Shown here piece by piece: positions 1 through 53,119 of a stretch of DNA of 53,119 bases. The notes under the pieces are model-generated. The model made no database searches. It saw only the letters and a program-made list of their open reading frames with translations, and was not told the origin of the DNA. The stretch spans positions 1 through 53,119 of IMG/VR virus record IMGVR_UViG_3300046511_000171; one strand, 5' to 3'. Within the stretch, counting starts at the first letter, position 1, and each line of letters opens with the position of its first letter. The position numbers were made by a program, and so were the translations under genes. This DNA comes from a virus.

Positions 1-252
1 TTGCGGTTCAGCAACGCCACGGGTGGCGCCAACCTGGGCCAGTCCGACGCCGACACCCGCGCCGCCAACGCCGCCGCCCAGGCCAAGGCGGACACGGCAT
101 GGCAAACCCAGGTCGCCGGGCTCTACTCCGGGCTGGGTAATCTGGGCGCCTACGCCGCCGGGCGCTACGGCCCGGCGATCCTGCCCGGCGCCAGCGGTCA
201 GACGCCCTACAATCCCAACATCAACATGAACCTGCCGCCGACGATCACATAG
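1..252 (+). CDS. C-terminal fragment of internal virion protein (5' end cut off)
   Basis: This is the last 83 codons of a gene whose start lies outside the window. The reading frame is open from base 1, and the TTG at base 1 is not a real start. Residues 5 onward match the C-terminus of the 365-residue protein at 49624-50721 almost residue for residue (for example GGANLGQSDADT and LYSGLGNLGAYAAGRYGP). Only the last dozen or so residues differ. By that homology it is an Ala/Gln-rich internal virion (ejection) protein. It sits 10 bases upstream of the Pro-rich gene at 263, the same order as at the right end of the window. Confidence 0.8.
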   Translation: MRFSNATGGANLGQSDADTRAANAAAQAKADTAWQTQVAGLYSGLGNLGAYAAGRYGPAILPGASGQTPYNPNINMNLPPTIT

Positions 253-262
253 GACCTGAGTC

Positions 263-2185
263 ATGCCAGAGTTCGCCAGCGCGATGCCTCAGTTTTTCAA
301 CACGGGCAACGCATCGTTCGACAAGTTGAACAGCCTTGGATCGTTGTTCGGTGATCCCGCTAAAGCCGCCCAGGCCGGTTACTACGGCGCTGAAAGCGCC
401 AACGCGCTCATCAAGGGCTACCAAACCCGCGACCAGATGGGTCAGCAGCGGTATTTGCAGGAACTCACGGGCGGTGGGGCGGGCACCGGTCCCATGGCGA
501 TCCCGGGACCAGCCGCGCCGCCGGGACCAGAGGCGCCCCCGGGGCTGGTCATTCCCGGGACCAACGTGGGCGCGCCGCCCCAACCCACCGCCGCGCCGTC
601 GTCCCCGTCGCTGGCGAGCATCGTGGCGCCGGGAGCGCCCGGCGGCGCCACGCCGACCGCCGCTCCGGGTCCCGCGCCGCCGGGGGGCGGCGTGAGACAG
701 GCACCCCCGGCGCAGGCGAACGGCTCGCCAACCCCTCCCATGGTGAACCTGCCCTATCTCATGGCGACGGCGGCACGCGCGGGCATGGACCCGAACGTGG
801 TGAAACTCCTGGGCACGTCCTGGATCAACGGGCAAATCCAGTCTGGTGCCATGGACAAGGCCACGGGCGAGCGGTTCCTGTCCGGCGCCGGGGACAGCGC
901 GCCCTTGCAAGCCACGACAGCCATCACGACCGCCGGCATCCAGAGCCGCACCACCCTGGCGCTGCCAGGAGCGCAGACGGCGGCGACGCAGACCTTGGAA
1001 GACGAGAAACCGCTTGTCGTCATCGCGCCCGATGGAACGCGTATTCCAACCAAAGTGGGCATATGGCGCCAGAACCCCGCCATGGGACGGCCCGAAAACC
1101 AATACGACCAGCAACCCGTGACGGTGCAACCGCCGACACCGCCGGGCGGCGCGGCGCCGCCGCCCGTCATGACATCGACGGGACAGGCGACGACGCAGGG
1201 CCAGACGCCCTACGAGCCAACGCAGGCCGCGCACGACAAGAACAATATCTCCATCGTCACGCCGCAGGGCGAGGTCATCACCACCACCGAGGGCGGTTTG
1301 CGCGCGAACCCCGCGCTGGGCCGCAAGTACGACTCGCAGGTGGACGGCGCGCTGGTGGCGTCGGTGGACCCGGCCACGGGACACACGATCTGGCGGTTGG
1401 CCCGCAACGCCGAGGGAACGCGGGTGGGACCGGCGACCACCGATCAGGCGAACGCGCAGGCGGTGACGCGCGCGGCGGCGTTGGACGAGACCGGCAGTCC
1501 CCTGGCCGACACGGTCATGGGTGCCTACCAGCGGGCGCAACTGGGCCTGACGCCGAGGCAGATGATCAACCCGGACCAGCACGCCCGGATGAAGATGGAA
1601 AGCGACGCGTATTTCCAGAGCCTCTACCCGGTACCGAGCGGACCGCATCTTTTCACGTCCACCGGCCCGGTCCGGCCATCCCAGGACTCCATGGCGCTGC
1701 ACGACAGCATCACGCGCTCGCTGGAGACGACTTCTTACAAGACCGACCCCGCCGCCGCCGCGACCAAAGCCTGGGACATGATGCGCGAAGCCGGTGTCCT
1801 GGACGACCCGGCGACCGCCAGGAGTGTCGGGGTCAGACACATGGGCACCGAAGACCCGAGGCGGACGAACGCGGACGAACTCATCATCAACAGCGATATG
1901 AGCAAGGTGGGCAACCTCAAATGGCCCGGCGCCGGGCCGCGCGGGGCGCCTCCCGGCTTCACGCCGCCCACGGCGAAGACCCTTACCGATACCGTGGCAC
2001 CAAAGACAGCGGGACCGCGCGCCGCCTCGACGAAGATGCCACCCGGCGCGCTGGCGCCGGCCCCGCCGGGGGCGGTTGAAGGTCAGACCGCCACCGGTCC
2101 CGGCGGCCTCAGGGCCGTCGTACAGGGTGGCTGGCTGATGCCTTTGCAAAACGCGGCGTCCGGCGCGGGGGGCGGCGGCGGATGA
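263..2185 (+). CDS. Pro/Gly-rich virion-associated protein (640 aa), paralogue of 50725-53019
   Basis: I do not recognise a catalytic family. The protein begins with a short variable head, then a segment shared with the 764-residue protein at 50725 (QAGYYGAESANALIKGYQTR near residues 37-56). A Pro/Gly/Ala-rich linker follows. Next comes a conserved core (MVNLPYLMATAARAGMDPN onward, about residues 160-390), including a small beta-rich stretch around KPLVVIAPDGTRIPTKVG. The C-terminal third has little likeness to the paralogue. Its place between internal virion genes and the transglycosylase suggests a virion or ejection role (inference). ATG 263 follows the previous stop by 10 bases. The gene ends in a run of Gly codons. 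Confidence 0.8.
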   Translation: MPEFASAMPQFFNTGNASFDKLNSLGSLFGDPAKAAQAGYYGAESANALIKGYQTRDQMGQQRYLQELTGGGAGTGPMAIPGPAAPPGPEAPPGLVIPGTNVGAPPQPTAAPSSPSLASIVAPGAPGGATPTAAPGPAPPGGGVRQAPPAQANGSPTPPMVNLPYLMATAARAGMDPNVVKLLGTSWINGQIQSGAMDKATGERFLSGAGDSAPLQATTAITTAGIQSRTTLALPGAQTAATQTLEDEKPLVVIAPDGTRIPTKVGIWRQNPAMGRPENQYDQQPVTVQPPTPPGGAAPPPVMTSTGQATTQGQTPYEPTQAAHDKNNISIVTPQGEVITTTEGGLRANPALGRKYDSQVDGALVASVDPATGHTIWRLARNAEGTRVGPATTDQANAQAVTRAAALDETGSPLADTVMGAYQRAQLGLTPRQMINPDQHARMKMESDAYFQSLYPVPSGPHLFTSTGPVRPSQDSMALHDSITRSLETTSYKTDPAAAATKAWDMMREAGVLDDPATARSVGVRHMGTEDPRRTNADELIINSDMSKVGNLKWPGAGPRGAPPGFTPPTAKTLTDTVAPKTAGPRAASTKMPPGALAPAPPGAVEGQTATGPGGLRAVVQGGWLMPLQNAASGAGGGGG

Positions 2186-2225
2186 GCGCGGTAGCAGCTC
2201 ATGTGAGTGAGCGGAGCGAACGAAC

Positions 2226-2795
2226 ATGAGCGATATTGACAGCATGATCCGGGGCGCCGCCGAGAAATACGGCCTGGATCACGACATATTCCGCCGCCAG
2301 TTGGTGGCCGAAAGCGGGCTCAACCCGAACGCGCGCAACCCGTCCGGCGCCGCCGGCATCGCGCAGTTCATGCCCGGCACCGCGCGCGGCCTGGGGATCG
2401 ACCCGATGGACCCGTCCCAGGCGATCCCGGCGGCGGCGCTCTACCTGCGCCAGAACCTGAACAAGTTCGGCGGCGACTACACGCACGCCCTCGCCGCCTA
2501 CAACTGGGGACCGGGCAACGTATCGCGGAACGGCGTGGGCAACCTGCCCTCCGAGACCCGAAACTATATCGCGAAGATCATGGGCGGCAGCGGCGGCGGT
2601 CCCCCGGCGCCGACCGGCCCACTCCCATCAGCGGGACCGGACGCGCCAGCCGGACCGTTGATGGCGGCGGCGGCGCCGGCTGGTCCTCCCCTGCCCTTGC
2701 CGCCGCCGCCACAAGATCCCGCCACCCCGGGCGCGCCCACGTCGCTGGCGGATGCTTTCACCCAGGCCGCGCGGCGCGGCCAGGGTCTCGCCTAG
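2226..2795 (+). CDS. Lytic transglycosylase, SLT domain (virion-associated)
   Basis: The first 100 or so residues form a goose-lysozyme-like SLT domain. The catalytic Glu is E29 in ESGLNP, followed by GIAQFMPGTA (44-53) and AYNWGPGN (91-98), the classic motif order for soluble lytic transglycosylases that cleave peptidoglycan glycan strands. From about residue 125 the chain becomes Pro/Ala-rich and probably disordered. There is no signal peptide, as expected for an enzyme carried in the virion that opens the wall during DNA entry. A GGAG element lies about 9 bases before ATG 2226. The start of a second copy, with MANIDDMIRG for MSDIDSMIRG, is cut off at the right end of the window. Confidence 0.9.
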   Translation: MSDIDSMIRGAAEKYGLDHDIFRRQLVAESGLNPNARNPSGAAGIAQFMPGTARGLGIDPMDPSQAIPAAALYLRQNLNKFGGDYTHALAAYNWGPGNVSRNGVGNLPSETRNYIAKIMGGSGGGPPAPTGPLPSAGPDAPAGPLMAAAAPAGPPLPLPPPPQDPATPGAPTSLADAFTQAARRGQGLA

Positions 2796-3299
2796 ATGTC
2801 CGGCGCCCAGACCGATCCGCTGGACATGACGGATCAGTACAACACGCCGCTCACGCCCGAGGGCGAGACGCAATACCAGCAATGGCTGACGCAACAGTCC
2901 CAGGCGGCGGGCCGGGACATGTCTCGCGATACCTACGACTATGACATGCGCGGTGCTTTTCTTGGCGGTGCCGGTCGAGCGGGCAACGGGCACTATCCCG
3001 ATACTTACAAGAAACCCAACCACCCCAGCTTTTCGGATCAGAGCCAGTATAACGGCGCTGACGGTCATCAGGGCGGCGCGTGGTCGCAGGCGCCCGGCGG
3101 CGCCTGGCAGTTCACGCCCGGCCCCACCAACCTTCAGATGCACGGTCCCGCCGGCTTGCAAAACTACTTCCAACGGGGGGACCCCGGCGTGATCCTGAAC
3201 CTGCCCCCGGCGCCCCCGGCGCCGGTCCCGCCAGCGGCGCCCCCGGCGCCCATGTCAATGCTGGACTATGTCCGCGCGGCGATGACGAGGAACGGTTAA
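2796..3299 (+). CDS. Hypothetical protein (167 aa)
   Basis: The ATG directly follows the stop of the transglycosylase gene, and its own stop directly abuts the ATG of the giant gene at 3300, so the three genes are tightly coupled. The protein is rich in Gln, Gly, Pro and Asp with no membrane segment. A low-complexity Pro/Ala stretch lies near the C-terminus (about residues 130-155), followed by a short helical end. I recognise no family. Its position suggests an internal virion or ejection component (inference). Confidence 0.75.
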   Translation: MSGAQTDPLDMTDQYNTPLTPEGETQYQQWLTQQSQAAGRDMSRDTYDYDMRGAFLGGAGRAGNGHYPDTYKKPNHPSFSDQSQYNGADGHQGGAWSQAPGGAWQFTPGPTNLQMHGPAGLQNYFQRGDPGVILNLPPAPPAPVPPAAPPAPMSMLDYVRAAMTRNG

Positions 3300-6200
3300 A
3301 TGCCGCCGCCGCTGGACGACACCAGTTCGACGCCGGGGGTAGAACTACCTGACTTCGACAAGCTGGTTCCCTTGGGGCAAGCGGCGCAGCCGATCCAGCC
3401 CCAGTCCCAGCCCCAGGCGCAGACACAACCCCAGCCCCCGGTGCCGCTGCCGGACTTCGACAAGCTGGTCCCGTTGGGACCGGTGGCGCAGCCCCAGCCC
3501 CAGGCACAGGCCCAACCACCGGTTGAACTGCCTGACTTCGACAAGCTGGTCCCGCTGGGACCGGCGGCGCAACCGGCGCCGTCCACGTCCGAGCCCGTGG
3601 GGTTTTTATCCTCCCTGTTCGGCGGGATCGGCGCGTCAGGCCGCGAAGCCGGGCAACTCGCCACGGGTGAAGGCTTCAACCCCGCCAACGTCCAGGAACA
3701 GCCTGAACGCACTTTCATGGGCGGCGTGGGCTACGGGCTGGGGCACTCGTTCCCCACGCTGGCCGGCATGGTGCTGGGCGCGGCGGGCGGCGGCGCGGCG
3801 GGGACCGCCATCGAACCGGGCTTCGGCACGGCGGTTGGAGGTGCCCTGGGCGGCGCCGCCGGGGGCGGCGTGACCGACTTCGTGCAAAGCCTTGTCCCGG
3901 CCTACCAGGACGCCATCAGGCGGGGCGCCACGCAGGATGAAGCGGTCGACGAAGCCTACAAGATGGCCGGCGCGTCGGGTGCTTTCACGGGCGTCACCGC
4001 GCCCTTGTTCGGGCTCAGCCCCTTCAAATCCGTGATTAAGGACCTGCTGTTCCACACCCTGGTCACGGGTCCCGGGACCGGCGTGGTCAAACAAGGCGTG
4101 ATCGACCCGGCGGTGACAGGCCAGCCCACGCCCGGCCTGGGCGAACTGGCCGAGGGCGCCGTGCAGAACGCCATCGGCGGCGGCATCGCCGGGGGCGTCA
4201 TGCACTACGGTCCCCAGCTTGGCCGGCGGATCGTGGGTCTGCCTACCACATCCGGTGAGACAGCCACCCCAGCAGGACCAGACACGTCACCGTCGATAGC
4301 ACCGACAGGCCCAGCGCCAACCAGCACAGACATTCCACCGCGACCCACGCCTTTCACCGATCTGGTCCGTCCCCCGCCCGAGGGCGTGGCGCCGGGCGAG
4401 GCCGTGCCGATCACGACGCCGACGCCTGAGCCTCCACCCATACCACCAAGGGAGACACCCCCGAATGCCACCACAGCCCAACCCCGTCCCGGCGAGCCCG
4501 CCGCCGCCCCTGTTATTCCCGAACCGCCCGCCGCTGTCCCGACCGGCGCGGAAACCGCCCGTCCTGGTATGGAGCCGACCGCCCGTCCAGTTGGAACTAT
4601 TCCCGTGGATGAAACCCGTCCCGGCGAAGTTCGACCCGCTGGAGTGGAAGGGCCAGCCCCTCCTGCCCCGGAACCCGCCGCCCCAAGCGTAGCGCCCACG
4701 GCGGTCCCGGGACAGCGTGAACCTGTCCCGGGACAAGCCGAACCCCCGGACAAAAATACCTTACCCCCGGACAAAAATACTCCGGCGCCTGAAACCCCGG
4801 GCACCCCCGCATATAAGTTGGCCGAACTGGATCGGATCAACGCCCCGGACGAAGCCTACCGCGACGCCCTTTCGACCGGGTCCAAGGACCCGCTCAAACC
4901 GGGCGAAACATGGCGGGACCGGCTCGTTAAGTGGGTGGACCAGGAACGCGCCGCCGCGACCGCCGGGGAAGCCGAGACTTCCGCACAGGGAGCGAACGCA
5001 CCGGGAACAACCCCGGCGGTGGTCCCGAGGGAGCCCGCTTCGGCGGAACCGCCGCCCGCATGGCGCGCGAAGAACCCGGACATTCCAGCCACGCTTTACC
5101 GAGGCTCCGGGCGCGAGGACCAGACAGGCGTCTACAATCCCGCCGGGGGCACGCCGGTCCCGATCCTGGGACCTGGGCGCTATCACGCGTTCACCGAGGA
5201 ACACGCCAAGACCTACGGCCCGAACATCGAGACCACGCCCAACGATCTGCGCAACCCGCTGATTATCCGGTCCGACAACGAGTGGCGAGCCTTGACCCGG
5301 GAAGCTGGATGGGAGTTTCCCAACCCGTTCGGGGCTGACAAGGCCAAGGTCGAGACCATGACGAACGACATGCGCGAACTGGTCCAGTCCAAGGGCCATG
5401 ACGGCGTGATCGTCACGTTCGACACCAAGACCGACCGGGACGTGGACAGCCAGGGCCGGGGGATAAAGACCCTCCGTAACGTGTTCGACGTGCCCCAGGT
5501 GGTGGACTACCGCGCCCGTGAAACGCCGGGGGCACGGGTGACGGACCAGGAAGCGCCCGGCACCCTGGAGTCCCGCGCGGGCTTCCGGCGCAAGGCCCCG
5601 GCGCCGGGCGAGCCCGAGCCGACGCCGAACCGGGTCCGCGCCAAACCCCCGGGCGAACCCGTGGTCACGCCCCACCCGGGCGATCCGCTCACCCTGGAGG
5701 ACTACGCCTACAGCAGGGGCACGTCCGCTTACCGCGACGCGCCCGAGGAAGCCTTGCGCGGGACCGGGATCAACCCGAAGACCTTCACCAACCGGCCCAT
5801 CCTGGAACAGAACAAGATCCTGGCCGATCAACTCAAGGCCAAATACGGTTTCACCAACGTCGATCTTGAACCCCGCACGGTCACGGTCACGCCGGACGGC
5901 AAGACCCGGACGCATCCCGCCGTGGAGCCGAAGATCACGCGCGATTGGCTGCTGAACGTCCATCACAATATGCAAAACATGGCCCACGCGCTGGGCTGGA
6001 GTCAGGAAACCGTCGCGTTGAACGGGCGCCTGGGCCTGCATCTGGTGCCCTACAACTTCAAGGGCGAAAACTGGTATGGCAGCTACAGTTTCGCGGACAA
6101 GACCATTCACATTTCAGGCGGTTCCAACAGCTACGCGCACGAGCATTGGCACGCCATCGACGACTATATGACCGATCTGCTGCACAATAATCCGAACAAA

Positions 6201-9200
6201 CAGCAGTTACTGACCTGGAGTGCGAGGGACGGCGCGCTGGACCCCAAGGACCCCGTGCAAAGCGCGTTCGCCCGCGTGCTGAACGCCATGTCCTACAACC
6301 GGGGCGAGGAAATGCTGCGCCGGCTGAGACTTGAGCAGACCGCCATGAAGATGACCAAGGCGGGCCGGCCCACCACGAGCGCGCTGTTGGCGCGGGCTGA
6401 AATCGAGAACCTGGACAAGGGCGCGTCGAAACTGCGCATCGGACCGTCCGACCTGCGGACCGAGGCTTTGCGCGGTCCCAACCCGCAATACTGGGCCAGC
6501 CATCACGAACTGTTCGCGCGGGTGGGCGAAGCCTACACCGCCTACCGCATGGAAGCGGCGAGCATGGACCCGGCGGGCGTGGTCAAGTCCAACAAAGCCT
6601 ACCAGGACCGCGCTTTGGCCGAGATCCGCCACCGCTATCCGAACTGGATCGACCGCATCGACATGTTCCACGCGTTCGACCAACTGGTCACGGAGATGGA
6701 GCGCGCCAGCACGTTGAGCCAGGGCCAGCCCCCGGCGGGACGCACGACCGAAGCGCACACGCTCAGGCCCTGGTCGGAGCGCCCGGCGGATATCAGGCCC
6801 GGCTTCCTGACATCCGTCCGTAACGACCTGAGCGCCTTGCGTTGGAGCAACCTCGTCAAGGGCGAACACGAGCCCCTGTTCAAAGACCCCAACGCCACTC
6901 CGGCGCCCCTGGATTACAGCACCCGCGCGGCGAAGAAGACCGGCGTGGCGACACCCAAGACCCTGGGCGTGCAACGCGCCGACGACCTCGCCATGACCTG
7001 GAACTCGGCCCTGGGCAACCTGGACCGGATGATTAAGCAGATGAACCCCGCCGCGCGGCCTTTCATCCAGGGCATCCGGGACAAGCTGGGGTCAGCGCCC
7101 GGATCGGGCCGGCCCGTGGACGAGAGTTTCGAGGAACGTATCAAGCACCGGGGCAACCCCGTCGTGTCCGAGTGGGAGGACGCGCTGAAAGACGCCGGGC
7201 TGAAAAGCCGGTTGACCGGACGGGCCTACATGAACCCGGAACAGAACGCCATGTTCCGGCACACGATGCAGACCGGGGAGACGACCTACCCGCTGAACGC
7301 CCACGACCTTACAGGCATCGGGCCGCGCAAGCCGATCCCGGAGAACATCCTGGCGGCGGCGGAAAAGACCCGGTTCATCGAGGACCGGCTGCACGACCAG
7401 ATCGTCGGCACCGAGGGCCTGGAGGACACCGGCTACGCCAGCGGCCATGTGTCCCGCGTGTTCGATGACCGCGCGATCCGCAACGACAAGGAGGGTTCGA
7501 CCCGGGACCGCACCCGGCTCAACCAGTTCATTTTTGATAACGACATGAAGTTCACCGACCCCAGGGAGCGCCAGAACCTTCGGCCCGACGAAGACAAGCC
7601 GGAACGTCTTTACCAGTGGTGGCGGGAAACCCCGGAGCGGGACACGCCGATGTTCAGCCAGGACGCGCGCGACGCGATGGCCCAACTGGGTAAGAACCTG
7701 AACCGGATCAAGGCCATCGACGAGGAACTGAAGGCGGGACCCGGCGGGGCCGGCGTCAACCCCACCACCCACGACCCCATCAAACTCGGCGCCGAACGGG
7801 ACCAGCTTGTCCGGGACAACCTGGACATCCACGATGAACACGTAACGCACATCCGGGACCAGATCGCGCATTACGAAGCCCAGAACTGGTGGGACCGCAT
7901 CGCCAAGGGCGATCCCCTGGATTTCGCCACCATGGGACCGGACAGCCGGTTCACCAAAGGCCGCACCCTGCCGCCCGAAGCAGACCAGATCATGCGGGAC
8001 TGGATGCACAAGGACATGCTCACCAGCTTCCCCAACTATGCGCACGGCGTCGCGCGCAAGATCGCGTTCACGGAGTTGTTCGGCGCGGATGGCCGGGCCA
8101 CCCAGAACGCCATCGACAAGGCGGTGGACCACGGCATGAACGGCAACTTCTCCACGCCCATCCGTCAGGTCGTGGAAGCCGTCACGGGCCGGTCGATGCG
8201 CGGCAACAATGACCCGGGTTTGCAGCGCACCACCAACATGGTCTCGGCGCTGGGTCAACTCATGCTCCTGCCCGGCGCCAGCATATCCGCCGTGGGCGAG
8301 CCCTTCGGGACACTCCTGGCGGGGGGTAGCCCGAAGATGATGTTCGGCACGTTCACGCGCATGGCCGGCGCCATGCTCCACACCCCGAGCGCCGCCGAGC
8401 GCATGGCGGGGATACGCGCCATCGGCGGCACCACTTCAGTCCTCCAGGGCGCCGCCGCCGCGTCCCGCTACACCGACTACGCCGGCACGCCGACCATCGA
8501 GAAGTTCATGCACCGGTATTTTGAACTGGCGCTGTCCCCGGTGGTGCGCTGGATCAGGGCGGCGACCTACGGCGCCGGCACCCAGCATATCAAGACACTC
8601 CTGGATCTGGCGACCGACCCGGCGGTGACACGCCGCCAACTGGATCGACAGGCGGACGCCAAAACTCTGCTGCACGACTGGTATGCCCAGGACCACCAGT
8701 TCGAGGGTCTGAAGGACCTGTTGAGGCCGTTCAATGATGTGCCCGACCGGGTCACGCTCAAGAACCACCCGATGGGACCGGTCTTCGAGGTCATCGCGAA
8801 CCGGATGCTCAACCGCATGTCCCAGGACCCCACGGCGGCTGAGAAGCCGCTGGGGGCGCTGCGCAACCCCATGGTGAACATGCTCGCGGGGCTGACCTCG
8901 TTCCCCTACGGGTTCATGCGGAACGTCGTGGACCCGGCGATGCACCGCGCGGCGCAGGCGAAGCAGCGCGAGTGGGACCGGCGGATCGCGGCGGGTGAAA
9001 GCCCCACGAGTGCCCGGTTCCAGGCCGAGGCAGCGCGGTTCAAGACCTGGGTGCATACCGCTATCGGCGGGCTCACGCTGCTGGCCGGGACCGGGCTGAT
9101 GTTCGCGCCGCGCTCCTACCTGTTCAATCAGGCGGCGTGGCAAAAGCACGAGGACGACGGCGACCTGTTTGATTGGCTACTGGGCTCCACGATTGACGCG

Positions 9201-9854
9201 TCGGGGCTGCTGGGACCGCTCGCCGCCGTGGGGCAGGCGTTCACCGCGCTGCGCTACACGGCGGACCTGAGCAACCTGGTGGAAGGCCCCTACCTCGCCA
9301 CCGAGACCCGCTACATGATTGATATCATCAAGGGCGTCATGCACGCTTTCGGCGGTTCCAGCGACGGCACCAACACCGAGACCTACAACGCCATCCACGG
9401 GCTCACCCAACTGACCCTGAAGCCGGGCGCGTTGGCGAGCATGGCGTGGCTGGCCAACCGCCTTCCCGCCGGACCCTTGTCGGGGTTGATCGGCGCCATG
9501 TCCATCGCCGCCACGTCCCCCACGGTGACGCGCGGACTCACCGATTTCGCCGCCGGGCCACGCGGAACCAAGATCAAGAAAGAGTCCGCCGACCCGTTCG
9601 CGCCGCCGCCCCTGGAGCCCCTGCCCTTGACCGACCTGGAGCAGGCCCAGGCCAAGGGCGAAAGCGTGGGCGGCGGTCCGCCGTCCTGGATGATCGGGCT
9701 GACGGACGACATCCTGGTGCCCGCCATGCGGGTGGTCCCTGGCTGGGGTAAACCCTTGCTGGCCGGCGGCGCGGCGCTGGGCGGTGTCGGCGCTCTGCTC
9801 AGATCCGGGCACCATTACAAGACCGAGGGCGAGTCGCCGGTCAAGGCTCGCTGA
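3300..9854 (+). CDS. Giant polyvalent/internal virion protein (2184 aa) with ART-like and HExxH metallopeptidase-like segments
   Basis: Domains seen in order: three copies of LPDFDKLVPLG (residues 16-26, 50-60, 77-87) separated by Pro/Gln linkers; a Gly/Ala-rich hydrophobic region (about 140-300); a long Pro/Thr-rich linker (about 305-590); a segment starting LYRGSG at 599 and running to about 740 that looks like the ADP-ribosyltransferase-like fold of phage polyvalent proteins; and an HEHWH motif at 947-951, matching HExxH of a zinc metallopeptidase. Long helical regions follow, with hydrophobic segments near 1645-1675 and 1920-1942. Such multi-domain proteins are known from phages and conjugative elements and are thought to be delivered into the host with the DNA. 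The neighbouring transglycosylase fits an ejection-protein role. Domain assignments rest on motif reading only. Confidence 0.8.
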   Translation: MPPPLDDTSSTPGVELPDFDKLVPLGQAAQPIQPQSQPQAQTQPQPPVPLPDFDKLVPLGPVAQPQPQAQAQPPVELPDFDKLVPLGPAAQPAPSTSEPVGFLSSLFGGIGASGREAGQLATGEGFNPANVQEQPERTFMGGVGYGLGHSFPTLAGMVLGAAGGGAAGTAIEPGFGTAVGGALGGAAGGGVTDFVQSLVPAYQDAIRRGATQDEAVDEAYKMAGASGAFTGVTAPLFGLSPFKSVIKDLLFHTLVTGPGTGVVKQGVIDPAVTGQPTPGLGELAEGAVQNAIGGGIAGGVMHYGPQLGRRIVGLPTTSGETATPAGPDTSPSIAPTGPAPTSTDIPPRPTPFTDLVRPPPEGVAPGEAVPITTPTPEPPPIPPRETPPNATTAQPRPGEPAAAPVIPEPPAAVPTGAETARPGMEPTARPVGTIPVDETRPGEVRPAGVEGPAPPAPEPAAPSVAPTAVPGQREPVPGQAEPPDKNTLPPDKNTPAPETPGTPAYKLAELDRINAPDEAYRDALSTGSKDPLKPGETWRDRLVKWVDQERAAATAGEAETSAQGANAPGTTPAVVPREPASAEPPPAWRAKNPDIPATLYRGSGREDQTGVYNPAGGTPVPILGPGRYHAFTEEHAKTYGPNIETTPNDLRNPLIIRSDNEWRALTREAGWEFPNPFGADKAKVETMTNDMRELVQSKGHDGVIVTFDTKTDRDVDSQGRGIKTLRNVFDVPQVVDYRARETPGARVTDQEAPGTLESRAGFRRKAPAPGEPEPTPNRVRAKPPGEPVVTPHPGDPLTLEDYAYSRGTSAYRDAPEEALRGTGINPKTFTNRPILEQNKILADQLKAKYGFTNVDLEPRTVTVTPDGKTRTHPAVEPKITRDWLLNVHHNMQNMAHALGWSQETVALNGRLGLHLVPYNFKGENWYGSYSFADKTIHISGGSNSYAHEHWHAIDDYMTDLLHNNPNKQQLLTWSARDGALDPKDPVQSAFARVLNAMSYNRGEEMLRRLRLEQTAMKMTKAGRPTTSALLARAEIENLDKGASKLRIGPSDLRTEALRGPNPQYWASHHELFARVGEAYTAYRMEAASMDPAGVVKSNKAYQDRALAEIRHRYPNWIDRIDMFHAFDQLVTEMERASTLSQGQPPAGRTTEAHTLRPWSERPADIRPGFLTSVRNDLSALRWSNLVKGEHEPLFKDPNATPAPLDYSTRAAKKTGVATPKTLGVQRADDLAMTWNSALGNLDRMIKQMNPAARPFIQGIRDKLGSAPGSGRPVDESFEERIKHRGNPVVSEWEDALKDAGLKSRLTGRAYMNPEQNAMFRHTMQTGETTYPLNAHDLTGIGPRKPIPENILAAAEKTRFIEDRLHDQIVGTEGLEDTGYASGHVSRVFDDRAIRNDKEGSTRDRTRLNQFIFDNDMKFTDPRERQNLRPDEDKPERLYQWWRETPERDTPMFSQDARDAMAQLGKNLNRIKAIDEELKAGPGGAGVNPTTHDPIKLGAERDQLVRDNLDIHDEHVTHIRDQIAHYEAQNWWDRIAKGDPLDFATMGPDSRFTKGRTLPPEADQIMRDWMHKDMLTSFPNYAHGVARKIAFTELFGADGRATQNAIDKAVDHGMNGNFSTPIRQVVEAVTGRSMRGNNDPGLQRTTNMVSALGQLMLLPGASISAVGEPFGTLLAGGSPKMMFGTFTRMAGAMLHTPSAAERMAGIRAIGGTTSVLQGAAAASRYTDYAGTPTIEKFMHRYFELALSPVVRWIRAATYGAGTQHIKTLLDLATDPAVTRRQLDRQADAKTLLHDWYAQDHQFEGLKDLLRPFNDVPDRVTLKNHPMGPVFEVIANRMLNRMSQDPTAAEKPLGALRNPMVNMLAGLTSFPYGFMRNVVDPAMHRAAQAKQREWDRRIAAGESPTSARFQAEAARFKTWVHTAIGGLTLLAGTGLMFAPRSYLFNQAAWQKHEDDGDLFDWLLGSTIDASGLLGPLAAVGQAFTALRYTADLSNLVEGPYLATETRYMIDIIKGVMHAFGGSSDGTNTETYNAIHGLTQLTLKPGALASMAWLANRLPAGPLSGLIGAMSIAATSPTVTRGLTDFAAGPRGTKIKKESADPFAPPPLEPLPLTDLEQAQAKGESVGGGPPSWMIGLTDDILVPAMRVVPGWGKPLLAGGAALGGVGALLRSGHHYKTEGESPVKAR

Positions 9855-10322
9855 GTTTCCTCTGTCCGCGAAGCATTTCCGAAGGAACTGAACCCAACAC
9901 AATCTCAGAAGCTGGGACCGCAACGGATAAACCGTGTCTTATCAACGGTCCTAAATTTCATAGGTGGAACGGTGCAAAAGTTATGCACACGACACCGGTC
10001 CCAACATCACACAAACACGAACGGTTTCAACGACTTGTAGCCCGTATGTTGCTTATCGCCACAAAATGAAACTATCTGCGACCGTGGGGATAAACCCAAC
10101 ACGCGGAGATGTTGATTTTCCCTGGAAGCCGCCTTGGTCCTGGGTATTTCAGGATATTGGTTTCAGTGTCTTGTTAATGTTTGTGGGGTCTATCGTATCA
10201 AGTTTTGTGCAGGATTTTTGCACTAATTTAAGTCCGCACACAGGAAACCCAATAACCACGGGCCTCGCCGGGCGAGTGCAAAAGAAAGTGCAGAGAAATT
10301 TCTGTCCTGTTTCGGAGCGCCG
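9855..10322. other. AT-richer intergenic region between convergent genes
   Basis: This 468-base stretch separates the + strand giant gene from the - strand DNA polymerase gene. It is visibly richer in A+T than its surroundings. One open frame (9964-10341, 125 codons, + strand) crosses it. That frame has an unusual composition, no clear ribosome binding site and an overlap with the polymerase end, so I do not call it a gene. I found no strong T-tailed hairpin terminator. A short hairpin CTCGC/GCGAG occurs near 10264-10276. Spaced GTGCA/TGCAC motifs are listed separately. Confidence 0.6.
9972..10292. repeat. Spaced GTGCA/TGCAC motifs (three pairs)
   Basis: Two inverted pairs have the form GTGCA-N7-TGCAC, at 9972-9988 and 10207-10223. 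A third, direct pair GTGCA-N7-GTGCA lies at 10276-10292. Half-sites are 12 bases apart in all three. They could be protein binding sites (regulator or integrase arm sites) or chance; nothing else in the region explains them. Confidence 0.4.
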
Positions 10323-13088
10323 TCAGGCGTCTTTCCGGTAGCGCCGGCCTATCGTCGCAGCCGCCGCGACGGGCAGTCCCGGCGCCCAAACGGGTGCCCG
10401 GTTCATCGCTCGTGACAGCCAGGCCCGGGCGTCCTCGGCGCGTGCCTGGGGGACCTCGGAGATCAGTTCGTCATGCACGGTCGCGATCAGGGGCGGACCC
10501 TTGCGGTGCACCCGGATGATCGCTTCGGCCATGACATCGCGGGCGATGGCCTGGACGATGTTCTCGCAATTGTGGACGATCAGGGGACCGGTCCGGCCCG
10601 CGACTACGAAGCGACGGCGGCTTCCGGCGTTGACAAGGTCGTAGACTTTTTGCGCGGAGCGCGCCGGTTGGCTGCTTGCTCCGTGCTGGTCTTCCAGGCA
10701 CAGTTTTCCGGTGAATACCCGGCGTCGTTGTCGATCCGGTCGATACTCAGTCCCGGCTGATACGTCGGCCCCATGTCGCGCCAGAACGCCTCGAAAGACA
10801 CCTGCCACTCCGGGCAGACCGTGATCCCGCGCCCCCCGTAGTTCTTCCACGCCTGATGCGTGGGCAACCTGCATCGGTCGTTCATCGAACGCCAAACCCA
10901 GAAAACCGGATGCTTTGACATACCGTGCGTGATCCGGCTCTGACTGATGAGCGCGAACCGCTGGCACCCGCAGGACTTCACCTTTCCCTTGATAAAGTCC
11001 GACCGGCGCATGGACTTCGTCGTCCCGCAGTCGCAACGCACCAGCCACACGGCTTCGCGTTTGCGGGTCGGAACACCAGGACGTGTAACGGCTTCCTGGC
11101 GCGTCAACGCCGTCAGGGAGTTCGACCGGAGCCCGGTCAAGTCCAGTGGAAAACTCGGCATGGCGCCAGCCCTCAATCGTTAATACTTCATGGCCCGGCG
11201 TCATGGAGACGCCATCCAGTGCAATGCAGTCCGCGATCCCGTTACAAATCAAACCGTCATGGCTGACCCAGGCGTCGCTGTCCCAGACACGGTTGGCCCG
11301 GGAAACTAACTGAATGGGGAGCCACCCTTGCTCTGTCAAGACTAAAGTGCCCTCCGCCAGACACAGTTTCCCTGGCCAGGACCGCACCCACGCCCATCGC
11401 CCTTGCTCGACGCCCCGGTAGACGAACTCCAGGTGGCCGTGGTCGGGGTGCCGCCGCACATGGGGCTCGCGGTAGACCAGCGCCCGGCCACTTGGCAGGA
11501 CGATGTCCAGGCTCTGGGGCCGGCGGGCGAAGACCATGCCCCGGAAGCTGACCGCCGAACCCACCGGGCCGGCGGCGACAGCCAGGGCGATCTTGTGGGC
11601 TTCCCACCACATATGCACGACATGGTGGTTCAAACCCCGCCAGCCGGCGACGGCGTCTTCGGCCTCGCCCTCGGTGAGCGTGACGCCGAACGTCCGGGCG
11701 GTGTCGCGGAACCGCCGTGGTCCCATGCCGAAGCCGGTCGCCAGGACCAGGACCTTGCCGAACTGGCGGTTGTCCGAACCCAGGGACTTCGCCGTGTAGG
11801 TGTAGACATCCTCGTCCCGGCGGAATAACTCGACGACATCGTCCTGCCCGGCCAGCCACACCAGGACCCGGGCTTCGATCTGGGAAAGATCGCAGGACAC
11901 CAGCATGTGCCCCGGCGCCGCCTCGATCACGGATCTGAGCATCGACGCCAGGACACCCATGGGGCTGTCCTCAAAGAGAAGGTCCAGGTCCTCGACGGTC
12001 GCGCCCTCGTTGACCAGATCCACGGCGGCGTGCGGGTCCTTGATCGTGCCCCTGGGAAAGTTCTGCCATTGCACACCGCGTCCGGCCCAGCGCCCGGTCC
12101 TGCTGGCACCGTAGTATTGGAACCCGCCCCGGACCCTGCCATCGGCTGACACCCGGTTCCTGATGGTGGTCAGCTTCGCCGTGCTGGACCGAGACACGTC
12201 CCGGCGGCAGCGCAGGACGGCGCTGACATGGCTGGGCAGACCGGGACGAGCAAGCATCCCCTCGACCGCCTCACGGCCCAGGGTGGGCCTGGGAGGCTTG
12301 CCGTGGCCCGGGTCCAGCATCGGGACCGGGGTGTCGTTGTCGGTCAGCCACGTGACCAGCTTGCCCACCTGAGCGCCGGACGTGATCTGGCCATTGGTCA
12401 ACCGATTGATCCGGTCGTTGATGCGCAGCTTCTCGGCGTCGCTCAACGTCCGCATCCGGTCCACCAGGGACAGGTCCACGCGCACGCCCCTTTGGTTGAT
12501 CGCGTGATCGGCCAGGAAGATTTCGTACTCGCGGGGGCTCAACTCGGGGACCGCGCCATCCAGTTCGCGTTCCGCCGCCACGTCCTGGGCGCAATAGGAG
12601 ACCAAATGCGCGAAGCGTGCCGGGTCCGTCTCGTGCCACCACGTCAGCGGGTTGAGGCTCCGGGGCCGGGCAAATCTCAGCATCAGGTCCCGGGCGGACG
12701 CGTCCTTCTGGATGGCGAGCCCCAGCGCGTGGCCCGCCAGTTCAAGGCTGGCCGGCAGGCCGGCGACCAGCGCGCGGGCCATGGTGCAGGACCATTGGGT
12801 GAGTTGGATCGGCGGGAAGCCAAGCGGGACCAGCACCGCCGCCCAGATATTCAACTCGAAAAGGTAATTATGCGCGACGACCACGCATCCCGAGACAATC
12901 GCCGCGCGCAGATCGTCAGGGCAGGGACCGCCGGTCCAGGTTCGCACGGGTCCCCGCCCAAGGGCGTAACAAAGCACGGTGACGCGCGTGGACGGATCGT
13001 TCGCGTAGACGCTGGACCCGACCACGCGCAAGTCGGCTAAACTCGTGGTCTCCAGGTCCAGGACAAGCCTAGCATCGCGGTTGGGCAT
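10323..13088 (-). CDS. Family A DNA polymerase with 3'-5' exonuclease domain, interrupted by an intein
   Basis: The host protein is about 656 residues once the 265-residue intein is removed. The N-terminal DEDD exonuclease shows LDLETTS (D11, E13), AHNYLFEL (about 72-79) and YCAQDV (D169). The polymerase domain shows motif A (CDLSQIEARV, D400), a motif B-like RQFGKVLVLATGFGMG (441-456) and motif C (VHDEL, D873 in the unspliced chain). Extein numbering breaks at L575/C576 and resumes at C841, within the conserved GKL-CENIVQAIARD block, so activity should depend on splicing. The gene ends the leftward early operon, and its ATG 13088 overlaps the stop of the preceding gene by 20 bases. It is likely the phage replicative polymerase. 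Confidence 0.93.
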   Translation of the reverse strand: MPNRDARLVLDLETTSLADLRVVGSSVYANDPSTRVTVLCYALGRGPVRTWTGGPCPDDLRAAIVSGCVVVAHNYLFELNIWAAVLVPLGFPPIQLTQWSCTMARALVAGLPASLELAGHALGLAIQKDASARDLMLRFARPRSLNPLTWWHETDPARFAHLVSYCAQDVAAERELDGAVPELSPREYEIFLADHAINQRGVRVDLSLVDRMRTLSDAEKLRINDRINRLTNGQITSGAQVGKLVTWLTDNDTPVPMLDPGHGKPPRPTLGREAVEGMLARPGLPSHVSAVLRCRRDVSRSSTAKLTTIRNRVSADGRVRGGFQYYGASRTGRWAGRGVQWQNFPRGTIKDPHAAVDLVNEGATVEDLDLLFEDSPMGVLASMLRSVIEAAPGHMLVSCDLSQIEARVLVWLAGQDDVVELFRRDEDVYTYTAKSLGSDNRQFGKVLVLATGFGMGPRRFRDTARTFGVTLTEGEAEDAVAGWRGLNHHVVHMWWEAHKIALAVAAGPVGSAVSFRGMVFARRPQSLDIVLPSGRALVYREPHVRRHPDHGHLEFVYRGVEQGRWAWVRSWPGKLCLAEGTLVLTEQGWLPIQLVSRANRVWDSDAWVSHDGLICNGIADCIALDGVSMTPGHEVLTIEGWRHAEFSTGLDRAPVELPDGVDAPGSRYTSWCSDPQTRSRVAGALRLRDDEVHAPVGLYQGKGEVLRVPAVRAHQSEPDHARYVKASGFLGLAFDERPMQVAHASGVEELRGARDHGLPGVAGVFRGVLARHGADVSAGTEYRPDRQRRRVFTGKLCLEDQHGASSQPARSAQKVYDLVNAGSRRRFVVAGRTGPLIVHNCENIVQAIARDVMAEAIIRVHRKGPPLIATVHDELISEVPQARAEDARAWLSRAMNRAPVWAPGLPVAAAATIGRRYRKDA
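10569..11363 (-). other. Intein (Hint domain) inside the DNA polymerase, 265 codons
   Basis: The intein runs from C576 to N840 of the unspliced protein. Block A is CLAEGTLVLTEQGW. Block B has the T-x-x-H form in MTPGHEV. Block F is VYDLVNAGSRRRF and block G is LIVHN followed by C841 as the +1 nucleophile. N-terminal Cys, C-terminal His-Asn and a +1 Cys are the expected splicing residues. In the intein's own frame, about 170 residues between blocks B and F look like no known domain. That stretch is the shadow frame of a complete HNH gene (10604-11161). The insertion point is a highly conserved polymerase motif, as usual for inteins. Confidence 0.9.
10604..11161 (-). CDS. HNH homing endonuclease nested inside the intein, +1 frame
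   Basis: The 185-residue protein is read one base out of phase with the intein. It shows the layout of a phage HNH family: an N-terminal LTG...L block, RCDCG and KSCGC cysteine pairs, THGMSKHPVFWVWRSMNDRC, YGGRGITVCPEW, then LSIDRIDNDAGYSPENCAW and a basic tail. ATG 11161 is preceded by GAGGG about 12 bases upstream; TTG 11176 is an alternative start. Both the HNH frame and the intein frame are open through the whole stretch. It is likely a free-standing homing endonuclease that replaced or occupied the intein's endonuclease position. Expression as a separate protein is inferred, not shown. Confidence 0.85.
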   Translation of the reverse strand: MPSFPLDLTGLRSNSLTALTRQEAVTRPGVPTRKREAVWLVRCDCGTTKSMRRSDFIKGKVKSCGCQRFALISQSRITHGMSKHPVFWVWRSMNDRCRLPTHQAWKNYGGRGITVCPEWQVSFEAFWRDMGPTYQPGLSIDRIDNDAGYSPENCAWKTSTEQAANRRAPRKKSTTLSTPEAAVAS

Positions 13089-13431
13089 ACAGAGCGCGAG
13101 CGAGTATAACCGCCGCCTGGATCAGGCCCCGGAGCAGATCGCCTTGCTCCCAGTCACCCCCTACCGTGACGGTCACTTGCTGCACCCCATCAAGGTGGAC
13201 CTCGCGACCGTCATCCCGTTTCACAATCGCATCCATGGCGCCCCCGTTTTGCGTGAACGTCACCGCCGCGTTGCCGCCGTGACCCGAGTCACCACCCATG
13301 AAACCGGTAGCCATGGCGTCCGTGAAGATCGTTTCCGCGCTGCCCGGGAAGTTCAGATGCCTCAACGCGGTCAACAGCGATAAGAAAACCCGCCGTTCGT
13401 CAGCCCGGTCTGGGTCAGGCACAGTCGTCAT
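13069..13431 (-). CDS. Hypothetical protein (120 aa)
   Basis: I do not recognise the family. I chose ATG 13431 because the frame upstream reads into the next gene; it gives MTTVPDPDRADERRVFLSLL as the start. The middle is Gly- and Asp-rich, followed by a helical C-terminus. The stop overlaps the start of the polymerase by 20 bases and the start overlaps the stop of the gene at 13428-13700, so it belongs to the leftward replication operon. A replication accessory role is possible but unsupported by motif. Confidence 0.65.
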   Translation of the reverse strand: MTTVPDPDRADERRVFLSLLTALRHLNFPGSAETIFTDAMATGFMGGDSGHGGNAAVTFTQNGGAMDAIVKRDDGREVHLDGVQQVTVTVGGDWEQGDLLRGLIQAAVILARALYAQPRC

Positions 13432-13700
13432 GGTGGCGTCTCCCCCGGGACAGGCTCGCTCGCCTCGCCGGTCCAGGCCACGCGCAGCGCCTCGACCAGA
13501 CGGCACTCATTCCATAAGTGAAACAGCGGCGAGCCGACGCCGAACGCTTCCATCGCCGTGGCCTCGCCCACCGTGAACGGCACGGGAGCCCGCTTCACGG
13601 CGTCCAGCGAGTGGCGCAGCCCGTGATGCGCCACCAGCAAATCGTCAATCGCCCGGGACAGCCTGGGCAGATCGACGAAAATGAACTCGGCGGCGCTCAT
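13428..13700 (-). CDS. Hypothetical protein (90 aa)
   Basis: ATG 13700 overlaps the stop of the tiny upstream peptide gene as ATGA, indicating translational coupling. The product begins MSAAEFIFVDLPRLSRAIDD and is mostly helical, with no membrane segment or metal motif. The upstream extension of the frame reads antisense-like sequence of the DUF2815 gene and is discounted. Function unknown. Confidence 0.65.
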   Translation of the reverse strand: MSAAEFIFVDLPRLSRAIDDLLVAHHGLRHSLDAVKRAPVPFTVGEATAMEAFGVGSPLFHLWNECRLVEALRVAWTGEASEPVPGETPP

Positions 13701-13780
13701 ACCGTGAGCCCCAGCCAAAGCAGCACCGACATGAGAATGACCAGCGCGGCGACACCCATGATAACCTCCCCCATGCGCAT
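13697..13780 (-). CDS. Tiny hydrophobic membrane peptide (20-27 aa)
   Basis: An ATG at 13759 is preceded by GGGGGAGG four bases upstream and opens 20 codons that are almost all hydrophobic (GVAALVILMSVLLWLGL), enough for one membrane span. An in-frame ATG at 13780 overlaps the stop of the DUF2815 gene as TGATG and would give 27 residues. The stop overlaps the next ATG as ATGA. Coupling on both sides and a strong Shine-Dalgarno site favour translation. Function unknown. Confidence 0.55.
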   Translation of the reverse strand: MRMGEVIMGVAALVILMSVLLWLGLTV

Positions 13781-14361
13781 CAGAACGGCGCGTCGTCGTC
13801 TTCGTCGTCGGGGCCGTAGCCGCCTTCGCCCGCGCCGTAGGGGTCGAACTCGTCCTTGGCCTTCTTGCGATCATCGAGGCGGGGACCGTCAATGCGGCAT
13901 ATTTGCACATTGTTCAGGTTGAAGTTCACGCCCTTGTTGCCCGACACGTCGTAAGCGAAGGGCCTGACCGTGGCGCGGGCCATCTGTCCCGGCCACACGT
14001 CGCCGGGGACCGTGATGTCCTGGAGCCGCGCGTCCACCACGCCGGGGCGGTCCTTGCTCCAGGGCTGGATGTAGATGCCCCCGACCATGTCCTCGTAGCC
14101 CTTGGTTTTCTTGGCCTGGGTGCGCCGAAAGGGCGAACGGATGGACTGGACGAAGTCCTTGTCCCGGGACTTGCCGGCGCCCCACATGTCGTCGATGGCC
14201 GCGCCCACGGCTTTGCGCAACTCCAGAAACGCCGGGTCCTTCTGCGCGTTCTGGTCAAATAGCAATGCGCAACTGAAGCGCGGATCGGCGCCGGGCGCGG
14301 CGGGACGGGCGACGAAAAGATGCGGATACGAAAGCAAAGCGATAGGCGTGCGGACAGCCAT
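13780..14361 (-). CDS. DUF2815-type single-stranded DNA-binding protein
   Basis: The 193-residue protein has the opening and core of the DUF2815 family (T7 gp2.5-like ssDNA-binding proteins of phage replication modules): IALLSYPHLFVARP near the start, ALLFDQ and a YIQPWS...GVVDAR stretch. The C-terminus is strongly acidic and ends DDDAPF, resembling the SSB tail that recruits partner proteins. It lies between the DUF2800 nuclease and DNA polymerase genes, the usual company of this family. It probably coats ssDNA at the phage fork. ATG 14361 lies after a 74-base gap from the upstream gene. Confidence 0.8.
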   Translation of the reverse strand: MAVRTPIALLSYPHLFVARPAAPGADPRFSCALLFDQNAQKDPAFLELRKAVGAAIDDMWGAGKSRDKDFVQSIRSPFRRTQAKKTKGYEDMVGGIYIQPWSKDRPGVVDARLQDITVPGDVWPGQMARATVRPFAYDVSGNKGVNFNLNNVQICRIDGPRLDDRKKAKDEFDPYGAGEGGYGPDDEDDDAPF

Positions 14362-14435
14362 GGGGGTTCACTCCATTTCAGGGTTCCAGATCGGAGAAGA
14401 CGGAGAAGCGGGGGAGCGGAGAAGATCGAAAGTCG

Positions 14436-14642
14436 TTACGTGCCGTAAAGTTTAGCCTCGATGCGTCCCAGCGCGGCGCGCTGGCGGTCGGACAGGAACG
14501 TGCGTTCACCGAAACGAACAACCCGGTCTCGCAGGTCGTCCAGGAACTGGTCCTCCCAGGCGCTCAGGCGCGTCGTGTGCGCGGCGTCGTGCAAGAGTTC
14601 GACGATCTTATCCAGGTCGTCGCCTATCTCGCCGTCCATCAC
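14436..14642 (-). CDS. Hypothetical small acidic protein (67-68 aa)
   Basis: The start is GTG 14642 or ATG 14639; the latter overlaps the stop of the DUF2800 gene as TGATG. The product is helical and rich in Asp, Glu and Arg (DDLDKIVELLHDAAHTTRL, then EDQFLDDLRDRVVRFGER). No family is recognised. It is tied by position to the DUF2800 and DUF2815 genes. Confidence 0.65.
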   Translation of the reverse strand: MMDGEIGDDLDKIVELLHDAAHTTRLSAWEDQFLDDLRDRVVRFGERTFLSDRQRAALGRIEAKLYGT

Positions 14643-15835
14643 ACCGGCTCCAGCAGTTCGTCGAAGCCCAGGTCGTCACCCGGTCCCACGCGGGCTAGTT
14701 TGGTCCCGGATGACTTGCTCTCCACGAAGGGTTCGACGGCGCGCCAGATCGAGGAACCCTTTTTAACCAGCTTCTCGATCTGGGCGGGGGACTTCAGTTC
14801 GGCTTTCCAGGCGTCCACCCCGGCGCTTGTCAGGGTCTGACTGACGGCGTCGGTGTCGGTCCACTTGCGGGTGGGACGCGTGGGCACTTCGGCCCAGCCC
14901 GGCACCCGCAAACCCTCTTTGATCCGAAGCAGGCCAAAGCCCTTCATGGCCTCGGCCCAGAGGATGACTTTCTCGGCCAGGGCCAATCTCTCGGCCAACG
15001 TGTCAGCCTCGGCGCTGTCGTCGAACTGGGTCCTGGCGGCTTCACGCGCGGCGCCCAGCAGCGCGGGGCAGGCGTGCGCGACGGGACAGAACCGGCACCA
15101 GGAGCCCGTCACGAAGCGCGCGTTGGGATCTTCACAAGCCCGCACCGCCGGGACCAGGACCTCATCCACCCAGATCACCACGTCCAGCGTGGTCAGATCC
15201 TGGGATCTGATCTTTTCCGGCGTCCGGGCGTTCGGCTGCACGACGGTCAGCCTGATACGCGCCGGCCACAAACCCTGGGCGGTCAACTCGGCCAGGACCC
15301 CGGCGCCGTAATACATAAGCTGCATGTTGTCGGTGACGTTCACCAACACGCCGCTGCCGTTCTTGTAGTCGACGATTTCAACGAAGTCCCCGGCGCGGAA
15401 CTGCACGTCGCAGCGCCCAAACATCCTGACCGGCGGCGGCTCGCTGACGGGAAAGTAGCTATCCAGGAACACGGTTTGCTCAACCAAAGGCGCGACCTTC
15501 AGGTCGCGCCGCCGAAGGTCCATGTAATCCAGCATCATGCGGACCCCGGCGGTCATGTCGGCGTCAACCGTGACATCGTAGCCGTCGACCTCGACCGTGA
15601 CGCCCTCGCTGCCAGCCAGCCCGTCGCCGGGACTGCCGCCCGCGTTCCAGATACTGAAGGCTTGTTCGATCAGGGTGTGCGCCACCGTGCCCGTCGCCGC
15701 GTGGATGGTCGGGGCCTTGTGCCGCTCGCGCCGGGACAGGTCAAAACTACCCGGACAGTGGGACCACCGGTCCATGCCCGACGCGCCCAGTTCCGAGTGC
15801 GCCGGCAGCGGGGTCCCCAGGTCAGCCACGTCCAC
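14639..15835 (-). CDS. DUF2800 family, RecB/Cas4-like PD-(D/E)XK nuclease
   Basis: From GTG 15835 the protein has 398 residues. The start was chosen because it lies 3 bases after the stop of the upstream gene and gives the family-like opening ELGASGMDRWSHCPGS. The nuclease core is FGRCDVQF...VEIVDYKNG, matching the D-x(n)-DYK pattern. One Cys near the N-terminus (C27) and a CRFCPVAHAC cluster near the middle match the 1+3 cysteine arrangement of iron-sulfur RecB/Cas4-type nucleases. The role is likely recombination or DNA-end processing in replication. The ORF extends upstream to 16030, but that part overlaps another gene and lacks family features. Confidence 0.82.
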   Translation of the reverse strand: MDVADLGTPLPAHSELGASGMDRWSHCPGSFDLSRRERHKAPTIHAATGTVAHTLIEQAFSIWNAGGSPGDGLAGSEGVTVEVDGYDVTVDADMTAGVRMMLDYMDLRRRDLKVAPLVEQTVFLDSYFPVSEPPPVRMFGRCDVQFRAGDFVEIVDYKNGSGVLVNVTDNMQLMYYGAGVLAELTAQGLWPARIRLTVVQPNARTPEKIRSQDLTTLDVVIWVDEVLVPAVRACEDPNARFVTGSWCRFCPVAHACPALLGAAREAARTQFDDSAEADTLAERLALAEKVILWAEAMKGFGLLRIKEGLRVPGWAEVPTRPTRKWTDTDAVSQTLTSAGVDAWKAELKSPAQIEKLVKKGSSIWRAVEPFVESKSSGTKLARVGPGDDLGFDELLEPV

Positions 15836-15837
15836 GC

Positions 15838-16473
15838 TCAGAGCCCCGGCGGGATTTTGATTTGCAGCGTCCGCGCCAGATCCAGGCTTTGCTTCCACAA
15901 TCCAGGCGCCGCGTCCAACGGCAGGTCGATGAACTTGGAAACCTTGTAGGTCTTCTGAAGGGCCTTCACCGCGTCGGCGCCGCCCTGGGCGAAGCACTGA
16001 CGTAAGAGGACGATGCTTCCGTCCATGCACTCCTTGGGGGTGCGCACACGCTCCACGGGTTCAGCGGGTTTGGCGTCGGGACCGGGCGGCAACGGCGCGT
16101 CATCGTCAGCGTCGTCCCCGAAGGGATCGCCCGTGCCAGGACCAGCGGTGGCGCCCAGGAGAGGATCATCAGTTTGGGCGGCTTTCGCCTCAGCGTCGGC
16201 CTTCTCCTTGGCGGCGCGGCGTTCGGCGGTGCGGTCCCGGACACGTTTGGCGGGCGGTGCCTGGGACGGCGCCGGTCCCGGCGACGGATCAAGATCAGGC
16301 AAGGGATCATCCGGCTGATCGTCCGGCGGTTCAGGCGACATGATCGTGACAGGCGCGCCCCGTGCGCGAAGTTCGGTCAATAAAAACGATACGGTATCCA
16401 GCATAGCCGCCGCCTCATCGGGGCGCGTGGCGTCAAACATCAGATTGACTGAAACGGTAACACCCTCTCTCAT
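15838..16473 (-). CDS. Hypothetical charged protein (211 aa)
   Basis: ATG 16473 overlaps the stop of the helicase C-half gene as ATGA. The first 50 residues look folded (VTVSVNLMFDATRPDEAAAMLD). A long Pro/Asp/Ala/Lys-rich, probably disordered linker follows, then a helical end (CMDGSIVLLRQCFAQGG, KFIDLPLDAAPGLW). The family is unknown. The position between helicase and DUF2800 nuclease suggests a replication or recombination partner (inference). Confidence 0.7.
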   Translation of the reverse strand: MREGVTVSVNLMFDATRPDEAAAMLDTVSFLLTELRARGAPVTIMSPEPPDDQPDDPLPDLDPSPGPAPSQAPPAKRVRDRTAERRAAKEKADAEAKAAQTDDPLLGATAGPGTGDPFGDDADDDAPLPPGPDAKPAEPVERVRTPKECMDGSIVLLRQCFAQGGADAVKALQKTYKVSKFIDLPLDAAPGLWKQSLDLARTLQIKIPPGL

Positions 16474-17072
16474 TTCACTTGTTCCTTGTCGGCTGTTTCG
16501 TAGAGGGGCAGGAGTTCGCTCGCCTTGCGGCGAAAGGCACGCATGATGCGCTGATCCAATGATCCAGGCACATACAAGAAACTCGCCAGCACCGGGCGGA
16601 CCTGCCCCATCCTCCAGGCGCGTGCGATAACCTGTTCGTTCTCTCCTGGCACCCAACTTGGTTCGACGATGCCGATATGCGCGGCGGCGGTGAGCGTGAT
16701 CGCCGTGCCCGCCGCTTTGATCTGTCCCACGAAGACCCGGGTTTCGGGGTCGTGCTGGAACCGCCGGACCGCGATGGTCCTGTCCCGGGTCGCCGTGGCG
16801 CCCGTGATGGTTACAGGGTTAAAGTCCAATAATAATCTCACGAGCGTGGCGATGACCTCCGTGTGCCACGCGAACAGCAGGATTTTATCAACGCCGGTAT
16901 TTAGCTTTTCCCTCGCCCACTCAGCCGATGGCGCGGCCTTGGCCTCGCCCAGCATACGACGCAGCGTCGCGAGATGTAGTTCTTCAGACTGTAACAGTTC
17001 GGGCAGCGCGTCCACCGGGACGGCCATGAGCAGATCCGTGATGTCGCGCTGGGACAGGCCGGACGCGATCAT
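16470..17072 (-). CDS. SNF2-type helicase, C-terminal half (separate gene)
   Basis: The 200-residue product holds the second RecA-like lobe of a SNF2/SF2 helicase: ILLFAWHTEV (64-73), VTITGATATRDR (87-98), RVFVGQIKAAGTAITLTAA (112-130), and motif VI ENEQVIARAWRMGQVRP (144-160) with the arginine fingers. The first lobe is encoded by the gene just upstream, and the two genes overlap as ATGA (17069-17072). In most phages both lobes are on one chain, so the two products probably assemble, or a frameshift joins them. Confidence 0.85.
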   Translation of the reverse strand: MIASGLSQRDITDLLMAVPVDALPELLQSEELHLATLRRMLGEAKAAPSAEWAREKLNTGVDKILLFAWHTEVIATLVRLLLDFNPVTITGATATRDRTIAVRRFQHDPETRVFVGQIKAAGTAITLTAAAHIGIVEPSWVPGENEQVIARAWRMGQVRPVLASFLYVPGSLDQRIMRAFRRKASELLPLYETADKEQVK

Positions 17073-17938
17073 GACGCGCCGGTCCCGGTCCCGGGACCGT
17101 GACGAACCAGCAACGGCACATCCTCGACCTGCAATGGGGGAAGTTCGCCCAGCACGTCGCGCCGCCGACGCCGCAGGATGACGGGGGCGAACGCCTCACG
17201 CAAAACGTCCTGGCCCTGGCTCCCGTGAATGCTTCGACCCCAGACGCCGTCCGTGTATTTGGTGTAGCGTTCCTCGAAATCCGTCTGCCCCAGGGACTTG
17301 CCATCGGGGGTCAGCAACAGGTCGGGCCAGAACGTCCTGTAATGCGGGAACAGTTCCCCCGCGTGGTTGGGCGTGGGTGAGCCCGTGAGTAGCAACACGC
17401 GGTTCGCCGTGGACTGGATGCCCCGGTGCCCGAACCGGTCGCCATAGATGGCGCGCGTGCGGTTCGACGAGCCTTCCTTGAGGAAATGCGCTTCGTCCAG
17501 GATCAGCAGGTCCCAGGCGCGTTCACGCAATGGACCGTTCCAGCGGCGCATGGTGGCGCCGTGGCTGAACGTATCATAACTCAGGACCAGGAAAATCTGG
17601 TCGTCCAGCAGGCTGCTTGGGAACGCGTTGTGCGACGGGACGCGCGCGTAGTGCGCCATCTCGGGCCACCACCTGCGTATCTCCAAAGGCCAGGACACGC
17701 GGCCTATGGCCGGCGCGATGGTCAGGACCCGCAGCGCGAACAGAGCCTTGGCGATCAGGATCGCCATAAGGGACTTGCCCAGGCCCGGGTCATCCGCGAG
17801 CATCGCCGCGCGGTGGGCCATGTGGGCCGGGTCAACCTGTGTGTTGTGTGTGTGTCCTGGGGACAAAACGTCCAACACGAACTTCACGCCGTCCAGTTGG
17901 TAGGGTCGAGGCGCCGGGGTAAGTCCCTGTTTCGGCAT
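17069..17938 (-). CDS. SNF2-type helicase, N-terminal (ATPase) half
   Basis: The 289-residue product carries RPYQLDGVKF (Q-motif-like), Walker A DDPGLGKSL (K55), Walker B LILDEAH (D148-H151) and motif III LLTGSPTPN. It stops after RRRRRDVLGELPP, just where the second lobe begins in the next gene. It probably remodels DNA-protein complexes during replication or recombination, as such helicases do beside DUF2800 and DUF2815 genes. GAGG lies 8 bases upstream of ATG 17938. An 81-base gap separates it from ruvC. Confidence 0.87.
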   Translation of the reverse strand: MPKQGLTPAPRPYQLDGVKFVLDVLSPGHTHNTQVDPAHMAHRAAMLADDPGLGKSLMAILIAKALFALRVLTIAPAIGRVSWPLEIRRWWPEMAHYARVPSHNAFPSSLLDDQIFLVLSYDTFSHGATMRRWNGPLRERAWDLLILDEAHFLKEGSSNRTRAIYGDRFGHRGIQSTANRVLLLTGSPTPNHAGELFPHYRTFWPDLLLTPDGKSLGQTDFEERYTKYTDGVWGRSIHGSQGQDVLREAFAPVILRRRRRDVLGELPPLQVEDVPLLVRHGPGTGTGAS

Positions 17939-18019
17939 GGTTAATCCTCGATCCTGGAGGGTGAAGCCGGGGGAGCGTGTCTTGTACTGTTCCTGACACT
18001 AGACCGGCTGTTGGGCGAG

Positions 18020-18502
18020 TCAACCCTGTTTTTTGTCCCCCACCCATTTAACACCACAACACGCGATCAACGCGGCTTCGGCGCGGTCATGGTCCCGCAC
18101 CCGCTGAAAATAGTGTGCCCAGTCGGGGAACAGCCTGACCGCCATGGCCCTGGCCGCGCTCTTGTCCTGGCCCAGCTTCATGGCCCGCTTCCACTCGGCG
18201 GACGGCACCAGATGCACGGGCACGCGGAGTGCCCCAAGCGCGCCCAGCACCACGCCATAACTACGTCCAAACGAGAAGACGCTGGACACGCCCTGCTTGG
18301 GCATCGCGCCCACCCGTTCAATGAAACACACGTCGGGGTGGTTGTCCCGTATGATGTCCGCCACGAACACCGGGACCACTTCCTTGCGCGTGCCCGTGCC
18401 CGAGAGCGCCGTGGGCATGTCCCACACCATCAACAGGTCCAGGCTCGTCTCGATGATGGCGAACGCCCCCGTGAGCCCGGGGTCAATCCCCATCACCCGC
18501 AT
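18020..18502 (-). CDS. ruvC: RuvC-like Holliday junction resolvase
   Basis: The 160-residue protein has the RNase H-fold signature of RuvC: IDPGLTGA with D7, FIERV with E62, and the C-terminal RDHDRAEAALIA with D139 as the likely last metal ligand. It would cut four-way junctions formed during phage recombination or before packaging. The gene overlaps the end of the upstream regulator gene by 20 bases and is second in the leftward operon. Confidence 0.88.
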   Translation of the reverse strand: MRVMGIDPGLTGAFAIIETSLDLLMVWDMPTALSGTGTRKEVVPVFVADIIRDNHPDVCFIERVGAMPKQGVSSVFSFGRSYGVVLGALGALRVPVHLVPSAEWKRAMKLGQDKSAARAMAVRLFPDWAHYFQRVRDHDRAEAALIACCGVKWVGDKKQG

Positions 18503-18767
18503 GGGTCAGCCCCCCGGCGATGGGCACGTCTCCGACCCCGAAAGGGTCCTGTTCGTCCACCAGGAGTTCACCCAACGCGTGGCCGCGTTGGGTCATGATA
18601 TATATGAGCGGCACGATCCACGCCGCCGGGATTGACCTACGCTGGCGCCACATCTGCACGGCGGCGTAGTTCAGGGGTGTCCCGGGCTCGCCGCGCTGCA
18701 ACAAATCCAACAGCGCCATGGGACCGCCCACGGCATCAAATATATAGGGCACATCCAATGTGAGCAT
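18483..18767 (-). CDS. Cro/YdaS-like helix-turn-helix regulator (94 aa)
   Basis: I chose ATG 18767 (MLTLDVPYIFDAVGG). Residues about 17-55 read as a helix-turn-helix of the YdaS/Cro kind: MALLDLLQ, then AAVQMWRQRRSIPAAWIVPLI, where VQMWRQRRSIP matches the usual recognition-helix pattern. It is the first gene of the leftward early operon and diverges from an XRE repressor gene across a palindrome-rich region. This is the arrangement of a Cro-like antirepressor facing CI. Function is by analogy. Confidence 0.65.
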   Translation of the reverse strand: MLTLDVPYIFDAVGGPMALLDLLQRGEPGTPLNYAAVQMWRQRRSIPAAWIVPLIYIMTQRGHALGELLVDEQDPFGVGDVPIAGGLTHAGDGD

Positions 18768-18927
18768 ATCCGCCAGTTCTCCCGACGTTGTGAGGGGGCG
18801 TGGGCCGGACACTGTAAGGGCGGTGTCACAACCCGTCCATATCAAAAACACACAACGCCGGGGTTATGTTCCATCGAGTCGGCCATGGAATAACGGGGAT
18901 AATGTTGAAAACGGCACAACAATGGTT

Positions 18928-18955
18928 GACAAAACAACACGGGGGTTGTTTTGTC
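18928..18955. promoter_or_regulatory. Perfect 11-bp inverted repeat, candidate operator
   Basis: GACAAAACAAC is followed by a 6-base spacer (ACGGGG) and its exact reverse complement GTTGTTTTGTC. The left arm overlaps a TTGACA hexamer, so a bound repressor would block a rightward promoter. A terminator is unlikely because no gene runs into it. Confidence 0.65.
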
Positions 18956-18964
18956 CCGATAGGA

Positions 18965-18981
18965 GATTGCCTAGGGCAATC
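18965..18981. promoter_or_regulatory. Palindrome GATTGCC-TAG-GGCAATC, candidate operator
   Basis: There are perfect 7-bp arms around TAG, ten bases after the previous palindrome. The size is typical of an XRE/Cro dimer site. Confidence 0.6.
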
Positions 18982-19016
18982 CCTTCCACCGTCGCGCCGT
19001 GCCCCCCACGCGCTCC

Positions 19017-19032
19017 TTGACTATCTTGTCAA
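19017..19032. promoter_or_regulatory. Palindrome TTGAC-TATCTT-GTCAA, candidate operator
   Basis: There are perfect 5-bp arms with a 6-base spacer, 25 bases before the repressor ORF begins. It may be a third operator or chance; its place beside two stronger palindromes raises its interest. Confidence 0.45.
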
Positions 19033-19056
19033 ATGGCAAAAAGGGCTTAACTGACC

Positions 19057-19711
19057 ATGTTCAACGACCCTGACCACCGCTCAATCGCTTCCACGGCTAC
19101 CCGAGTACCTCACCCCATGACTACTATCCCCTACCGCATGAAGCGTTCCCTCGCCATGGCCACGGCCCTGGCGCCGCCCAACCCAGAACTGGAAAAGTTC
19201 CGCGACAACCTGCTCAAGGGCATGGCCGCGAAACACATGAGCGGGTCCGACGTGGCCCGTGCGGTCTGGGGCGTCAAAACCGACGCCCGGGGCAAACAAG
19301 TCGCGAGAAATCGCGACCGCATGACCCACTATCTGGCCGGGCGCGGCTACCCGCGTCCCGAGACCGTGTTGAAGCTGGCCGAAGTTCTGGGCCTGGACCC
19401 GAAGGACCTGGAGCGCGAGCCCGGCAAGGCCGCGCTCCCGCCGCCCTTCGTCTGGGGCGACGCCGGCCCGCCCCCCCGCATCGGGACAACCCGCCAGCGA
19501 AGGGACCGGCGCGCCGACCACGCCGCCCGCCCGGACCCCGGGGACCAGCGCGTTCAGGTTCGACGTGCAAACCCTGGGGCGCGTGCATTTCCACTATGAC
19601 AAACTGGTGGACATGCGGCTGGCGATCCGGCTGTTCGACGCGATCCGCGCGATAGACCCGGAGTTCCACGACCTGGGGCCGGTCCCGGACGGCAAACCGC
19701 CGGAAGATTGA
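19057..19711 (+). pseudogene. XRE-family phage repressor, frameshifted at a C7 run
   Basis: The N-terminal part has a helix-turn-helix (LEKFRDNLLKGMAAKHMSGS, then DVARAVWG and MTHYLAGRGYPRPETVLKLAE), typical of XRE repressors. At 19471-19477 there is a run of seven C. In the frame as sequenced the protein ends at 19599 in Arg/Asp-rich nonsense. Removing one C joins the frame to a sensible tail (SAFRFDVQTLGRVHFHYDKL ... DLGPVPDGKPPED) ending at 19711. So this is a sequencing indel, a real mutation, or +1 frameshifting. The start is uncertain: ATG 19057, or in-frame ATGs further in. It probably keeps the prophage silent when intact. Confidence 0.7.
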
Positions 19712-19718
19712 GCCCCCC

Positions 19719-20111
19719 GTGATCGAACTGCTCACGCAGCGGGAAGCCGCCGCGCTGTTGCGCTGCGGGCTCTCCAAGATCCAGGCGCTGCGCCGCGACG
19801 GCAAGCTGCCTTATTTGCCGGGACGACCGGTTCTCATACCCAAAGTGGAAATCGAAAAGTGGCTCTCAAAAAACATCAGGTCAGCAAGCCCACGCGAAGC
19901 CCCCGCCGTCCCGGCGAAAGCGACAACGAGTGGACGGTTCGCAATGCGTATCTATGGCAAAAGCCCACCGGTCGCTGGGTCATCAAACACACCGACATCA
20001 TCCTCAAAGCCGATGGCACGACCGATCACCGCACCAACGAGCAAGCCTGCTACACCGCTGATCGGACCGAGGCCGAAGACAGGTTCACGCTCTGGAAGCA
20101 GGATCGGCTGA
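19719..20111 (+). CDS. xis: Excisionase-like HTH_17 protein, 3' part overlapping int
   Basis: GTG 19719 lies 7 bases after the reconstructed repressor stop. Residues 4-52 form a MerR/excisionase-type winged helix: LLTQREAAALLRCGLSKIQA, then LRRDGKLPYLPGRPVLIPKVEIEKWL. The rest of the 130-codon frame overlaps the integrase gene by 253 bases in another phase and looks low-complexity. Its real C-terminus may therefore be non-conserved, or the frame may be open by chance. The role is likely directional control of the integrase. The order repressor-xis-int is a standard lysogeny cassette. Confidence 0.65.
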   Translation: MIELLTQREAAALLRCGLSKIQALRRDGKLPYLPGRPVLIPKVEIEKWLSKNIRSASPREAPAVPAKATTSGRFAMRIYGKSPPVAGSSNTPTSSSKPMARPITAPTSKPATPLIGPRPKTGSRSGSRIG

Positions 20112-21037
20112 CACCCAAACAAGCGACGGGCGCGCCTCTCACGTTCGCGCGACTGGCGGACAACTATGTAGCGACGACCCAGACCCAGCGGCTGACCCGT
20201 GCACAGGATCACACGGTCAACAAGCTGGCACAGGTCCTGGGACACTACCCGGCGGACCGGATCACCGAACAGAAGCTGGCCGAACTGCACCGCGACATCC
20301 TCGCCGCCGGCTGGTCCCAGGGCACCGCGCGGCGCCATCTGAGCGTGGTGGTGACGGTCCTGAAGTGGGGCGCCAGGAACCGGATCATCCCGCGCGACGC
20401 CGTGCCCGTCTACCAGATGCCGCCGGTCACGGCGCCACGGAACTACACGCTCACATCCGAGGAAGACGCCCGCGTCTTCGATCTGGCGGTGCAATGGTTA
20501 AAACGCGCTGACGACGTGAACCGCCGCGCCGCGCTGTTCGCGTGCATCGCGCTGGACAGCGGTCAGCGCCGGGACGCGATCCTGGAACTGACCTGGGACC
20601 GTATCGACCTGACACCGGGACACGAGTTCATCGACTTCGTGAACCCGGACTATCAGCCCAAAAACAAGCGGCGCTGCGCTGATGTCTTCGTGACGGATCG
20701 GCTGCTCGCGGTCCTGAAGCGTGAAGCCTTCCACGCGCCGAAGTCACAGGGCAAGCCCACGGGACCCTTGTTCGCCAGCCATCGCCTGATGCGCGGCTTT
20801 GATCGTTTCAAAGCGGACGCCGGCCTGCCCCGTCTCACGCCGCACGTATTCCGTCACACCTTCGCCACGCTCAGAATACAGCAGGGCTGGACCGTGGCCG
20901 ACGTGGCGCACATTTTGGCGGACAACCCGGCGACCGTGGCCCGCGTGTATCTTCACAACGCTGGCGTATCGGTCCGCGAAAACGCGCGGCGCGTTGACGC
21001 CATGCGCCGCGCCTACAACGACAACCGCGCGGCGTGA
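19859..21037 (+). CDS. int: Tyrosine recombinase, phage integrase
   Basis: The protein has 392 residues from GTG 19859. It has an N-terminal arm-binding-like part, a core-binding SAM-like domain (about 90-180: TFARLADNYVATT, TARRHLSVVVTVLKWG) and a catalytic domain (about 195-385). Catalytic residues visible are R237 (SGQRRDAILEL), H329 and R332 (PHVFRHTFAT) and the nucleophile Y364 (ARVYLH); K268 or K270 lies in the expected hairpin. The usual LGH just before the nucleophile reads LAD here. It would integrate and excise the prophage at an att site I could not locate. Confidence 0.92.
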   Translation: MALKKHQVSKPTRSPRRPGESDNEWTVRNAYLWQKPTGRWVIKHTDIILKADGTTDHRTNEQACYTADRTEAEDRFTLWKQDRLTPKQATGAPLTFARLADNYVATTQTQRLTRAQDHTVNKLAQVLGHYPADRITEQKLAELHRDILAAGWSQGTARRHLSVVVTVLKWGARNRIIPRDAVPVYQMPPVTAPRNYTLTSEEDARVFDLAVQWLKRADDVNRRAALFACIALDSGQRRDAILELTWDRIDLTPGHEFIDFVNPDYQPKNKRRCADVFVTDRLLAVLKREAFHAPKSQGKPTGPLFASHRLMRGFDRFKADAGLPRLTPHVFRHTFATLRIQQGWTVADVAHILADNPATVARVYLHNAGVSVRENARRVDAMRRAYNDNRAA

Positions 21038-21084
21038 CGCGCGCTTAACCTCTGGAAGGACTTACAGATGAACCCGGCACTGAC

Positions 21085-21306
21085 ATGAGCGCGAGCCTTC
21101 CGCTGCCCACGACTGAGCAAACCCAACGCGCCAAGTGGGACCTGTTGCTGCTCGACATCGAAGCGCGCACCGAACAGGTCCGCCAACTCAAGACTTTCGA
21201 GGGAAGGCGGCTGCTGATCCAGGGGCTGACCGCCGGGGGCGTGCTGCTGGGCGCGGGCGCGGCGGTGGGGGCGGCGCTCACGGCGTTGCTCACGCATGTC
21301 CGCTGA
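21085..21306 (+). CDS. Small membrane protein (73 aa)
   Basis: The product has a helical, charged first half (KWDLLLLDIEARTEQVRQLK) and a Gly/Ala-rich membrane span near the end (about 48-68). A six-codon mini-ORF (21068-21088) with GGAAGGA ahead of it ends at TGA overlapping this ATG. Translation may therefore start by reinitiation. The family is unknown; it is downstream of int and could affect superinfection or membrane state (speculative). Confidence 0.6.
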   Translation: MSASLPLPTTEQTQRAKWDLLLLDIEARTEQVRQLKTFEGRRLLIQGLTAGGVLLGAGAAVGAALTALLTHVR

Positions 21307-21536
21307 GCCGCCCCCCACGCTGAATGACCCGCCCTGGGGACCGGTGCCCCTCACGAAGGACGCCAGGAGGGTCCTGGAGCGGCTGCGGGACCACGGGCCG
21401 GATCCGAAGGCCCGGAAACCCCCCTAGGCCGCTCCTGACGCGCCTGCAGCGGCTTGGCTACATAACGGAGGGGCTTCGCCCCGGCTGGCTGGAGATAACC
21501 GATAACGGCATCCTGGCGCTGACACCCCTGGAGTAG
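21296..21536 (+). pseudogene. Winged-helix-like small protein, frameshifted at a C6 run
   Basis: ATG 21296 overlaps the end of the previous gene and opens MSAEPPPTLNDPPWGPVPLT, continuing RRVLERLRDHGP before stopping at 21425-21427. The stop follows a run of six C. Deleting one C continues into RPLLTRLQRLGYITEGLRPG, WLEITDNGILALTPLE, ending at 21536. The joined product (about 80 residues) looks like a small winged-helix protein. This is the same kind of lesion as in the repressor gene. Confidence 0.55.
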
Positions 21537-21549
21537 CCCCCGGACGCAG

Positions 21550-21583
21550 AAACGCCCGGCGGTGTGACTGACGCCGGGCGTTT
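21550..21583 (+). terminator. Hairpin terminator after the lysogeny genes
   Basis: AAACGCCCGGC, a 12-base loop and the exact complement GCCGGGCGTTT form an 11-bp GC-rich stem ending in TTT. It lies 14 bases after the last gene of the int cluster. The A/T ends allow it to work in either direction. Confidence 0.75.
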
Positions 21584-21712
21584 GAGTTCCGGCGCGCACC
21601 CCTGCGCGACGGAATACGGTCCTGCAACCCCGCCCACACGGACAGAGCCCGCGCGAGTGGAAAGCCACGCACATTTAGTTCACCGCGCGCGGCGCCGCAA
21701 GGCCGGACTTTA

Positions 21713-21731
21713 TTTTCGCATTGTCGCTTTT
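21713..21731 (+). repeat. Iteron-like repeat, copy 1 (upstream of primase gene)
   Basis: TTTTCGCATTGTCGCTTTT matches three copies at 24462-24534 on the other side of the primase/helicase genes. The surrounding 21584-21854 stretch holds no gene. The primase ORF could be extended upstream to 21744 but has a better start at 21855. Confidence 0.65.
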
Positions 21732-21854
21732 GTGTATTGACCCGTGTCGGTCGCGGGCACAGGGTCGCCGCCCCGCGCGAACAACACGCGCGAGACACAT
21801 ACGGACCCAGCAACCTTCGCACGGAAAGGAGCGCCACGCGGCGCGCGATCCCCC

Positions 21855-23042
21855 ATGCCCAAAACCCAACCCATCACGAACAACCAGGAGTTTCTGGAAC
21901 TGATCTTCGGGGCCGACTGGCCCCGAGTGGAAGTCTGTTCGGTCCCGGTCCTGGGACGGGACGACATATACCGCCCCTACTGGGCCACGCAGCCCGCCAA
22001 GAACGTGCTGTCCCGGTTCAACCCGGACTGGAATAATTACTTCTGCGTCGGGCTCGTGAACACGCCCGGCCTACGGCGGATCGAGAACTTCGAGGCGCTG
22101 CGCGCCCTGGTGGTGGACGATGTCGGCCCCAAGGTCGCCCCCGGTGAAGTCCAGGGCCTGCTGGGCGAGCCCACTTACAAGGTCGAGACCTCGCCCGGCA
22201 ACGAACACTGGGGGTATGTCCTGGACCCGCCCGTGACCGACAGGACGCGGGGTGACGCGCTGATCGACGCCATCATAGTTGTCCTGTTCGGCGGCAAGGA
22301 CCCCGGCATGAAGGGCGTGGTTCGCATCATGCGCCTGCCCTTTGGGAGCAACACCAAATACAAGCCGGCGCACAAAGCGCGGCTCACCCACGCGACGGGA
22401 CCCAGGCACGACCCGGCGGAACTTGAACGGCGTTTACCCATCGGGGTCAAAGCCGTGGTGCGGCACACCGAGCCAGAACCCTTCGATCCGTTCGACAAAG
22501 CGACCTCGACCTCGCCCCCGGGACCAGCGCCAGGACCGAGCCGCCGTCCCGTGGAGCCCACCCTGCGGGCAATGCGCAAGCTGGGTCTGGTCCTGGGTAA
22601 CGAGCGCAAAGCATCCCAGGGCACGGGCTGGGACGTGCGCTGCCCGTGGGTGCATGAACACACGCCCGGGACCGGCGCCGAGGACACGGGGACGATGTAT
22701 TTCCGGGGTGGCGGCTTCAAGTGCTGGCACGGGCACTGTCAGGACCGCAAACCCGAGGACGTGCGCGCCCGGGTGAACCAGATGCTCAGCGACGAGACCG
22801 GGGGTTTGTTTACGATTGACGACTTCGACCCGAACAAGCTGGACGTGGTGGACACGGACCAGGTGCCCGCGAGCCCTTTGCCCCCCGAACCGGACATCGT
22901 GCGCCGGTTCTGGGAGGAAATCGTCTATCTGGCGTCCGAGGAAAAGTTCATAAACCTGGTGACAGGTGAAGAAATGAGCGAGCGAGCGTTCAACGCGTAC
23001 TGGGGTCCGCTGCTCAAAGACTACCTGCCGAGGATGCCGTGA
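21855..23042 (+). CDS. Primase-polymerase (AEP-like) with zinc-binding segment
   Basis: The 395-residue product (ATG 21855) carries an archaeo-eukaryotic primase-like pattern: LVVDDVG with D88-D89 as metal ligands, then SPGNEHWGYVL (113-123) with a candidate catalytic His, then VRIMRLPFGSNTK (156-168). A Pro-rich linker follows, then a zinc-binding segment with C263, H267/H269, C290, H292/H294 and C295 (CPWVHEHT ... CWHGHC). It probably synthesises primers at the phage origin. The stop overlaps the GTG start of the helicase gene, so the two are coupled. No strong Shine-Dalgarno lies at the chosen start; GGAAAGGAG is about 25 bases upstream. Confidence 0.75.
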   Translation: MPKTQPITNNQEFLELIFGADWPRVEVCSVPVLGRDDIYRPYWATQPAKNVLSRFNPDWNNYFCVGLVNTPGLRRIENFEALRALVVDDVGPKVAPGEVQGLLGEPTYKVETSPGNEHWGYVLDPPVTDRTRGDALIDAIIVVLFGGKDPGMKGVVRIMRLPFGSNTKYKPAHKARLTHATGPRHDPAELERRLPIGVKAVVRHTEPEPFDPFDKATSTSPPGPAPGPSRRPVEPTLRAMRKLGLVLGNERKASQGTGWDVRCPWVHEHTPGTGAEDTGTMYFRGGGFKCWHGHCQDRKPEDVRARVNQMLSDETGGLFTIDDFDPNKLDVVDTDQVPASPLPPEPDIVRRFWEEIVYLASEEKFINLVTGEEMSERAFNAYWGPLLKDYLPRMP

Positions 23043-24280
23043 GCGCGAAGAAAACCAGACCCACGCCCGCCGGGGCGTGGTATCTAGGTAGCATCCATCG
23101 ACGGCGCACCGTTGCCCGGCGGGCGTTCGCGCCGGGACAGTCCAGGGTGTTCAGGCGCAAGACACTGGCGGGTGGCGTGGAAACCTGCCTGAACATGTGG
23201 GTGGACCTGACCCGGCTGTTCGGATCGGTCGCGGACGCCAGCCTGGATAAACACGTCCGAGACAGCGACTGGTGGGCCTTGATCGACGCGCTATGCGGGA
23301 CCACCACCCAGGAAGAACGTGAGAACGCCCGGCGGTTGCGGTTTTACATGGCGATGATCGTGGGCGCGGTGGGTGTCAAACCCGGGCACAATCCCTTGCT
23401 CATCGGCAAACAGGGCGCCGGCAAGGAACAAATCTGGGCACCCATCGTACAAGTCCTGGGACCGGAGCGGTCCGTCAACGTGTCCCAGCACATGTTCAAC
23501 GGGACGTTCAACGCCTGGATGATGAACCGTTTCGTGATGATGCCCGAAGTGCGCCGCACCACGCGCGGTACGACCACCGACCACGATCAATATACAGCCA
23601 TCAAGCGCATGTGCGATCCGGGCCGCGAGTTTGATAATGTGAACGAGAAACACATAAAAGCGATCAATGCGCAAAACGTGTTCGTCCTGGTCATGACCAC
23701 CAACGAAGAACAGCCCATGACCCTGGCCAACGATGATCGGCGCATATGGGTCATCCAGACCAAGGATCACGACTGGGACAACTCACGGCATCAAAAGTTG
23801 GCGGCATGGCTCAAAGCGCCGTCCCCGTGGGGGGAGACCAACGCCCACGTTATCGTCGAGTGGCTGATCCGGTTCTGGGACGAAGGGATCATGCTGGATG
23901 AAGTTCTGGGCGCGGCGCCCATGACCCAGGACAAGGTGGAACTGATCGAGCGCGGCGCCGGTCCCGTGCTGACGTGGCTGCGGGACACGTTCGGCAGGAC
24001 AACGCCGGACCCGTTAACGTCGCGGGACATCTTCACGTCAGGGGACATCGTGGACAGATTGACCCAGGCGATCCGTGGCGGGGGACAAGGCGTGGGGCCT
24101 GGGACACGCGTGCCCTCGGCGGACAACATGGGACGTTACCTGGTCAAAGCGGGATGCCGTAAGCTGAACGACGGCAAGGCCACCGGGCCAAGAGGCCAGC
24201 GTTTCTGGGCCAAACCCGACGCCGACCCATCTTACGACACCATGAGCGGCACCGAACTGTTGCGGGCTTACACAGCCTGA
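23039..24280 (+). CDS. SF3/DUF5906-type replication helicase
   Basis: The start is GTG 23039 (GTGA overlap with the primase stop), giving 413 residues. Walker A is LLIGKQGAGKE (121-130). The Walker B-like strand is RFVMMPE (164-170). A sensor-like stretch is VFVLVMTTNEEQPM, followed by a basic DDRRIWVI. This is the layout of virus-type SF3 helicases of the NrS-1/DUF5906 group that pair with primase-polymerases. Together the two genes make a self-sufficient initiation module beside the candidate origin. Confidence 0.82.
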   Translation: MSAKKTRPTPAGAWYLGSIHRRRTVARRAFAPGQSRVFRRKTLAGGVETCLNMWVDLTRLFGSVADASLDKHVRDSDWWALIDALCGTTTQEERENARRLRFYMAMIVGAVGVKPGHNPLLIGKQGAGKEQIWAPIVQVLGPERSVNVSQHMFNGTFNAWMMNRFVMMPEVRRTTRGTTTDHDQYTAIKRMCDPGREFDNVNEKHIKAINAQNVFVLVMTTNEEQPMTLANDDRRIWVIQTKDHDWDNSRHQKLAAWLKAPSPWGETNAHVIVEWLIRFWDEGIMLDEVLGAAPMTQDKVELIERGAGPVLTWLRDTFGRTTPDPLTSRDIFTSGDIVDRLTQAIRGGGQGVGPGTRVPSADNMGRYLVKAGCRKLNDGKATGPRGQRFWAKPDADPSYDTMSGTELLRAYTA

Positions 24281-24300
24281 TATGGGACAAATGGGACAAG

Positions 24301-24426
24301 AAACTCAGCACTCAGCACAGTTTAGCTAGCCTTTTATACGTGCGCGCGTATAAGCATATCGGAAGGTACTGGGTATGCCGAGTATATATATAAAAGGCTA
24401 GCTAAACTGTGCTGAGTGCTGAGTTT
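24301..24426. repeat. Perfect 38-bp inverted repeat (50-base spacer)
   Basis: The left arm is 24301-24338 and the right arm 24389-24426, exactly complementary over all 38 bases. The arms read from AAACTCAGCACTCAGC to CTAGCCTTTTATA. After a two-base mismatch on each side, a further TGGGACA/TGTCCCA pair (24292-24298 and 24429-24435) extends the hairpin. The spacer itself holds TATACG-TGCGCG-CGTATA overlapping the arm end. It is far longer than a terminator. Confidence 0.95.
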
Positions 24427-24461
24427 GCTGTCCCAAACTGTCCCACAACGGCGCCGTGGTG

Positions 24462-24534
24462 TTTTCGCATTGTCGTTTTCGCATTGTCGCTTTAACAACG
24501 TGGGCGTTGTATGGTGATTTCGCATTGTCGCTTT
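24462..24534 (+). repeat. Three iteron-like repeats (copies 2-4)
   Basis: The repeat core is TTTCGCATTGTCG followed by C or T and TTT. Copies lie at 24462-24479, 24476-24493 (overlapping in tandem, 14-base period) and 24518-24534. A fourth identical core lies at 21713-21731. All four are on the + strand. They are candidates for initiator or helicase-loader binding. Confidence 0.8.
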
Positions 24535-24579
24535 GCCGTGGTGGCGCCCGGCGACAGGCACGAACAGGAGCGCGCGGGC

Positions 24580-24822
24580 ATGGATGATGATGAGACTGGA
24601 CGCAGGCTGGACGCGATGATGCGTCGGCTGAATGATAACCACGAGGCTGTTCTGGCCAGCATGGCCGCGTTCCGGGATGATATGACGGTGCAGAGCGCCA
24701 TCATCATGCGCATGGACGGGACCCTATCGGCGTTGATTACCGAGATACGCGCGATGCACGCGCGCCAGGAACGGTTGTCGCGGCGCGTGGACGGCATTGA
24801 AAAGCCGCCGGCCCCATCATAG
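24580..24822 (+). CDS. Small coiled-coil protein (80 aa)
   Basis: ATG 24580 follows AGGAG by about 11 bases. The product begins MDDDETGRRLDAMMRRLNDN and is helical throughout with heptad-like spacing (MDGTLSALITEIRAMHARQE), ending in a Pro-rich tail. No family is assigned. The stop codon lies inside the terminator hairpin. Confidence 0.65.
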   Translation: MDDDETGRRLDAMMRRLNDNHEAVLASMAAFRDDMTVQSAIIMRMDGTLSALITEIRAMHARQERLSRRVDGIEKPPAPS

Positions 24823-24832
24823 GGCCGGCGGC
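24804..24832. terminator. Hairpin between convergent genes
   Basis: GCCGCCGGCCC, a 7-base loop and GGGCCGGCGGC form a perfect 11-bp GC stem. It spans the stop of the + strand gene and lies 22 bases from the end of the - strand gene. AAA before and no T-run after on the + strand mean it may serve the leftward transcript better. Confidence 0.6.
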
Positions 24833-24854
24833 GCCGGCAGGCGCGGCGATGTGG

Positions 24855-25130
24855 TCAGGCTGGCGGCGCGGCGCGTAGTTCCGCTTCGCATACCTTGCCT
24901 TCGGTGCCGTCATCCCATGCGATGATAACGCGCGGCGCGCCATCCGCGTGGGGCGACGTGGCGCAAAACATGGTGCCATGGCCATGGGCGGGATGCCACA
25001 CGCGCGCGGCGGCATCCCTGGCCACCCGTTCCGCCATGGCGGCGTGGCGCATGGCACGGCGCGCCACCCGGGCGGCGCGCGGTCCAGGGTCCCGGGTTAT
25101 CAGCCTCTCAGGCGGGGCGCGGCGCGTCAT
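24855..25130 (-). CDS. Hypothetical basic protein (91 aa)
   Basis: ATG 25130 overlaps the previous stop as ATGA. The product is Arg/Ala/His-rich with a strongly basic first half (RDPGPRAARVARRAMRHAAM) and a beta-like second half (HGTMFCATSPHADGAPRVI, IAWDDGTEGKVCE). It is the last gene of the leftward MoxR-VWA cassette. Function unknown. Confidence 0.6.
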   Translation of the reverse strand: MTRRAPPERLITRDPGPRAARVARRAMRHAAMAERVARDAAARVWHPAHGHGTMFCATSPHADGAPRVIIAWDDGTEGKVCEAELRAAPPA

Positions 25131-25243
25131 AGCGCCACCAGCAACACCAGGAACAGCAACATGCCGCCGATGATCATGGTGTTCGCCAGCCAATTCTGGC
25201 GGCGTATGTTCTGGCGGCGTGTCTCGTTTGGGTCGTCTCGCAT
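25127..25243 (-). CDS. Single-span membrane peptide (38 aa)
   Basis: From ATG 25243 the product has a polar, basic head (RRQNIRRQNWLAN) and one hydrophobic span to the C-terminus (IIGGMLLFLVLLVAL). The following gene overlaps its stop. In the MoxR-VWA cassette it may anchor or sense at the membrane (inference). Confidence 0.6.
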   Translation of the reverse strand: MRDDPNETRRQNIRRQNWLANTMIIGGMLLFLVLLVAL

Positions 25244-25256
25244 CGGTTGAGTCCTT

Positions 25257-25457
25257 TCAGCGGTTTGGCAGGGTGTGGGGTGAGATACCGGCGGCGCGGC
25301 ATAGCCTGTGAAACTCAGCGGTGGCCGCGTCCAGTGCTTCGCGCGTCCAGACGGCGGAGCCGTCCGGGCGGGCTTCGGGGTGTTGGCGCATCCAACGGTT
25401 GCCGGCATCGGTCGCGGCGGCGCGGATCATGCGCATATCCAGCGTGGGGCGCGTCAT
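25257..25457 (-). CDS. Hypothetical protein (66 aa)
   Basis: ATG 25457 overlaps the VWA gene stop (ATGA at 25454-25457). The product is helical and Ala/Arg-rich (RMIRAAATDAGNRWMRQHPE; ALDAATAEFHRLCRAAGISP). No family is recognised. It is part of the MoxR-VWA operon by overlap. Confidence 0.65.
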   Translation of the reverse strand: MTRPTLDMRMIRAAATDAGNRWMRQHPEARPDGSAVWTREALDAATAEFHRLCRAAGISPHTLPNR

Positions 25458-27442
25458 GCGCCCAGATCCGGCGCGGCTTCCTCAAGCATCCGCGCCAGCA
25501 CACCCAAACCGGTTTGACCAAGCGCGGCCAGGGTCGGCACGTTGACGCTGTGACCGTCCGGGAAAGCCGCCGCGACCTGGGGCGCGGCCATGCCCACGCC
25601 AACAACCTCAACGCCCCACGTCCTGGCGACAAGGCAGGCATCGGTCACGCAAGCATTGCCATAATCACAATCGCCATCGGTCAGGACCATCATGACGTGG
25701 CGCGTGGCGTCAATGGTTCGCAGGACTTCGGCGCAACCCAGAATGGCAGGGCTCAGCGGCGTCGTGACATGCGGTTGCGCGGCCATGATCCGGTGTGCGT
25801 TGGCGCGTACGGCCATGCCGAACGGCAAGAGCGGGATAAGCCGCGCGCTCGCCACGTCAACGATATCATTGTCCTGGAAGCCATACACGGCCACCTTGGC
25901 GCCGGCATCTTCGGCAGCGGCGGCAAGGTGGAACGCGGTCACACATGCCATGGCGTGCGCCGTGCCTCGCATTGACGATGACAGGTCGATCAGGACCAGA
26001 AGCGCGGTATCCATGCCGGGGGTCTCTTGCTTCCGGCTGAATACGTCCAGGGCGCCCGTGCCGATGCGCGCGAGGGCGCGGCGATCGAGCCGGCCCGACG
26101 TTTCGCGGTGTGTCACCGACACCCGTTCCGGCGAGACCAGCAACCGCGATATCTGGCCATGCAACACCGCGCGTCCAGGCAATGCCGCGTTGTATGCCGC
26201 GACATGCGGCATGGGATCGGCGCGCGACACGTGGGACGGCAACGCCACGGTCACATTGCGATATCCATGCAGGCCGCTGCCCATGGGCGCCGGCGCATCG
26301 GGCGCCTGGCGCTCCGTGATGGCTTGCGTGACTTCGGCCAGGGTTTCGCTCGCTTCGGGCGCATCGTCCAGGCTGTAAGTCTCCGAACCATCGTCGTGAC
26401 CGGCGCCAGGGGCGTCCTGGCCGCTCTCAGGGGCGTCCTGGCCATCCTGAGCCTCGCCAGCCTCGCCATCGGCGCCATCGGCGCCAGGGGCGTCCTGGCC
26501 GCTCTCAGGGGCGTCCTGGCCATCCTGAGCCTCGCCAGCCTCGCCATCGGCGCCAGGGGCGTCCTGGCCGCTCTCAGGGGCGTCCTGGCCATCCTGAGCC
26601 TCGCCAGCCTCGCCAGCCTCGCCATCGGCGCCAGGGGCGTCCTGGCCGCTCTCAGGGGCGTCCTGGCCATCCTGAGCCTCGCCAGCCTCGCCAGCCTCGC
26701 CATCGGCGCCAGGGGCGTCCTGATCCTCTGGTGGCGCGGGCGGTGGCGGGGGCGGTGTGTTAGCCGCGATAATCTGGCGTTCCAGGTCCACCATGCGCAT
26801 GGCCAGATTGTAAACGTCATACGTTGAGCGGCAGGATTTAACTTCCGTCAAAGCCTGATCGACAAGCCGCGCCACGTCCGGGTGTAGCGCGCCACGCAAG
26901 CCCCTCGCCGCGGGCACGGTGTAGCGGTTGGCCATCCTGCCCAAGATCGCCACGCAATAGGGCGCGTCGGCAATCCTGGCGCCGATGGTGCGACCGTCTT
27001 TCGCGGCGCGCGTCAAACCCTGGTAGTGAACATGATCGGTCGTCGCGCTCAGGATGCCGCGCAAGGCGGGAAAGTGTCCCGCGCGGAGTTCCTTTGCCTC
27101 AATGCGCACGTCCTCCAGGCAATTTGCCCAATGGCGCGTCCTGGCGCCGGCTTGCACGCAATGGTGCCACCATTGCCAGTCCGTGTGCAGCACGTGCAGA
27201 CACTCGTGGGCGATGAAGCCCAGCATCCTGTCCGCTTCGGACCGGGACAGCACGGTGGACGCCGGCAGGCTCGGGAGGTTCATGATGACCGTGCTGCCAT
27301 GGACCTGGACCGACGCGGTGGCGCCACCCTTGGCGCCAACGGTGATGCGCACGGGGCGATTGTTCGCCCCTTTGCGCTGCGCGATGATTTTACCGGCGGT
27401 CTCAGCGGCGGCGGCGGTTACTTCAAGGTAAAGTGTGTTCAT
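25454..27442 (-). CDS. VWA-domain protein with HExxH motif (CobT/DUF2201-like)
   Basis: The 662-residue protein starts at ATG 27442. The N-terminal part has FIAHECLHVLH (HExxH, H79-H83) and NCLEDVRIEAKEL, as in putative metallopeptidase domains fused to VWA. A Pro and Asp/Glu/Gly/Ala-rich linker follows, with four tandem repeats. The C-terminal VWA domain (about 478-662) has the metal site LIDLSSSM (D486) and VLTDGDCDYG. The partner MoxR ATPase is encoded just upstream, 1 base apart. CobS-CobT and MoxR-VWA pairs act as ATP-driven chelatase or remodelling machines. CobT-like genes are known in phages, but their role there is unsettled, and I do not assign a substrate. Confidence 0.82.
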   Translation of the reverse strand: MNTLYLEVTAAAAETAGKIIAQRKGANNRPVRITVGAKGGATASVQVHGSTVIMNLPSLPASTVLSRSEADRMLGFIAHECLHVLHTDWQWWHHCVQAGARTRHWANCLEDVRIEAKELRAGHFPALRGILSATTDHVHYQGLTRAAKDGRTIGARIADAPYCVAILGRMANRYTVPAARGLRGALHPDVARLVDQALTEVKSCRSTYDVYNLAMRMVDLERQIIAANTPPPPPPAPPEDQDAPGADGEAGEAGEAQDGQDAPESGQDAPGADGEAGEAGEAQDGQDAPESGQDAPGADGEAGEAQDGQDAPESGQDAPGADGADGEAGEAQDGQDAPESGQDAPGAGHDDGSETYSLDDAPEASETLAEVTQAITERQAPDAPAPMGSGLHGYRNVTVALPSHVSRADPMPHVAAYNAALPGRAVLHGQISRLLVSPERVSVTHRETSGRLDRRALARIGTGALDVFSRKQETPGMDTALLVLIDLSSSMRGTAHAMACVTAFHLAAAAEDAGAKVAVYGFQDNDIVDVASARLIPLLPFGMAVRANAHRIMAAQPHVTTPLSPAILGCAEVLRTIDATRHVMMVLTDGDCDYGNACVTDACLVARTWGVEVVGVGMAAPQVAAAFPDGHSVNVPTLAALGQTGLGVLARMLEEAAPDLGA
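26403..26725. repeat. In-frame tandem repeats in the VWA gene
   Basis: Units begin at 26403, 26481, 26550, 26628 and 26706, giving periods of 78, 69, 78 and 78 bases (26 or 23 codons). They encode acidic repeats such as DGQDAPESGQDAPGADGEAG. All lengths are multiples of three, so unit gain or loss keeps the frame. Protein-coding content and lack of spacers rule out a CRISPR array. Confidence 0.9.
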
Positions 27443-27443
27443 A

Positions 27444-28994
27444 TCAGGCAACCTCGTCTTCGGTTTCGCCCATGGTATCAGGCGAAACGGGATCAAAATC
27501 ACGCGCGGCGGGCGACGATGACGGGACCGGCGCGGCGGGGTTCAACGCGGCGCGAACGGTGTTCTTGTCCACGGCAAGCAAACACTGTTGGCGCAAAGCC
27601 TCTTGTTCGCCGTCCGGGACACAATTTTGCACGGCGCAACGGAACGCGAGTTCAGGATCATGGCCATCGGCCAGCAACCCCGCCCATGCGAACAAGCGGC
27701 GCAAGCCCAAACCTTCCGTCAATACCTGAGCGTCAGCCGCCGCGCGTGTCGTTGTCGCGGCTTGCACCAGGAGGTTGGCCAGTTCAATCGTGCAACCCGG
27801 GACATATGAAACGATAATGCCCGCCTCAACGTCCGGCGCGTGCCAGCCAAGTTTGATCCTGACGCCGAAACGGTCCAGGGTCGCGGCGTTGAGCGCCTGT
27901 GTCCCGTGGTAGCCGACCCTGGAACCCCCGCCCATGCCGCTTGTGTTATCGGTGGCGAAGAAAATCACGCCAGGGGCGACCTTCACCTTCTGTCCCGTTT
28001 CCTGGACGTAAAGGCTGCGATTGGCGGTCAAAACATTCTGCAACGCGAACAACGCGCCAGGACGCGCGATTGAGGGTTCGTCAATGCACACAACGGCGCC
28101 CGGGGTTTGAATAGCGCGCACAAGCTGTCCCGGTTGAAACGACACGCCTTTACCGTCCCGGGCCGGGACCGTCATGCCTACCAGCGTGGCCGCGTCCGTG
28201 CTGGCGTCACAGGAAATCAGCACGAAGGGTCGGCCCAAACGCGCGGCGATTTGTTGCGCGAACTCCGTCTTGCCCGTGCCTTTGGGACCAAAAAGCATGA
28301 CATTATGACCGCGCCGGATCTCTGTGAGAGCTATCGCGGTTTCCGCCGGCCAAACGTAACGATCATTGACGCACGGCGTATCAGGATGCGCGCCATCCCA
28401 CACCGTCGCGGTTTCGTTTCCAAGAGCGCCGCGCACGCCAAACGCTTTGCGCCATGTCACGGTGACATCCGTTGGCGCGGCGCGCGGGGTGGTCGTGTCC
28501 TGATCGCGCTCAACCTCAACGGTGACAGTCTTTGTGACCACCTTGACCACAGCCGGCTTGCGCGCGGCTATGACGAGGTCCCGGAGCCTCTGATCCAGGG
28601 CGGTAAAGCCGCCGGTCATGATATCGGCGCGCACCGCCTGGACCGTCGCTTCAATGGCGGCGGCGTCATCATTATCAGTCGGGACCGTGGCGCCAGCGGC
28701 GGCGTCGGTATCAGCCGGCGGCGTCATCAGGTCCCGTTCGTCATCATCGGTATCGGTGTCAGCCATCGGCGTGGCTCCCGGGACATGCGAAGGGTGCAGC
28801 ATCATCGGATCAATGCCGACGATGCGAAGCAAGCCGCGCAAGTCAGCCTTTGTCAGATTGTTGATAAGCCGCCCGTTGAGGTTCAGGCGCGCGGCTTGCG
28901 CGTCGATATCATTGGGGTCGGCATTGGCGAGCCGGTCGCGCAAAGCGGCGCGCATGGCGGTGCGCCAAACGGCGCTAGGTGTGGCGTTAGACAT
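27444..28994 (-). CDS. MoxR/CobS-like AAA+ ATPase
   Basis: ATG 28994 gives 516 residues. The N-terminal 180 residues contain a small helical domain and acidic linkers. The AAA+ module has Walker A LFGPKGTGKTEF (236-243 core), Walker B VVCIDEPS (301-308), sensor 1 VIFFATDN (343-350) and an arginine-rich region LDRFGVRIKL. A second-lobe helical region follows. It lies directly upstream of the VWA/HExxH protein gene and would power it, as CobS does CobT or MoxR does its VWA partner. It is the first gene of the leftward cassette, divergent from 29147. Confidence 0.85.
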   Translation of the reverse strand: MSNATPSAVWRTAMRAALRDRLANADPNDIDAQAARLNLNGRLINNLTKADLRGLLRIVGIDPMMLHPSHVPGATPMADTDTDDDERDLMTPPADTDAAAGATVPTDNDDAAAIEATVQAVRADIMTGGFTALDQRLRDLVIAARKPAVVKVVTKTVTVEVERDQDTTTPRAAPTDVTVTWRKAFGVRGALGNETATVWDGAHPDTPCVNDRYVWPAETAIALTEIRRGHNVMLFGPKGTGKTEFAQQIAARLGRPFVLISCDASTDAATLVGMTVPARDGKGVSFQPGQLVRAIQTPGAVVCIDEPSIARPGALFALQNVLTANRSLYVQETGQKVKVAPGVIFFATDNTSGMGGGSRVGYHGTQALNAATLDRFGVRIKLGWHAPDVEAGIIVSYVPGCTIELANLLVQAATTTRAAADAQVLTEGLGLRRLFAWAGLLADGHDPELAFRCAVQNCVPDGEQEALRQQCLLAVDKNTVRAALNPAAPVPSSSPAARDFDPVSPDTMGETEDEVA

Positions 28995-29146
28995 GGGGTG
29001 TTCGTGCTTTCCAAGAGTTAGGGGTGTTTCGTTGGGGTGCAGGACAGTCAAGGCAAGGCAAGGCCCTAAATAGCGCCACCATGGCCAAGCACAACAACAA
29101 ACATGGTCCTGCTTGTGTTTTTCTTCAGGACCGGCATCATCCGGCC
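28995..29146. promoter_or_regulatory. Divergent intergenic region with short hairpin
   Basis: This region lies between the leftward MoxR gene and the rightward gene at 29147 and so should contain a promoter in each direction. A 7-bp inverted repeat GGTCCTG/CAGGACC (29105-29132) lies just before ATG 29147. A triple AAGGC repeat lies near 29061-29074. No clear -35/-10 pair was found. An in-frame ATG at 29081 could lengthen the rightward gene. Confidence 0.4.
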
Positions 29147-29563
29147 ATGAGTGAAACCAACATATCGCCAAGGCGGTCCGGGGGCGGGTGGAAGGGCAAC
29201 CCGGCCAGCATCGTGGCGCTGCACAAATATCGGGTGTCGTTGGCGGACCCGAACCTTCGGCGCTGTGTGCGGTGCCGACAGGTAGCCATGCGAGGGTTAT
29301 TGACCTGTCGGGTGCATGGCCATCGGCGCGGGCGGGACACGCCAGGAAGGTTGGCGGGACGTGTCCTGGACCAAATGAACCGGCGCGGCTTGCTGCCGAT
29401 GGAACTCATGCTCACGGCGGTATGGCGGGACATGGTCAAAGCGCCACGGAACCGATGCGAGCCAGCGAGGTTGGCGCTTGTCCTGGCGTGGGACAGGCGG
29501 GAAAGCGAGCCGCTGGCGTGGGCAAGGGCGTGGCGCGCGGCGCTCGCCGTGGTCCCGGTATGA
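29147..29563 (+). CDS. Small zinc-finger-like protein (138 aa)
   Basis: The product starts MSETNISPRRSGGGWKGNP, then has C-x2-C ... C-x2-HG (CVRCRQVAMRGLLTCRVHGH), like the short zinc-binding heads seen in some phage small terminase and DNA-binding proteins. The rest is Arg- and Ala-rich and helical. The stop overlaps the next ATG as ATGA. A DNA-binding role is plausible; a terminase small subunit is possible but unproven, as the large subunit lies 8 kb away. ATG 29081 is an alternative start. Confidence 0.55.
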   Translation: MSETNISPRRSGGGWKGNPASIVALHKYRVSLADPNLRRCVRCRQVAMRGLLTCRVHGHRRGRDTPGRLAGRVLDQMNRRGLLPMELMLTAVWRDMVKAPRNRCEPARLALVLAWDRRESEPLAWARAWRAALAVVPV

Positions 29564-29853
29564 CGAAACCACGCGGCACCTTCGGTGAAGCAGGCAGGAC
29601 CACCGGGTCCCGCTCAATGGACAGTGTCCCGGGACATACTGTGTCTGTGGCAGCCATACTGACAAAACTGGCTAACGATCCTAACGCTGGAGCGCAGGCA
29701 AGAGCTTCGGCAGCGCGAACATTGGCGGAAATCCAGGGTTTATTAGGTAGGCATCAGGCGAAGCCCGACAGGACCGGCGAGACACCCATTGACGAGCTGA
29801 CACGTGAGGAGCTGGCTCAGGAGCTGTCCCGGCTCAGGTCCCGGGTGGCGTAA
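29560..29853 (+). CDS. Hypothetical protein (97 aa), terminase-small-like tail
   Basis: ATG 29560 overlaps the previous stop. The helical segment AAILTKLANDPNAGAQARAS followed by AARTLAEIQGLLGRHQ resembles repeat-like helices found in some phage small terminase or related proteins. An acidic C-terminus (ELTREELAQELSRLRSR) follows. The assignment is weak; it may act with the preceding zinc-finger gene. Confidence 0.5.
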   Translation: MTKPRGTFGEAGRTTGSRSMDSVPGHTVSVAAILTKLANDPNAGAQARASAARTLAEIQGLLGRHQAKPDRTGETPIDELTREELAQELSRLRSRVA

Positions 29854-30249
29854 GGCGTAACGGTGCCGATATTTCAGCACTCGGGACACGTAACCCTTTG
29901 ATAAGACAGGGACCGGCCCAGTTCATGCCGAACCGTGGCGCGGTCCCGGCGCGTCCCGGCCCCGGGCCGTCCGCCCCCCGGGGGGTCCGCGCCCGGATCG
30001 CATTTTCCTCTCACTGGTTGGGCTACCTCTTTGACATTGCTCAGACTTTCGTTTCGTTCTCGCGCTGGTTACGCTGGGTTTATAGTGCTGCTGAGCGAAC
30101 GATTTTGGGGTGCCGTGGGCTAATCGGAATACGCGAGCGCGCCGGGCATGCTCTCAACCTCGCGTTGAGCGCCCTTCGCATAAGGGCTGGTGTTGGGCAA
30201 ACAAAGCGCCTACAGGCGAAACACGCACCCAACTCGGGGGACACAGCGT
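29854..30249. other. Intergenic region before the tail-fibre operon
   Basis: This 396-base gap has no convincing gene. An open frame at 29898-30257 has no clear start site and mixed composition. A GC palindrome CCCCCCGGGGGG lies near 29975, a TTGACA hexamer at 30031-30036 without a good -10, and a hairpin GCCCTT-CGCAT-AAGGGC near 30170-30186. It probably holds the promoter and leader of the tail genes. No tRNA was recognised. Confidence 0.5.
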
Positions 30250-32115
30250 ATGCCTGACGGCCCTGTACCCGGCAAACTCGTGGCCCCGGAGCCCGTTCCC
30301 CCCGTACGGCAGTACTCGTTCACCGATTGGCAGGTAGCCAACCCGACCGCCCCGCCCCCAGGTGACAGGCTCGACGCCGAGTTCGACCGTGGTAACGACA
30401 CACAGAGCCAAACCCTTGATTGGGTTGGGACTTCGCTTAACACCGATGGCACGCTTCGTACCGGGATAGTCGGAGAACCCCAGCTTGTGCCGGGACTGTT
30501 CGACTTTATCGCCAACGATGCCGTCGATCAGGTGCAACCTCTGGTAGATCAGGCTGGAAGTTATGCTACCCAGGCGCTGAACTCAGCCAATGCCGCGCTG
30601 ACTTACTCGTCTCTGGCGTCAGGCAGTTCAACCGCCGCCGGGCAGTCCGCGACGAACGCCCAGGCATCGGCCATGACGGCCCAGGGCGCGGCGACTTCGG
30701 CTCAGGGCAGCGCCAACGCCGCTTCGGCCAGCGCGGCGAGCGCCGTGAACTCGGCTAACCACGCTGACGGCAGCGAAGCCGTCGCCCAGGCGTATGCCGA
30801 TGTCGGCATGGCCTGGGCCGAACACATGCCGGACACGATACCACCAAATATCCTGGCGGTTCAGGGGATTACCGGCGATCACTGGTCGTCCCGCTGGTGG
30901 GCGAACCGCGCGGCGATGGCGGCTTCGACGGTCGGCGGCGCGCTGGTCGGCGACACGCCGGCCACCGCTCAGCGGGGACCGCTGTGGTGGGACTCCGTCA
31001 GCGGTCAACTCTTTATACAGTACGACGACGGTAACTCGATCCAGTGGGTCATCGCCAACAGCCTCGACGCGTCGGTGCTGGAGGGGAGTTTCCTGCCGCT
31101 GACGGGTGGGACGGTCTCAGGCCGCGTGAACTTCTTTGACACTGACTGGTTTTATCCGTTCGCGTCGTGGGTATCCGCGTCATCGCACGTCTATGCGCTG
31201 CACCCTACCGGAAGCATCGGGATAACCGGCGCGGCACAGACGGTCGATGGCGAGAAGATTGGCACGCCGGTCGCATCAATTGGCGTGGCCGGGTTCGCGA
31301 TGAATAATCGAACGGGGCCGGGGAACTCGGCTGCCTGGGGCGGCTATTTCGAGGCGCGACAATATCCCGGCGCGTTTTCCTACACGACGGGTATCGAGAT
31401 CGATGTCGCCAATGTGTCTGGCACTGACTCGTATCAGTCAACACCTTACGGAATAACCAGCCCGTTCTCCATCGGCCTCAATCTGGCGAGCGGCGGCGGT
31501 GTTTCCGCGTATGGGATGACCGCGCAAGCGGCCAGTGTCGCGCTTGTCATCATGGATAATGAGGCACGGTTTCAGACCGGCATCATGTTCCGGTCAACCG
31601 CGCTCGTGGGAACGAACGGCCTGGGAGATAGCAGCGTCGGCCACGCGATCAGTCTGGCGACCAATCATGCGATTACCTGGACCAAACCGGATAACACGCC
31701 TGGGCCGATGATCATTTCAAACCAAACAACGGGAACGGCTCCGCAACTGCATTTCGAGAACGGGACATTGCGTCTGAGCGCGGGCAACCTGAACCTCGAC
31801 GGCGGCGGCCTTGGATTGAACAGCGGCAATACCGTGAACTGGTATTTCGCGGGGGCGACCGCGCTGCCCGGAGTGGCCTGCGCGCAGACTACCGGTTCGG
31901 CCATTCAATTGGTGTTCGATAATGGTCAGGCGTATTTGCGCGATGGTGTTCTCGCGCTGCCTTTGGCTGGGGTCACGGCGGGTGTTCCGGCATCAGGTGC
32001 CACGTCTCTCCAGCTACGGGTGAACAACAACGCGGGAAGCTCCATGGTCCCCGTGATCATGGGACCGCCGGACAGCGCGGGTTCCGGTTATCGCACGCTA
32101 CGGGTGTTAAACTGA
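30250..32115 (+). CDS. Tail fibre protein (621 aa)
   Basis: I chose ATG 30250, with GGGGG about 9 bases upstream, giving MPDGPVPGKLVAPEPVPP. The N-terminal region has the fibre-type head (DWQVANPTAPPPGDRLDAEF). A Ser/Ala/Gln-rich helical coiled stretch follows (about 95-180). Then come repeated beta-rich segments with LPLTGGTVSGRVNF and a C-terminal beta domain. LPLTGG-type motifs are common in phage fibre shafts. It is probably the main host-recognition fibre. Its stop overlaps the next ATG (TGATG). Confidence 0.8.
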   Translation: MPDGPVPGKLVAPEPVPPVRQYSFTDWQVANPTAPPPGDRLDAEFDRGNDTQSQTLDWVGTSLNTDGTLRTGIVGEPQLVPGLFDFIANDAVDQVQPLVDQAGSYATQALNSANAALTYSSLASGSSTAAGQSATNAQASAMTAQGAATSAQGSANAASASAASAVNSANHADGSEAVAQAYADVGMAWAEHMPDTIPPNILAVQGITGDHWSSRWWANRAAMAASTVGGALVGDTPATAQRGPLWWDSVSGQLFIQYDDGNSIQWVIANSLDASVLEGSFLPLTGGTVSGRVNFFDTDWFYPFASWVSASSHVYALHPTGSIGITGAAQTVDGEKIGTPVASIGVAGFAMNNRTGPGNSAAWGGYFEARQYPGAFSYTTGIEIDVANVSGTDSYQSTPYGITSPFSIGLNLASGGGVSAYGMTAQAASVALVIMDNEARFQTGIMFRSTALVGTNGLGDSSVGHAISLATNHAITWTKPDNTPGPMIISNQTTGTAPQLHFENGTLRLSAGNLNLDGGGLGLNSGNTVNWYFAGATALPGVACAQTTGSAIQLVFDNGQAYLRDGVLALPLAGVTAGVPASGATSLQLRVNNNAGSSMVPVIMGPPDSAGSGYRTLRVLN

Positions 32116-32312
32116 TGAACCCCACCGACCGCATCCCCGTCACACTCGACGCCCAGACATGGGAGACCGTGCTGCGCGTGATCGCCAAATCCCCGGTGTC
32201 GTACGAAGTCAGCGCGCCGTTGATCGCGGCGATACAGCAGCAATGCGCGAAACAGGCCGAGAGTCAGCCGCCGCTTTCGCTGGTGCCGCGCGGTCAGGAA
32301 GGGGAGGCGTAG
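32115..32312 (+). CDS. Hypothetical small protein (65 aa)
   Basis: The product starts MNPTDRIPVTLDAQTWETVL and is probably helical in the middle (AAIQQQCAKQAES). It sits between fibre genes, coupled to the first by TGATG. A cut-down second copy of its first 19 codons lies at 35291-35350. The pair suggests the fibre gene cassette was duplicated. Function unknown; a fibre chaperone is possible (speculative). Confidence 0.6.
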   Translation: MNPTDRIPVTLDAQTWETVLRVIAKSPVSYEVSAPLIAAIQQQCAKQAESQPPLSLVPRGQEGEA

Positions 32313-32314
32313 CC

Positions 32315-33013
32315 TTGCTTGATTTCCCCAACGTCCCGGCGGTCAACGATCAGTACCAGAGCGCCACAGGCATGACGTGGCGGTGGGATGGCGCCAAATG
32401 GGTCGGTTCTTACGCCGTGACCGGGGCGTATCTGCCGTTGGCCGGCGGCGTCATGAGCGGCGCGATCACGCTGGCCGGTGACGCCGCCTCACCGCTCCAG
32501 GCGGTGCCGTTGCGACAGGTGAACTCGGCGGCGGCGGGCGGGCCTTTCCTGCCGGCGGCGGGGGGACCGTTCCTGCCGGTGGCGGGCGTGACGGATGGAT
32601 CGGCGGCGGCGGCGGGCGCGGTCGGGGAGTTCATCGCCGCGCGCGTCGCTTCAAGCGCGCCGGTCCCGATCCCGATATCGAACACGGCGGTCAACGTGAC
32701 ATCCATCGCGCTGACGGCGGGCGACTGGACGGTTTCGGGCGGTGTCGGGTTCATCGGCGTCATCCCCATGGTCACCGTGTTGGCGGGATGGATCAGTCTG
32801 GTCCCGGCCACCCGGCCTTCGCCGTTGACGGCGGAGGGCTACGACCAGATCGTGTTTCTGTCCGGGACCTCGGGCGACGGTCAGGTGTTGCAGTGCGGCG
32901 CGATCAGGATCTCGTTGGCCGCGCCGGCCACGGTCTACCTGTCGGCGCTGGTGGTGTTCACGTCAGGCTCAATCAACGGATGGGGTTATATCGGCGCCCG
33001 GCGGGCGCGGTGA
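32315..33013 (+). CDS. Tail fibre/collar-type protein (232 aa)
   Basis: I chose TTG 32315 because GGGGAGG lies 7 bases upstream and it yields the fibre head LLDFPNVPAVNDQYQSATGM followed by TWRWDGAKW. LPLAGGVMSGAITLAGD and GGPFLP repeats follow, then a beta-rich C-terminal domain. The same head motif opens the gene at 33029. The long frame extends back to 32159 out of phase with the preceding gene, and that part is discounted. Confidence 0.72.
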   Translation: MLDFPNVPAVNDQYQSATGMTWRWDGAKWVGSYAVTGAYLPLAGGVMSGAITLAGDAASPLQAVPLRQVNSAAAGGPFLPAAGGPFLPVAGVTDGSAAAAGAVGEFIAARVASSAPVPIPISNTAVNVTSIALTAGDWTVSGGVGFIGVIPMVTVLAGWISLVPATRPSPLTAEGYDQIVFLSGTSGDGQVLQCGAIRISLAAPATVYLSALVVFTSGSINGWGYIGARRAR

Positions 33014-33028
33014 TCGGAGCCTGAAGCC

Positions 33029-33301
33029 ATGCCCCCGCTCGATTTCCCCAACGCCCCAACGATTGGTGATCAGTTCGCCGCCGGGGGCGCGACATGGGCC
33101 TGGGACGGCGTCAAATGGACGAGCGTGGCGAGCGCCAGCGGCGTGGGCGGGCCGTTTTTGCCGTTGGCGGGTGGCATCTTGACCGGCAAGCTGACCATCA
33201 ACGCGGGTGGGCTGAACGTCAAGACCCTACCGCTATCCGCTACCGGACTTGGAACGGGCGATATCTACATCAATGGGGGCTTCCTGTGCGTCATGCCATG
33301 A
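33029..33301 (+). CDS. Short tail-fibre head protein (90 aa)
   Basis: It begins MPPLDFPNAPTIGDQFAAGG and TWAWDGVKW, the same head as the gene at 32315, followed by LPLAGGILTGKLTIN. It ends after YINGGFLCVMP with its stop overlapping the ATG of the large spike gene (ATGA). It looks like a fibre base or adaptor whose shaft is supplied by the next gene, or a fibre split into two genes. Confidence 0.65.
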   Translation: MPPLDFPNAPTIGDQFAAGGATWAWDGVKWTSVASASGVGGPFLPLAGGILTGKLTINAGGLNVKTLPLSATGLGTGDIYINGGFLCVMP

Positions 33302-35289
33302 GAGCCGCCGCGCTGTTGGGTTGGTTGCTGTCACCGATGTTCGCGCACGCGCAAGGAACCCTGATCCCAACGATGAACGGGATCAAACTGACGACCCAAC
33401 CGCTTGACGCCGGTACCATTACCACCAGCAATACCCAGCCTATCCAGTTCAATATAGGCCCGATCACTGGCACATGGCCTTCAGCCGCGACGGCGAGCGC
33501 GCCGATGCGGGTGCAATGTTATTCCGATACGGCGTTGGCTCCCGCTGGCGGGACTATCATCGGTTGCGCTGACTTCTTTTATACTTATGGATACGCGGGC
33601 GCGGGCGGGACGCGGACAGCGTTGAACGTGGGCAGTCTGTTGACCGGCAACGGCACGACTGACAACGGCTTCCATTTGGCGATCCAGGCCCGTGCCACCG
33701 CCGACGCGCCGATGGGCAATTCACACTATCCTGACAATGCTCAAGGACAGGTAGACGGCACGAGTATCTACGCCATCGCCACTGGTAAATCCGGCTACCT
33801 CGCGAACGTCAGCGGTCTTGGTGAGATCAACTGGGAAGTACTGTATGGCGGCGCTTCGATTATCAGCAACGGCGCTCAGTTCGCGCGGCTTGGCACCGAT
33901 TGGGGACACGTTGATACCCCCGGCACTAACCAGCCGCAGGGTCGCATGGGCATCTGGATAGATAGCCAGGGACCGGCGCTGGACACGACTTCCACCGCCA
34001 GTATGACAGCTTCATCCGGGCATAATCTTCCTGGCTTCCGCTCACAGATATTCATGGGCGGCGGTGGACAGGAAACCACGTTTGATCCCGGTAATGGGGC
34101 GTTTCTGTTCTCATTCCCCCAAATCTATGCGAACAGCAATGGTTGCACGGTGGGCGTGAATAACTGCCCGGCGACGATCGGCCCGGCGATGACCAAGCCA
34201 CAGGCCAGTTGGGACTGGTTTGAGATGGGTAACATTCACATCAACAATGAAGTCATGCGCTCACCGGGTTTCGTCGTGAAAGGCACGGGCGAGACAGACA
34301 TTGGTAATCTGTCGATCACGCCAACCACGGCGGGAGGCGCGATTGATGTGGGGGGCTCCTTTGTCACCGCCGCGATCTACGTGAATGGCAACCTCGCCAA
34401 TCAGTTTCAGGTCGGTGAACTACTTTACGGCAGCTACACGGACGGCACCGTTCCTGGCGCGATCCTGAAGGTCACGGCTATCAATGGCTCAACGACGACA
34501 GGTGTGATGGGAACGCCGACTACGCTCGTCGTGCTTGATCCTGGCTACTCAAAAGCCAGCGCCGCCGTCAACAACGCCAGTGCCACGCTGGGAACGGCGG
34601 CTAAGTTCAACGGACATGGGACCAACACCATCGCACTGACATGGACGGATGCTCAGGACGGTGGCGCGGGAAAGGCGGGGCTCAGTCTGGCATCAAGTGC
34701 CGGGCGGGTGACGATCGGGTCCGGGACCAGTTTGGTCACCATTGATAGTGGCGCCATCATCGCCGGACCAAACAGCAACATCGCCAGCGGCGCGAATGCC
34801 GGTTTCGTGGCGGGACCGGCTGGCTTCCAGCTAACGGACGGGTCCGGCGGTTACGGGAGCATCGGTGGAAGCGGCAGCAACATGCTGTTCAAGGGATCGT
34901 CCGGGCAAAATGTCGCATACTTCGACATGAAGGCGGCGGCTCCTCAGTTCACTTTCACTAATCCCGTCAATATCGGCGTCATTCGTGACTATGCCATTAC
35001 CAAGATCACGCCAACCAGCGGCTCCACCGTTACCGTCGCGCAGAACATACACACCACGATCATGACCCCGGCGGGAACGCTTGCCGCGCTAACCATTCGG
35101 TTCCCGACCTGTGACGCCACGACTGGTGGACAGGAATGGCGGTTCAGCACGTCGGCGGCTATCACCGCGCTGACGATTTCCGCTGTGTCGGCGGGTATCG
35201 GACCGGGACTGCCGTCATCGCTGGCGGCGGGGCAGGGGTTCGCGGCGATCTGTAATCCCGGTGATAGCGGCTTGTATCGGTTGTATTGA
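33298..35289 (+). CDS. Large tail spike/fibre-like protein with N-terminal signal-peptide-like segment (663 aa)
   Basis: ATG 33298 overlaps the preceding stop. The first 19 residues (MRAAALLGWLLSPMFAHA, then Q) look like a Sec signal peptide with an A-x-A-like cleavage site. This is unusual for a virion protein made in the cytoplasm. The remainder is rich in Gly, Thr, Ser, Asn and Ala with a repetitive beta character. The C-terminal module (TVAQNIHTTIMTPAGTLAAL onward) resembles ends of other phage or prophage spike proteins. It may be a spike, an exported receptor-modifying protein, or a gene picked up from a host. An in-frame ORF extends upstream but overlaps another gene. Confidence 0.65.
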   Translation: MRAAALLGWLLSPMFAHAQGTLIPTMNGIKLTTQPLDAGTITTSNTQPIQFNIGPITGTWPSAATASAPMRVQCYSDTALAPAGGTIIGCADFFYTYGYAGAGGTRTALNVGSLLTGNGTTDNGFHLAIQARATADAPMGNSHYPDNAQGQVDGTSIYAIATGKSGYLANVSGLGEINWEVLYGGASIISNGAQFARLGTDWGHVDTPGTNQPQGRMGIWIDSQGPALDTTSTASMTASSGHNLPGFRSQIFMGGGGQETTFDPGNGAFLFSFPQIYANSNGCTVGVNNCPATIGPAMTKPQASWDWFEMGNIHINNEVMRSPGFVVKGTGETDIGNLSITPTTAGGAIDVGGSFVTAAIYVNGNLANQFQVGELLYGSYTDGTVPGAILKVTAINGSTTTGVMGTPTTLVVLDPGYSKASAAVNNASATLGTAAKFNGHGTNTIALTWTDAQDGGAGKAGLSLASSAGRVTIGSGTSLVTIDSGAIIAGPNSNIASGANAGFVAGPAGFQLTDGSGGYGSIGGSGSNMLFKGSSGQNVAYFDMKAAAPQFTFTNPVNIGVIRDYAITKITPTSGSTVTVAQNIHTTIMTPAGTLAALTIRFPTCDATTGGQEWRFSTSAAITALTISAVSAGIGPGLPSSLAAGQGFAAICNPGDSGLYRLY

Positions 35290-35290
35290 G

Positions 35291-35350
35291 ATGAACCCCA
35301 CCGACCGCATCGCCGTCACACTCGAAACGCGAACCTGGGCGGCGGAGTGA
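35291..35350 (+). pseudogene. Truncated duplicate of the 32115 gene (19 codons)
   Basis: MNPTDRIAVTLETRTWAAE followed by TGA matches the first 17 residues of the 65-residue protein at 32115. Each copy follows directly after a fibre gene. It is the remnant of a duplicated gene or a very short coupled ORF. Confidence 0.7.
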
Positions 35351-35353
35351 TGT

Positions 35354-35656
35354 GTGCCAGAAACGGTCGCCAGTTGGATCAGGACGAACCTGGGCGTGGC
35401 GGCGGCGCTCATGGCGCTCGCCGGGACCATCGTGGGCGGTATCGTGGCCGCGACCGCGTGGCTCACGTCCGTCCACCACCTCGAAACGCGCGTGGACGTG
35501 TTGCGCGCTGACGTGAACACCATGCGCGCCACCATGGAGTCAAACCGGACGGTCGTTAACGATATCCGCCGTCAACTGGACGGGACCGACGCGACGCTCA
35601 AGGAGGGTTTGGGGCGCGTGGATGAACGTCTTAAGGCGGTGGAGCGCCGGCCATGA
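35354..35656 (+). CDS. Membrane-anchored coiled-coil protein (100 aa), possible lysis protein
   Basis: GTG 35354 starts 3 bases after the truncated duplicate's stop. The product has one membrane span (about 13-38, VAAALMALAGTIVGGIVAAT) followed by a long coiled coil with heptads (RVDVLRADVNTMRATMESNR ... LGRVDERLKAVE). Layouts like this occur among phage holin accessory or spanin-like proteins. The position before a multi-span small protein fits a lysis cassette, but no motif proves it. Confidence 0.6.
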   Translation: MPETVASWIRTNLGVAAALMALAGTIVGGIVAATAWLTSVHHLETRVDVLRADVNTMRATMESNRTVVNDIRRQLDGTDATLKEGLGRVDERLKAVERRP

Positions 35657-35835
35657 GCGTCATCATCCAGATCGCCGTGTCTTCCGGGACCAATAACACG
35701 CCCGACCGGCTTTACGCGCTGCGCGATGACGGCACCGTTTGGCGGCTGGTCCTGACGCATGTCCTCTCGCCAGAGACACCTTGGGAAGAACTCCCGGCGC
35801 CACCGGTCCCGCCGCCCGCGCGGGTGGAGGACTGA
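35653..35835 (+). CDS. Hypothetical small protein (60 aa)
   Basis: It overlaps the previous stop (ATGA). The product is beta-like with an LYALRDDGTVWRLVL segment, a pattern seen in small phage proteins of unknown role, and a Pro-rich tail. Function unknown. Confidence 0.6.
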   Translation: MSVIIQIAVSSGTNNTPDRLYALRDDGTVWRLVLTHVLSPETPWEELPAPPVPPPARVED

Positions 35836-35838
35836 AAC

Positions 35839-36075
35839 ATGTGCTTTAGCGCCGTCTGGTTCGTGAACTTCCTGATCTGGCTGGTCGTGGTGTGCGCCAT
35901 CGTCGCCATCGTAAGGCTGATCCTGCCCACGGTGTTGAACTGGCTGGGCATCGCCGGGACCATCGTGATGCGGGTCCTGAACATCGTGTTGATCGCTTTC
36001 GTCCTGATCGTTTTGATTTGGTTTGTTTATGACCTGCTGACCTGCGCGGGTCCCGGTATCCCGCGTGTGCGCTGA
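35839..36075 (+). CDS. Holin-like membrane protein (78 aa)
   Basis: Nearly the whole product is hydrophobic, with two to three spans (WFVNFLIWLVVVCAIVAIV; IVLIAFVLIVLIWFVYDLL) and a short polar tail (PGIPRVR). Small size, two or more spans and a place in the late operon make it the best holin candidate here. The family is not certain, and no separate soluble endolysin gene sits beside it. Confidence 0.6.
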   Translation: MCFSAVWFVNFLIWLVVVCAIVAIVRLILPTVLNWLGIAGTIVMRVLNIVLIAFVLIVLIWFVYDLLTCAGPGIPRVR

Positions 36076-36088
36076 AAGGAGTTCGACC

Positions 36089-36703
36089 ATGTCCGATGAT
36101 GTCGTCAACCCGCCCTATGAACCCCCCGTTGGCTGGGCCGACGCGCCCCCGCCGGTTCCGCCTGAACCCACCCCGGACCCCGAGACCCAGGCATACCTCG
36201 ACGCGTTCGTGGCACCCCCTGATCCGCGCGATCCCGTGGTGGAAGGCGAAACCGGGGCGGCGCGGGATGCCGCCGGGGACTATCAGGACGGCTTCGTCAA
36301 ACCGCCCGACCCACGCGATCCGCCCACCAGTGAACTCACACCCGGGGATCTCAACCCGCCGTCCGTGCCCGGGGCTGAAACCGCCGCCGTACCGCCGGTC
36401 AACGTGGATATCCCCTTCGTGACGCAGGACGGCGCCCAACTGACATGCACGATGGGGAACTGGGAAGGCGAGCCCACGACGTACGCGTACCAATGGCAGG
36501 CGGAGGGCGTTGATGTGGGCGATGGCACGGCGACCTACGCGTTGATCGAAACCGACGTTGGCCTCGCGTTCGTCTGTGTCGTCAGTGCCACCAACGCCGC
36601 CGGGACCACCGTGGCGCCGCCCTCCAACATCGTCACGGCGGCGGAAATCGCCGCGCGCGAGGCCAGTCACGGTCGCCATCGGCGCGGGGAGAACCATAAA
36701 TGA
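36089..36703 (+). CDS. Pro-rich protein with Ig-like domain (204 aa)
   Basis: ATG 36089 follows AAAGGAG by 7 bases. Two near-repeats (AFVAPPDPRDP and GFVKPPDPRDP) lie in a disordered N-terminal half. The C-terminal half is an Ig-like beta sandwich (LTCTMGNWEGEPTTYAYQWQ; FVCVVSATNAAGTTVAPPSN). Ig-like domains often decorate capsids or fibres and bind glycans weakly. The role is likely a virion decoration or adhesion accessory (inference). Confidence 0.68.
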   Translation: MSDDVVNPPYEPPVGWADAPPPVPPEPTPDPETQAYLDAFVAPPDPRDPVVEGETGAARDAAGDYQDGFVKPPDPRDPPTSELTPGDLNPPSVPGAETAAVPPVNVDIPFVTQDGAQLTCTMGNWEGEPTTYAYQWQAEGVDVGDGTATYALIETDVGLAFVCVVSATNAAGTTVAPPSNIVTAAEIAAREASHGRHRRGENHK

Positions 36704-37080
36704 CCCTGGCAGCGGCGCCTCATCCGCCTTCGGTGTTTCGCTATCTGAAGCAGGCATGGCGGGATTATGTCGCGTCGGGCAACGCGCAGACACTTACTAT
36801 CAACCTTCCGGCCAATCAGCCCGCCGCGTCCGCGTTTCCTCTTGTCGTGACCGGAAGCGTGCTGGTGGACGCCAGTGTGCCGCAACCGGTTCTGGTTTCT
36901 AGCTATCTAATGACCGGCGCCGGTACCATTCTGCAAGGAATGTCCGCGTACGCCAGCACCGTCACGGGGGTTTGGACCGTGACGTTCACGGCGGGCGGGC
37001 AGCCGCCGGGGTTATACAAAATATTCGCGGCCACGGATTACGGTCCCGGGGTAGCGTCCGCTAATTTCACGTTGACCTGA
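36700..37080 (+). CDS. Ig-like/beta-sandwich protein (126 aa)
   Basis: ATG 36700 overlaps the previous stop. After a short helical head (VFRYLKQAWRDYVA), the chain is beta-rich and ends VWTVTFTAGGQPPGLYKIFA ... FTLT, like a single Ig-like or fibronectin-type domain. It is a probable structural partner of the preceding gene. Confidence 0.6.
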   Translation: MTLAAAPHPPSVFRYLKQAWRDYVASGNAQTLTINLPANQPAASAFPLVVTGSVLVDASVPQPVLVSSYLMTGAGTILQGMSAYASTVTGVWTVTFTAGGQPPGLYKIFAATDYGPGVASANFTLT

Positions 37081-37081
37081 C

Positions 37082-37264
37082 ATGGCGAACACCGAAAACC
37101 AGAACATGCAGGCGTACGTCAGGGGCCAGATGACGGCGCGCAGGAAGGCCGCGATGAAGCGCGCCATGGCGAAGGACGCGGCCATGGAAGCCCAACCCGG
37201 CGCCGCGCCGGAAGGCTCGCCCGGGGACGCGGCCCGGGACGCCAAACTCGGTATCAAGGACTGA
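37082..37264 (+). CDS. Hypothetical basic small protein (60 aa)
   Basis: It starts 1 base after the previous stop and ends TGATG into the next gene. Lys/Arg/Ala/Met-rich helix (QMTARRKAAMKRAMAKDAAM), then a Gly/Pro/Ala tail. No family is recognised. Its position two genes before the large terminase leaves a packaging role open. Confidence 0.6.
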   Translation: MANTENQNMQAYVRGQMTARRKAAMKRAMAKDAAMEAQPGAAPEGSPGDAARDAKLGIKD

Positions 37265-37494
37265 TGACCCCGGAAGACCGTATCGAGCGGCTGGAAGAAG
37301 CCTTGCGGCGCATCGTTGAGTGGAGCGAAGCCTACCCCTTCGCGGTGTTCCCGAAACCGGACCGCGATCACTACGCGCGGGTGCATGAGGTTCTGACGGC
37401 GAACGGTATGACGTTGGACCGTATTTCGGCGGATATCATGCGTCACGTCACGGAGGGTATGGGGAAGATCGCCCGGGAGGCTTTGGCGAAGTGA
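37264..37494 (+). CDS. Hypothetical protein next to terminase (76 aa)
   Basis: Helical protein (RIERLEEALRRIVEWSEAYP) with the pattern VFPKPDRDHYARVHEVLTA. Its stop overlaps the GTG of the large terminase gene. By place it could be the small terminase subunit or an accessory, but the size is small and no DNA-binding motif is clear. Confidence 0.62.
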   Translation: MTPEDRIERLEEALRRIVEWSEAYPFAVFPKPDRDHYARVHEVLTANGMTLDRISADIMRHVTEGMGKIAREALAK

Positions 37495-39059
37495 CCCCGG
37501 ACGAGGCCCGCTATGAACTGGTCCTGAAGCGGCTGATCGCCGTGAAGGATGCGCGCGACGACCTTCTCGCCTTCACCCGCCTGATGATGCCGGTCCCGGG
37601 CTACACCCAGGACCCGGATTTCTCGCGCTACGACGCGCAGAGATTTCACCGGATCATGTGCGCGGGGCTGGAGGAACTGGAAAAGGGCACGATTAAACGC
37701 CTTATCATTTCGCTACCACCACGACACGGCAAAACCGAGTTGGCGTCCAAGAAGTTCCCCGCGTGGTTCGTGGGCCGTAATCCCGCCAAGAGCCTCATCT
37801 TCGGCACCTACAATGAGAAGTTCGGCCAGGACATTGGGCGCGCGGTCCGGGACACGATGTTGACGCCGGCCTTCGCCCAGGTGTTCCCCGACGTGGTCCT
37901 GAAGCAGGACAGCCTCGCGTCTGATCGGCTTCAGACCCGCCAGGGCGGTATCATGGCCTTCGTGGGACGAGGCGGGACCACGACGGGACGCGGCGGTGAC
38001 GTGCTTATCATCGACGACCCGCTCAAAGATCGGCACGAAGCGGACAGCCCGACCATCCGGGACACGCTCTGGACGTGGTTCACGCAGGTCATCGCCTCAC
38101 GTTTGATGGACGAAACGGGCCGGATCTTGCTCATCCAGACCAGATGGCACCAGGACGATCTGGTGGGCCGGCTCACCGACCCGACGAACTCATACTACGA
38201 CCCCGAGGAAGCCGCCGAGTGGCGCATCATCGACATGCCCGCCCTCGCCGTGGACCAGCACAAGGACCCCTTGAAAAGGGCCGAGGGCGATCCGCTGTGG
38301 CCGGGACGGTTCGGGCGGAACTTCCTCCTGGGTTTGCAACGCCGGGACGCGCGGGGCTTTTCCGCGCTCTACCAGGGCAGGCCCAGCCCAGCCGGGGGCA
38401 CCTTCTTCAGCAGTAAATGGATACAGACCTATCGCCCCGCCGAACTGCCCACCAGTCTCAGGGTCTACGCGGCCAGCGATCACGCCGTCAGCATGAAGCA
38501 GGACAGCGACAAGACCTGCCTGATGTGCGTCGGCGTGGATGAGGACGATAATATCTGGATACTGGCGGACCTGCTGTGGCGGCAGATGACCGCCGAACAG
38601 GCCGTCGAGGCCATGCTGCGCATGATGCGCGCCCACAAGCCCGTCTTTTGGTGGGCGGAACGCAGCATGATCTCCAAGAGTATCGGGCCGTTCCTGCGTA
38701 AGAGGATGTTGGAGACCAAGACGTTTTGTTCGATCATCGAGATGCAGCCGATAGCCGATAAGCAGACCCGCGCGCAGTCGATCCAGGGCCGCATGAGCAT
38801 GGGTAAAGTCCGCTTTCCCGAGCGGGCGCCGTGGTGGCCGGCGGCACGGGATCAGATGCTGAAGTTCCCCTACGACGCGCACGACGATTTCGTGGACACC
38901 CTGTCCTACGTGGGACTGGGGCTCACGCTTCAGATCGGCGCGGGCCGCACGCGGACGAAGACCGATGACAACGCCGAGGGCACGTTCGGCTGGCTGAAAA
39001 ATGAACGCGATCTGGCCGAGCGGTCCGTGCGTCAGGGCTTCGGCGCGGGAGGTTGGTGA
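37491..39059 (+). CDS. terL: Terminase large subunit
   Basis: The start is GTG 37491 (GTGA overlap), giving 522 residues. The ATPase domain has Walker A SLPPRHGKTE (K81) and Walker B VLIIDDP (171-177). The C-terminal nuclease domain starts near residue 325 with VYAASDHA and ends with the conserved DAHDDFVDTLSYVG. It drives DNA into the prohead and cuts it. The portal gene follows 3 bases later, the usual order. Confidence 0.93.
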   Translation: MTPDEARYELVLKRLIAVKDARDDLLAFTRLMMPVPGYTQDPDFSRYDAQRFHRIMCAGLEELEKGTIKRLIISLPPRHGKTELASKKFPAWFVGRNPAKSLIFGTYNEKFGQDIGRAVRDTMLTPAFAQVFPDVVLKQDSLASDRLQTRQGGIMAFVGRGGTTTGRGGDVLIIDDPLKDRHEADSPTIRDTLWTWFTQVIASRLMDETGRILLIQTRWHQDDLVGRLTDPTNSYYDPEEAAEWRIIDMPALAVDQHKDPLKRAEGDPLWPGRFGRNFLLGLQRRDARGFSALYQGRPSPAGGTFFSSKWIQTYRPAELPTSLRVYAASDHAVSMKQDSDKTCLMCVGVDEDDNIWILADLLWRQMTAEQAVEAMLRMMRAHKPVFWWAERSMISKSIGPFLRKRMLETKTFCSIIEMQPIADKQTRAQSIQGRMSMGKVRFPERAPWWPAARDQMLKFPYDAHDDFVDTLSYVGLGLTLQIGAGRTRTKTDDNAEGTFGWLKNERDLAERSVRQGFGAGGW

Positions 39060-39062
39060 GCG

Positions 39063-41531
39063 ATGTCCGGGAGCGGTTTCCCCCCTAACCCAGGCCCTCC
39101 TGGTATACCCCCCGCCCCGGTCCCGGGCATGGGACCGGCGACGCCCATGCCCGGGATGATGGGGGCGCCGCCCCCGGTCCTGCCCGGCGCCGGCATGATG
39201 GACGCCCCGCCGCCTCCGGGACCAATGGGAATGCCCGGTCCCGGGACCTTCCAGGGCGATCCCGGCATGCTCACGCCGCCCATCACCGACACCAACCCGA
39301 ACGCCAAACTCATCTCCCGGGACCCGCCCGAGCCGCCCGAAGCGCGCCGGGCGCTGGTTAAACGCTGGCAGTCCCGCGTGCGCGAGGCGCGCACGCACTG
39401 GAAGCCCAGCTTCGACCGGATGCGGAGCAACATGAACTTCGTCAACGGCGACCAGTGGGAGACCGAGACCAGACGGCGCCGCCGACGCCGCCGGGACGGC
39501 GAGCGGGACGAACGCTACGTGGCGAACATCGCGCTGCGACACGTCCTGAAGCGCACGGCGGAACTCTACCCGAACAACCCGACGATCACCGCGAAGCGCC
39601 GTGAGAAGATCATGGCGCAGACCTGGGACGGCTCCGAGCAGGCGCTGCAACAGGCCCAGCAGGCGATGCAGGTCGCCGCGCAAACGGGTATGCCGCCGCC
39701 GCCCAACATCATGATGACGATCCAGGACGCCGCCCAGGTCAAGCAATACGACCAGTTGATGGACCGGCTCGCGAAGACGCTGAAGATCCTCTACGACTAC
39801 AACGTGGAAGAACAGGTCCACAGCTTCAAGTCGATGATGAAGATGACCGTGCGGCGCAGCATCATTACTTCGGTTGGCTACGTGAAGCTGGGCTTTCAGC
39901 GCGCCATGAAGATGAGCCCCGCCATCGAGGCCAGGATAGCCGACATGAGCGAACGCCTCGCCAACATCGAGCGGCTGTCCCAGGACCTCGCGGACGGTGA
40001 AATCGAACACGACAGCGCCGACGCCGAGAGCCTGAAACTGGCCATCCAGGGGCTCACCCAGGAGGGCCAGTTGATCGTCCGCGAGGGCCTGAGTTTCGAT
40101 TACCCCGATAGCACGGCGATCATCCCGGACAAGAAGTGCCGCACGCTGAAGGGTTTCCTGGGCAGCGACTGGGTGGCGCAGCAGTATATCCTGACGCCGG
40201 ATCAGATCCAGGAAGTCTACGGCGTGGACGTTGGCAAGGGTTACGCCGCCTACGACGTGGACGGCAACGCGACCGACGTGATGCCGGTCCGCCACTACGA
40301 GGCCGGCGGCAGGGACGACGGCGACTCGGCGGGCGGCGACGCCTGTGTCTGGGAAATCTACCACCGCAAGGATGGGCTCGTTTACGTGGTGTGCGACGGC
40401 TACCAGGACTTTCTCCAGGAGCCCAGCGCGCCGGACGCTGAAATCGAGCGGTTCTATCCCTGGTTCGCTTTCGTATTGAACGAGGGCTACGACGAGACCG
40501 TGCTGTTCCCGCAGTCCGACATTGATCTTCTCCGGGACATGCAGCTTGAACTGAACCGCGCGCGGCAGGGACTGCGTGAACACCGCCGCGCCAACCGCCC
40601 AAAGACCGTGGTGGCGGCTGGTATTCTGGAGGAAGTGGACAAGGACAAACTCAAAACCCACCCGGCGAACGCGCTCCTGGAGTTGAACGCCCTCGCCCCG
40701 GGACAGAAGGTTGATGACGTGCTTCAGGTGCTGAAGATGCCGCCGATTGATCCGGCGGTCTACGACACCGCGCCCACCTATGAGGACCTGTTGCGTGTCC
40801 TGGGCTCCGATCAGGCCGACCAGGGGACCACGTCCGGCGCCACCGCCACCGAGGTATCCGTCGCGCAGTTCGCCCAGCACACCGATACGTCTTCGATTAT
40901 CGACGATATGAACGACCTGCTCACCGATCTGGCACGCGCCGGGGGCGAACTCCTGTTGCTCAACGTGTCCGCGCAGATCGTCAAGGAGATCGTCGGTCCC
41001 GGCGCCGTGTGGCCCGAAATCGACCGCGAGACCGTCGCCAAGAATGTCTACCTGGAGGTCGAGGCCACCGCCGACAACGGTCCCGACAAGCAGCAGGACA
41101 TCCAGAACATGACCCAGCTTCTGCCCATCCTTCAGCGCATCCCTGGGATTTCCCCCGAGTGGATGGCCCGGCAACTGATCGCGCGCATGGGCGCTGACAT
41201 TGATCTGACTGACGCCTTCGCCGAGGGCGTGCCCTCCATCGAGGCGCTGAACCAGATCATGTCCCAGCCGCCCGGCGCCCCAGGACAAGCCGGCGATGGT
41301 CCCCCCGACAGCGCCGGCAAGGGACCACCAAGGCCGGGCGCGCCCGATGAAGATCCGAACGCCCAGGGTCCCCAGGGCATGACCAATGCGACGGGTGGTC
41401 CCGGGACCCAGGGACCGCTGGGACCGAGGGTCCCGCCCATGCAGGTGTTCGGGCGAAATGGCAATCGTCCCGGGACCGGCGGCGCCATGCCGCGCATGAA
41501 ATCGTCGTCCCAGGGGATGCCGACGCCGTGA
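39063..41531 (+). CDS. Portal protein (822 aa), P22-like size
   Basis: The first 75 residues are Pro/Gly/Met-rich low complexity. The portal body starts near RKRWQSRVREARTHW-like sequence (about residue 98) with FVNGDQWE, a basic RRRRRRRRDGERDERY patch, and YPNNPTITAKRREKI. A long helical stem region (about 200-330), wing and crown follow, then a Pro/Gly-rich C-terminus from about 730. Its length fits podovirus portals. It forms the dodecameric head entry channel. It ends GTGA into a tiny membrane peptide gene. Confidence 0.85.
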   Translation: MSGSGFPPNPGPPGIPPAPVPGMGPATPMPGMMGAPPPVLPGAGMMDAPPPPGPMGMPGPGTFQGDPGMLTPPITDTNPNAKLISRDPPEPPEARRALVKRWQSRVREARTHWKPSFDRMRSNMNFVNGDQWETETRRRRRRRRDGERDERYVANIALRHVLKRTAELYPNNPTITAKRREKIMAQTWDGSEQALQQAQQAMQVAAQTGMPPPPNIMMTIQDAAQVKQYDQLMDRLAKTLKILYDYNVEEQVHSFKSMMKMTVRRSIITSVGYVKLGFQRAMKMSPAIEARIADMSERLANIERLSQDLADGEIEHDSADAESLKLAIQGLTQEGQLIVREGLSFDYPDSTAIIPDKKCRTLKGFLGSDWVAQQYILTPDQIQEVYGVDVGKGYAAYDVDGNATDVMPVRHYEAGGRDDGDSAGGDACVWEIYHRKDGLVYVVCDGYQDFLQEPSAPDAEIERFYPWFAFVLNEGYDETVLFPQSDIDLLRDMQLELNRARQGLREHRRANRPKTVVAAGILEEVDKDKLKTHPANALLELNALAPGQKVDDVLQVLKMPPIDPAVYDTAPTYEDLLRVLGSDQADQGTTSGATATEVSVAQFAQHTDTSSIIDDMNDLLTDLARAGGELLLLNVSAQIVKEIVGPGAVWPEIDRETVAKNVYLEVEATADNGPDKQQDIQNMTQLLPILQRIPGISPEWMARQLIARMGADIDLTDAFAEGVPSIEALNQIMSQPPGAPGQAGDGPPDSAGKGPPRPGAPDEDPNAQGPQGMTNATGGPGTQGPLGPRVPPMQVFGRNGNRPGTGGAMPRMKSSSQGMPTP

Positions 41532-41599
41532 TCCGCGCGGCCCTGTTCATGTGGGTCGTGTTGGGGGCCTGGGTGGTTTTGCGCGTATTCTCTGGCTGA
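41528..41599 (+). CDS. Tiny membrane peptide (23 aa) overlapping the portal stop
   Basis: GTG 41528 overlaps the portal stop as GTGA and opens 23 codons of mostly hydrophobic residues (ALFMWVVLGAWVVLRVFSG at the end), one membrane span. It ends just before the hairpin at 41613. Coupled translation is likely, but protein evidence is lacking. Confidence 0.45.
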   Translation: MIRAALFMWVVLGAWVVLRVFSG

Positions 41600-41612
41600 A
41601 CCGCCGAGGGCC

Positions 41613-41640
41613 GGGCCAGCCCGGTATTCTGGGCTGGCCC
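41613..41640 (+). terminator. Hairpin after portal gene
   Basis: GGGCCAGCCC, an 8-base loop and GGGCTGGCCC form a perfect 10-bp stem. Only TT follows, so it may be a weak or partial terminator or a processing site between the packaging and capsid genes. Confidence 0.5.
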
Positions 41641-41653
41641 TTGACCCTACCTT

Positions 41654-41705
41654 CGGATTATCGTCATCACGATCTTGACCGTGATCGTGATACGCACGAT
41701 TATCC
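41654..41705 (+). promoter_or_regulatory. Candidate promoter inside a long imperfect palindrome
   Basis: TTGACC (41675-41680), a 17-base spacer and GATTAT (41698-41703) make a reasonable sigma70-like pair on the + strand. They lie within an inverted repeat: ATCACGATC/GATCGTGAT (perfect 9-bp arms, 41666-41691), enclosed by CGGATTATCGT/ACGATTATCCG with one mismatch. This would allow regulated capsid-gene expression after the terminator. The rest of 41600-41846 holds no gene. Confidence 0.5.
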
Positions 41706-41846
41706 GAGGCAGGAGTTTTGTGCGGTGCATCGCACTTACTCCTTCGGTTGCGCCCGTCAGATCATCCTGGCGGGCGTTTCCGTTCTGGCGCCGGCCTATT
41801 CCAGGGTCAACTATCGGCGCTACACCCCCTGAACGGTGAGGCGAGC

Positions 41847-42140
41847 ATGGCGAAAGTAAATGTTACGCTGAATGACATACCAGACGACGATGCCGGGCCG
41901 TTGACGGAAAAGGACTTGTGGCAGACTCAACAGATTTACGGTGAGATCCTGCGACGATTGAAGAAACGGCGACACGGTTTCTCCCGGCAGACGATCCGTG
42001 AACTGAGAGACATTCCCCAGGAGAGCCGGAAGGCGCTTTTGGAGGACAACGCGGACGGCCACCTTCCCGAGGAACTTGTCGAGAAAGACTTGCGTTTATG
42101 GGATGAAATCGAGGCGGTGTTGGCCACTATCCCGCGCTGA
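41847..42140 (+). CDS. Hypothetical protein (97 aa) upstream of scaffold
   Basis: ATG 41847 follows GGTGAGG by about 7 bases. The product starts MAKVNVTLNDIPDDDAGPLT and is helical and charged (RRLKKRRHGFSRQTIRELRD). No family is recognised. Its position between the candidate late promoter and the scaffold gene suggests an assembly role. Confidence 0.65.
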   Translation: MAKVNVTLNDIPDDDAGPLTEKDLWQTQQIYGEILRRLKKRRHGFSRQTIRELRDIPQESRKALLEDNADGHLPEELVEKDLRLWDEIEAVLATIPR

Positions 42141-42206
42141 TATTTGGGTTCCGTGTTGGTTTTCTGACCCAACCCACTGGACAGCCAAACGAAACACGGC
42201 CCATAA

Positions 42207-42232
42207 GCGATCCTGGTTTCAGCCAGGATCGC
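42207..42232 (+). promoter_or_regulatory. Hairpin sequestering the scaffold ribosome binding site
   Basis: GCGATCCTGG, loop TTTCAG and CCAGGATCGC form a perfect 10-bp stem ending 4 bases before GTG 42237. The only Shine-Dalgarno-like AGGA (42225-42228) is inside the right arm, 8 bases from the start codon. The folded RNA would block ribosome binding. Confidence 0.6.
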
Positions 42233-42236
42233 ACCA

Positions 42237-43337
42237 GTGGCGGAAAACGACACCAACACGACACTGACCGATACCGACGCCGGCTTCGCGGACCCGTCCC
42301 CCGCGCCTGAAACCACGACAGAAACCACGCCCTCGTCAGGCGACCAAACCACGGACGCGAAAGACGCGCCCTCGTCAGGCGACACCCCACTGTCTGACCG
42401 GCAAGGACTGCTTGAGGCGGTTCGAGCGGTAGTCAAGACCCAGGAAACGCCCGCGCTTCCAACCGATAGCGCCGCGACACAAGGGCCGACACCAGACACG
42501 GCTGGGACCGCCCCGGGAGAAACCGGGGACCCAAAACCGGATGATACACCGCCGACACCAGCCGCTGACCCGACCGCTGACGAACTCCGCAAGCTACGAC
42601 CGGAGACACGACGGCGGTTTGAACAGCTACTGGCGCAACGGGATGAAGCCCGCACGACCCTGAACGCGTTGACGCCTGAGATCGAGCAACACCGCCAGTT
42701 GCAGGGTTATCTTCAGCAACACCAGCTTGCCCCCGACGACGTGAACATGCTGCTGGGGGTGGGCGCCGCGCTGCGGCGAGGCGACTATCAGGCTTTCCTC
42801 AACGGCGTCACGCCTTACGTGCAGGCCGCTCAGGAAGCCATCGGTCTGCGCCTCGCGCCGGATATGCAGCGACAGGTGGACGAAGGGCTCATCACCGAGG
42901 AAACCGCGCGAGAGGTCACGCGAACCCGCTTCCGAGCCAATCAAAGCGAGGAACGGTTACGCGAGCAGACGACTTCGCGCGCCCAGGAAGACCAGGGCCG
43001 CGCGCTGGAAGCGGTGCGCATGGCCGTGACGAACTGGGAAAACGACATCCGAACGAGGGACCCCGACTACTCCCTGAAAGCCAATGCTGTCCGGCGGTTT
43101 TCGCAGGCGCTGCTGCAGGAGAAGGGCGCGCCGACCACGCCCGATCAGGCGGTGGCGCTGGTGCGAGAGGCGTACGCGGAAGCGACCGGCGAGTTCGCGC
43201 GGCTGCGACCAGCCCCGCGACCGACCCGGCCCGCCCCGTCCGGCATCAACGGCACATCCCACGGCGCGATGCCCGAGCCGACGAACATGAAGGACGCCGT
43301 CCTTCTGGCCATGTCGAACATGAGGCGCGCGTCGTGA
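42237..43337 (+). CDS. Probable scaffold protein (366 aa)
   Basis: The start is GTG 42237. The N-terminal 120 residues are acidic, Thr/Pro/Ser-rich and disordered. The middle is helical and Gln/Glu/Arg-rich (RRRFEQLLAQRDEARTTLNA; EIEQHRQLQGYLQQHQ). The C-terminal end is Pro-rich then helical (NMKDAVLLAMSNMRRAS). Disordered acidic head, helical body and a place just before the capsid gene are typical of scaffold proteins, which template prohead assembly. Expression may be controlled by the hairpin at 42207-42232. Confidence 0.75.
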   Translation: MAENDTNTTLTDTDAGFADPSPAPETTTETTPSSGDQTTDAKDAPSSGDTPLSDRQGLLEAVRAVVKTQETPALPTDSAATQGPTPDTAGTAPGETGDPKPDDTPPTPAADPTADELRKLRPETRRRFEQLLAQRDEARTTLNALTPEIEQHRQLQGYLQQHQLAPDDVNMLLGVGAALRRGDYQAFLNGVTPYVQAAQEAIGLRLAPDMQRQVDEGLITEETAREVTRTRFRANQSEERLREQTTSRAQEDQGRALEAVRMAVTNWENDIRTRDPDYSLKANAVRRFSQALLQEKGAPTTPDQAVALVREAYAEATGEFARLRPAPRPTRPAPSGINGTSHGAMPEPTNMKDAVLLAMSNMRRAS

Positions 43338-43356
43338 TCCCCCAGGGACCACGTAA

Positions 43357-44439
43357 ATGGCTTTCACAGCCGGTGAACTAGCTAACATCGCAAATGCCGC
43401 CTTGGACTTTTATTACAACAAGGGAGACACGTTCAAACAGTCGATCCAGGCGAAGCCCCTCCTGAAGTGGGCCGAGGGGTCAAGCAAGTCGTTCCCGGGT
43501 GGCAAGGGTAATATTTCCCTCGCCGTGAAGGGCGATTACGGCGCGGGCGGCACCAACGATCATGTCGTGGGCTACACCCACAATGACACGGTGAACTTCT
43601 ACACGCCGGCTAACATCAAGCGATGCAACTACCCTTGGCGTGAGCATCATATCGGTTTGACATTGACGCACACCGAACTGAAGATCGACGGCATCTCGAT
43701 CACCGACGACGCCGGCAACGGGTCGGACATGAGCAATCATTCCGACCGCGAAGTGACGGTCCTGGTGAACTTGCTTCAGGACAAGCTGGAGGACTTTGGC
43801 GAACAGTATGCGCGCAACATGAACACCCTGCTGTGGGGCGACGGGACCGCCGACGCCAAGGCGCTGGCCGGGATGCAGAGCATCATCCTGGACAGCCCCG
43901 CCGTGGGCACCACCGGGGGTCTCGCGCGCACAAATACATGGTGGCGTAACCGCGCCGCCACGACGGCGTTCGGCGCCGCCGGGGGCCGGGGACCGGTGAC
44001 TTCGTCGCCCACCAACGGCGGCGCGCTGATCGAGTTCTTGCAGCAGGAATACCGGCAGTTGATCCGGTACGGCGGCAAGCCCTCCAAGGCCCTGGCCGGC
44101 AGCGCGTTCATTTCGGCCATGGAAATCGAGTTCCGCGCCAACGGCAACTACAGCATGACGGGCTTCACCGGCACGCAAGATGGCTCCATGGGGCAGCTTA
44201 AACTCCCCGGCGGGACCATGATTGAGTACGACCCGACGCTGGATGACCTGGGCTTCACCAAGCGCCTCTACTGGTGGGACCCGAGGCACATCTACCTGAT
44301 GAAAATGGACGGCGAGTGGGATCACCGGTTCACCCCCGCGCGGCCCTACAACACGTTCGTCATGTACAAGTCGTTAACTCACACCGGACAAATGGTTGCC
44401 CAGCAACTGAACGCTTCTGGTGTCTACGATATAGCCTGA
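43357..44439 (+). CDS. Major capsid protein
   Basis: The 360-residue protein starts at ATG 43357 with AGGGA 8 bases before it. It follows the scaffold gene and has the composition of an HK97-fold coat protein: N-terminal helix (LANIANAALDFYYNKGDTFK), a VKGDYGAGGTNDHVVGYTH loop, TLTHTELKIDG, a spine-like helix (VTVLVNLLQDKLEDFGEQYA), and a C-terminal YLMKMDGEWDHRF. The exact capsid subfamily is not recognised. The downstream HNH gene intrudes before the next structural gene. Confidence 0.8.
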   Translation: MAFTAGELANIANAALDFYYNKGDTFKQSIQAKPLLKWAEGSSKSFPGGKGNISLAVKGDYGAGGTNDHVVGYTHNDTVNFYTPANIKRCNYPWREHHIGLTLTHTELKIDGISITDDAGNGSDMSNHSDREVTVLVNLLQDKLEDFGEQYARNMNTLLWGDGTADAKALAGMQSIILDSPAVGTTGGLARTNTWWRNRAATTAFGAAGGRGPVTSSPTNGGALIEFLQQEYRQLIRYGGKPSKALAGSAFISAMEIEFRANGNYSMTGFTGTQDGSMGQLKLPGGTMIEYDPTLDDLGFTKRLYWWDPRHIYLMKMDGEWDHRFTPARPYNTFVMYKSLTHTGQMVAQQLNASGVYDIA

Positions 44440-44454
44440 AAGGAGTCAAGCTGT

Positions 44455-44862
44455 ATGCCGTTTGGTCCGTTATACTGCAAACTATGCGGGAAAGACTATG
44501 TGGTTGAAAGGCGTTCGCGCCTGACAACCAGTAACTTCTGCTCCAGGACTTGCAGGGCACGCGGACAACCACCAGAGGTTCACGCGAAGAAAGGACGCCG
44601 GGGGGATACACACCCCCGGTTCGTCCCTATCGGCACGCGACGGGAGTGGGATGGCTGCCCTGGCGTGGCGGTCAAGACCGAACACGGGTGGGAGCGCGAA
44701 CACCGCGTCGTCGCCCGGCCTAAGCCCCGACAGGTCGTGCATCATCTGGATGGCGACCCGACCAATAATGACGCCTTCAACCTGATCGTCATGAGTCAGG
44801 CTGAACACGCGCGGATGCACATGCCGGAACGTGTTCGCGATACCAAGGGAAGATTGACATGA
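44455..44862 (+). CDS. HNH endonuclease (135 aa) between capsid and next virion gene
   Basis: It has an N-terminal zinc ribbon (CKLCGKDY; FCSRTCRARG) and a C-terminal HNH core (VVHHLDGDPTNNDAFNLIVM, then EHARMH). AAAGGAG precedes ATG 44455 and the stop overlaps the next ATG as ATGA. It is a mobile homing-type endonuclease inserted in the late operon without breaking it. It probably nicks or cuts the same locus in competing phages. Confidence 0.88.
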   Translation: MPFGPLYCKLCGKDYVVERRSRLTTSNFCSRTCRARGQPPEVHAKKGRRGDTHPRFVPIGTRREWDGCPGVAVKTEHGWEREHRVVARPKPRQVVHHLDGDPTNNDAFNLIVMSQAEHARMHMPERVRDTKGRLT

Positions 44863-45554
44863 ACTTTCAACTTCTGCGCTGTTCGGTGGCGCTCGCCGCC
44901 GACCCCGAACAGGTCGTGGTCCGGCACCGAGGCCGGCCCATCGTCTTCCCGGAACTGATCGTGCTTCAGTTTCTGCACGGCGAGGAAGCGATCCAGGACA
45001 TTCACGTGGTTGGCGAGTGGGACGCGACGCAGGCCGAAGTGCTGGAACGCCTGAAACTCACCTATGGCGACAAGGCCGTGGCCGAGGTCTTCCCGGGCGC
45101 GCGGCCCAGGCTGCCCCTGGCGGACGGTTCGCTGCCCATTTGCGTGGAACCGATCCACGTTCCGGGACCGACCCGTCCCGACAGCCCGGACCCGATCCTC
45201 AAGCCGCTCGATGTCTTTACCATGCCCGCTTCAATGCCGCGCGTGGTCAGCACCTACAAGGACGAACCGCCGCCGCCTGACGTGAGCATCGACCAGATCG
45301 CGGGCCACGACGCCGACGACCTGGGCGACGATCCCCTGGGGTTGGTGGACGTGGTCACGGCGGCGCCCAAACCCGAGATGCCCGACGCGGCCAGCTTCCG
45401 CGCCCGGGACAATGTCCGGGGCGACGGGACCAGCGCGCCCAGGACAGCGGATCACTTACCCGACGTGGCCGGCGGCGCGCTCAGGCGCGAGACCGAGGGC
45501 AACCTGACAGCGCGGACAACCCGCGCCGCCCGGTTGAACCTGACCAATGGGTAA
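44859..45554 (+). CDS. Hypothetical virion-region protein (231 aa)
   Basis: The product has a folded N-terminal third (VVVRHRGRPIVFPELIVLQF; EEAIQDIHVVGEWDATQAEV), then Pro- and Asp-rich linkers. Its stop overlaps the adaptor start by 8 bases. By place between capsid and adaptor it may be a head-completion or decoration protein; no family is recognised. Confidence 0.65.
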   Translation: MNFQLLRCSVALAADPEQVVVRHRGRPIVFPELIVLQFLHGEEAIQDIHVVGEWDATQAEVLERLKLTYGDKAVAEVFPGARPRLPLADGSLPICVEPIHVPGPTRPDSPDPILKPLDVFTMPASMPRVVSTYKDEPPPPDVSIDQIAGHDADDLGDDPLGLVDVVTAAPKPEMPDAASFRARDNVRGDGTSAPRTADHLPDVAGGALRRETEGNLTARTTRAARLNLTNG

Positions 45555-46290
45555 GCAACTCCGCGACATGCTGACGGATCTGCGCGCGGAACTCGGGCAC
45601 TCCACCAACGTCGCGCACGGCATCAACGACCGGGACACGCTGCTCTACTATCTGAACAGGACCCAGCTTGATCTTTACCGGGACTACGACTGGCCGCAAC
45701 TGATCGTGGACCGGGACACGGACATGATCCAGGGCCAAAGATACTATCAATACCCGGCGGATCTGACGTTCGAGGATGTGAGTAAACTCTGGCTCATCTC
45801 CGACAGTAACATGTGGATCAGCAACGTCACCTACGGCATCGGCCCGCGTGAAATGCGGCTCTACGACAGCGATGCCGGCGATCAGTCCTGGCCCCCCAGG
45901 CGCTGGATGCACAATGCCGACAGCGGCATGTTCGAGGTCTGGCCGATCCCCGACGTGACCACCGTGGATCACGACGGCAGGCTGAGAATGCGCGGGACCA
46001 AAACCGTCACGCCCATGATAAACGACGCCGATCAGGCGACCCTGCCGGATCACCTGATCGTGCTGTTCTGCGCCGCCGAGATCCTGGCCCGGGACGAGGC
46101 CAAGGACGCGCAACTGAAGATGACCAAGGCGAACGAGGTCATGCGCCGGCACCGGGTTCGTCAATACTCGCACAAACGCGAGCCCTTCGTCATGGGCGGC
46201 GGCGGTGGGGACGCGCGGGCGCCGATGGGCGAGTTCGATACCGGTGTGGTGGGGTTGGACTACATCCCACCGGGCTACGGTTCGGGCTGA
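45547..46290 (+). CDS. Head-tail adaptor (connector) protein
   Basis: The 247-residue protein begins MGKQLRDMLTDLRAELGHST and contains a pattern common to podovirus-type adaptors: INDRDTLLYYLNRTQLDLYR, DYDWPQLIV, and a mid-region MIQGQRYYQYPADL. The C-terminus is Gly-rich then Tyr-Gly. Adaptors sit below the portal and receive the tail nozzle. The neighbours (capsid side upstream, nozzle-like protein downstream) agree. Confidence 0.75.
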   Translation: MGKQLRDMLTDLRAELGHSTNVAHGINDRDTLLYYLNRTQLDLYRDYDWPQLIVDRDTDMIQGQRYYQYPADLTFEDVSKLWLISDSNMWISNVTYGIGPREMRLYDSDAGDQSWPPRRWMHNADSGMFEVWPIPDVTTVDHDGRLRMRGTKTVTPMINDADQATLPDHLIVLFCAAEILARDEAKDAQLKMTKANEVMRRHRVRQYSHKREPFVMGGGGGDARAPMGEFDTGVVGLDYIPPGYGSG

Positions 46291-46294
46291 CGAT

Positions 46295-47707
46295 GTGGGC
46301 AAAGTCTTCTCGATTTCTGACTTCAAGGAGGGTTTGGATGTTCGCAAGTCGGCGCTGACCGCGCCGGGTGGTTCATTGCGCATCCTGGACAATGCCGTCC
46401 TGACGCCCGGCGGTGAGATCGAGAAGCGCCTTGCCTTCGTGACGACCACCACATTACCCGCCAACACCGCCGCCATCTTCGGGCAGGGGGACCTGCTTCA
46501 TGTGTTCGGCGTCGGCCTGGGCGCGGTGGTCCCGGGGACCACGCCAGCCACTATTGTCCCGCACGAACTGGCCTCGCCGCCGGGCGGCACGCCTATCAAG
46601 ATCGACGACATCGAGGCGTTCAACTTTAAGTTCTACGTGCTTGGGACGGCGGCGGACGGGTCGCGTCATATCTGGTACGACGGTGTCCTGGTGACCGAAG
46701 TGGGCGGGGCGCCCAGCGTGGGCACCTACGCGCGCACCTACAAAACCAAGATGTATCGCACTTCGGGACCCTACGTGAACTTCTCCGGGGTCAACGATCC
46801 TTCGGTGAACGATCCGTCCAGCACGACCAACCCGGGCGCCGGGTTCATCAACGTGGGGTTGAACGACCCGGAGAACGAGAACGCGCTGTCAATGGAAGTG
46901 TTCTTCGACAAGATGGCGGTGTTCGCCAGATTGACCACCCAGCTATGGCACCTGGACCCGGACCCGACCCTGGATGCGTTGCAACAGGTCCTCCGCATCG
47001 GCACCCTCGCGCCGCATTCGGTGACGCAGTTCGGGACCGGCGATATTTTGTTCCTCTCCGACTCGGGCGTGCGCAGCCTCAAGTCCTTGACCATCACCAA
47101 CACGGCGTCAGTGAGCGACGTGGGCAGCGCCATCGACCCGCTGATGACGACGGCGATCCGTACCAACGAAGCCGCCGCCGCGCTGGCGAGAAGCGTCGTG
47201 CAGCCCATCGCCGGGCGCTACTGGCTGTCCGTCGCGGACACGATCTACGCGCTGTCCTACTTCCCCGCCGGCAACATCACCGCGTGGTCCCAGTTCACGC
47301 CGGGCTTCGTCGTCCAGGAGTTCGCCGTTGTCGCCAACCGGGTCTACGCGCGGGGACCGGACCAGAGCCTCTATCTTTACGGCGGCGTGGATAACCAGAC
47401 CTACGACAGTTCCCGGGTCACGGTCCGCACGCCGCACATGGAAATGGATGGTCCCACGACGCGCAAGCGCATCCAGAGCGTGGACGTGATGTGCCAGGGC
47501 CAATGGTCGATCAGCATGGGAATGTTGCCCAATAATACTGACGCGTTTGAACTGGTCGCCACGGTTCAGGACAATACGTTCGGGCTCCAGTCCATACCCT
47601 TTGCCGGCTACGGAACGCACGTGGGCCTGGAACTGATCCACGAGGCGCCGGGGCCGGCGTTGCTCGCGGCGATCCACCTGAACATGAACGAAGGAAGTGT
47701 GAAGTAA
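46295..47707 (+). CDS. Tail nozzle/tubular-like protein (470 aa)
   Basis: I chose GTG 46295, just after the adaptor stop, giving VGKVFSISDFKEGLDVRKSA, LTAPGGSLRILDNAVL. This is the typical opening of podovirus tail nozzle proteins with beta-propeller-like repeats (EIEKRLAFVTT; ILFLSDSGVRSLKSLT; FAVVANRVYARGPDQSLYLY). The ORF extends to ATG 46205, but that part overlaps the adaptor and looks random. It forms the distal part of the short tail channel. Confidence 0.75.
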   Translation: MGKVFSISDFKEGLDVRKSALTAPGGSLRILDNAVLTPGGEIEKRLAFVTTTTLPANTAAIFGQGDLLHVFGVGLGAVVPGTTPATIVPHELASPPGGTPIKIDDIEAFNFKFYVLGTAADGSRHIWYDGVLVTEVGGAPSVGTYARTYKTKMYRTSGPYVNFSGVNDPSVNDPSSTTNPGAGFINVGLNDPENENALSMEVFFDKMAVFARLTTQLWHLDPDPTLDALQQVLRIGTLAPHSVTQFGTGDILFLSDSGVRSLKSLTITNTASVSDVGSAIDPLMTTAIRTNEAAAALARSVVQPIAGRYWLSVADTIYALSYFPAGNITAWSQFTPGFVVQEFAVVANRVYARGPDQSLYLYGGVDNQTYDSSRVTVRTPHMEMDGPTTRKRIQSVDVMCQGQWSISMGMLPNNTDAFELVATVQDNTFGLQSIPFAGYGTHVGLELIHEAPGPALLAAIHLNMNEGSVK

Positions 47708-47709
47708 CG

Positions 47710-48183
47710 ATGTCGCAACGAACCGGTCCTGTCCCGCATCATTGGACGCATTGGGCGATCCCGGAGCCGAACAGTGGCTGTTGGTTGTGGCTGGGGCCTG
47801 TCGCCGCGCACCAGGACGGGCGGGCGACGCTGATCCGGCACGTCAACGGTAAGCGTCGTATGCTCCGCGTCGCGCGCGTCGCCTGGGAAGACACGCGCGG
47901 TCCGATACCGGGTGACATGTGGGTGCTGCACAAGTGTAATGTCGCGGCCTGTGTGAACCCTGACCATCTGTATCTGGGCACTCACCAGGATAACATGCGG
48001 GACATGGCGCTTTCAGGGATCAAGAAGCGCACGCGTGTCACGCACTGTCCGCGCGGGCACCTTTACACCGCGCGATATTCGTATTCATATCGAAACATCG
48101 CGCAGATATGCCTGATCTGTAACCGGGAAAAGTGCCGGGCGTATTATCAGAAGCGTAAAACCGTGCTGGCGGCGGCGGCATGA
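47710..48183 (+). CDS. HNH endonuclease (157 aa), HNH_3 type
   Basis: The family pattern is clear: CWLWLGPVAAHQDGRATL, VARVAWEDTRGPIPGDMWVL, HKCNVAACVNPDHLYLGTHQ, DNMRDM. A C-terminal zinc-binding tail (CPRGHLYTARY; CLICNREKCRAYY) is present. It starts 2 bases after the nozzle stop and its own stop overlaps the next ATG as ATGA. It is another homing-type insertion between essential tail genes. Confidence 0.9.
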   Translation: MSQRTGPVPHHWTHWAIPEPNSGCWLWLGPVAAHQDGRATLIRHVNGKRRMLRVARVAWEDTRGPIPGDMWVLHKCNVAACVNPDHLYLGTHQDNMRDMALSGIKKRTRVTHCPRGHLYTARYSYSYRNIAQICLICNREKCRAYYQKRKTVLAAAA

Positions 48184-48944
48184 TCGAGGTCACGCGCGAG
48201 CCTGTCACCCGCACGGCGGTGGATCATATCATCGCCAACCTGCGGGAGCATGACGCGCGGGAAATCTACGCGCAACGCTGGGACGATGACCCGAAGACCT
48301 TGGCCGACTACGTCATGGTGCTGGCGTGCAACGACCTTTGGCGAACATTCCGGGCGGACGGCGAGCCCGTGGCGATGATCGGCGCCACGCTGATCCGCCC
48401 CGGCGTTTGCATGCTTTGCGGTTGCGGGACCAATCGTTGGGGCCGGGTCATAAGACCCCTTACCCGCTACGTGTTGGACGAGATGATGCCCGCCGTACTC
48501 AGATCCGGGGTGCATCGCGCCGAGTGCCAGGTCATGGCGTCGAACACCCAGAACCTGCGCTGGATCATGAGTTTGGGCGGCGAGATCGAGGGGACGCTGC
48601 GCGGCTATGGACGCGGCGGCGAGGACTTCCTGGCCTTGGGATGGAGACGGGATCATGTGCTTACACAGTGGCGGCGGGGGCAGCAGCGGACCGCCAATGT
48701 CGAACTACAATCTTTACCAGGGCACGGACCACCCGACCACGGTGCGGGCCGAGTCGGGGATACCGTCGCAGTATGTCGAGCGGGGCGCGACGACGGTGGC
48801 GCAGTACCAGTTAATGGCGCAGCAGGACGCGTCCGATCAGCAACTGGCGCAGCAGAAGCAGATTTCCGACCAGCAGAACGCGTTCAACCAGAAGCAGGTC
48901 GCGGACCAGAAGGCGCAGCAGGACGCGCTCCAGGCCCAGGCTGA
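48180..48944 (+). CDS. T7 gp13-like (GNAT-fold) internal virion protein with doubtful long tail
   Basis: The first ~155 residues show the gp13-like pattern: IIANLREHDAREIYAQRWDD, VMVLACNDLWRTFRADGEPV, AMIGATLIRPGVCML, SNTQNLRWIMSLGGEIEGTL and EDFLALGWRRDHV. This family resembles N-acetyltransferases but serves virion assembly. Beyond about residue 160 the frame overlaps the next gene by 290 bases and looks like its shadow. The gene probably once ended near 48660. Confidence 0.65.
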   Translation: MIEVTREPVTRTAVDHIIANLREHDAREIYAQRWDDDPKTLADYVMVLACNDLWRTFRADGEPVAMIGATLIRPGVCMLCGCGTNRWGRVIRPLTRYVLDEMMPAVLRSGVHRAECQVMASNTQNLRWIMSLGGEIEGTLRGYGRGGEDFLALGWRRDHVLTQWRRGQQRTANVELQSLPGHGPPDHGAGRVGDTVAVCRAGRDDGGAVPVNGAAGRVRSATGAAEADFRPAERVQPEAGRGPEGAAGRAPGPG

Positions 48945-49611
48945 CGCGCAGTCCAAACGCCAGTCCGACTACGACACGGGCCGCGCCGGTCTTCTGGCGA
49001 AGGGCACGCAGCAGATCAGTGACGCGTTTGCCCGTTTCTCGCCGGATTACTTCAATCAATACAACACTGATTACATGAAGAAAGCCACCGACGACATCAA
49101 TTACCAGAAGGACCTCGCCAACAAGCAGTTGTTGTTTGGACTGGCCCGGCAGGGACTTGGCTCGTCCCAGGCGGCGGTGGATCAACAGGGTTTACTTGAG
49201 GAAGACGCGGGACGGGCCACGGCGGCGCAAACCCAGAACGCCACGGACGCCACCAACACGCTCAAAACCCAGGTCGCCAACACGAAGCAGAACCTCCTGG
49301 GACAGGTCACGTCGGCTGAGTCCGTGGCGCCGCCCATCGCGGGTGTCAACGATCAGGCGGTGAACGCCGGGCTGGACACGACGCGGCAGGCCATCTCGGG
49401 CGTCACGAACAACGCGGGCGACACCATCGCCAGCCTGGGCGGCGTGCCCACGGTGAGCCCCCTGACCAATATCTTCACCAACGTCCTGGGCGGCGTCGGC
49501 AGCTACGCGAGCGGGCAGAACGCGCTGGGAATATCCAACACTTACGGCGCCTACCGAAGCGCCGGCCTGGGTGCGAACCCAGCCAACCAGTCCAGCACTA
49601 CGACCCGTTAA
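48655..49611 (+). CDS. Internal virion protein (318 aa)
   Basis: I chose ATG 48655 (MCLHSGGGGSSGPPMSNYNL). The body is Gln/Ala/Asp-rich and helical (LAQQKQISDQQNAFNQKQVA), then KQLLFGLARQGLGSSQAAVD, a pattern common to podovirus ejection proteins. The C-terminus is Gly/Ser/Asn-rich. It is probably ejected with the DNA together with the next proteins. Confidence 0.75.
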   Translation: MCLHSGGGGSSGPPMSNYNLYQGTDHPTTVRAESGIPSQYVERGATTVAQYQLMAQQDASDQQLAQQKQISDQQNAFNQKQVADQKAQQDALQAQADAQSKRQSDYDTGRAGLLAKGTQQISDAFARFSPDYFNQYNTDYMKKATDDINYQKDLANKQLLFGLARQGLGSSQAAVDQQGLLEEDAGRATAAQTQNATDATNTLKTQVANTKQNLLGQVTSAESVAPPIAGVNDQAVNAGLDTTRQAISGVTNNAGDTIASLGGVPTVSPLTNIFTNVLGGVGSYASGQNALGISNTYGAYRSAGLGANPANQSSTTTR

Positions 49612-49623
49612 GGAGCGACGAAC

Positions 49624-50721
49624 ATGTGTACCGGCGTGGAGATTTCCGCCGCCATGGCAGCCGCCGCGCCCTATATCGCGGCGACTTCGGCGGCGGTGGG
49701 CGTGGGCGGAACGGTCTATGGCGCGGCCCAGTCGTCCGCCGCGCAGAGCCGCGCGGCCCAGGCTCTCCGGGACCAGAACCTCGCCACCAGTCAGGCGCAA
49801 AATCAGGCGTTCAACCAGCGCATGGCGGCGACGCGGGACCAGTCCAACGCGCAGTTCGACACCGCGCAACGGGAGAACGCCGCGCGGCTCACCCAGGCGG
49901 ATGCGACCCGTCAGGCGCAGATGAGCGCGCTGGACCGGCAGAACCAGACCGTCACCGCCGAGAACCAGACCGCTGACCAGCTACGCGCCGCCGCCGATCA
50001 ACGCGCTCAGGAACTGCTCCAGTCCACCACGGCGCCCGGGGGCATGAACCAATCCCAGCAGGGTGCCCAGGATCAGGCGGCGGCGTTGCTCGCCGCGTCC
50101 CAGGCCCCCGGTCCCACCGGTCCCGTCGCCACCAACCCGGACGGGTCCGGCGCGTCCACGTCCACCAATGACCCGGTCATGAAGACCGCGCTGGCCCGGC
50201 GCATGGGCATCGCCGCCGCCAACATACGCCAGTACGGCGCCGACATCGCCAAGGTCGCGTCCTACGGCCAACCGCTCCAGGACACGGGACAGGCGATCAC
50301 CGAGAACCGGACCGCCATCATGCCCGAACAAGAGGCGGCGAAACTCCTGGCGAGCGGATCGGCGGTGCGTTTGCTGCCCTCGCAGATCGCCTACCGCAAC
50401 GCCACGGACTATGGCGGCGCGGTGGATCAGGCGATCCAGGCCAAGGCCCAGGGCGAGAACACCTACGCGGGACTGAAGTTCGGCAACGTCACGGGCGGCG
50501 CCAACCTGGGCCAGTCCGACGCCGACACCGCCGCCGCCAACAAGGCGGCGCAAGCCAAGGCGGACACCGCATGGCAAACCCAGGTCGCCGGGCTCTACTC
50601 CGGGCTGGGCAACCTGGGCGCCTACGCCGCCGGGCGTTACGGCCCGGCGATCCTGCCCGGCGCCAGCGGGCAGACGCCTTCGACCATCGACGTTAGCGGT
50701 TACAAAATAGGGACGCCCTGA
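49624..50721 (+). CDS. Internal virion protein (365 aa)
   Basis: GGAG lies 9 bases before ATG 49624. A hydrophobic Ala/Gly head (residues about 8-40, AAMAAAAPYIAATSAAVGVG) is followed by Gln/Ala/Arg-rich helices (QNLATSQAQNQAFNQRMAAT). The last 80 residues match the fragment at 1-252. The hydrophobic head may insert in host membranes during DNA entry, as for T7 gp14-like proteins (analogy). Confidence 0.75.
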   Translation: MCTGVEISAAMAAAAPYIAATSAAVGVGGTVYGAAQSSAAQSRAAQALRDQNLATSQAQNQAFNQRMAATRDQSNAQFDTAQRENAARLTQADATRQAQMSALDRQNQTVTAENQTADQLRAAADQRAQELLQSTTAPGGMNQSQQGAQDQAAALLAASQAPGPTGPVATNPDGSGASTSTNDPVMKTALARRMGIAAANIRQYGADIAKVASYGQPLQDTGQAITENRTAIMPEQEAAKLLASGSAVRLLPSQIAYRNATDYGGAVDQAIQAKAQGENTYAGLKFGNVTGGANLGQSDADTAAANKAAQAKADTAWQTQVAGLYSGLGNLGAYAAGRYGPAILPGASGQTPSTIDVSGYKIGTP

Positions 50722-50724
50722 ACC

Positions 50725-53019
50725 ATGCCGATGTTCGCCACGGGTAACACGGGCTGGGACCAGGGCCTGAACACCCTCGCCGGGAGCCTGTTTCCCGACC
50801 CGTCCAAGCAGGCCCAGGCCGGCTACTATGGCGCCGAAAGCGCCAACGCGCTCATCAAGGGCTACCAAACCCGCGACCAGATGGGCCAGCAGCGGTATTT
50901 GCAGGAACTCACGGGCGGTGGGGCGGGCACCGGTCCCATGGCGATCCCGGGACCAGCGGCGCCGCCAGGACCAGCCGCGCCCCCAGGGTTGGTCATCCCG
51001 CAGGGTGGTCCTCCTGGTGGCGGAGCCGCGCCGCCGCCACCAGGACCGCAACCCTTGGCGATCACGCCAACAGGCTTGCCGCCGGCGGGACCGGCGCCGC
51101 CCGGGACACCCTCGCCGGGACCGCCTGCCGCCGTGCTGCCTTCGTTGCTGGCGTCAATGGTAGCCGGCGGTGGAGCGAGCCAGCCCCCGGCGCAGGCCGC
51201 CGCGCCGCCCCAGCAAGGCGGCGGCGTGAGGCAATCGCCCCCGGCTCAGGCGAACGGCTCGCCAACCCCTCCGATGGTGAACCTGCCCTATCTCATGGCG
51301 ACGGCGGCACGCGCGGGCATGGACCCGAACGTGGTGAAACTCCTGGGTACGTCCTGGATCAACGGGCAAATCCAGTCTGGCGCCATGGATAAAACCACGG
51401 GTGAGCGGTTCCTGTCCGGCGCCGGGGACAGCGCGCCCTTGCAAGCCACGACATCCATCACGACCACGGGCATGAACAATGCCACCCAGATCACGACCAC
51501 CGGGATGAACAACAGGACCCAACTGGCGATGCCAGGAGCGCAGACGGCGGCGACGCAGACCCTGGAAGACGAGAAACCGCTTGTCGTTATCGCGCCCGAT
51601 GGAACGCGTATTCCAACCAAAGTGGGCATATGGCGCCAGAACCCCGCCATGGGACGGCCCGAAAACCAATACGATCAGCAGCCCGTGACGGTGCAACCGC
51701 CGGCACCGCCGGGCGGCGCCGCGCCACCACCCGTCATGACATCGACGGGACAGGCGACGACGCAGGGCCAGACGCCCTACGAGCCGACGCAGGCCGCGCA
51801 CGACAAGAACAACATCTCCATCGTCACGCCGCAGGGCGAGGTCATCACCACCACTGAGGGCGGTCTGCGGGCGAACCCCGCGCTGGGCCGCAAGTACGAC
51901 CCGCAGGTGGACGGCGCGCTGGTGCAGGTCCTGGACCCGGCCACGGGAAAGACCGTCTTCCGGTTGGCCGCCCGAGCCCCGGGCGCGCAGGTGGCGCCGA
52001 AGTCCACGGACGAACTGGGCGCGCAAGGCGGTGCCCGCATCACACAGCAGACGGAAACCAACCCGGCGGCGGCGCCAGGCGTGACAGAGGCGGTTCAGGC
52101 GGGGACGGCTGGCACGACGGGCAAGACCCCGCTGACCCCGGACCAGGAACTGCGCATCAGCGGGATGGTCGATCAGACCGTTCAGCAAATGTATCCGGTC
52201 CCGAGCGGGATGCACCTGAGCCGGTCGACGGCGCCGAGGGCGCTGGACGCGGCGACGAAGGCCGAGGTCATGTCCCGGGTCCGGGATCTGGCGGTGCGCG
52301 ATCCCAAATACCGGGCCGACCCCGCTGGCGCCGTCCCCATTGTCCTGGAGCAGATGCGGTCCCAGGGCATCCTGCCCAAGGACGTGGACAGCAGCATCGG
52401 GTATTTCTCGCAGTCAGACCCGAACCTGACGGGCGGCAAGGACCCGCGCTACCTCGTGCATGGCAACCTTTCGGGAGCCAAACCGCCCGCCGGGACGCCC
52501 ACCCTGTCCAATACCGTCACGTCCTCGATGCCCGGCGGCGCTCAGGCGGCGCCCAACCAGCCGGCGCCCCCGGTGCCGCCCCAGGCACCCCCACAGGCAC
52601 CGGCCCAGGACACGGGACCGCCCGTCGTGGCTGGCCGCGCCGTCACATCCGCGCGCGGCGCGCCCGAGGGACGTGGCGTGATCGGGACCCTGGCCGACGC
52701 GGTGACGGCGCCGGGGCGCTTCGTGAGCGGTCGGATGGCGCACAAACCGGGCGTGATGACGGGTCAGCCCGCGACGCCGCCGCCGCTCAACCGGGCGATC
52801 AACCGGCCCGATGTCGCTGGCGTCGCCGGGGGACCGCCGACACCCCAGCCGGCGCCGCAGCCGCAGGCACAGGCCGGCCAGCCCGCCGTCAGAGCCGTGG
52901 GCGCGCCTGTCGGCCCGGCGCGGCAAGGGATGGCGGAAGGATCGTCGTTCAGGGACCCGACCACGGGCAGGATCTGGGTGGTCCAGAACGGTCAGATGTA
53001 TCTGGGCGCGGTGCGGTAA
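50725..53019 (+). CDS. Pro/Gly-rich virion-associated protein (764 aa), paralogue of 263-2185
   Basis: It shares with the left-end copy the segment QAGYYGAESANALIKGYQTR and the conserved core from MVNLPYLMATAARAGMDP to about residue 410. It differs by a longer Pro-rich linker, a 13-residue tandem repeat (ITTTGMNNATQ/ITTTGMNNRTQ) near residue 245, and a wholly different C-terminal third, which ends in FRDPTTGRIWVVQNGQMYLG. The role is probably as for the paralogue. The following transglycosylase gene starts 3 bases later. Confidence 0.8.
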   Translation: MPMFATGNTGWDQGLNTLAGSLFPDPSKQAQAGYYGAESANALIKGYQTRDQMGQQRYLQELTGGGAGTGPMAIPGPAAPPGPAAPPGLVIPQGGPPGGGAAPPPPGPQPLAITPTGLPPAGPAPPGTPSPGPPAAVLPSLLASMVAGGGASQPPAQAAAPPQQGGGVRQSPPAQANGSPTPPMVNLPYLMATAARAGMDPNVVKLLGTSWINGQIQSGAMDKTTGERFLSGAGDSAPLQATTSITTTGMNNATQITTTGMNNRTQLAMPGAQTAATQTLEDEKPLVVIAPDGTRIPTKVGIWRQNPAMGRPENQYDQQPVTVQPPAPPGGAAPPPVMTSTGQATTQGQTPYEPTQAAHDKNNISIVTPQGEVITTTEGGLRANPALGRKYDPQVDGALVQVLDPATGKTVFRLAARAPGAQVAPKSTDELGAQGGARITQQTETNPAAAPGVTEAVQAGTAGTTGKTPLTPDQELRISGMVDQTVQQMYPVPSGMHLSRSTAPRALDAATKAEVMSRVRDLAVRDPKYRADPAGAVPIVLEQMRSQGILPKDVDSSIGYFSQSDPNLTGGKDPRYLVHGNLSGAKPPAGTPTLSNTVTSSMPGGAQAAPNQPAPPVPPQAPPQAPAQDTGPPVVAGRAVTSARGAPEGRGVIGTLADAVTAPGRFVSGRMAHKPGVMTGQPATPPPLNRAINRPDVAGVAGGPPTPQPAPQPQAQAGQPAVRAVGAPVGPARQGMAEGSSFRDPTTGRIWVVQNGQMYLGAVR

Positions 53020-53022
53020 GCC

Positions 53023-53119
53023 ATGGCCAACATCGACGACATGATCCGGGGCGCCGCCGAGAAATACGGCCTGGATCACGACATATTCCGCCGCCAGTTG
53101 GTGGCCGAAAGCGGGCTCA
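53023..53119 (+). CDS. Lytic transglycosylase, N-terminal fragment (3' end cut off)
   Basis: The visible 32 codons read MANIDDMIRGAAEKYGLDHD and onward to the catalytic Glu (VAESGL), differing from the copy at 2226 only near the start. The gene runs off the window. See the finding on the two ends. Confidence 0.85.
   Translation, partial: MANIDDMIRGAAEKYGLDHDIFRRQLVAESGL

What the first reader, a model, noticed from the sequence alone, without database searches (positions are those of the whole stretch)
3300..9854. 2184-residue polyvalent protein with ART-like and HExxH segments
One gene encodes repeat motifs, hydrophobic regions, an ADP-ribosyltransferase-like segment (from about residue 597) and a zinc metallopeptidase-like motif (HEHWH, 947-951), with long uncharacterised regions after. 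Next to a virion transglycosylase, it is a good candidate for an injected multi-effector that counters host defences at entry.
Basis: partly seen in the sequence, partly recalled or inferred. Interest (0 to 1): 0.7.

Follow-up and report, generated by a model that had tools for sequence, protein, structure and literature searches.

The report
Phage entry protein with swappable effector
A bacterial virus carries one giant protein, probably loaded into its head and pushed into the host cell with its DNA, in which an enzyme-like module sits in an exchangeable slot between a possible loading tag and a built-in protease, so that relatives of the same virus carry different modules in the same place.

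Summary
The 2184-aa gene (3300-9854) is real. Its HEHWH segment (947-951) lies in a zincin: a confident model (pLDDT about 90) matches the lethal-factor catalytic fold in the top 20 rows of the structural comparison (Z 8.8-10.5), with invariant Asp954 and Glu1070/Glu1077. The ART segment is supported by profile comparison (94% against an ART-PolyVal profile; controls at most 12%), but its family-typical His is Arg and its fold could not be modelled, so catalysis is open. The long C-terminus is an all-helical body resembling podovirus internal virion proteins (moderate evidence). This is a polyvalent protein in the sense of Iyer et al. 2017, so the kind is known. New here: (1) the ART is an exchangeable cassette: a phage 99% identical downstream lacks it, and relatives carry ddrB-ParB, another ART or unknown domains in the same slot; (2) the N-terminus carries three copies of a short motif, identical in protein but differing by synonymous changes only, and close relatives carry quite different motifs there, each repeated two or three times. 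Best reading: a capsid-loading or docking tag, an ejected carrier and a changeable effector slot. Injection, ADP-ribosylation, proteolysis and counter-defence are inferred, not shown.

The parts
3300..9854 (+). 2184-aa giant polyvalent / internal virion protein gene
   Evidence: near-identical copy without the cassette in L002/L003
3345..3377 (+). N-terminal tag copy 1, LPDFDKLVPLG (residues 16-26)
3447..3479 (+). N-terminal tag copy 2 (residues 50-60)
3528..3560 (+). N-terminal tag copy 3 (residues 77-87); 12 synonymous and 0 nonsynonymous differences summed over the three copy pairs
3594..4244 (+). Gly/Ala-rich hydrophobic module (residues 99-315)
   Evidence: 48-99% identical in nine close relatives; composition
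4245..4784 (+). Pro/Ala-rich linker (residues 316-495)
4785..4934 (+). conserved left border of the cassette slot (residues 496-545)
   Evidence: 92-98% identical in L003, L004, L005, L009, L011
5067..5522 (+). ART-like cassette (residues 590-741), absent from L003; 77% identical in L008
5523..5678 (+). right border of the slot (residues 742-793)
5679..6734 (+). zincin metallopeptidase domain including the LPD1 match (residues 794-1145)
6138..6152 (+). HEHWH active-site motif (residues 947-951), followed by invariant Asp954
6483..6707 (+). LPD1 (PF18796) match, residues 1062-1136; holds invariant Glu1070 and Glu1077
   Evidence: (E=3.4e-5, below the curated cut-off)
6735..9584 (+). conserved all-helical C-terminal body (residues 1146-2095), internal-virion-protein-like
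2226..2795 (+). SLT transglycosylase (189 aa), internal-virion type
   Evidence: PF01464 E=1e-20; phrog_342 E=1.5e-30
2796..3299 (+). 167-aa ORF between SLT and the giant gene; present in some relatives and absent in others

Best explanation
The gene encodes a giant internal (ejection) protein of a podovirus-type phage with an integrase gene, a polyvalent protein in the sense of Iyer et al. 2017. Proposed working: (i) during assembly the three copies of the N-terminal peptide dock the protein to a virion partner or loading factor, so that it enters the head (inferred); (ii) the helical C-terminal body sits with the other internal virion proteins and leaves the head with the DNA, as T7 gp16 does, helped by the separate SLT enzyme that opens peptidoglycan (inferred from relatives); (iii) in the host the zincin either cuts the polypeptide to free the effector or cuts a host protein (inferred); (iv) the cassette in the slot between about residues 546 and 745, here an ART-like domain, modifies a host macromolecule (inferred). 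Shown at sequence or model level: zincin fold and active-site residues, ART profile relationship, cassette gain or loss at one slot, independent histories of the modules, purifying selection on the tag peptide.
For: Zincin: HExxH, Asp954 and Glu1070/Glu1077 invariant in 28 of 28 aligned; model pLDDT about 90 over the domain; the top 20 rows are lethal-factor catalytic domains at Z 8.8-10.5, next Z 7.4. LPD1. ART: profile-profile 94.4% with controls; dN/dS 0.33 between the two ART cassettes. Slot: L003 is 99% identical over 742-2184 and 94% over 1-593 and lacks 594-741; ART 77% identical to L008 while zincin is 51% and C-terminus 42% for the same pair; other occupants ddrB-ParB (L004, L005), ART-PolyVal (L011, weak), unknown domains (L005, L007, L010, L017), empty (L003, L009). 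In 23 relatives scanned, 10 carry ddrB-ParB and 3 ART-PolyVal upstream of the zincin; the ddrB-ParB part of L014 matches P1/P7 DdrB (E 3e-29 to 7e-29), and P1 Dar proteins are virion proteins co-ejected with DNA (PMC12810830, PMC9024508, passages). Virion setting: SLT with internal-virion PHROGs, TerL, portal and MCP in the genome, viral-structure matches to internal virion proteins C/D, T7 core and phiM1 ejectosome chains aligned over 290 and 316 residues; family member L019 matches a structural protein of phage KPP25 (E=4e-12).
Against: No virion proteomics for this family was found. The ART model has pLDDT of about 25-60, so its fold is not confirmed, and the family His is Arg. T7/phiM1 Z values (6.2, 5.8) lie below the level at which helical matches are trusted, and higher-ranked unrelated rows exist. 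Foldseek found no PDB match at E<=0.001 for either model. No strong membrane helix. No direct evidence of activity against a host defence.
Confidence: 0.72

Rival explanations
1. A purely structural ejection protein: the zincin-like and ART-like domains are degenerate and serve as spacers or binding modules; only the C-terminal body matters.
For: The C-terminus is the longest conserved part; the ART carries Arg for the family His; the cassette can be lost; N4 virion RNAP packages its MPTase domain unprocessed (PMC5512222 section 8).
Against: The expected zincin residues are invariant in 28 of 28; the ART cassette is under purifying selection (dN/dS 0.33) and other cassettes include ddrB-ParB domains homologous to P1 DdrB.
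Confidence: 0.15
2. The zincin is mainly a self-processing enzyme and the N-terminal repeats and Pro-rich linkers are its cleavage or recognition sites rather than a loading tag.
For: Iyer et al. propose autoproteolysis for polyvalent MPTases and report processing of P1 DdrB (section 8); tag copies lie in Pro-rich sequence; copies of the tag also occur deeper in the protein in L016 and L023.
Against: The zincin is up to 89% identical between phages with quite different tags (L004 and L005), so tag identity does not follow the zincin; tags cluster near the N-terminus, not around the slot.
Confidence: 0.2
3. The tags address host proteins rather than virion proteins: they are host-targeting short linear motifs that turn over with the host.
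For: Tags differ between phages whose MCP (98%) and portal (96%) are nearly identical (window and L009), so a conserved capsid or portal surface is not obviously the specific partner.
Against: They sit at the extreme N-terminus, where P1 DarB has an experimentally shown capsid-targeting signal within its first 30 residues (PMC9024508 section 3.3). No host partner is known.
Confidence: 0.2
4. The ART cassette in the window is an assembly chimera rather than a natural variant.
For: The window's two ends carry two strain versions of the gene upstream of SLT, so strain mixing may have affected this contig.
Against: The reading frame is intact across both borders; the nearest known ART cassette is only 77% identical, so no fetched phage is the donor; L008, L012 and L013 carry the same cassette.
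Confidence: 0.05

Closest known systems
Polyvalent proteins (Iyer et al. 2017, J Bacteriol, PMC5512222)
   Same: Large multidomain phage protein, late-gene location, zincin MPTase with Asp three residues after HExxH, LPD1, ART; relatives with ddrB-ParB.
   Different: Slot-like exchange between near-identical phages and phage-specific tandem N-terminal peptides are not described in the parts read (the whole word 'repeat' does not occur in the main text).
ART-PolyVal (PF18760) / Tox-ART-HYD2
   Same: Profile-level match over the whole domain; similar order of motifs.
   Different: Arg in place of the strand-1 His found in 79 of 80 family members; below Pfam detection.
Gluzincins of the lethal-factor catalytic-domain fold
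   Same: Fold match of the model (Z 8.8-10.5, 190-231 residues aligned, 11-14% identity in the top 20 rows); HExxH and a Glu in a downstream helix.
   Different: A phage protein; only the peptidase fold is shared over the part that aligns. Iyer et al. already linked polyvalent MPTases to this fold.
T7 gp16 and other podovirus internal virion (ejection) proteins
   Same: Helical C-terminal body; partner SLT gene; position among late genes.
   Different: SLT is a separate gene here; the protein is 2184 aa; it carries effector cassettes. Fold evidence moderate only.
P1 DarB and DdrB
   Same: Virion-packaged anti-restriction proteins; [quoted passage not shown] a ddrB-ParB domain occupies the slot in relatives.
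   Different: The P1 DarB N-terminus shows no tandem motif; the window protein has no ddrB-ParB.
Microcystis phage Mae-Yong1326-1 UUJ74515 (2441 aa)
   Same: Only hit among 50,697 phage records: 28% identity over residues 794-2100, E=1e-108; tandem DPWAVV at the N-terminus.
   Different: Annotated as peptidoglycan transglycosylase; no SLT model was hit in its residues 1-1191.

Membership tests
Polyvalent proteins (Iyer et al. 2017) | several domains of disparate activity in one large polypeptide | tested here: met
   zincin by structure and sequence, ART by profile, LPD1; activities themselves not tested
Polyvalent proteins (Iyer et al. 2017) | encoded near late virion genes in phages | tested here: met
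   SLT next to it; portal, MCP and TerL in the same genome
Polyvalent proteins (Iyer et al. 2017) | packaged in the virion and injected with DNA | not testable with these tools
   needs virion proteomics and an injection assay
ART-PolyVal / Tox-ART-HYD2 | detection by the curated model PF18760 | tested here: not met
   no hit at E<=1 in the whole protein
ART-PolyVal / Tox-ART-HYD2 | homology at profile level | tested here: met
   hhalign 94.4%, 141 columns, against controls
ART-PolyVal / Tox-ART-HYD2 | strand-1 His of the H-Y-D active site | tested here: not met
   Arg in the window and L008; His in 79 of 80
ART-PolyVal / Tox-ART-HYD2 | ART fold | tested here: inconclusive
   pLDDT about 25-60 with only two ART sequences in the alignment
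Zincin (gluzincin) metallopeptidases | HExxH | tested here: met
   28 of 28 aligned; 32 of 33 ORFs; partly ascertained by the search pattern
Zincin (gluzincin) metallopeptidases | Glu in a second downstream helix as third zinc ligand | tested here: met
   Glu1070 and Glu1077 invariant inside predicted helix 483-501 of the model, residues 1068-1086; which one binds zinc was not tested
Zincin (gluzincin) metallopeptidases | fold | tested here: met
   Z 8.8-10.5 in the top 20 rows; Foldseek alone gave no E<=0.001
Widely distributed phage MPTase clade of Iyer et al. | Asp three residues after HExxH | tested here: met
   Asp954, 28 of 28
Widely distributed phage MPTase clade of Iyer et al. | conserved His at the end of strand 2 | tested here: inconclusive
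   no His other than those of HExxH among the columns conserved at 75% or more; strand assignment not checked against their alignment
T7 gp16-like ejection proteins | N-terminal peptidoglycan hydrolase in the same chain | tested here: not met
   SLT is a separate gene, 2226-2795
T7 gp16-like ejection proteins | C-terminal helical fold | tested here: inconclusive
   T7 core Z 6.2 over 290 residues, phiM1 Z 5.8 over 316; viral-library matches to internal proteins C/D, E 7e-7 to 1e-6
T7 gp16-like ejection proteins | putative transmembrane helices | tested here: inconclusive
   best 19-residue hydropathy 1.53 at 1647-1665

The most novel reading that the evidence does not exclude
Podovirus giant ejection proteins carry an addressing system: two or three copies of a short peptide at the N-terminus that load the carrier into its own phage's particle, held identical within a phage by selection but replaced wholesale between close relatives, coupled to a separate slot that accepts interchangeable effector cassettes. 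Such particles would be natural protein-delivery vehicles with a phage-specific loading code.
Probability: 0.33. Interest if true: 0.78.

Novelty: new variant of a known kind. Interest (0 to 1): 0.58.

Why it matters
A natural pair of phages whose giant proteins are almost identical apart from the effector cassette, one with it and one without, makes the function of an injected effector testable by simple comparison. A set of relatives with different cassettes in one slot gives a ready list of candidate entry effectors, including unnamed domains. If the N-terminal peptides prove to be loading tags, they would extend to podoviruses the capsid-targeting principle known for T4 internal proteins and P1 DarB (PMC9024508).

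Tried and rejected
Direct family calls for the ART (Pfam, PHROGs, NCBIfam) gave nothing; phage records searched with 183 aa of the region gave no match; pattern search with the two ART sequences found only the three loci already known. A first profile comparison against a single ART-PolyVal sequence was uninformative (1.4%); the 80-sequence profile settled it. Structure prediction of the ART failed, I think for lack of relatives. Foldseek of the C-terminal model against the PDB gave only scattered helical chains, best E 0.8; the realignment covers only what Foldseek ranks highest. A search of PDB sequences gave two hits at E 0.14 and 0.29 that I disregard. PLSDB plasmids: no match.

Partner of the tags: I looked for a virion gene whose divergence follows tag identity. 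None does clearly. The 167-aa ORF is absent in L005, L006, L007, L009 and L011 and present in L002, L010, L012, L017 and the window; this partly follows tag type, but the grouping is post hoc and L017 does not fit simply. One tag-like match outside a giant ORF (L009 phage, in a 211-aa frame) was judged chance. P1 DarB, DdrB and Ulx N-termini show no such tandem motif by eye, nor does the start of the KPP25 structural protein; so tags are not universal. Of 23 N-termini tested, 6 did not beat all shuffles (L014, L016, L021, L023, L031, L032), and in L024 the best-scoring repeat was Pro-rich rather than the tag. Tag patterns were written by hand after seeing the sequences, so the pooled pS/pN values are biased; the window's own 12 to 0 (summed over three non-independent copy pairs) rests on an exact 11-residue identity.

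Rows dropped: one search used 28 sequences; left out were L001 (not entered in that script), L006, L012, L013, L027 (near duplicates) and L034 (my ORF extraction returned nothing). One search used 23; the rest were near duplicates, had open 5' ends, or were L034. Family scans for cassettes covered 23 relatives, not L003, L006, L009, L012, L013, L015, L027, L030, L033, L034.

Literature: PMC5512222 (abstract, outline, passages, sections 8, 9, 32, 34), PMC9024508 (abstract, passages, section 3.3), and passages only of PMC12810830, PMC8954989, PMC9503304, PMC9503650, PMC13299392 (the last only a reference-list mention). Searches that showed me no description of such tags or slots: (search listings; most hits not opened). 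A search for KPP25 proteomics found nothing relevant, so whether its 'structural protein' label rests on experiment was not checked.


Full report
What is there. The window is a 53,119-base virus record. The ORF at 3300-9854 encodes 2184 aa. Upstream lie a 167-aa ORF and a 189-aa SLT transglycosylase whose PHROG matches include internal virion proteins with endolysin domains; the genome also encodes TerL, a portal, an MCP, an integrase and a family A DNA polymerase. Gene content resembles Microcystis phage Mae-Yong1326-1, which has portal, major capsid, tail tubular and packaged-DNA-stabilisation annotations.

Relatives. One of 50,697 phage records matches (28% identity over 794-2100). Profile-guided scans gave 26 loci in viral contigs and 6 in genome contigs; five of the six lie in alphaproteobacterial MAGs, one in Vibrio hannami. 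This hints at alphaproteobacterial hosts but does not establish the window's host. A first scan gave L002, the same contig as L003.

Zincin. HExxH is present in 32 of 33 ORFs extracted; in an alignment of 28, His947, Glu948, His951, Asp954, Tyr1064, Glu1070, Ala1073, Arg1074, Glu1077, Tyr1101, Pro1114 and Arg1119 are invariant. One of the two search patterns contained HExxH, so that part of the conservation is partly ascertained; Asp954 and the later residues were in no pattern. The domain is modelled at pLDDT of about 90. Foldseek gave no match at E<=0.001, though some of its listed rows are proteins I know as zincins (MATCAP, PprI, lethal factor); realignment put lethal-factor catalytic domains in all of the first 20 rows at Z 8.8-10.5, then Z 7.4 and below. 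LPD1 falls on the Glu-bearing helix region, so in this family LPD1 looks like the second half of the peptidase; this is inference. Iyer et al. had already linked polyvalent MPTases to this fold and describe a clade with Asp three residues after HExxH.

ART. Residues 590-741 match no curated family directly. An 80-sequence profile was built from loci found with the ART-PolyVal domains of L022 and L028. Against it, the pair window/L008 aligns over 141 columns at 94.4% probability, score 45.6; 12 other window/L008 segment pairs give at most 0.6%, and 60 column shuffles at most 11.9% and score 22.9. hmmsearch gives E=1.6e-4 for the isolated segment and 0.009 for the whole protein; the best of 200 shuffles has E 1.4. 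The family His (79 of 80) is Arg in both. The structure model of this segment is poor. So it is an ART relative; catalysis is open.

Slot. L003/L002 is 99.3% identical over 742-2184 and 94% over 1-593 and lacks the segment between. The borders are conserved: residues 496-545 are 92-98% identical in L003, L004, L005, L009 and L011, and a right border follows. Between them, among ten distinct close sequences (window, L003, L004, L005, L007, L008, L009, L010, L011, L017), the slot is empty in L003 and L009, holds this ART in the window and L008, ddrB-ParB in L004, ddrB-ParB plus an unknown domain in L005, that unknown domain alone in L007, a second unknown domain in L010, both unknown domains in L017, and an ART-PolyVal-like domain plus more in L011. 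ART identity between window and L008 (77%) exceeds that of zincin (51%) and C-terminus (42%) for the same pair, which points to transfer of the cassette. Across 23 relatives scanned, 10 carry ddrB-ParB and 3 ART-PolyVal (one of them below the cut-off); the ddrB-ParB part of L014 matches P1/P7 DdrB at E 3e-29 to 7e-29.

Tags. The first 100 residues hold three copies of LPDFDKLVPLG. Their codons differ by 12 synonymous and no nonsynonymous changes, summed over the three pairs. In relatives the same place holds other peptides, each in two or three copies: LIPADEWEPV, GWTMDP, SDWVLD, MPDLRDLVPT, GWTYPTLTR, DDSDLPMGSLTPF, DPWAVV, NPFADLVP, DFRPASI, GFEPV and others. In 17 of 23 N-termini no shuffle of 500 reaches the observed repeat score; 6 fail. 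The motif occurs in the window's genome only in this ORF, and in nine other phage records only in the giant ORF apart from one isolated match. Tags swap independently of neighbours: window and L005 share 89% in the next module but have different tags; L005 and L009 share the tag and 93% of the C-terminus but only 58% of that module. The window and L009 differ in tag although MCP, TerL and portal are 96-99% identical, so the partner is not obvious. P1 DarB has a capsid-targeting signal within its first 30 residues, sufficient to load a reporter (PMC9024508 section 3.3); its sequence is not similar. The docking or loading function is inference.

C-terminal body. Residues 1166-2184 model as an all-helical protein at mean pLDDT 71. 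The viral structure library returns unnamed and polyvalent-labelled phage proteins first (E 1e-30), then a phage KPP25 structural protein (E 9e-12) and internal virion proteins C and D of several podoviruses (E 7e-7 to 1e-5). Among solved structures, T7 core (Z 6.2, 290 residues) and phiM1 ejectosome (Z 5.8, 316 residues) chains appear, aligned far longer than the neighbouring rows of similar Z, but below the level at which helical matches are trusted. By sequence, relative L019 matches the KPP25 structural protein at E=4e-12.

Verdict. A real polyvalent protein, most likely an ejection protein, of a known kind. New are the clean effector slot with a natural presence/absence pair, and the phage-specific N-terminal peptide array kept by selection. 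Injection, enzymatic activity and anti-defence action remain to be shown.

Noticed in passing
window 1-2807 and 50400-53119: The two contig ends carry two versions of the gene upstream of SLT (640 aa at 263-2185, 764 aa at 50725-53019). The start is 98.5% like the L009 phage and the end 96% like the L002 phage, and 2243-2322 equals 53040-53119: a circularly permuted contig whose ends come from two strains, or a tandem duplication.
   Followed up: partly
L055:3945-6404 (-): The terminase large subunit of the L002 phage contains an in-frame intein (PF14890, E=3.8e-10); the L017 phage has an insertion at the same place. The window's TerL has none.
   Followed up: partly
L005, L007, L017 slot regions: An unnamed domain (starting near SPKDMVLENLD in L007) is shared by three slots at 36-54% identity without a Pfam match.
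   Followed up: no
L001:16428-23753: The Mae-Yong1326-1 relative has a second HExxH (HELGH at residue 954) upstream of the shared zincin; its 'peptidoglycan transglycosylase' label was not supported by a Pfam hit in residues 1-1191.
   Followed up: partly
window 2796-3299: A 167-aa ORF between SLT and the giant gene is 68-100% identical in four other phages and has no match in five others.
   Followed up: partly
window 24283-24445: A 163-base stretch matches its own reverse complement at 77% (large imperfect palindrome).
   Followed up: no
window 26388-26722: Tandem repeat with units of about 78 bases, 92-98% alike.
   Followed up: no
window 27444-29171 (-): AAA ATPase of the CbbQ/NirQ type (AAA_5 E=1.2e-18, CbbQ_C E=7e-8); the related Mae-Yong phage has CobS/CobT annotations.
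   Followed up: no

Follow-up and report, generated by a model that had tools for sequence, protein, structure and literature searches.

The DNA polymerase gene of the viral contig IMGVR_UViG_3300046511_000171, analysed over its full 53,119 nucleotides (the window), is interrupted by an insert that is very probably a mobile cis-splicing intein, with its homing endonuclease encoded by an overlapping gene that is translated on its own. Sequence comparison further makes it likely that this element belongs to a class of phage inteins so far unrecognised, here called "overprinted", in which the endonuclease would be an independent gene in another frame, initiated internally, so that splicing and cutting are uncoupled. 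Such a class would include two or more relative frames (+1 and +2) and two or more HNH subgroups, and it would apparently occupy two host genes.

The polymerase intein and the gene inside it

The interrupted ORF matches family-A DNA polymerases in profile searches (PHROG_17, 1e-95; Pfam DNA_pol_A, 2e-18). The intein starts with CLAEGT after ...SWPGKL and ends with LIVHN before CENIVQAIARD, with MTPGH as block B and VYDLVNAG as block F (Table 1). In an alignment of 51 inteins, C1, T55, H58, D242, H264 and N265 are invariant, and all residues expected of a class 1 cis-splicing (Hint) intein are present, with Cys at position +1. A RecA mini-intein was matched by profile (1e-6), as expected of a Hint fold. 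The two intein halves lie on one continuous ORF and not on separate genes as in a split ("fractured") intein, while the HNH sequence at +1 sets the element apart from a bifunctional intein with an in-frame endonuclease domain. The preliminary description, made from the sequence alone, had placed a 265-residue intein with all splicing blocks here, and its limits proved exact, with the catalytic residues present. Pfam alone named neither the HNH protein nor the intein of the window. An Rfam scan of the window gave no match, and a group I intron or other catalogued RNA was therefore dropped as a candidate.

The AlphaFold2 model of the intein predicts a disordered middle between two confident Hint halves. 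Foldseek searches with this model retrieved mini-inteins (DnaB, DnaX, RecA, gp41-1), most of them at probability 1.00, and all top matches were inteins or intein-like domains. The model of the HNH frame reached a mean pLDDT of 88, and Foldseek found no clear PDB match for it. By profile, the nested protein belongs to PHROG_374 "HNH endonuclease" (1.3e-54 over residues 5-173), and the nearest enzyme is I-HmuI (E 0.05). Cutting activity is presumed, since Asp-Arg (or Glu-Arg) stands in place of the Asp-His of the I-HmuI HNH motif, in nested and other family members alike. The window protein keeps every residue that is invariant in the family alignment and is without the HTH-like tail found at the C terminus of most relatives. 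In the intein, codon-step 61 (nt +184) is the point after which its frame is open. The coordinates and description given earlier for a 185-residue HNH gene with its own ATG and GAGGG, read +1 to the intein, hold, as does the claim that both frames are open together: the polymerase ORF runs through the intein and the HNH ORF is complete inside it. A GGRAAACTGTGYCTGG-like sequence (minus strand) occurs both at the intein start (11350-11375) and in the HNH gene (10640-10700, PENCAW codons), a resemblance that is probably due to chance.

Table 1. Features of the interrupted polymerase gene, in window coordinates.
Feature	Coordinates	Strand	Remarks
Family-A DNA polymerase precursor ORF, 921 aa	13088..10323	-	stop-free across the intein
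N-extein, 575 aa, ends ...SWPGKL	11364..13088	-	43 relatives, mostly with uninterrupted site
Intein, 265 aa, C1 ... HN/C	10569..11363	-	invariant residues in alignment of 51
Hint N-terminal half, intein residues 1-90	11094..11363	-	AlphaFold2 pLDDT mostly 96-98
TAA in HNH frame, just 5' of the start	11180..11182	-	sequence
GAGGG, Shine-Dalgarno-like, built from intein codons for E-G	11170..11174	-	8 nt before ATG
Nested HNH-family endonuclease gene, 185 aa plus stop	10604..11161	-	frame +1 relative to intein
Shadow-frame spacer, intein residues 91-230	10674..11093	-	AlphaFold2 pLDDT about 50 or below
Hint C-terminal half, residues 231-265, blocks F and G	10569..10673	-	AlphaFold2 pLDDT about 89-97
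C-extein, C+1 ENIVQAIARD... up to stop	10323..10568	-	
Insertion and flanking divergent tract versus empty allele L259	10344..11400	-	37 nt upstream, ~225 nt downstream

Openness, constraint and predicted translation of the two frames

An alternative frame is often open in GC-rich DNA, and the intein middle might merely be permissive. Synonymous shuffling of the HNH codons of the window gave a mean of 3.6 stops in the intein frame and a probability of 0.0115 of finding none, a modest value because the DNA is 62% GC, and one that, not being overwhelming, leaves chance some room when the window is taken alone. Across 68 dereplicated nested genes, however, no stop was present in the intein frame against 490 expected from the same shuffling (7.2 each), and the third frame of these genes held a mean of 12.9. 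Members with AT-richer DNA (38-46% GC), for which up to 16.6 stops are expected, were equally open. In a scan keyed on the HNH protein, all 19 loci with an upstream Hint block had zero stops in that frame, whereas the 61 loci without one averaged 13.7; three of the latter had none, one of them being a truncated nested copy (L191). The shuffling and the Hint-less members together rule out openness driven by GC content, and we give a chance origin practically no credence.

The pattern of substitution distinguishes the two frames. Within the nested part, mismatches are most frequent at the third codon position of the HNH, which is position 1 of the intein; in the Hint blocks on either side they are most frequent at the third position of the intein codons. 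In eight close pairs, some of which are near-duplicates, changes silent in the HNH and altering the intein were 2.3 times as frequent as expected, and changes silent in the intein and altering the HNH 0.5 times. For the window and locus L278 the corresponding values were 1.97 and 0.39, and the HNH proteins of these two are 72% identical as against 41% for the shadow stretch. Substitution pattern and identity contrast thus identify the HNH as the real protein of the middle and the intein frame there as an open spacer. As judged from these sequences, protein-level selection acts on the HNH frame, including in the window/L278 pair, and the intein middle is kept mainly free of stops. This bears out the earlier view that the intein middle is encoded by the shadow frame of the HNH gene, a stretch that avoids stops and is otherwise little constrained.

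Putative start sites of the nested genes fall at three main positions of the intein: at nt +187, where ATG follows GAGGT (codons of HEV); at +202, where ATG, GTG or TTG follows GAAGG- or GAGGG-like motifs (codons of EGW); and at +220, after AGGAG-like motifs. A Shine-Dalgarno motif with a start codon was present in 61 of 64 dereplicated nested genes, against 40.6 +/- 2.3 expected from synonymous resampling of the intein codons, a count partly prone to kinship as the test leaves shared ancestry in. The +187 and +202 starts are mutually exclusive (26 and 23 genes, respectively; both in none). Across loci, the point from which the HNH frame is open lies mostly between +163 and +220, with stops just upstream, and a promoter scan inside the intein found none. 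The excess of Shine-Dalgarno motifs and the exclusive starts make it more likely that ribosomes initiate internally on the mRNA of the polymerase. A Hint-HNH fusion like that of ordinary inteins could also arise if ribosomes underwent a programmed frameshift out of the intein frame into that of the HNH, which could account for the constant +1 offset in the main family, since the two parts would be joined by a shift of +1 (or -2) close to the junction. Such frameshifting is nevertheless highly improbable: the upstream stops close the HNH frame shortly before it begins and confine any shift to a short stretch (in the window, to the part past the TAA), nearly all nested genes have the motif and start of their own, versions at +2 exist too, and the shifted product would be without the C-terminal half of the Hint domain.

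Recurrence and probable mobility

A search with the window intein as a single protein returned zero loci, and an alignment was required as the query. The alignment-based scan gave 80 IMG/VR loci and five genome loci, nearly all of which, when classified with HMMs, had the HNH out of frame (+1) and the host ORF open. The query of this survey included the shadow frame and so skewed it towards +1, for which reason a second scan was keyed on the intein N block alone (A3, 20 rows). In the 80 contigs kept from it, which were ranked by similarity to the N block of the window and not dereplicated, the HNH lay at +1 in 73 and at +2 in three and was absent in four. Among the 73, one contig had no detected C block, and L101 and L158 held short HNH remnants only. 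The four contigs without HNH comprise three mini-inteins of 117-135 aa and L140, whose polymerase carries a first intein without HNH and then a second intein. A relative with an in-frame HNH, which by the preliminary description would have told against its reading, was sought among the same contigs and was found in none of the 80.

A single sequence would look identical had compensating frameshift mutations or sequencing indels displaced an ordinary in-frame HNH intein, and the preliminary description had named two compensating frameshifts as its alternative. The same layout and junction, however, recur in dozens of independent contigs and in isolate phage genomes, the sister allele L278/L279 included, stops are avoided over hundreds of codons at deep divergence, and the in-frame form is missing from the survey. 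These contigs and the sister allele exclude the two frameshifts and rule out sequencing error or decay as the source of the window layout; the probability that we would leave to such a displacement is close to nil.

Searches with the intein frame (tblastn) detected the full intein in the Caulobacter phages RW, GB2A, RLK and KcrB, in Shewanella phage SFCi1 and in the APSE phages of Hamiltonella, with the HNH gene at +1 in each example that was read out. Isolate phages with an out-of-frame HNH intein include Caulobacter RW, Shewanella SFCi1, Salmonella Ent3 and APSE-1. The insertions lie a few residues at most from the GGKLxENxxQA motif of the polymerase; at some loci they lie at CNGA.Y-type flanks, which we take to be those of a helicase. 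Salmonella Ent3, Proteus ABTNLP14 and Pseudomonas MR14 have a different HNH subgroup, at +2 and at another polymerase site, and in Streptococcus Javan255 and Gardnerella AB1 the HNH is at +1 at a further site. Nine loci (L043, L049, L055, L075, L078, L080, L083, L085, L093) have the nested +1 layout between non-polymerase flanks (LLQY/CNGA.Y, QIS/CG.VYTD), their host gene probably being a helicase. Unannotated out-of-frame HNH ORFs of ~250 aa at +2 were observed in the polymerase inteins of L007 (Salmonella Ent3, 3090-3833), L014 and L009, and tblastn suggests that many Salmonella phage records share this ORF.

Intact, truncated, deleted and bare forms are all present within one family. The polymerase of L098 (CAKZRW010000020.1, ORF 1003-4230) holds two inteins, the first with an intact +2 HNH and the second (157 aa) with only remnants of a +1 HNH. 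In two Arsenophonus loci (L094, L097) an APSE-like polymerase has a stop codon together with a broken HNH, as in a decaying prophage copy. The reading of the window as a nested composite, in which one frame splices and the other is an endonuclease gene, is supported, both functions being predicted; the notion that this architecture arose in the present phage is not, and the overprinted arrangement is old and shared rather than created here. That a mini-intein came first and was later joined by the endonuclease is plausible and no more, because the bare mini-inteins could be deletion derivatives.

Comparison of the window with its polymerase relatives points to mobility. A scan with the N-extein gave 43 relatives, the nearest of which, L259 (98% identical) and L265 (97%), have an empty site (WPGKLT/ENIVQ), and L278 and L279, whose polymerases are ~55% identical, carry an intein at the same site with a compact HNH at +1. 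Directly after the site, the empty alleles L259 and L265 have Thr and the window has Cys, as splicing requires. Upstream of the insertion, the window and L259 differ by six mismatches within 37 nt and then by none for more than 220 nt; downstream, they differ by 24 mismatches within 225 nt and then by 0-1 per 60 nt over the next 180 nt. This flanking tract fits co-conversion of the flanks, that is, homing, in a manner that is suggestive rather than unique, as other divergent patches of the two polymerases lie at about -455 and beyond -1240. Sporadic insertion, empty sites and divergent flanks are thus found together in a gene that also has other mosaic patches. The whole unit of intein and HNH appears to have entered the window polymerase recently. 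Distance correlations (N-block/HNH 0.45, extein/HNH 0.39, extein/N-block 0.18), which are not the main evidence, weakly favour joint travel.

The nested HNH might instead be a relic without homing function, the intein having moved by ordinary recombination or through another endonuclease. The missing HTH-like tail of the window HNH and the retention of the intein where the HNH is broken or deleted (L064, the second intein of L098, L101, L158) agree with this, yet the HNH is the constrained frame, all family-invariant residues are kept, and L278 preserves the compact HNH at 72% identity in a polymerase that is ~55% identical. We therefore regard a relic as unlikely. On the favoured reading, the element would work as follows. 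The polymerase would be translated straight through, the intein middle emerging as a disordered stretch of ~140 residues that the shadow frame of the nested gene encodes; the Hint halves would then meet, excise the insert and restore the polymerase, as the conserved catalytic residues and predicted fold suggest. On the polymerase mRNA, ribosomes would also start inside the intein and produce the HNH protein, using an ATG, GTG or TTG that follows a Shine-Dalgarno motif formed by intein codons, a step to which the conserved start sites point. The HNH protein would presumably cleave polymerase alleles without the intein, at GKL/xENIVQ or close to it, and repair would copy the whole unit together with flanking DNA, in keeping with the empty sites and the flanking divergent tract.

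Relation to known elements

The usual description of an intein is a single polypeptide whose splicing domain is interrupted by an endonuclease domain, and in canonical homing inteins such as PI-SceI the two form one mobile unit. The present element shares with these the empty sites in relatives, but its endonuclease is encoded by a separate overlapping gene instead of an in-frame domain of the same polypeptide. A large phage family would thereby make the splicing and cutting parts as separate products of the same bases; cutting could be expressed apart from splicing and, if this is true, loss of the endonuclease by mutation or deletion would leave splicing untouched. Within one family it would be possible to see homing elements being assembled, decaying and invading anew. 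The arrangement would also be a long overlap of natural origin, with one functional frame and another that has only to remain open and to be removed by splicing, a route by which a second gene can be tolerated inside an essential gene.

The Hamiltonella phage APSE-1 (NC_000935) has, at the same site of its polymerase and again at +1, an intein and HNH homologous to those of the window, encoded by P45 (polymerase) and P46 (HNH), which its record annotates as overlapping CDS. The annotated P46 is 140 aa long with a late start, and the displayed record names neither the intein nor the composite nature of the locus. The Salmonella phages Ent1, Ent2 and Ent3 have a polymerase intein too, annotated in Ent3 as "encoding splicing domains"; the 248-aa HNH ORF inside the Ent3 intein is, however, at +2, of another subgroup and at another polymerase site, and no HNH feature is annotated at this intein. 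Genes overlooked in deposited phage genomes are thus indicated, and isolated phages (Caulobacter RW, Salmonella Ent3 and their relatives) make overprinted inteins testable.

Among published elements, the ShiLan domain (PMC11855218, 2025), an out-of-frame HNH in a phage methylase, comes closest. Both there and here a complete out-of-frame HNH gene lies in an insertion that is open in the host frame, with a disjunct distribution suggesting homing. The ShiLan insertion lacks the splicing motifs of an intein and is believed to remain part of the protein, and its authors detected no ribosome-binding site and proposed leaderless initiation (PMC11855218), whereas the window HNH is surrounded by a full Hint domain and the starts of its family carry Shine-Dalgarno motifs. 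PMC11855218 cites, in support of overlapping frames in actinobacteriophages, a preprint on actinobacteriophage inteins with a "non-canonical architecture" (bioRxiv 10.1101/2025.01.02.630785), and it also cites Gorbalenya 1998; going by that citation, the preprint may in part describe the overprinted class. In our other literature searches, no endonuclease gene lying out of frame within a splicing intein was described. One HNH locus without a Hint block (L209) has a -1 frame open for 339 codons (an overlapping ORF of 339 aa), which may be either chance or one more ShiLan-like insertion with an out-of-frame HNH.

Elsewhere in the window, an integrase gene (19859-21037; PHROG_1, 3.6e-33) indicates that the phage is probably temperate. 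Two adjacent genes on the minus strand (27444-29171 and 25454-27502) match the "porphyrin/cobalamin biosynthesis" PHROGs 249, 1576 and 5298 and are perhaps a CobS/CobT-like AAA pair.

Follow-up and report, generated by a model that had tools for sequence, protein, structure and literature searches.

An inverted repeat of constant position and changing sequence behind a phage helicase gene is a probable replication origin

To our knowledge, origins are rarely known for phages with primase-helicase initiators. Replication of the archaeal (Sulfolobus) plasmid pRN1 needs an intact stem-loop of ~100 bp 3' of the gene for its PrimPol-helicase-winged-helix protein, with a 21-nt stem and a 58-nt loop predicted at 75 C; mutation of the stem is tolerated only once symmetry has been restored, and relatives of pRN1 have kept the stem while its sequence has not been kept (Berkner et al. 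2014, PMC4234260). A stem-loop behind the primase gene was also proposed in 2014 for the Bordetella phages BIP-1 and BPP-1, and the same paper describes the alpha protein of phage P4, a primase-helicase whose winged-helix domain binds an iteron origin (PMC4234260). In SaPI Rep and SCCmec Cch2, the C-terminal domain recognises repeats just downstream of the protein's own gene, and for binding by Cch2 direct repeats are required and inverted repeats dispensable (PMC7581432). The primase-polymerase-helicase of phage NrS-1 is known to recognise, for priming, a template sequence of 8 nt (PMC7102993).

The DNA analysed here, referred to as the window, is an entire IMG/VR virus record, 53,119 bp long, from an uncultured phage. 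On its plus strand a helix-turn-helix gene (19057-19599) and a tyrosine integrase gene (19859-21037) precede a primase gene (21855-23042), which is a separate open reading frame (ORF) matching PHROG 4861 'DNA primase', and the gene for a D5/NrS-1-like helicase (23039-24280; DUF5906, VapE-like), which we propose as the initiator. The window further encodes a large terminase, a portal and a major head protein, as well as a family-A DNA polymerase and a SNF2 helicase on the minus strand. An inverted repeat begins 2 nt past the helicase stop codon, which ends at 24280. As described in the initial annotation, its two perfect 38-nt arms (24301-24338, plus strand, and 24389-24426, minus strand) are exactly complementary, enclose a 50-nt spacer or loop (24339-24388) and are flanked by TGGGACA and TGTCCCA. 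Beyond the arms, two mismatched positions give way to renewed pairing as TGGGACA (24292-24298) with TGTCCCA (24429-24435), and a second, outer pair of boxes that had escaped the initial annotation was found at 24283-24289 and 24439-24445. The outer left edge therefore carries two TGGGACA boxes (24283-24298, plus strand, starting at 24283 and 24292) and the outer right edge two inverted TGTCCCA boxes (24429-24445, minus strand, starting at 24429 and 24439). Within the left arm, CTCAGCA occurs twice in tandem with a 7-bp period (24304-24317, plus strand; mirrored at 24410-24423), a run length reached by 0 of 2000 shuffles. The spacer is 50% AT against a genome of ~65% GC, and a TATATATATA run at 24383-24392 starts in the spacer and ends in the right arm. 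Folded as single-stranded DNA, the repeat has an energy of -61.9 kcal/mol versus -18.6 ± 2.8 kcal/mol in shuffles (z = -15.5), and in a whole-genome scoring of spaced inverted repeats it reached 48, with the next best at 21.

Searches with the helicase against viral contigs yielded a comparison set of nine distinct phages of one genus, including the window (W); G011 is identical to G015 in the repeat region, and no helicase relatives were found in genome contigs and plasmids. A distant BLAST search of the repeat region against phages gave no match. All nine helicases contain a DUF5906 and VapE-like helicase domain. Identity to the window, where the gene is present, is about 96-99% for the terminase and 95-99% for the major head protein versus 42-73% for the helicase. 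The initial annotation had suggested looking for the same hairpin beside homologous primase-helicase genes, and this revealed an inverted repeat 0-61 nt 3' of the helicase stop in 9/9 phages, with differing arms. Against 40 shuffles each, z was 32 in W, 20 in G001, 4.4 in G002, 4.0 in G003, 8.5 in G004, 20 in G005, 10 in G006, 3.2 in G007 and 17 in G015; the repeats of G002, G003 and G007 (z 3-4.4) are thus weak, and that of G007, which is cut by the contig end, merely equals its best shuffle. In four of six near-complete genomes the helicase-adjacent repeat is the top spaced inverted repeat genome-wide, while in G006 it shares first place and in G004 it ranks third. The arms of G001 and G015 are near-perfect, and tandem short repeats within the arms are clear in W, G001, G002 and G015 and not significant in the other five phages. 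The outer boxes of W and G001 read GGGACA, those of most other relatives being CACAACG- or CACAACA-like. In L011, a long tandem run of GGGCCA-type units was observed just 3' of the inverted repeat.

The same comparison bears on whether the repeat is a MITE-like insertion, which its terminal-inverted-repeat look and its AT-richer composition relative to the surroundings would suit. The initial annotation had named dispersal of the arm sequence as a mobile element as a finding that would speak against an origin. No second copy of the arm was found within the window, and a 17-nt piece of the arm recurs in two other viral contigs only, without a matching repeat there. As nine phages carry the repeat at a constant place with differing sequence, the mobile element was rejected, and we regard it as scarcely credible.

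Covariation was counted where the arms of two phages align gap-free. Between W and G001, 6/24 arm positions differ, and between G004 and G005, 5/18; all of these changed on both sides, giving 11 compensated double changes and no one-sided change in the two pairs. Between G003 and G004, three one-sided arm changes were found. These alignments suggest that it is a folded or mirrored shape, rather than the letters, that seems to be conserved. An alternative is a structured RNA made from the intergenic region, acting as a processing signal, regulator or terminator; the repeat lies downstream of a plus-strand gene, and in a transcript a stem of this length should fold as well. However, the pair mismatches across the nine phages, read on the plus strand, comprise 5 G-T versus 10 A-C and give no sign of G-U tolerance; an Rfam scan of the repeat region had no match, and neither did a tRNA scan. 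An intrinsic terminator (a GC-rich stem with a short loop, then a T-run) was sought at the repeat and not found, in agreement with the initial annotation, which had judged the repeat not to be one. A structured RNA, which would also leave the co-segregation with the helicase C-terminal domain described below unexplained, is therefore an unlikely account.

The locus resembles that of pRN1 in that a large stem-loop, here predicted, lies directly 3' of the gene for an SF3/D5-type helicase that accompanies a primase and whose C-terminal domain is here predicted to be winged-helix-like, in that the stem is retained despite diverging sequence, and in its long unpaired loop (Berkner et al. 2014, PMC4234260). 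It differs in belonging to a phage instead of an archaeal plasmid, in its stem of up to 38 perfect nt with flanking boxes, and in that the present phage encodes its own family-A DNA polymerase. With SaPI Rep and Cch2 it shares repeats directly 3' of the helicase gene; short repeats in some members, and the recognition by a C-terminal domain that is proposed here, would be further resemblances. In contrast to Cch2, what is conserved here is the inverted symmetry, and only some members have clear short tandem repeats. Phage P4 has a TOPRIM primase and repeats instead of a large stem-loop. The proposal for BIP-1 and BPP-1 is an equivalent one for phages with a related replication protein architecture, but on rescoring the BPP-1 stem reached 15 versus 13 in shuffles, barely above them; the repeats of the present phages score higher and covary. 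The arrangement has already been described for pRN1 and proposed for Bordetella phages; what is new here is a further phage group of this kind, in which covariation is clear and the arms are linked to a single protein domain.

Across the nine phages, arm similarity correlated with identity of the helicase C-terminal domain (r = 0.78, Mantel p 0.0003, in a test that is not fully independent as the phages are related). The partial correlation was 0.72 given the primase and 0.54 given the N-terminal part of the helicase, while the reverse partial correlations were near zero (0.05 for the primase given the C-terminal domain). Two pairs illustrate this pattern: W and G005 have primases 91% and integrases 96% identical and unrelated arms, while W and G001 have primases 65%, integrases 49% and C-terminal domains 75% identical and related arms. 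These comparisons are suggestive of arm similarity tracking the helicase C-terminal domain rather than the primase, integrase or terminase.

As the phage has genes for both a tyrosine integrase and a large terminase, the repeat might serve recombination or packaging, as the attP of the former or the pac or cos site of the latter. However, the arms do not travel with the integrase (r = -0.06), as the pair W and G005 shows, and they differ between phages whose terminases are nearly identical, making either function highly improbable. A further possibility is that the arms match for reasons other than function. Gene conversion and replication template switching homogenise inverted repeats, and either process, acting between the arms, could be a selection-free cause of their matching. 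To account for the present data, it would have to keep an inverted repeat in place in all nine phages, with helicases down to about 42-50% identity, and co-segregation with the helicase C-terminal domain would not be expected from it; we consider symmetry of this origin without function very unlikely. That arm similarity tracks the C-terminal domain, and not the terminase, integrase or primase, argues against a transposon, an attP, a pac or cos site or a terminator and points to an origin recognised by the helicase. Taken together, the constant position of the repeat in 9/9 phages, the compensated arm changes and the co-segregation with the helicase C-terminal domain support the replication origin proposed in the initial annotation, and on this comparative sequence evidence we conclude that the inverted repeat is probably the replication origin of the phage.

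The helicase core matches the solved helicase region of NrS-1 (6K9C/6LRB, E 5e-13), its closest solved relative, and a profile alignment (hhalign probability 96) relates the helicase, together with its C-terminal domain, to the primase-helicase of phage AH2. The C-terminal domain (residues 298-413; 23930-24277, plus strand) is predicted to be winged-helix-like and is proposed to bind the origin. As AF2 modelled the full-length helicase poorly (pLDDT 54), the structural work rests on a model of the C-terminal domain alone (pLDDT 84.5), in which the order of elements is winged-helix-like. Fold comparison of this model by VIA-align, covering the best 1000 Foldseek chains, gave matches that for the most part are winged helices, Orc1/Cdc6 among them, with Z scores of 5-6 that are not distinctive; among the matches listed by Foldseek are the C-ends of phage primase-helicases. 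PHROG 4861 'DNA primase' was found in 7/7 primases scanned, and searches of Pfam and PDB for the primase fold, as well as a comparison of its profile to that of AH2, gave no primase-domain match. Primase and helicase are fused in frame as one continuous ORF in 8/8 relatives. In the window, the two ORFs overlap by GTGA at 23039-23042 in different frames, which may mean that the genes are truly split or that the record differs here.

In the mechanism that we propose, the C-terminal domain of the helicase would bind the boxes and short repeats of both arms, and two helicase rings would assemble in mirror orientation, flanking the loop region. The rings would then melt the loop region, perhaps aided by cruciform extrusion of the arms, and load, after which the primase would initiate new strands on the DNA thus exposed, to be extended, probably bidirectionally, by the family-A DNA polymerase that the phage encodes. 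The initial annotation had also raised an initiator-nicking site; this idea gained no support, as no nickase, such as the HUH nickase of a rolling-circle origin, was recognised among the proteins scanned, which represent part of the ORFs of the window, and pRN1, the closest relative studied by experiment, is likewise without a known endonuclease (PMC4234260).

By analogy, pRN1 would favour the arms acting as a cruciform, and Cch2 their acting as mirrored binding sites. In the second case, a variant of the origin reading, the arms would be mirror-arranged double-stranded sites for two head-to-head helicase hexamers, and a hairpin or cruciform would never form. This possibility draws on the tandem short repeats that W, G001, G002 and G015 carry inside their arms, on the 9-10 bp spacing of the boxes, on the Cch2 precedent (PMC7581432) and on Burkholderia phage AH2, a distant helicase relative. 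Right behind its primase-helicase gene (L060 5176-5370), AH2 carries GGTCCGA boxes in two sets of four, one inverted relative to the other, across a spacer of ~90 nt, that is, inverted iteron arrays without a single continuous stem. The place of these arrays is also a precedent for the origin reading as such. Against it, the perfect 38-nt arms of W and the near-perfect arms of G001 and G015 exceed short binding sites, restored stem symmetry was required in pRN1 (PMC4234260), and the tandem repeats are not significant in G003 to G007. Mirrored sites that never extrude are thus a serious candidate, to which we would give somewhat less than an even chance. Within the AH2 group, some members (AH2, JS26) were found to have inverted boxes and others to have none, and in several more distant primase-helicase phages no such repeat was found 3' of the gene.

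Cumulative GC skew, suggested as a check in the initial annotation, gave a divided answer. In six near-complete genomes, the detrended whole-base curve bottoms out near the repeat, 0.7-4.8 kb 5' of the helicase stop, and peaks roughly half a genome from there; at fourfold sites, however, the genome halves hardly differ and the minima near the repeat largely vanish. With so little asymmetry at fourfold sites, GC skew was dropped as proof of an origin.

For the probable origin, position, symmetry and co-segregation with a single domain point to a precise candidate of 160 bp within a set of nine phages. As comparative evidence for the 2014 suggestion that PrimPol-helicase-winged-helix proteins initiate at stem-loops, they surpass the earlier case from Bordetella. 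That some phages with head and terminase proteins 95-99% identical have unrelated origin arms also suggests that initiator-origin specificity diversifies quickly. We tentatively speculate, while regarding it as doubtful, that it is mainly shape by which the origin is recognised: the stem would form a cruciform, and its two arms, drifting jointly, would be re-matched to a fast-evolving winged-helix domain of the primase-helicase, giving private initiator-origin pairs. If this were true, phages with nearly identical virion genes would be incompatible at the level of the origin.

The inverted repeat was reported in the initial annotation to stand between the helicase gene and iteron-like repeats, and this order was recovered. 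Three TTTCGCATTGTCG repeats lie 3' of it (24463-24534, plus strand), followed by a small gene (about 24580-24822, plus strand), and a fourth copy is found upstream of the primase gene (21714-21730). The TTTCGCATTGTCG repeats are conserved across the genus in a single orientation; they are probably an element separate from the inverted repeat, and are perhaps regulatory, as a promoter or operator. Elsewhere in the window, a 2184-residue protein (3300-9854) has a weak LPD1 match under the Pfam cut-off. The family-A DNA polymerase gene (10323-13088, minus strand) contains an insert of ~266 residues with the look of an intein (beginning PGKL/CLAEGT and ending VHN/C), which is absent from 7/7 relatives compared. 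On the minus strand at 25454-29171, a gene pair encodes a CobT-like VWA protein and a CbbQ/MoxR-type AAA+ protein.
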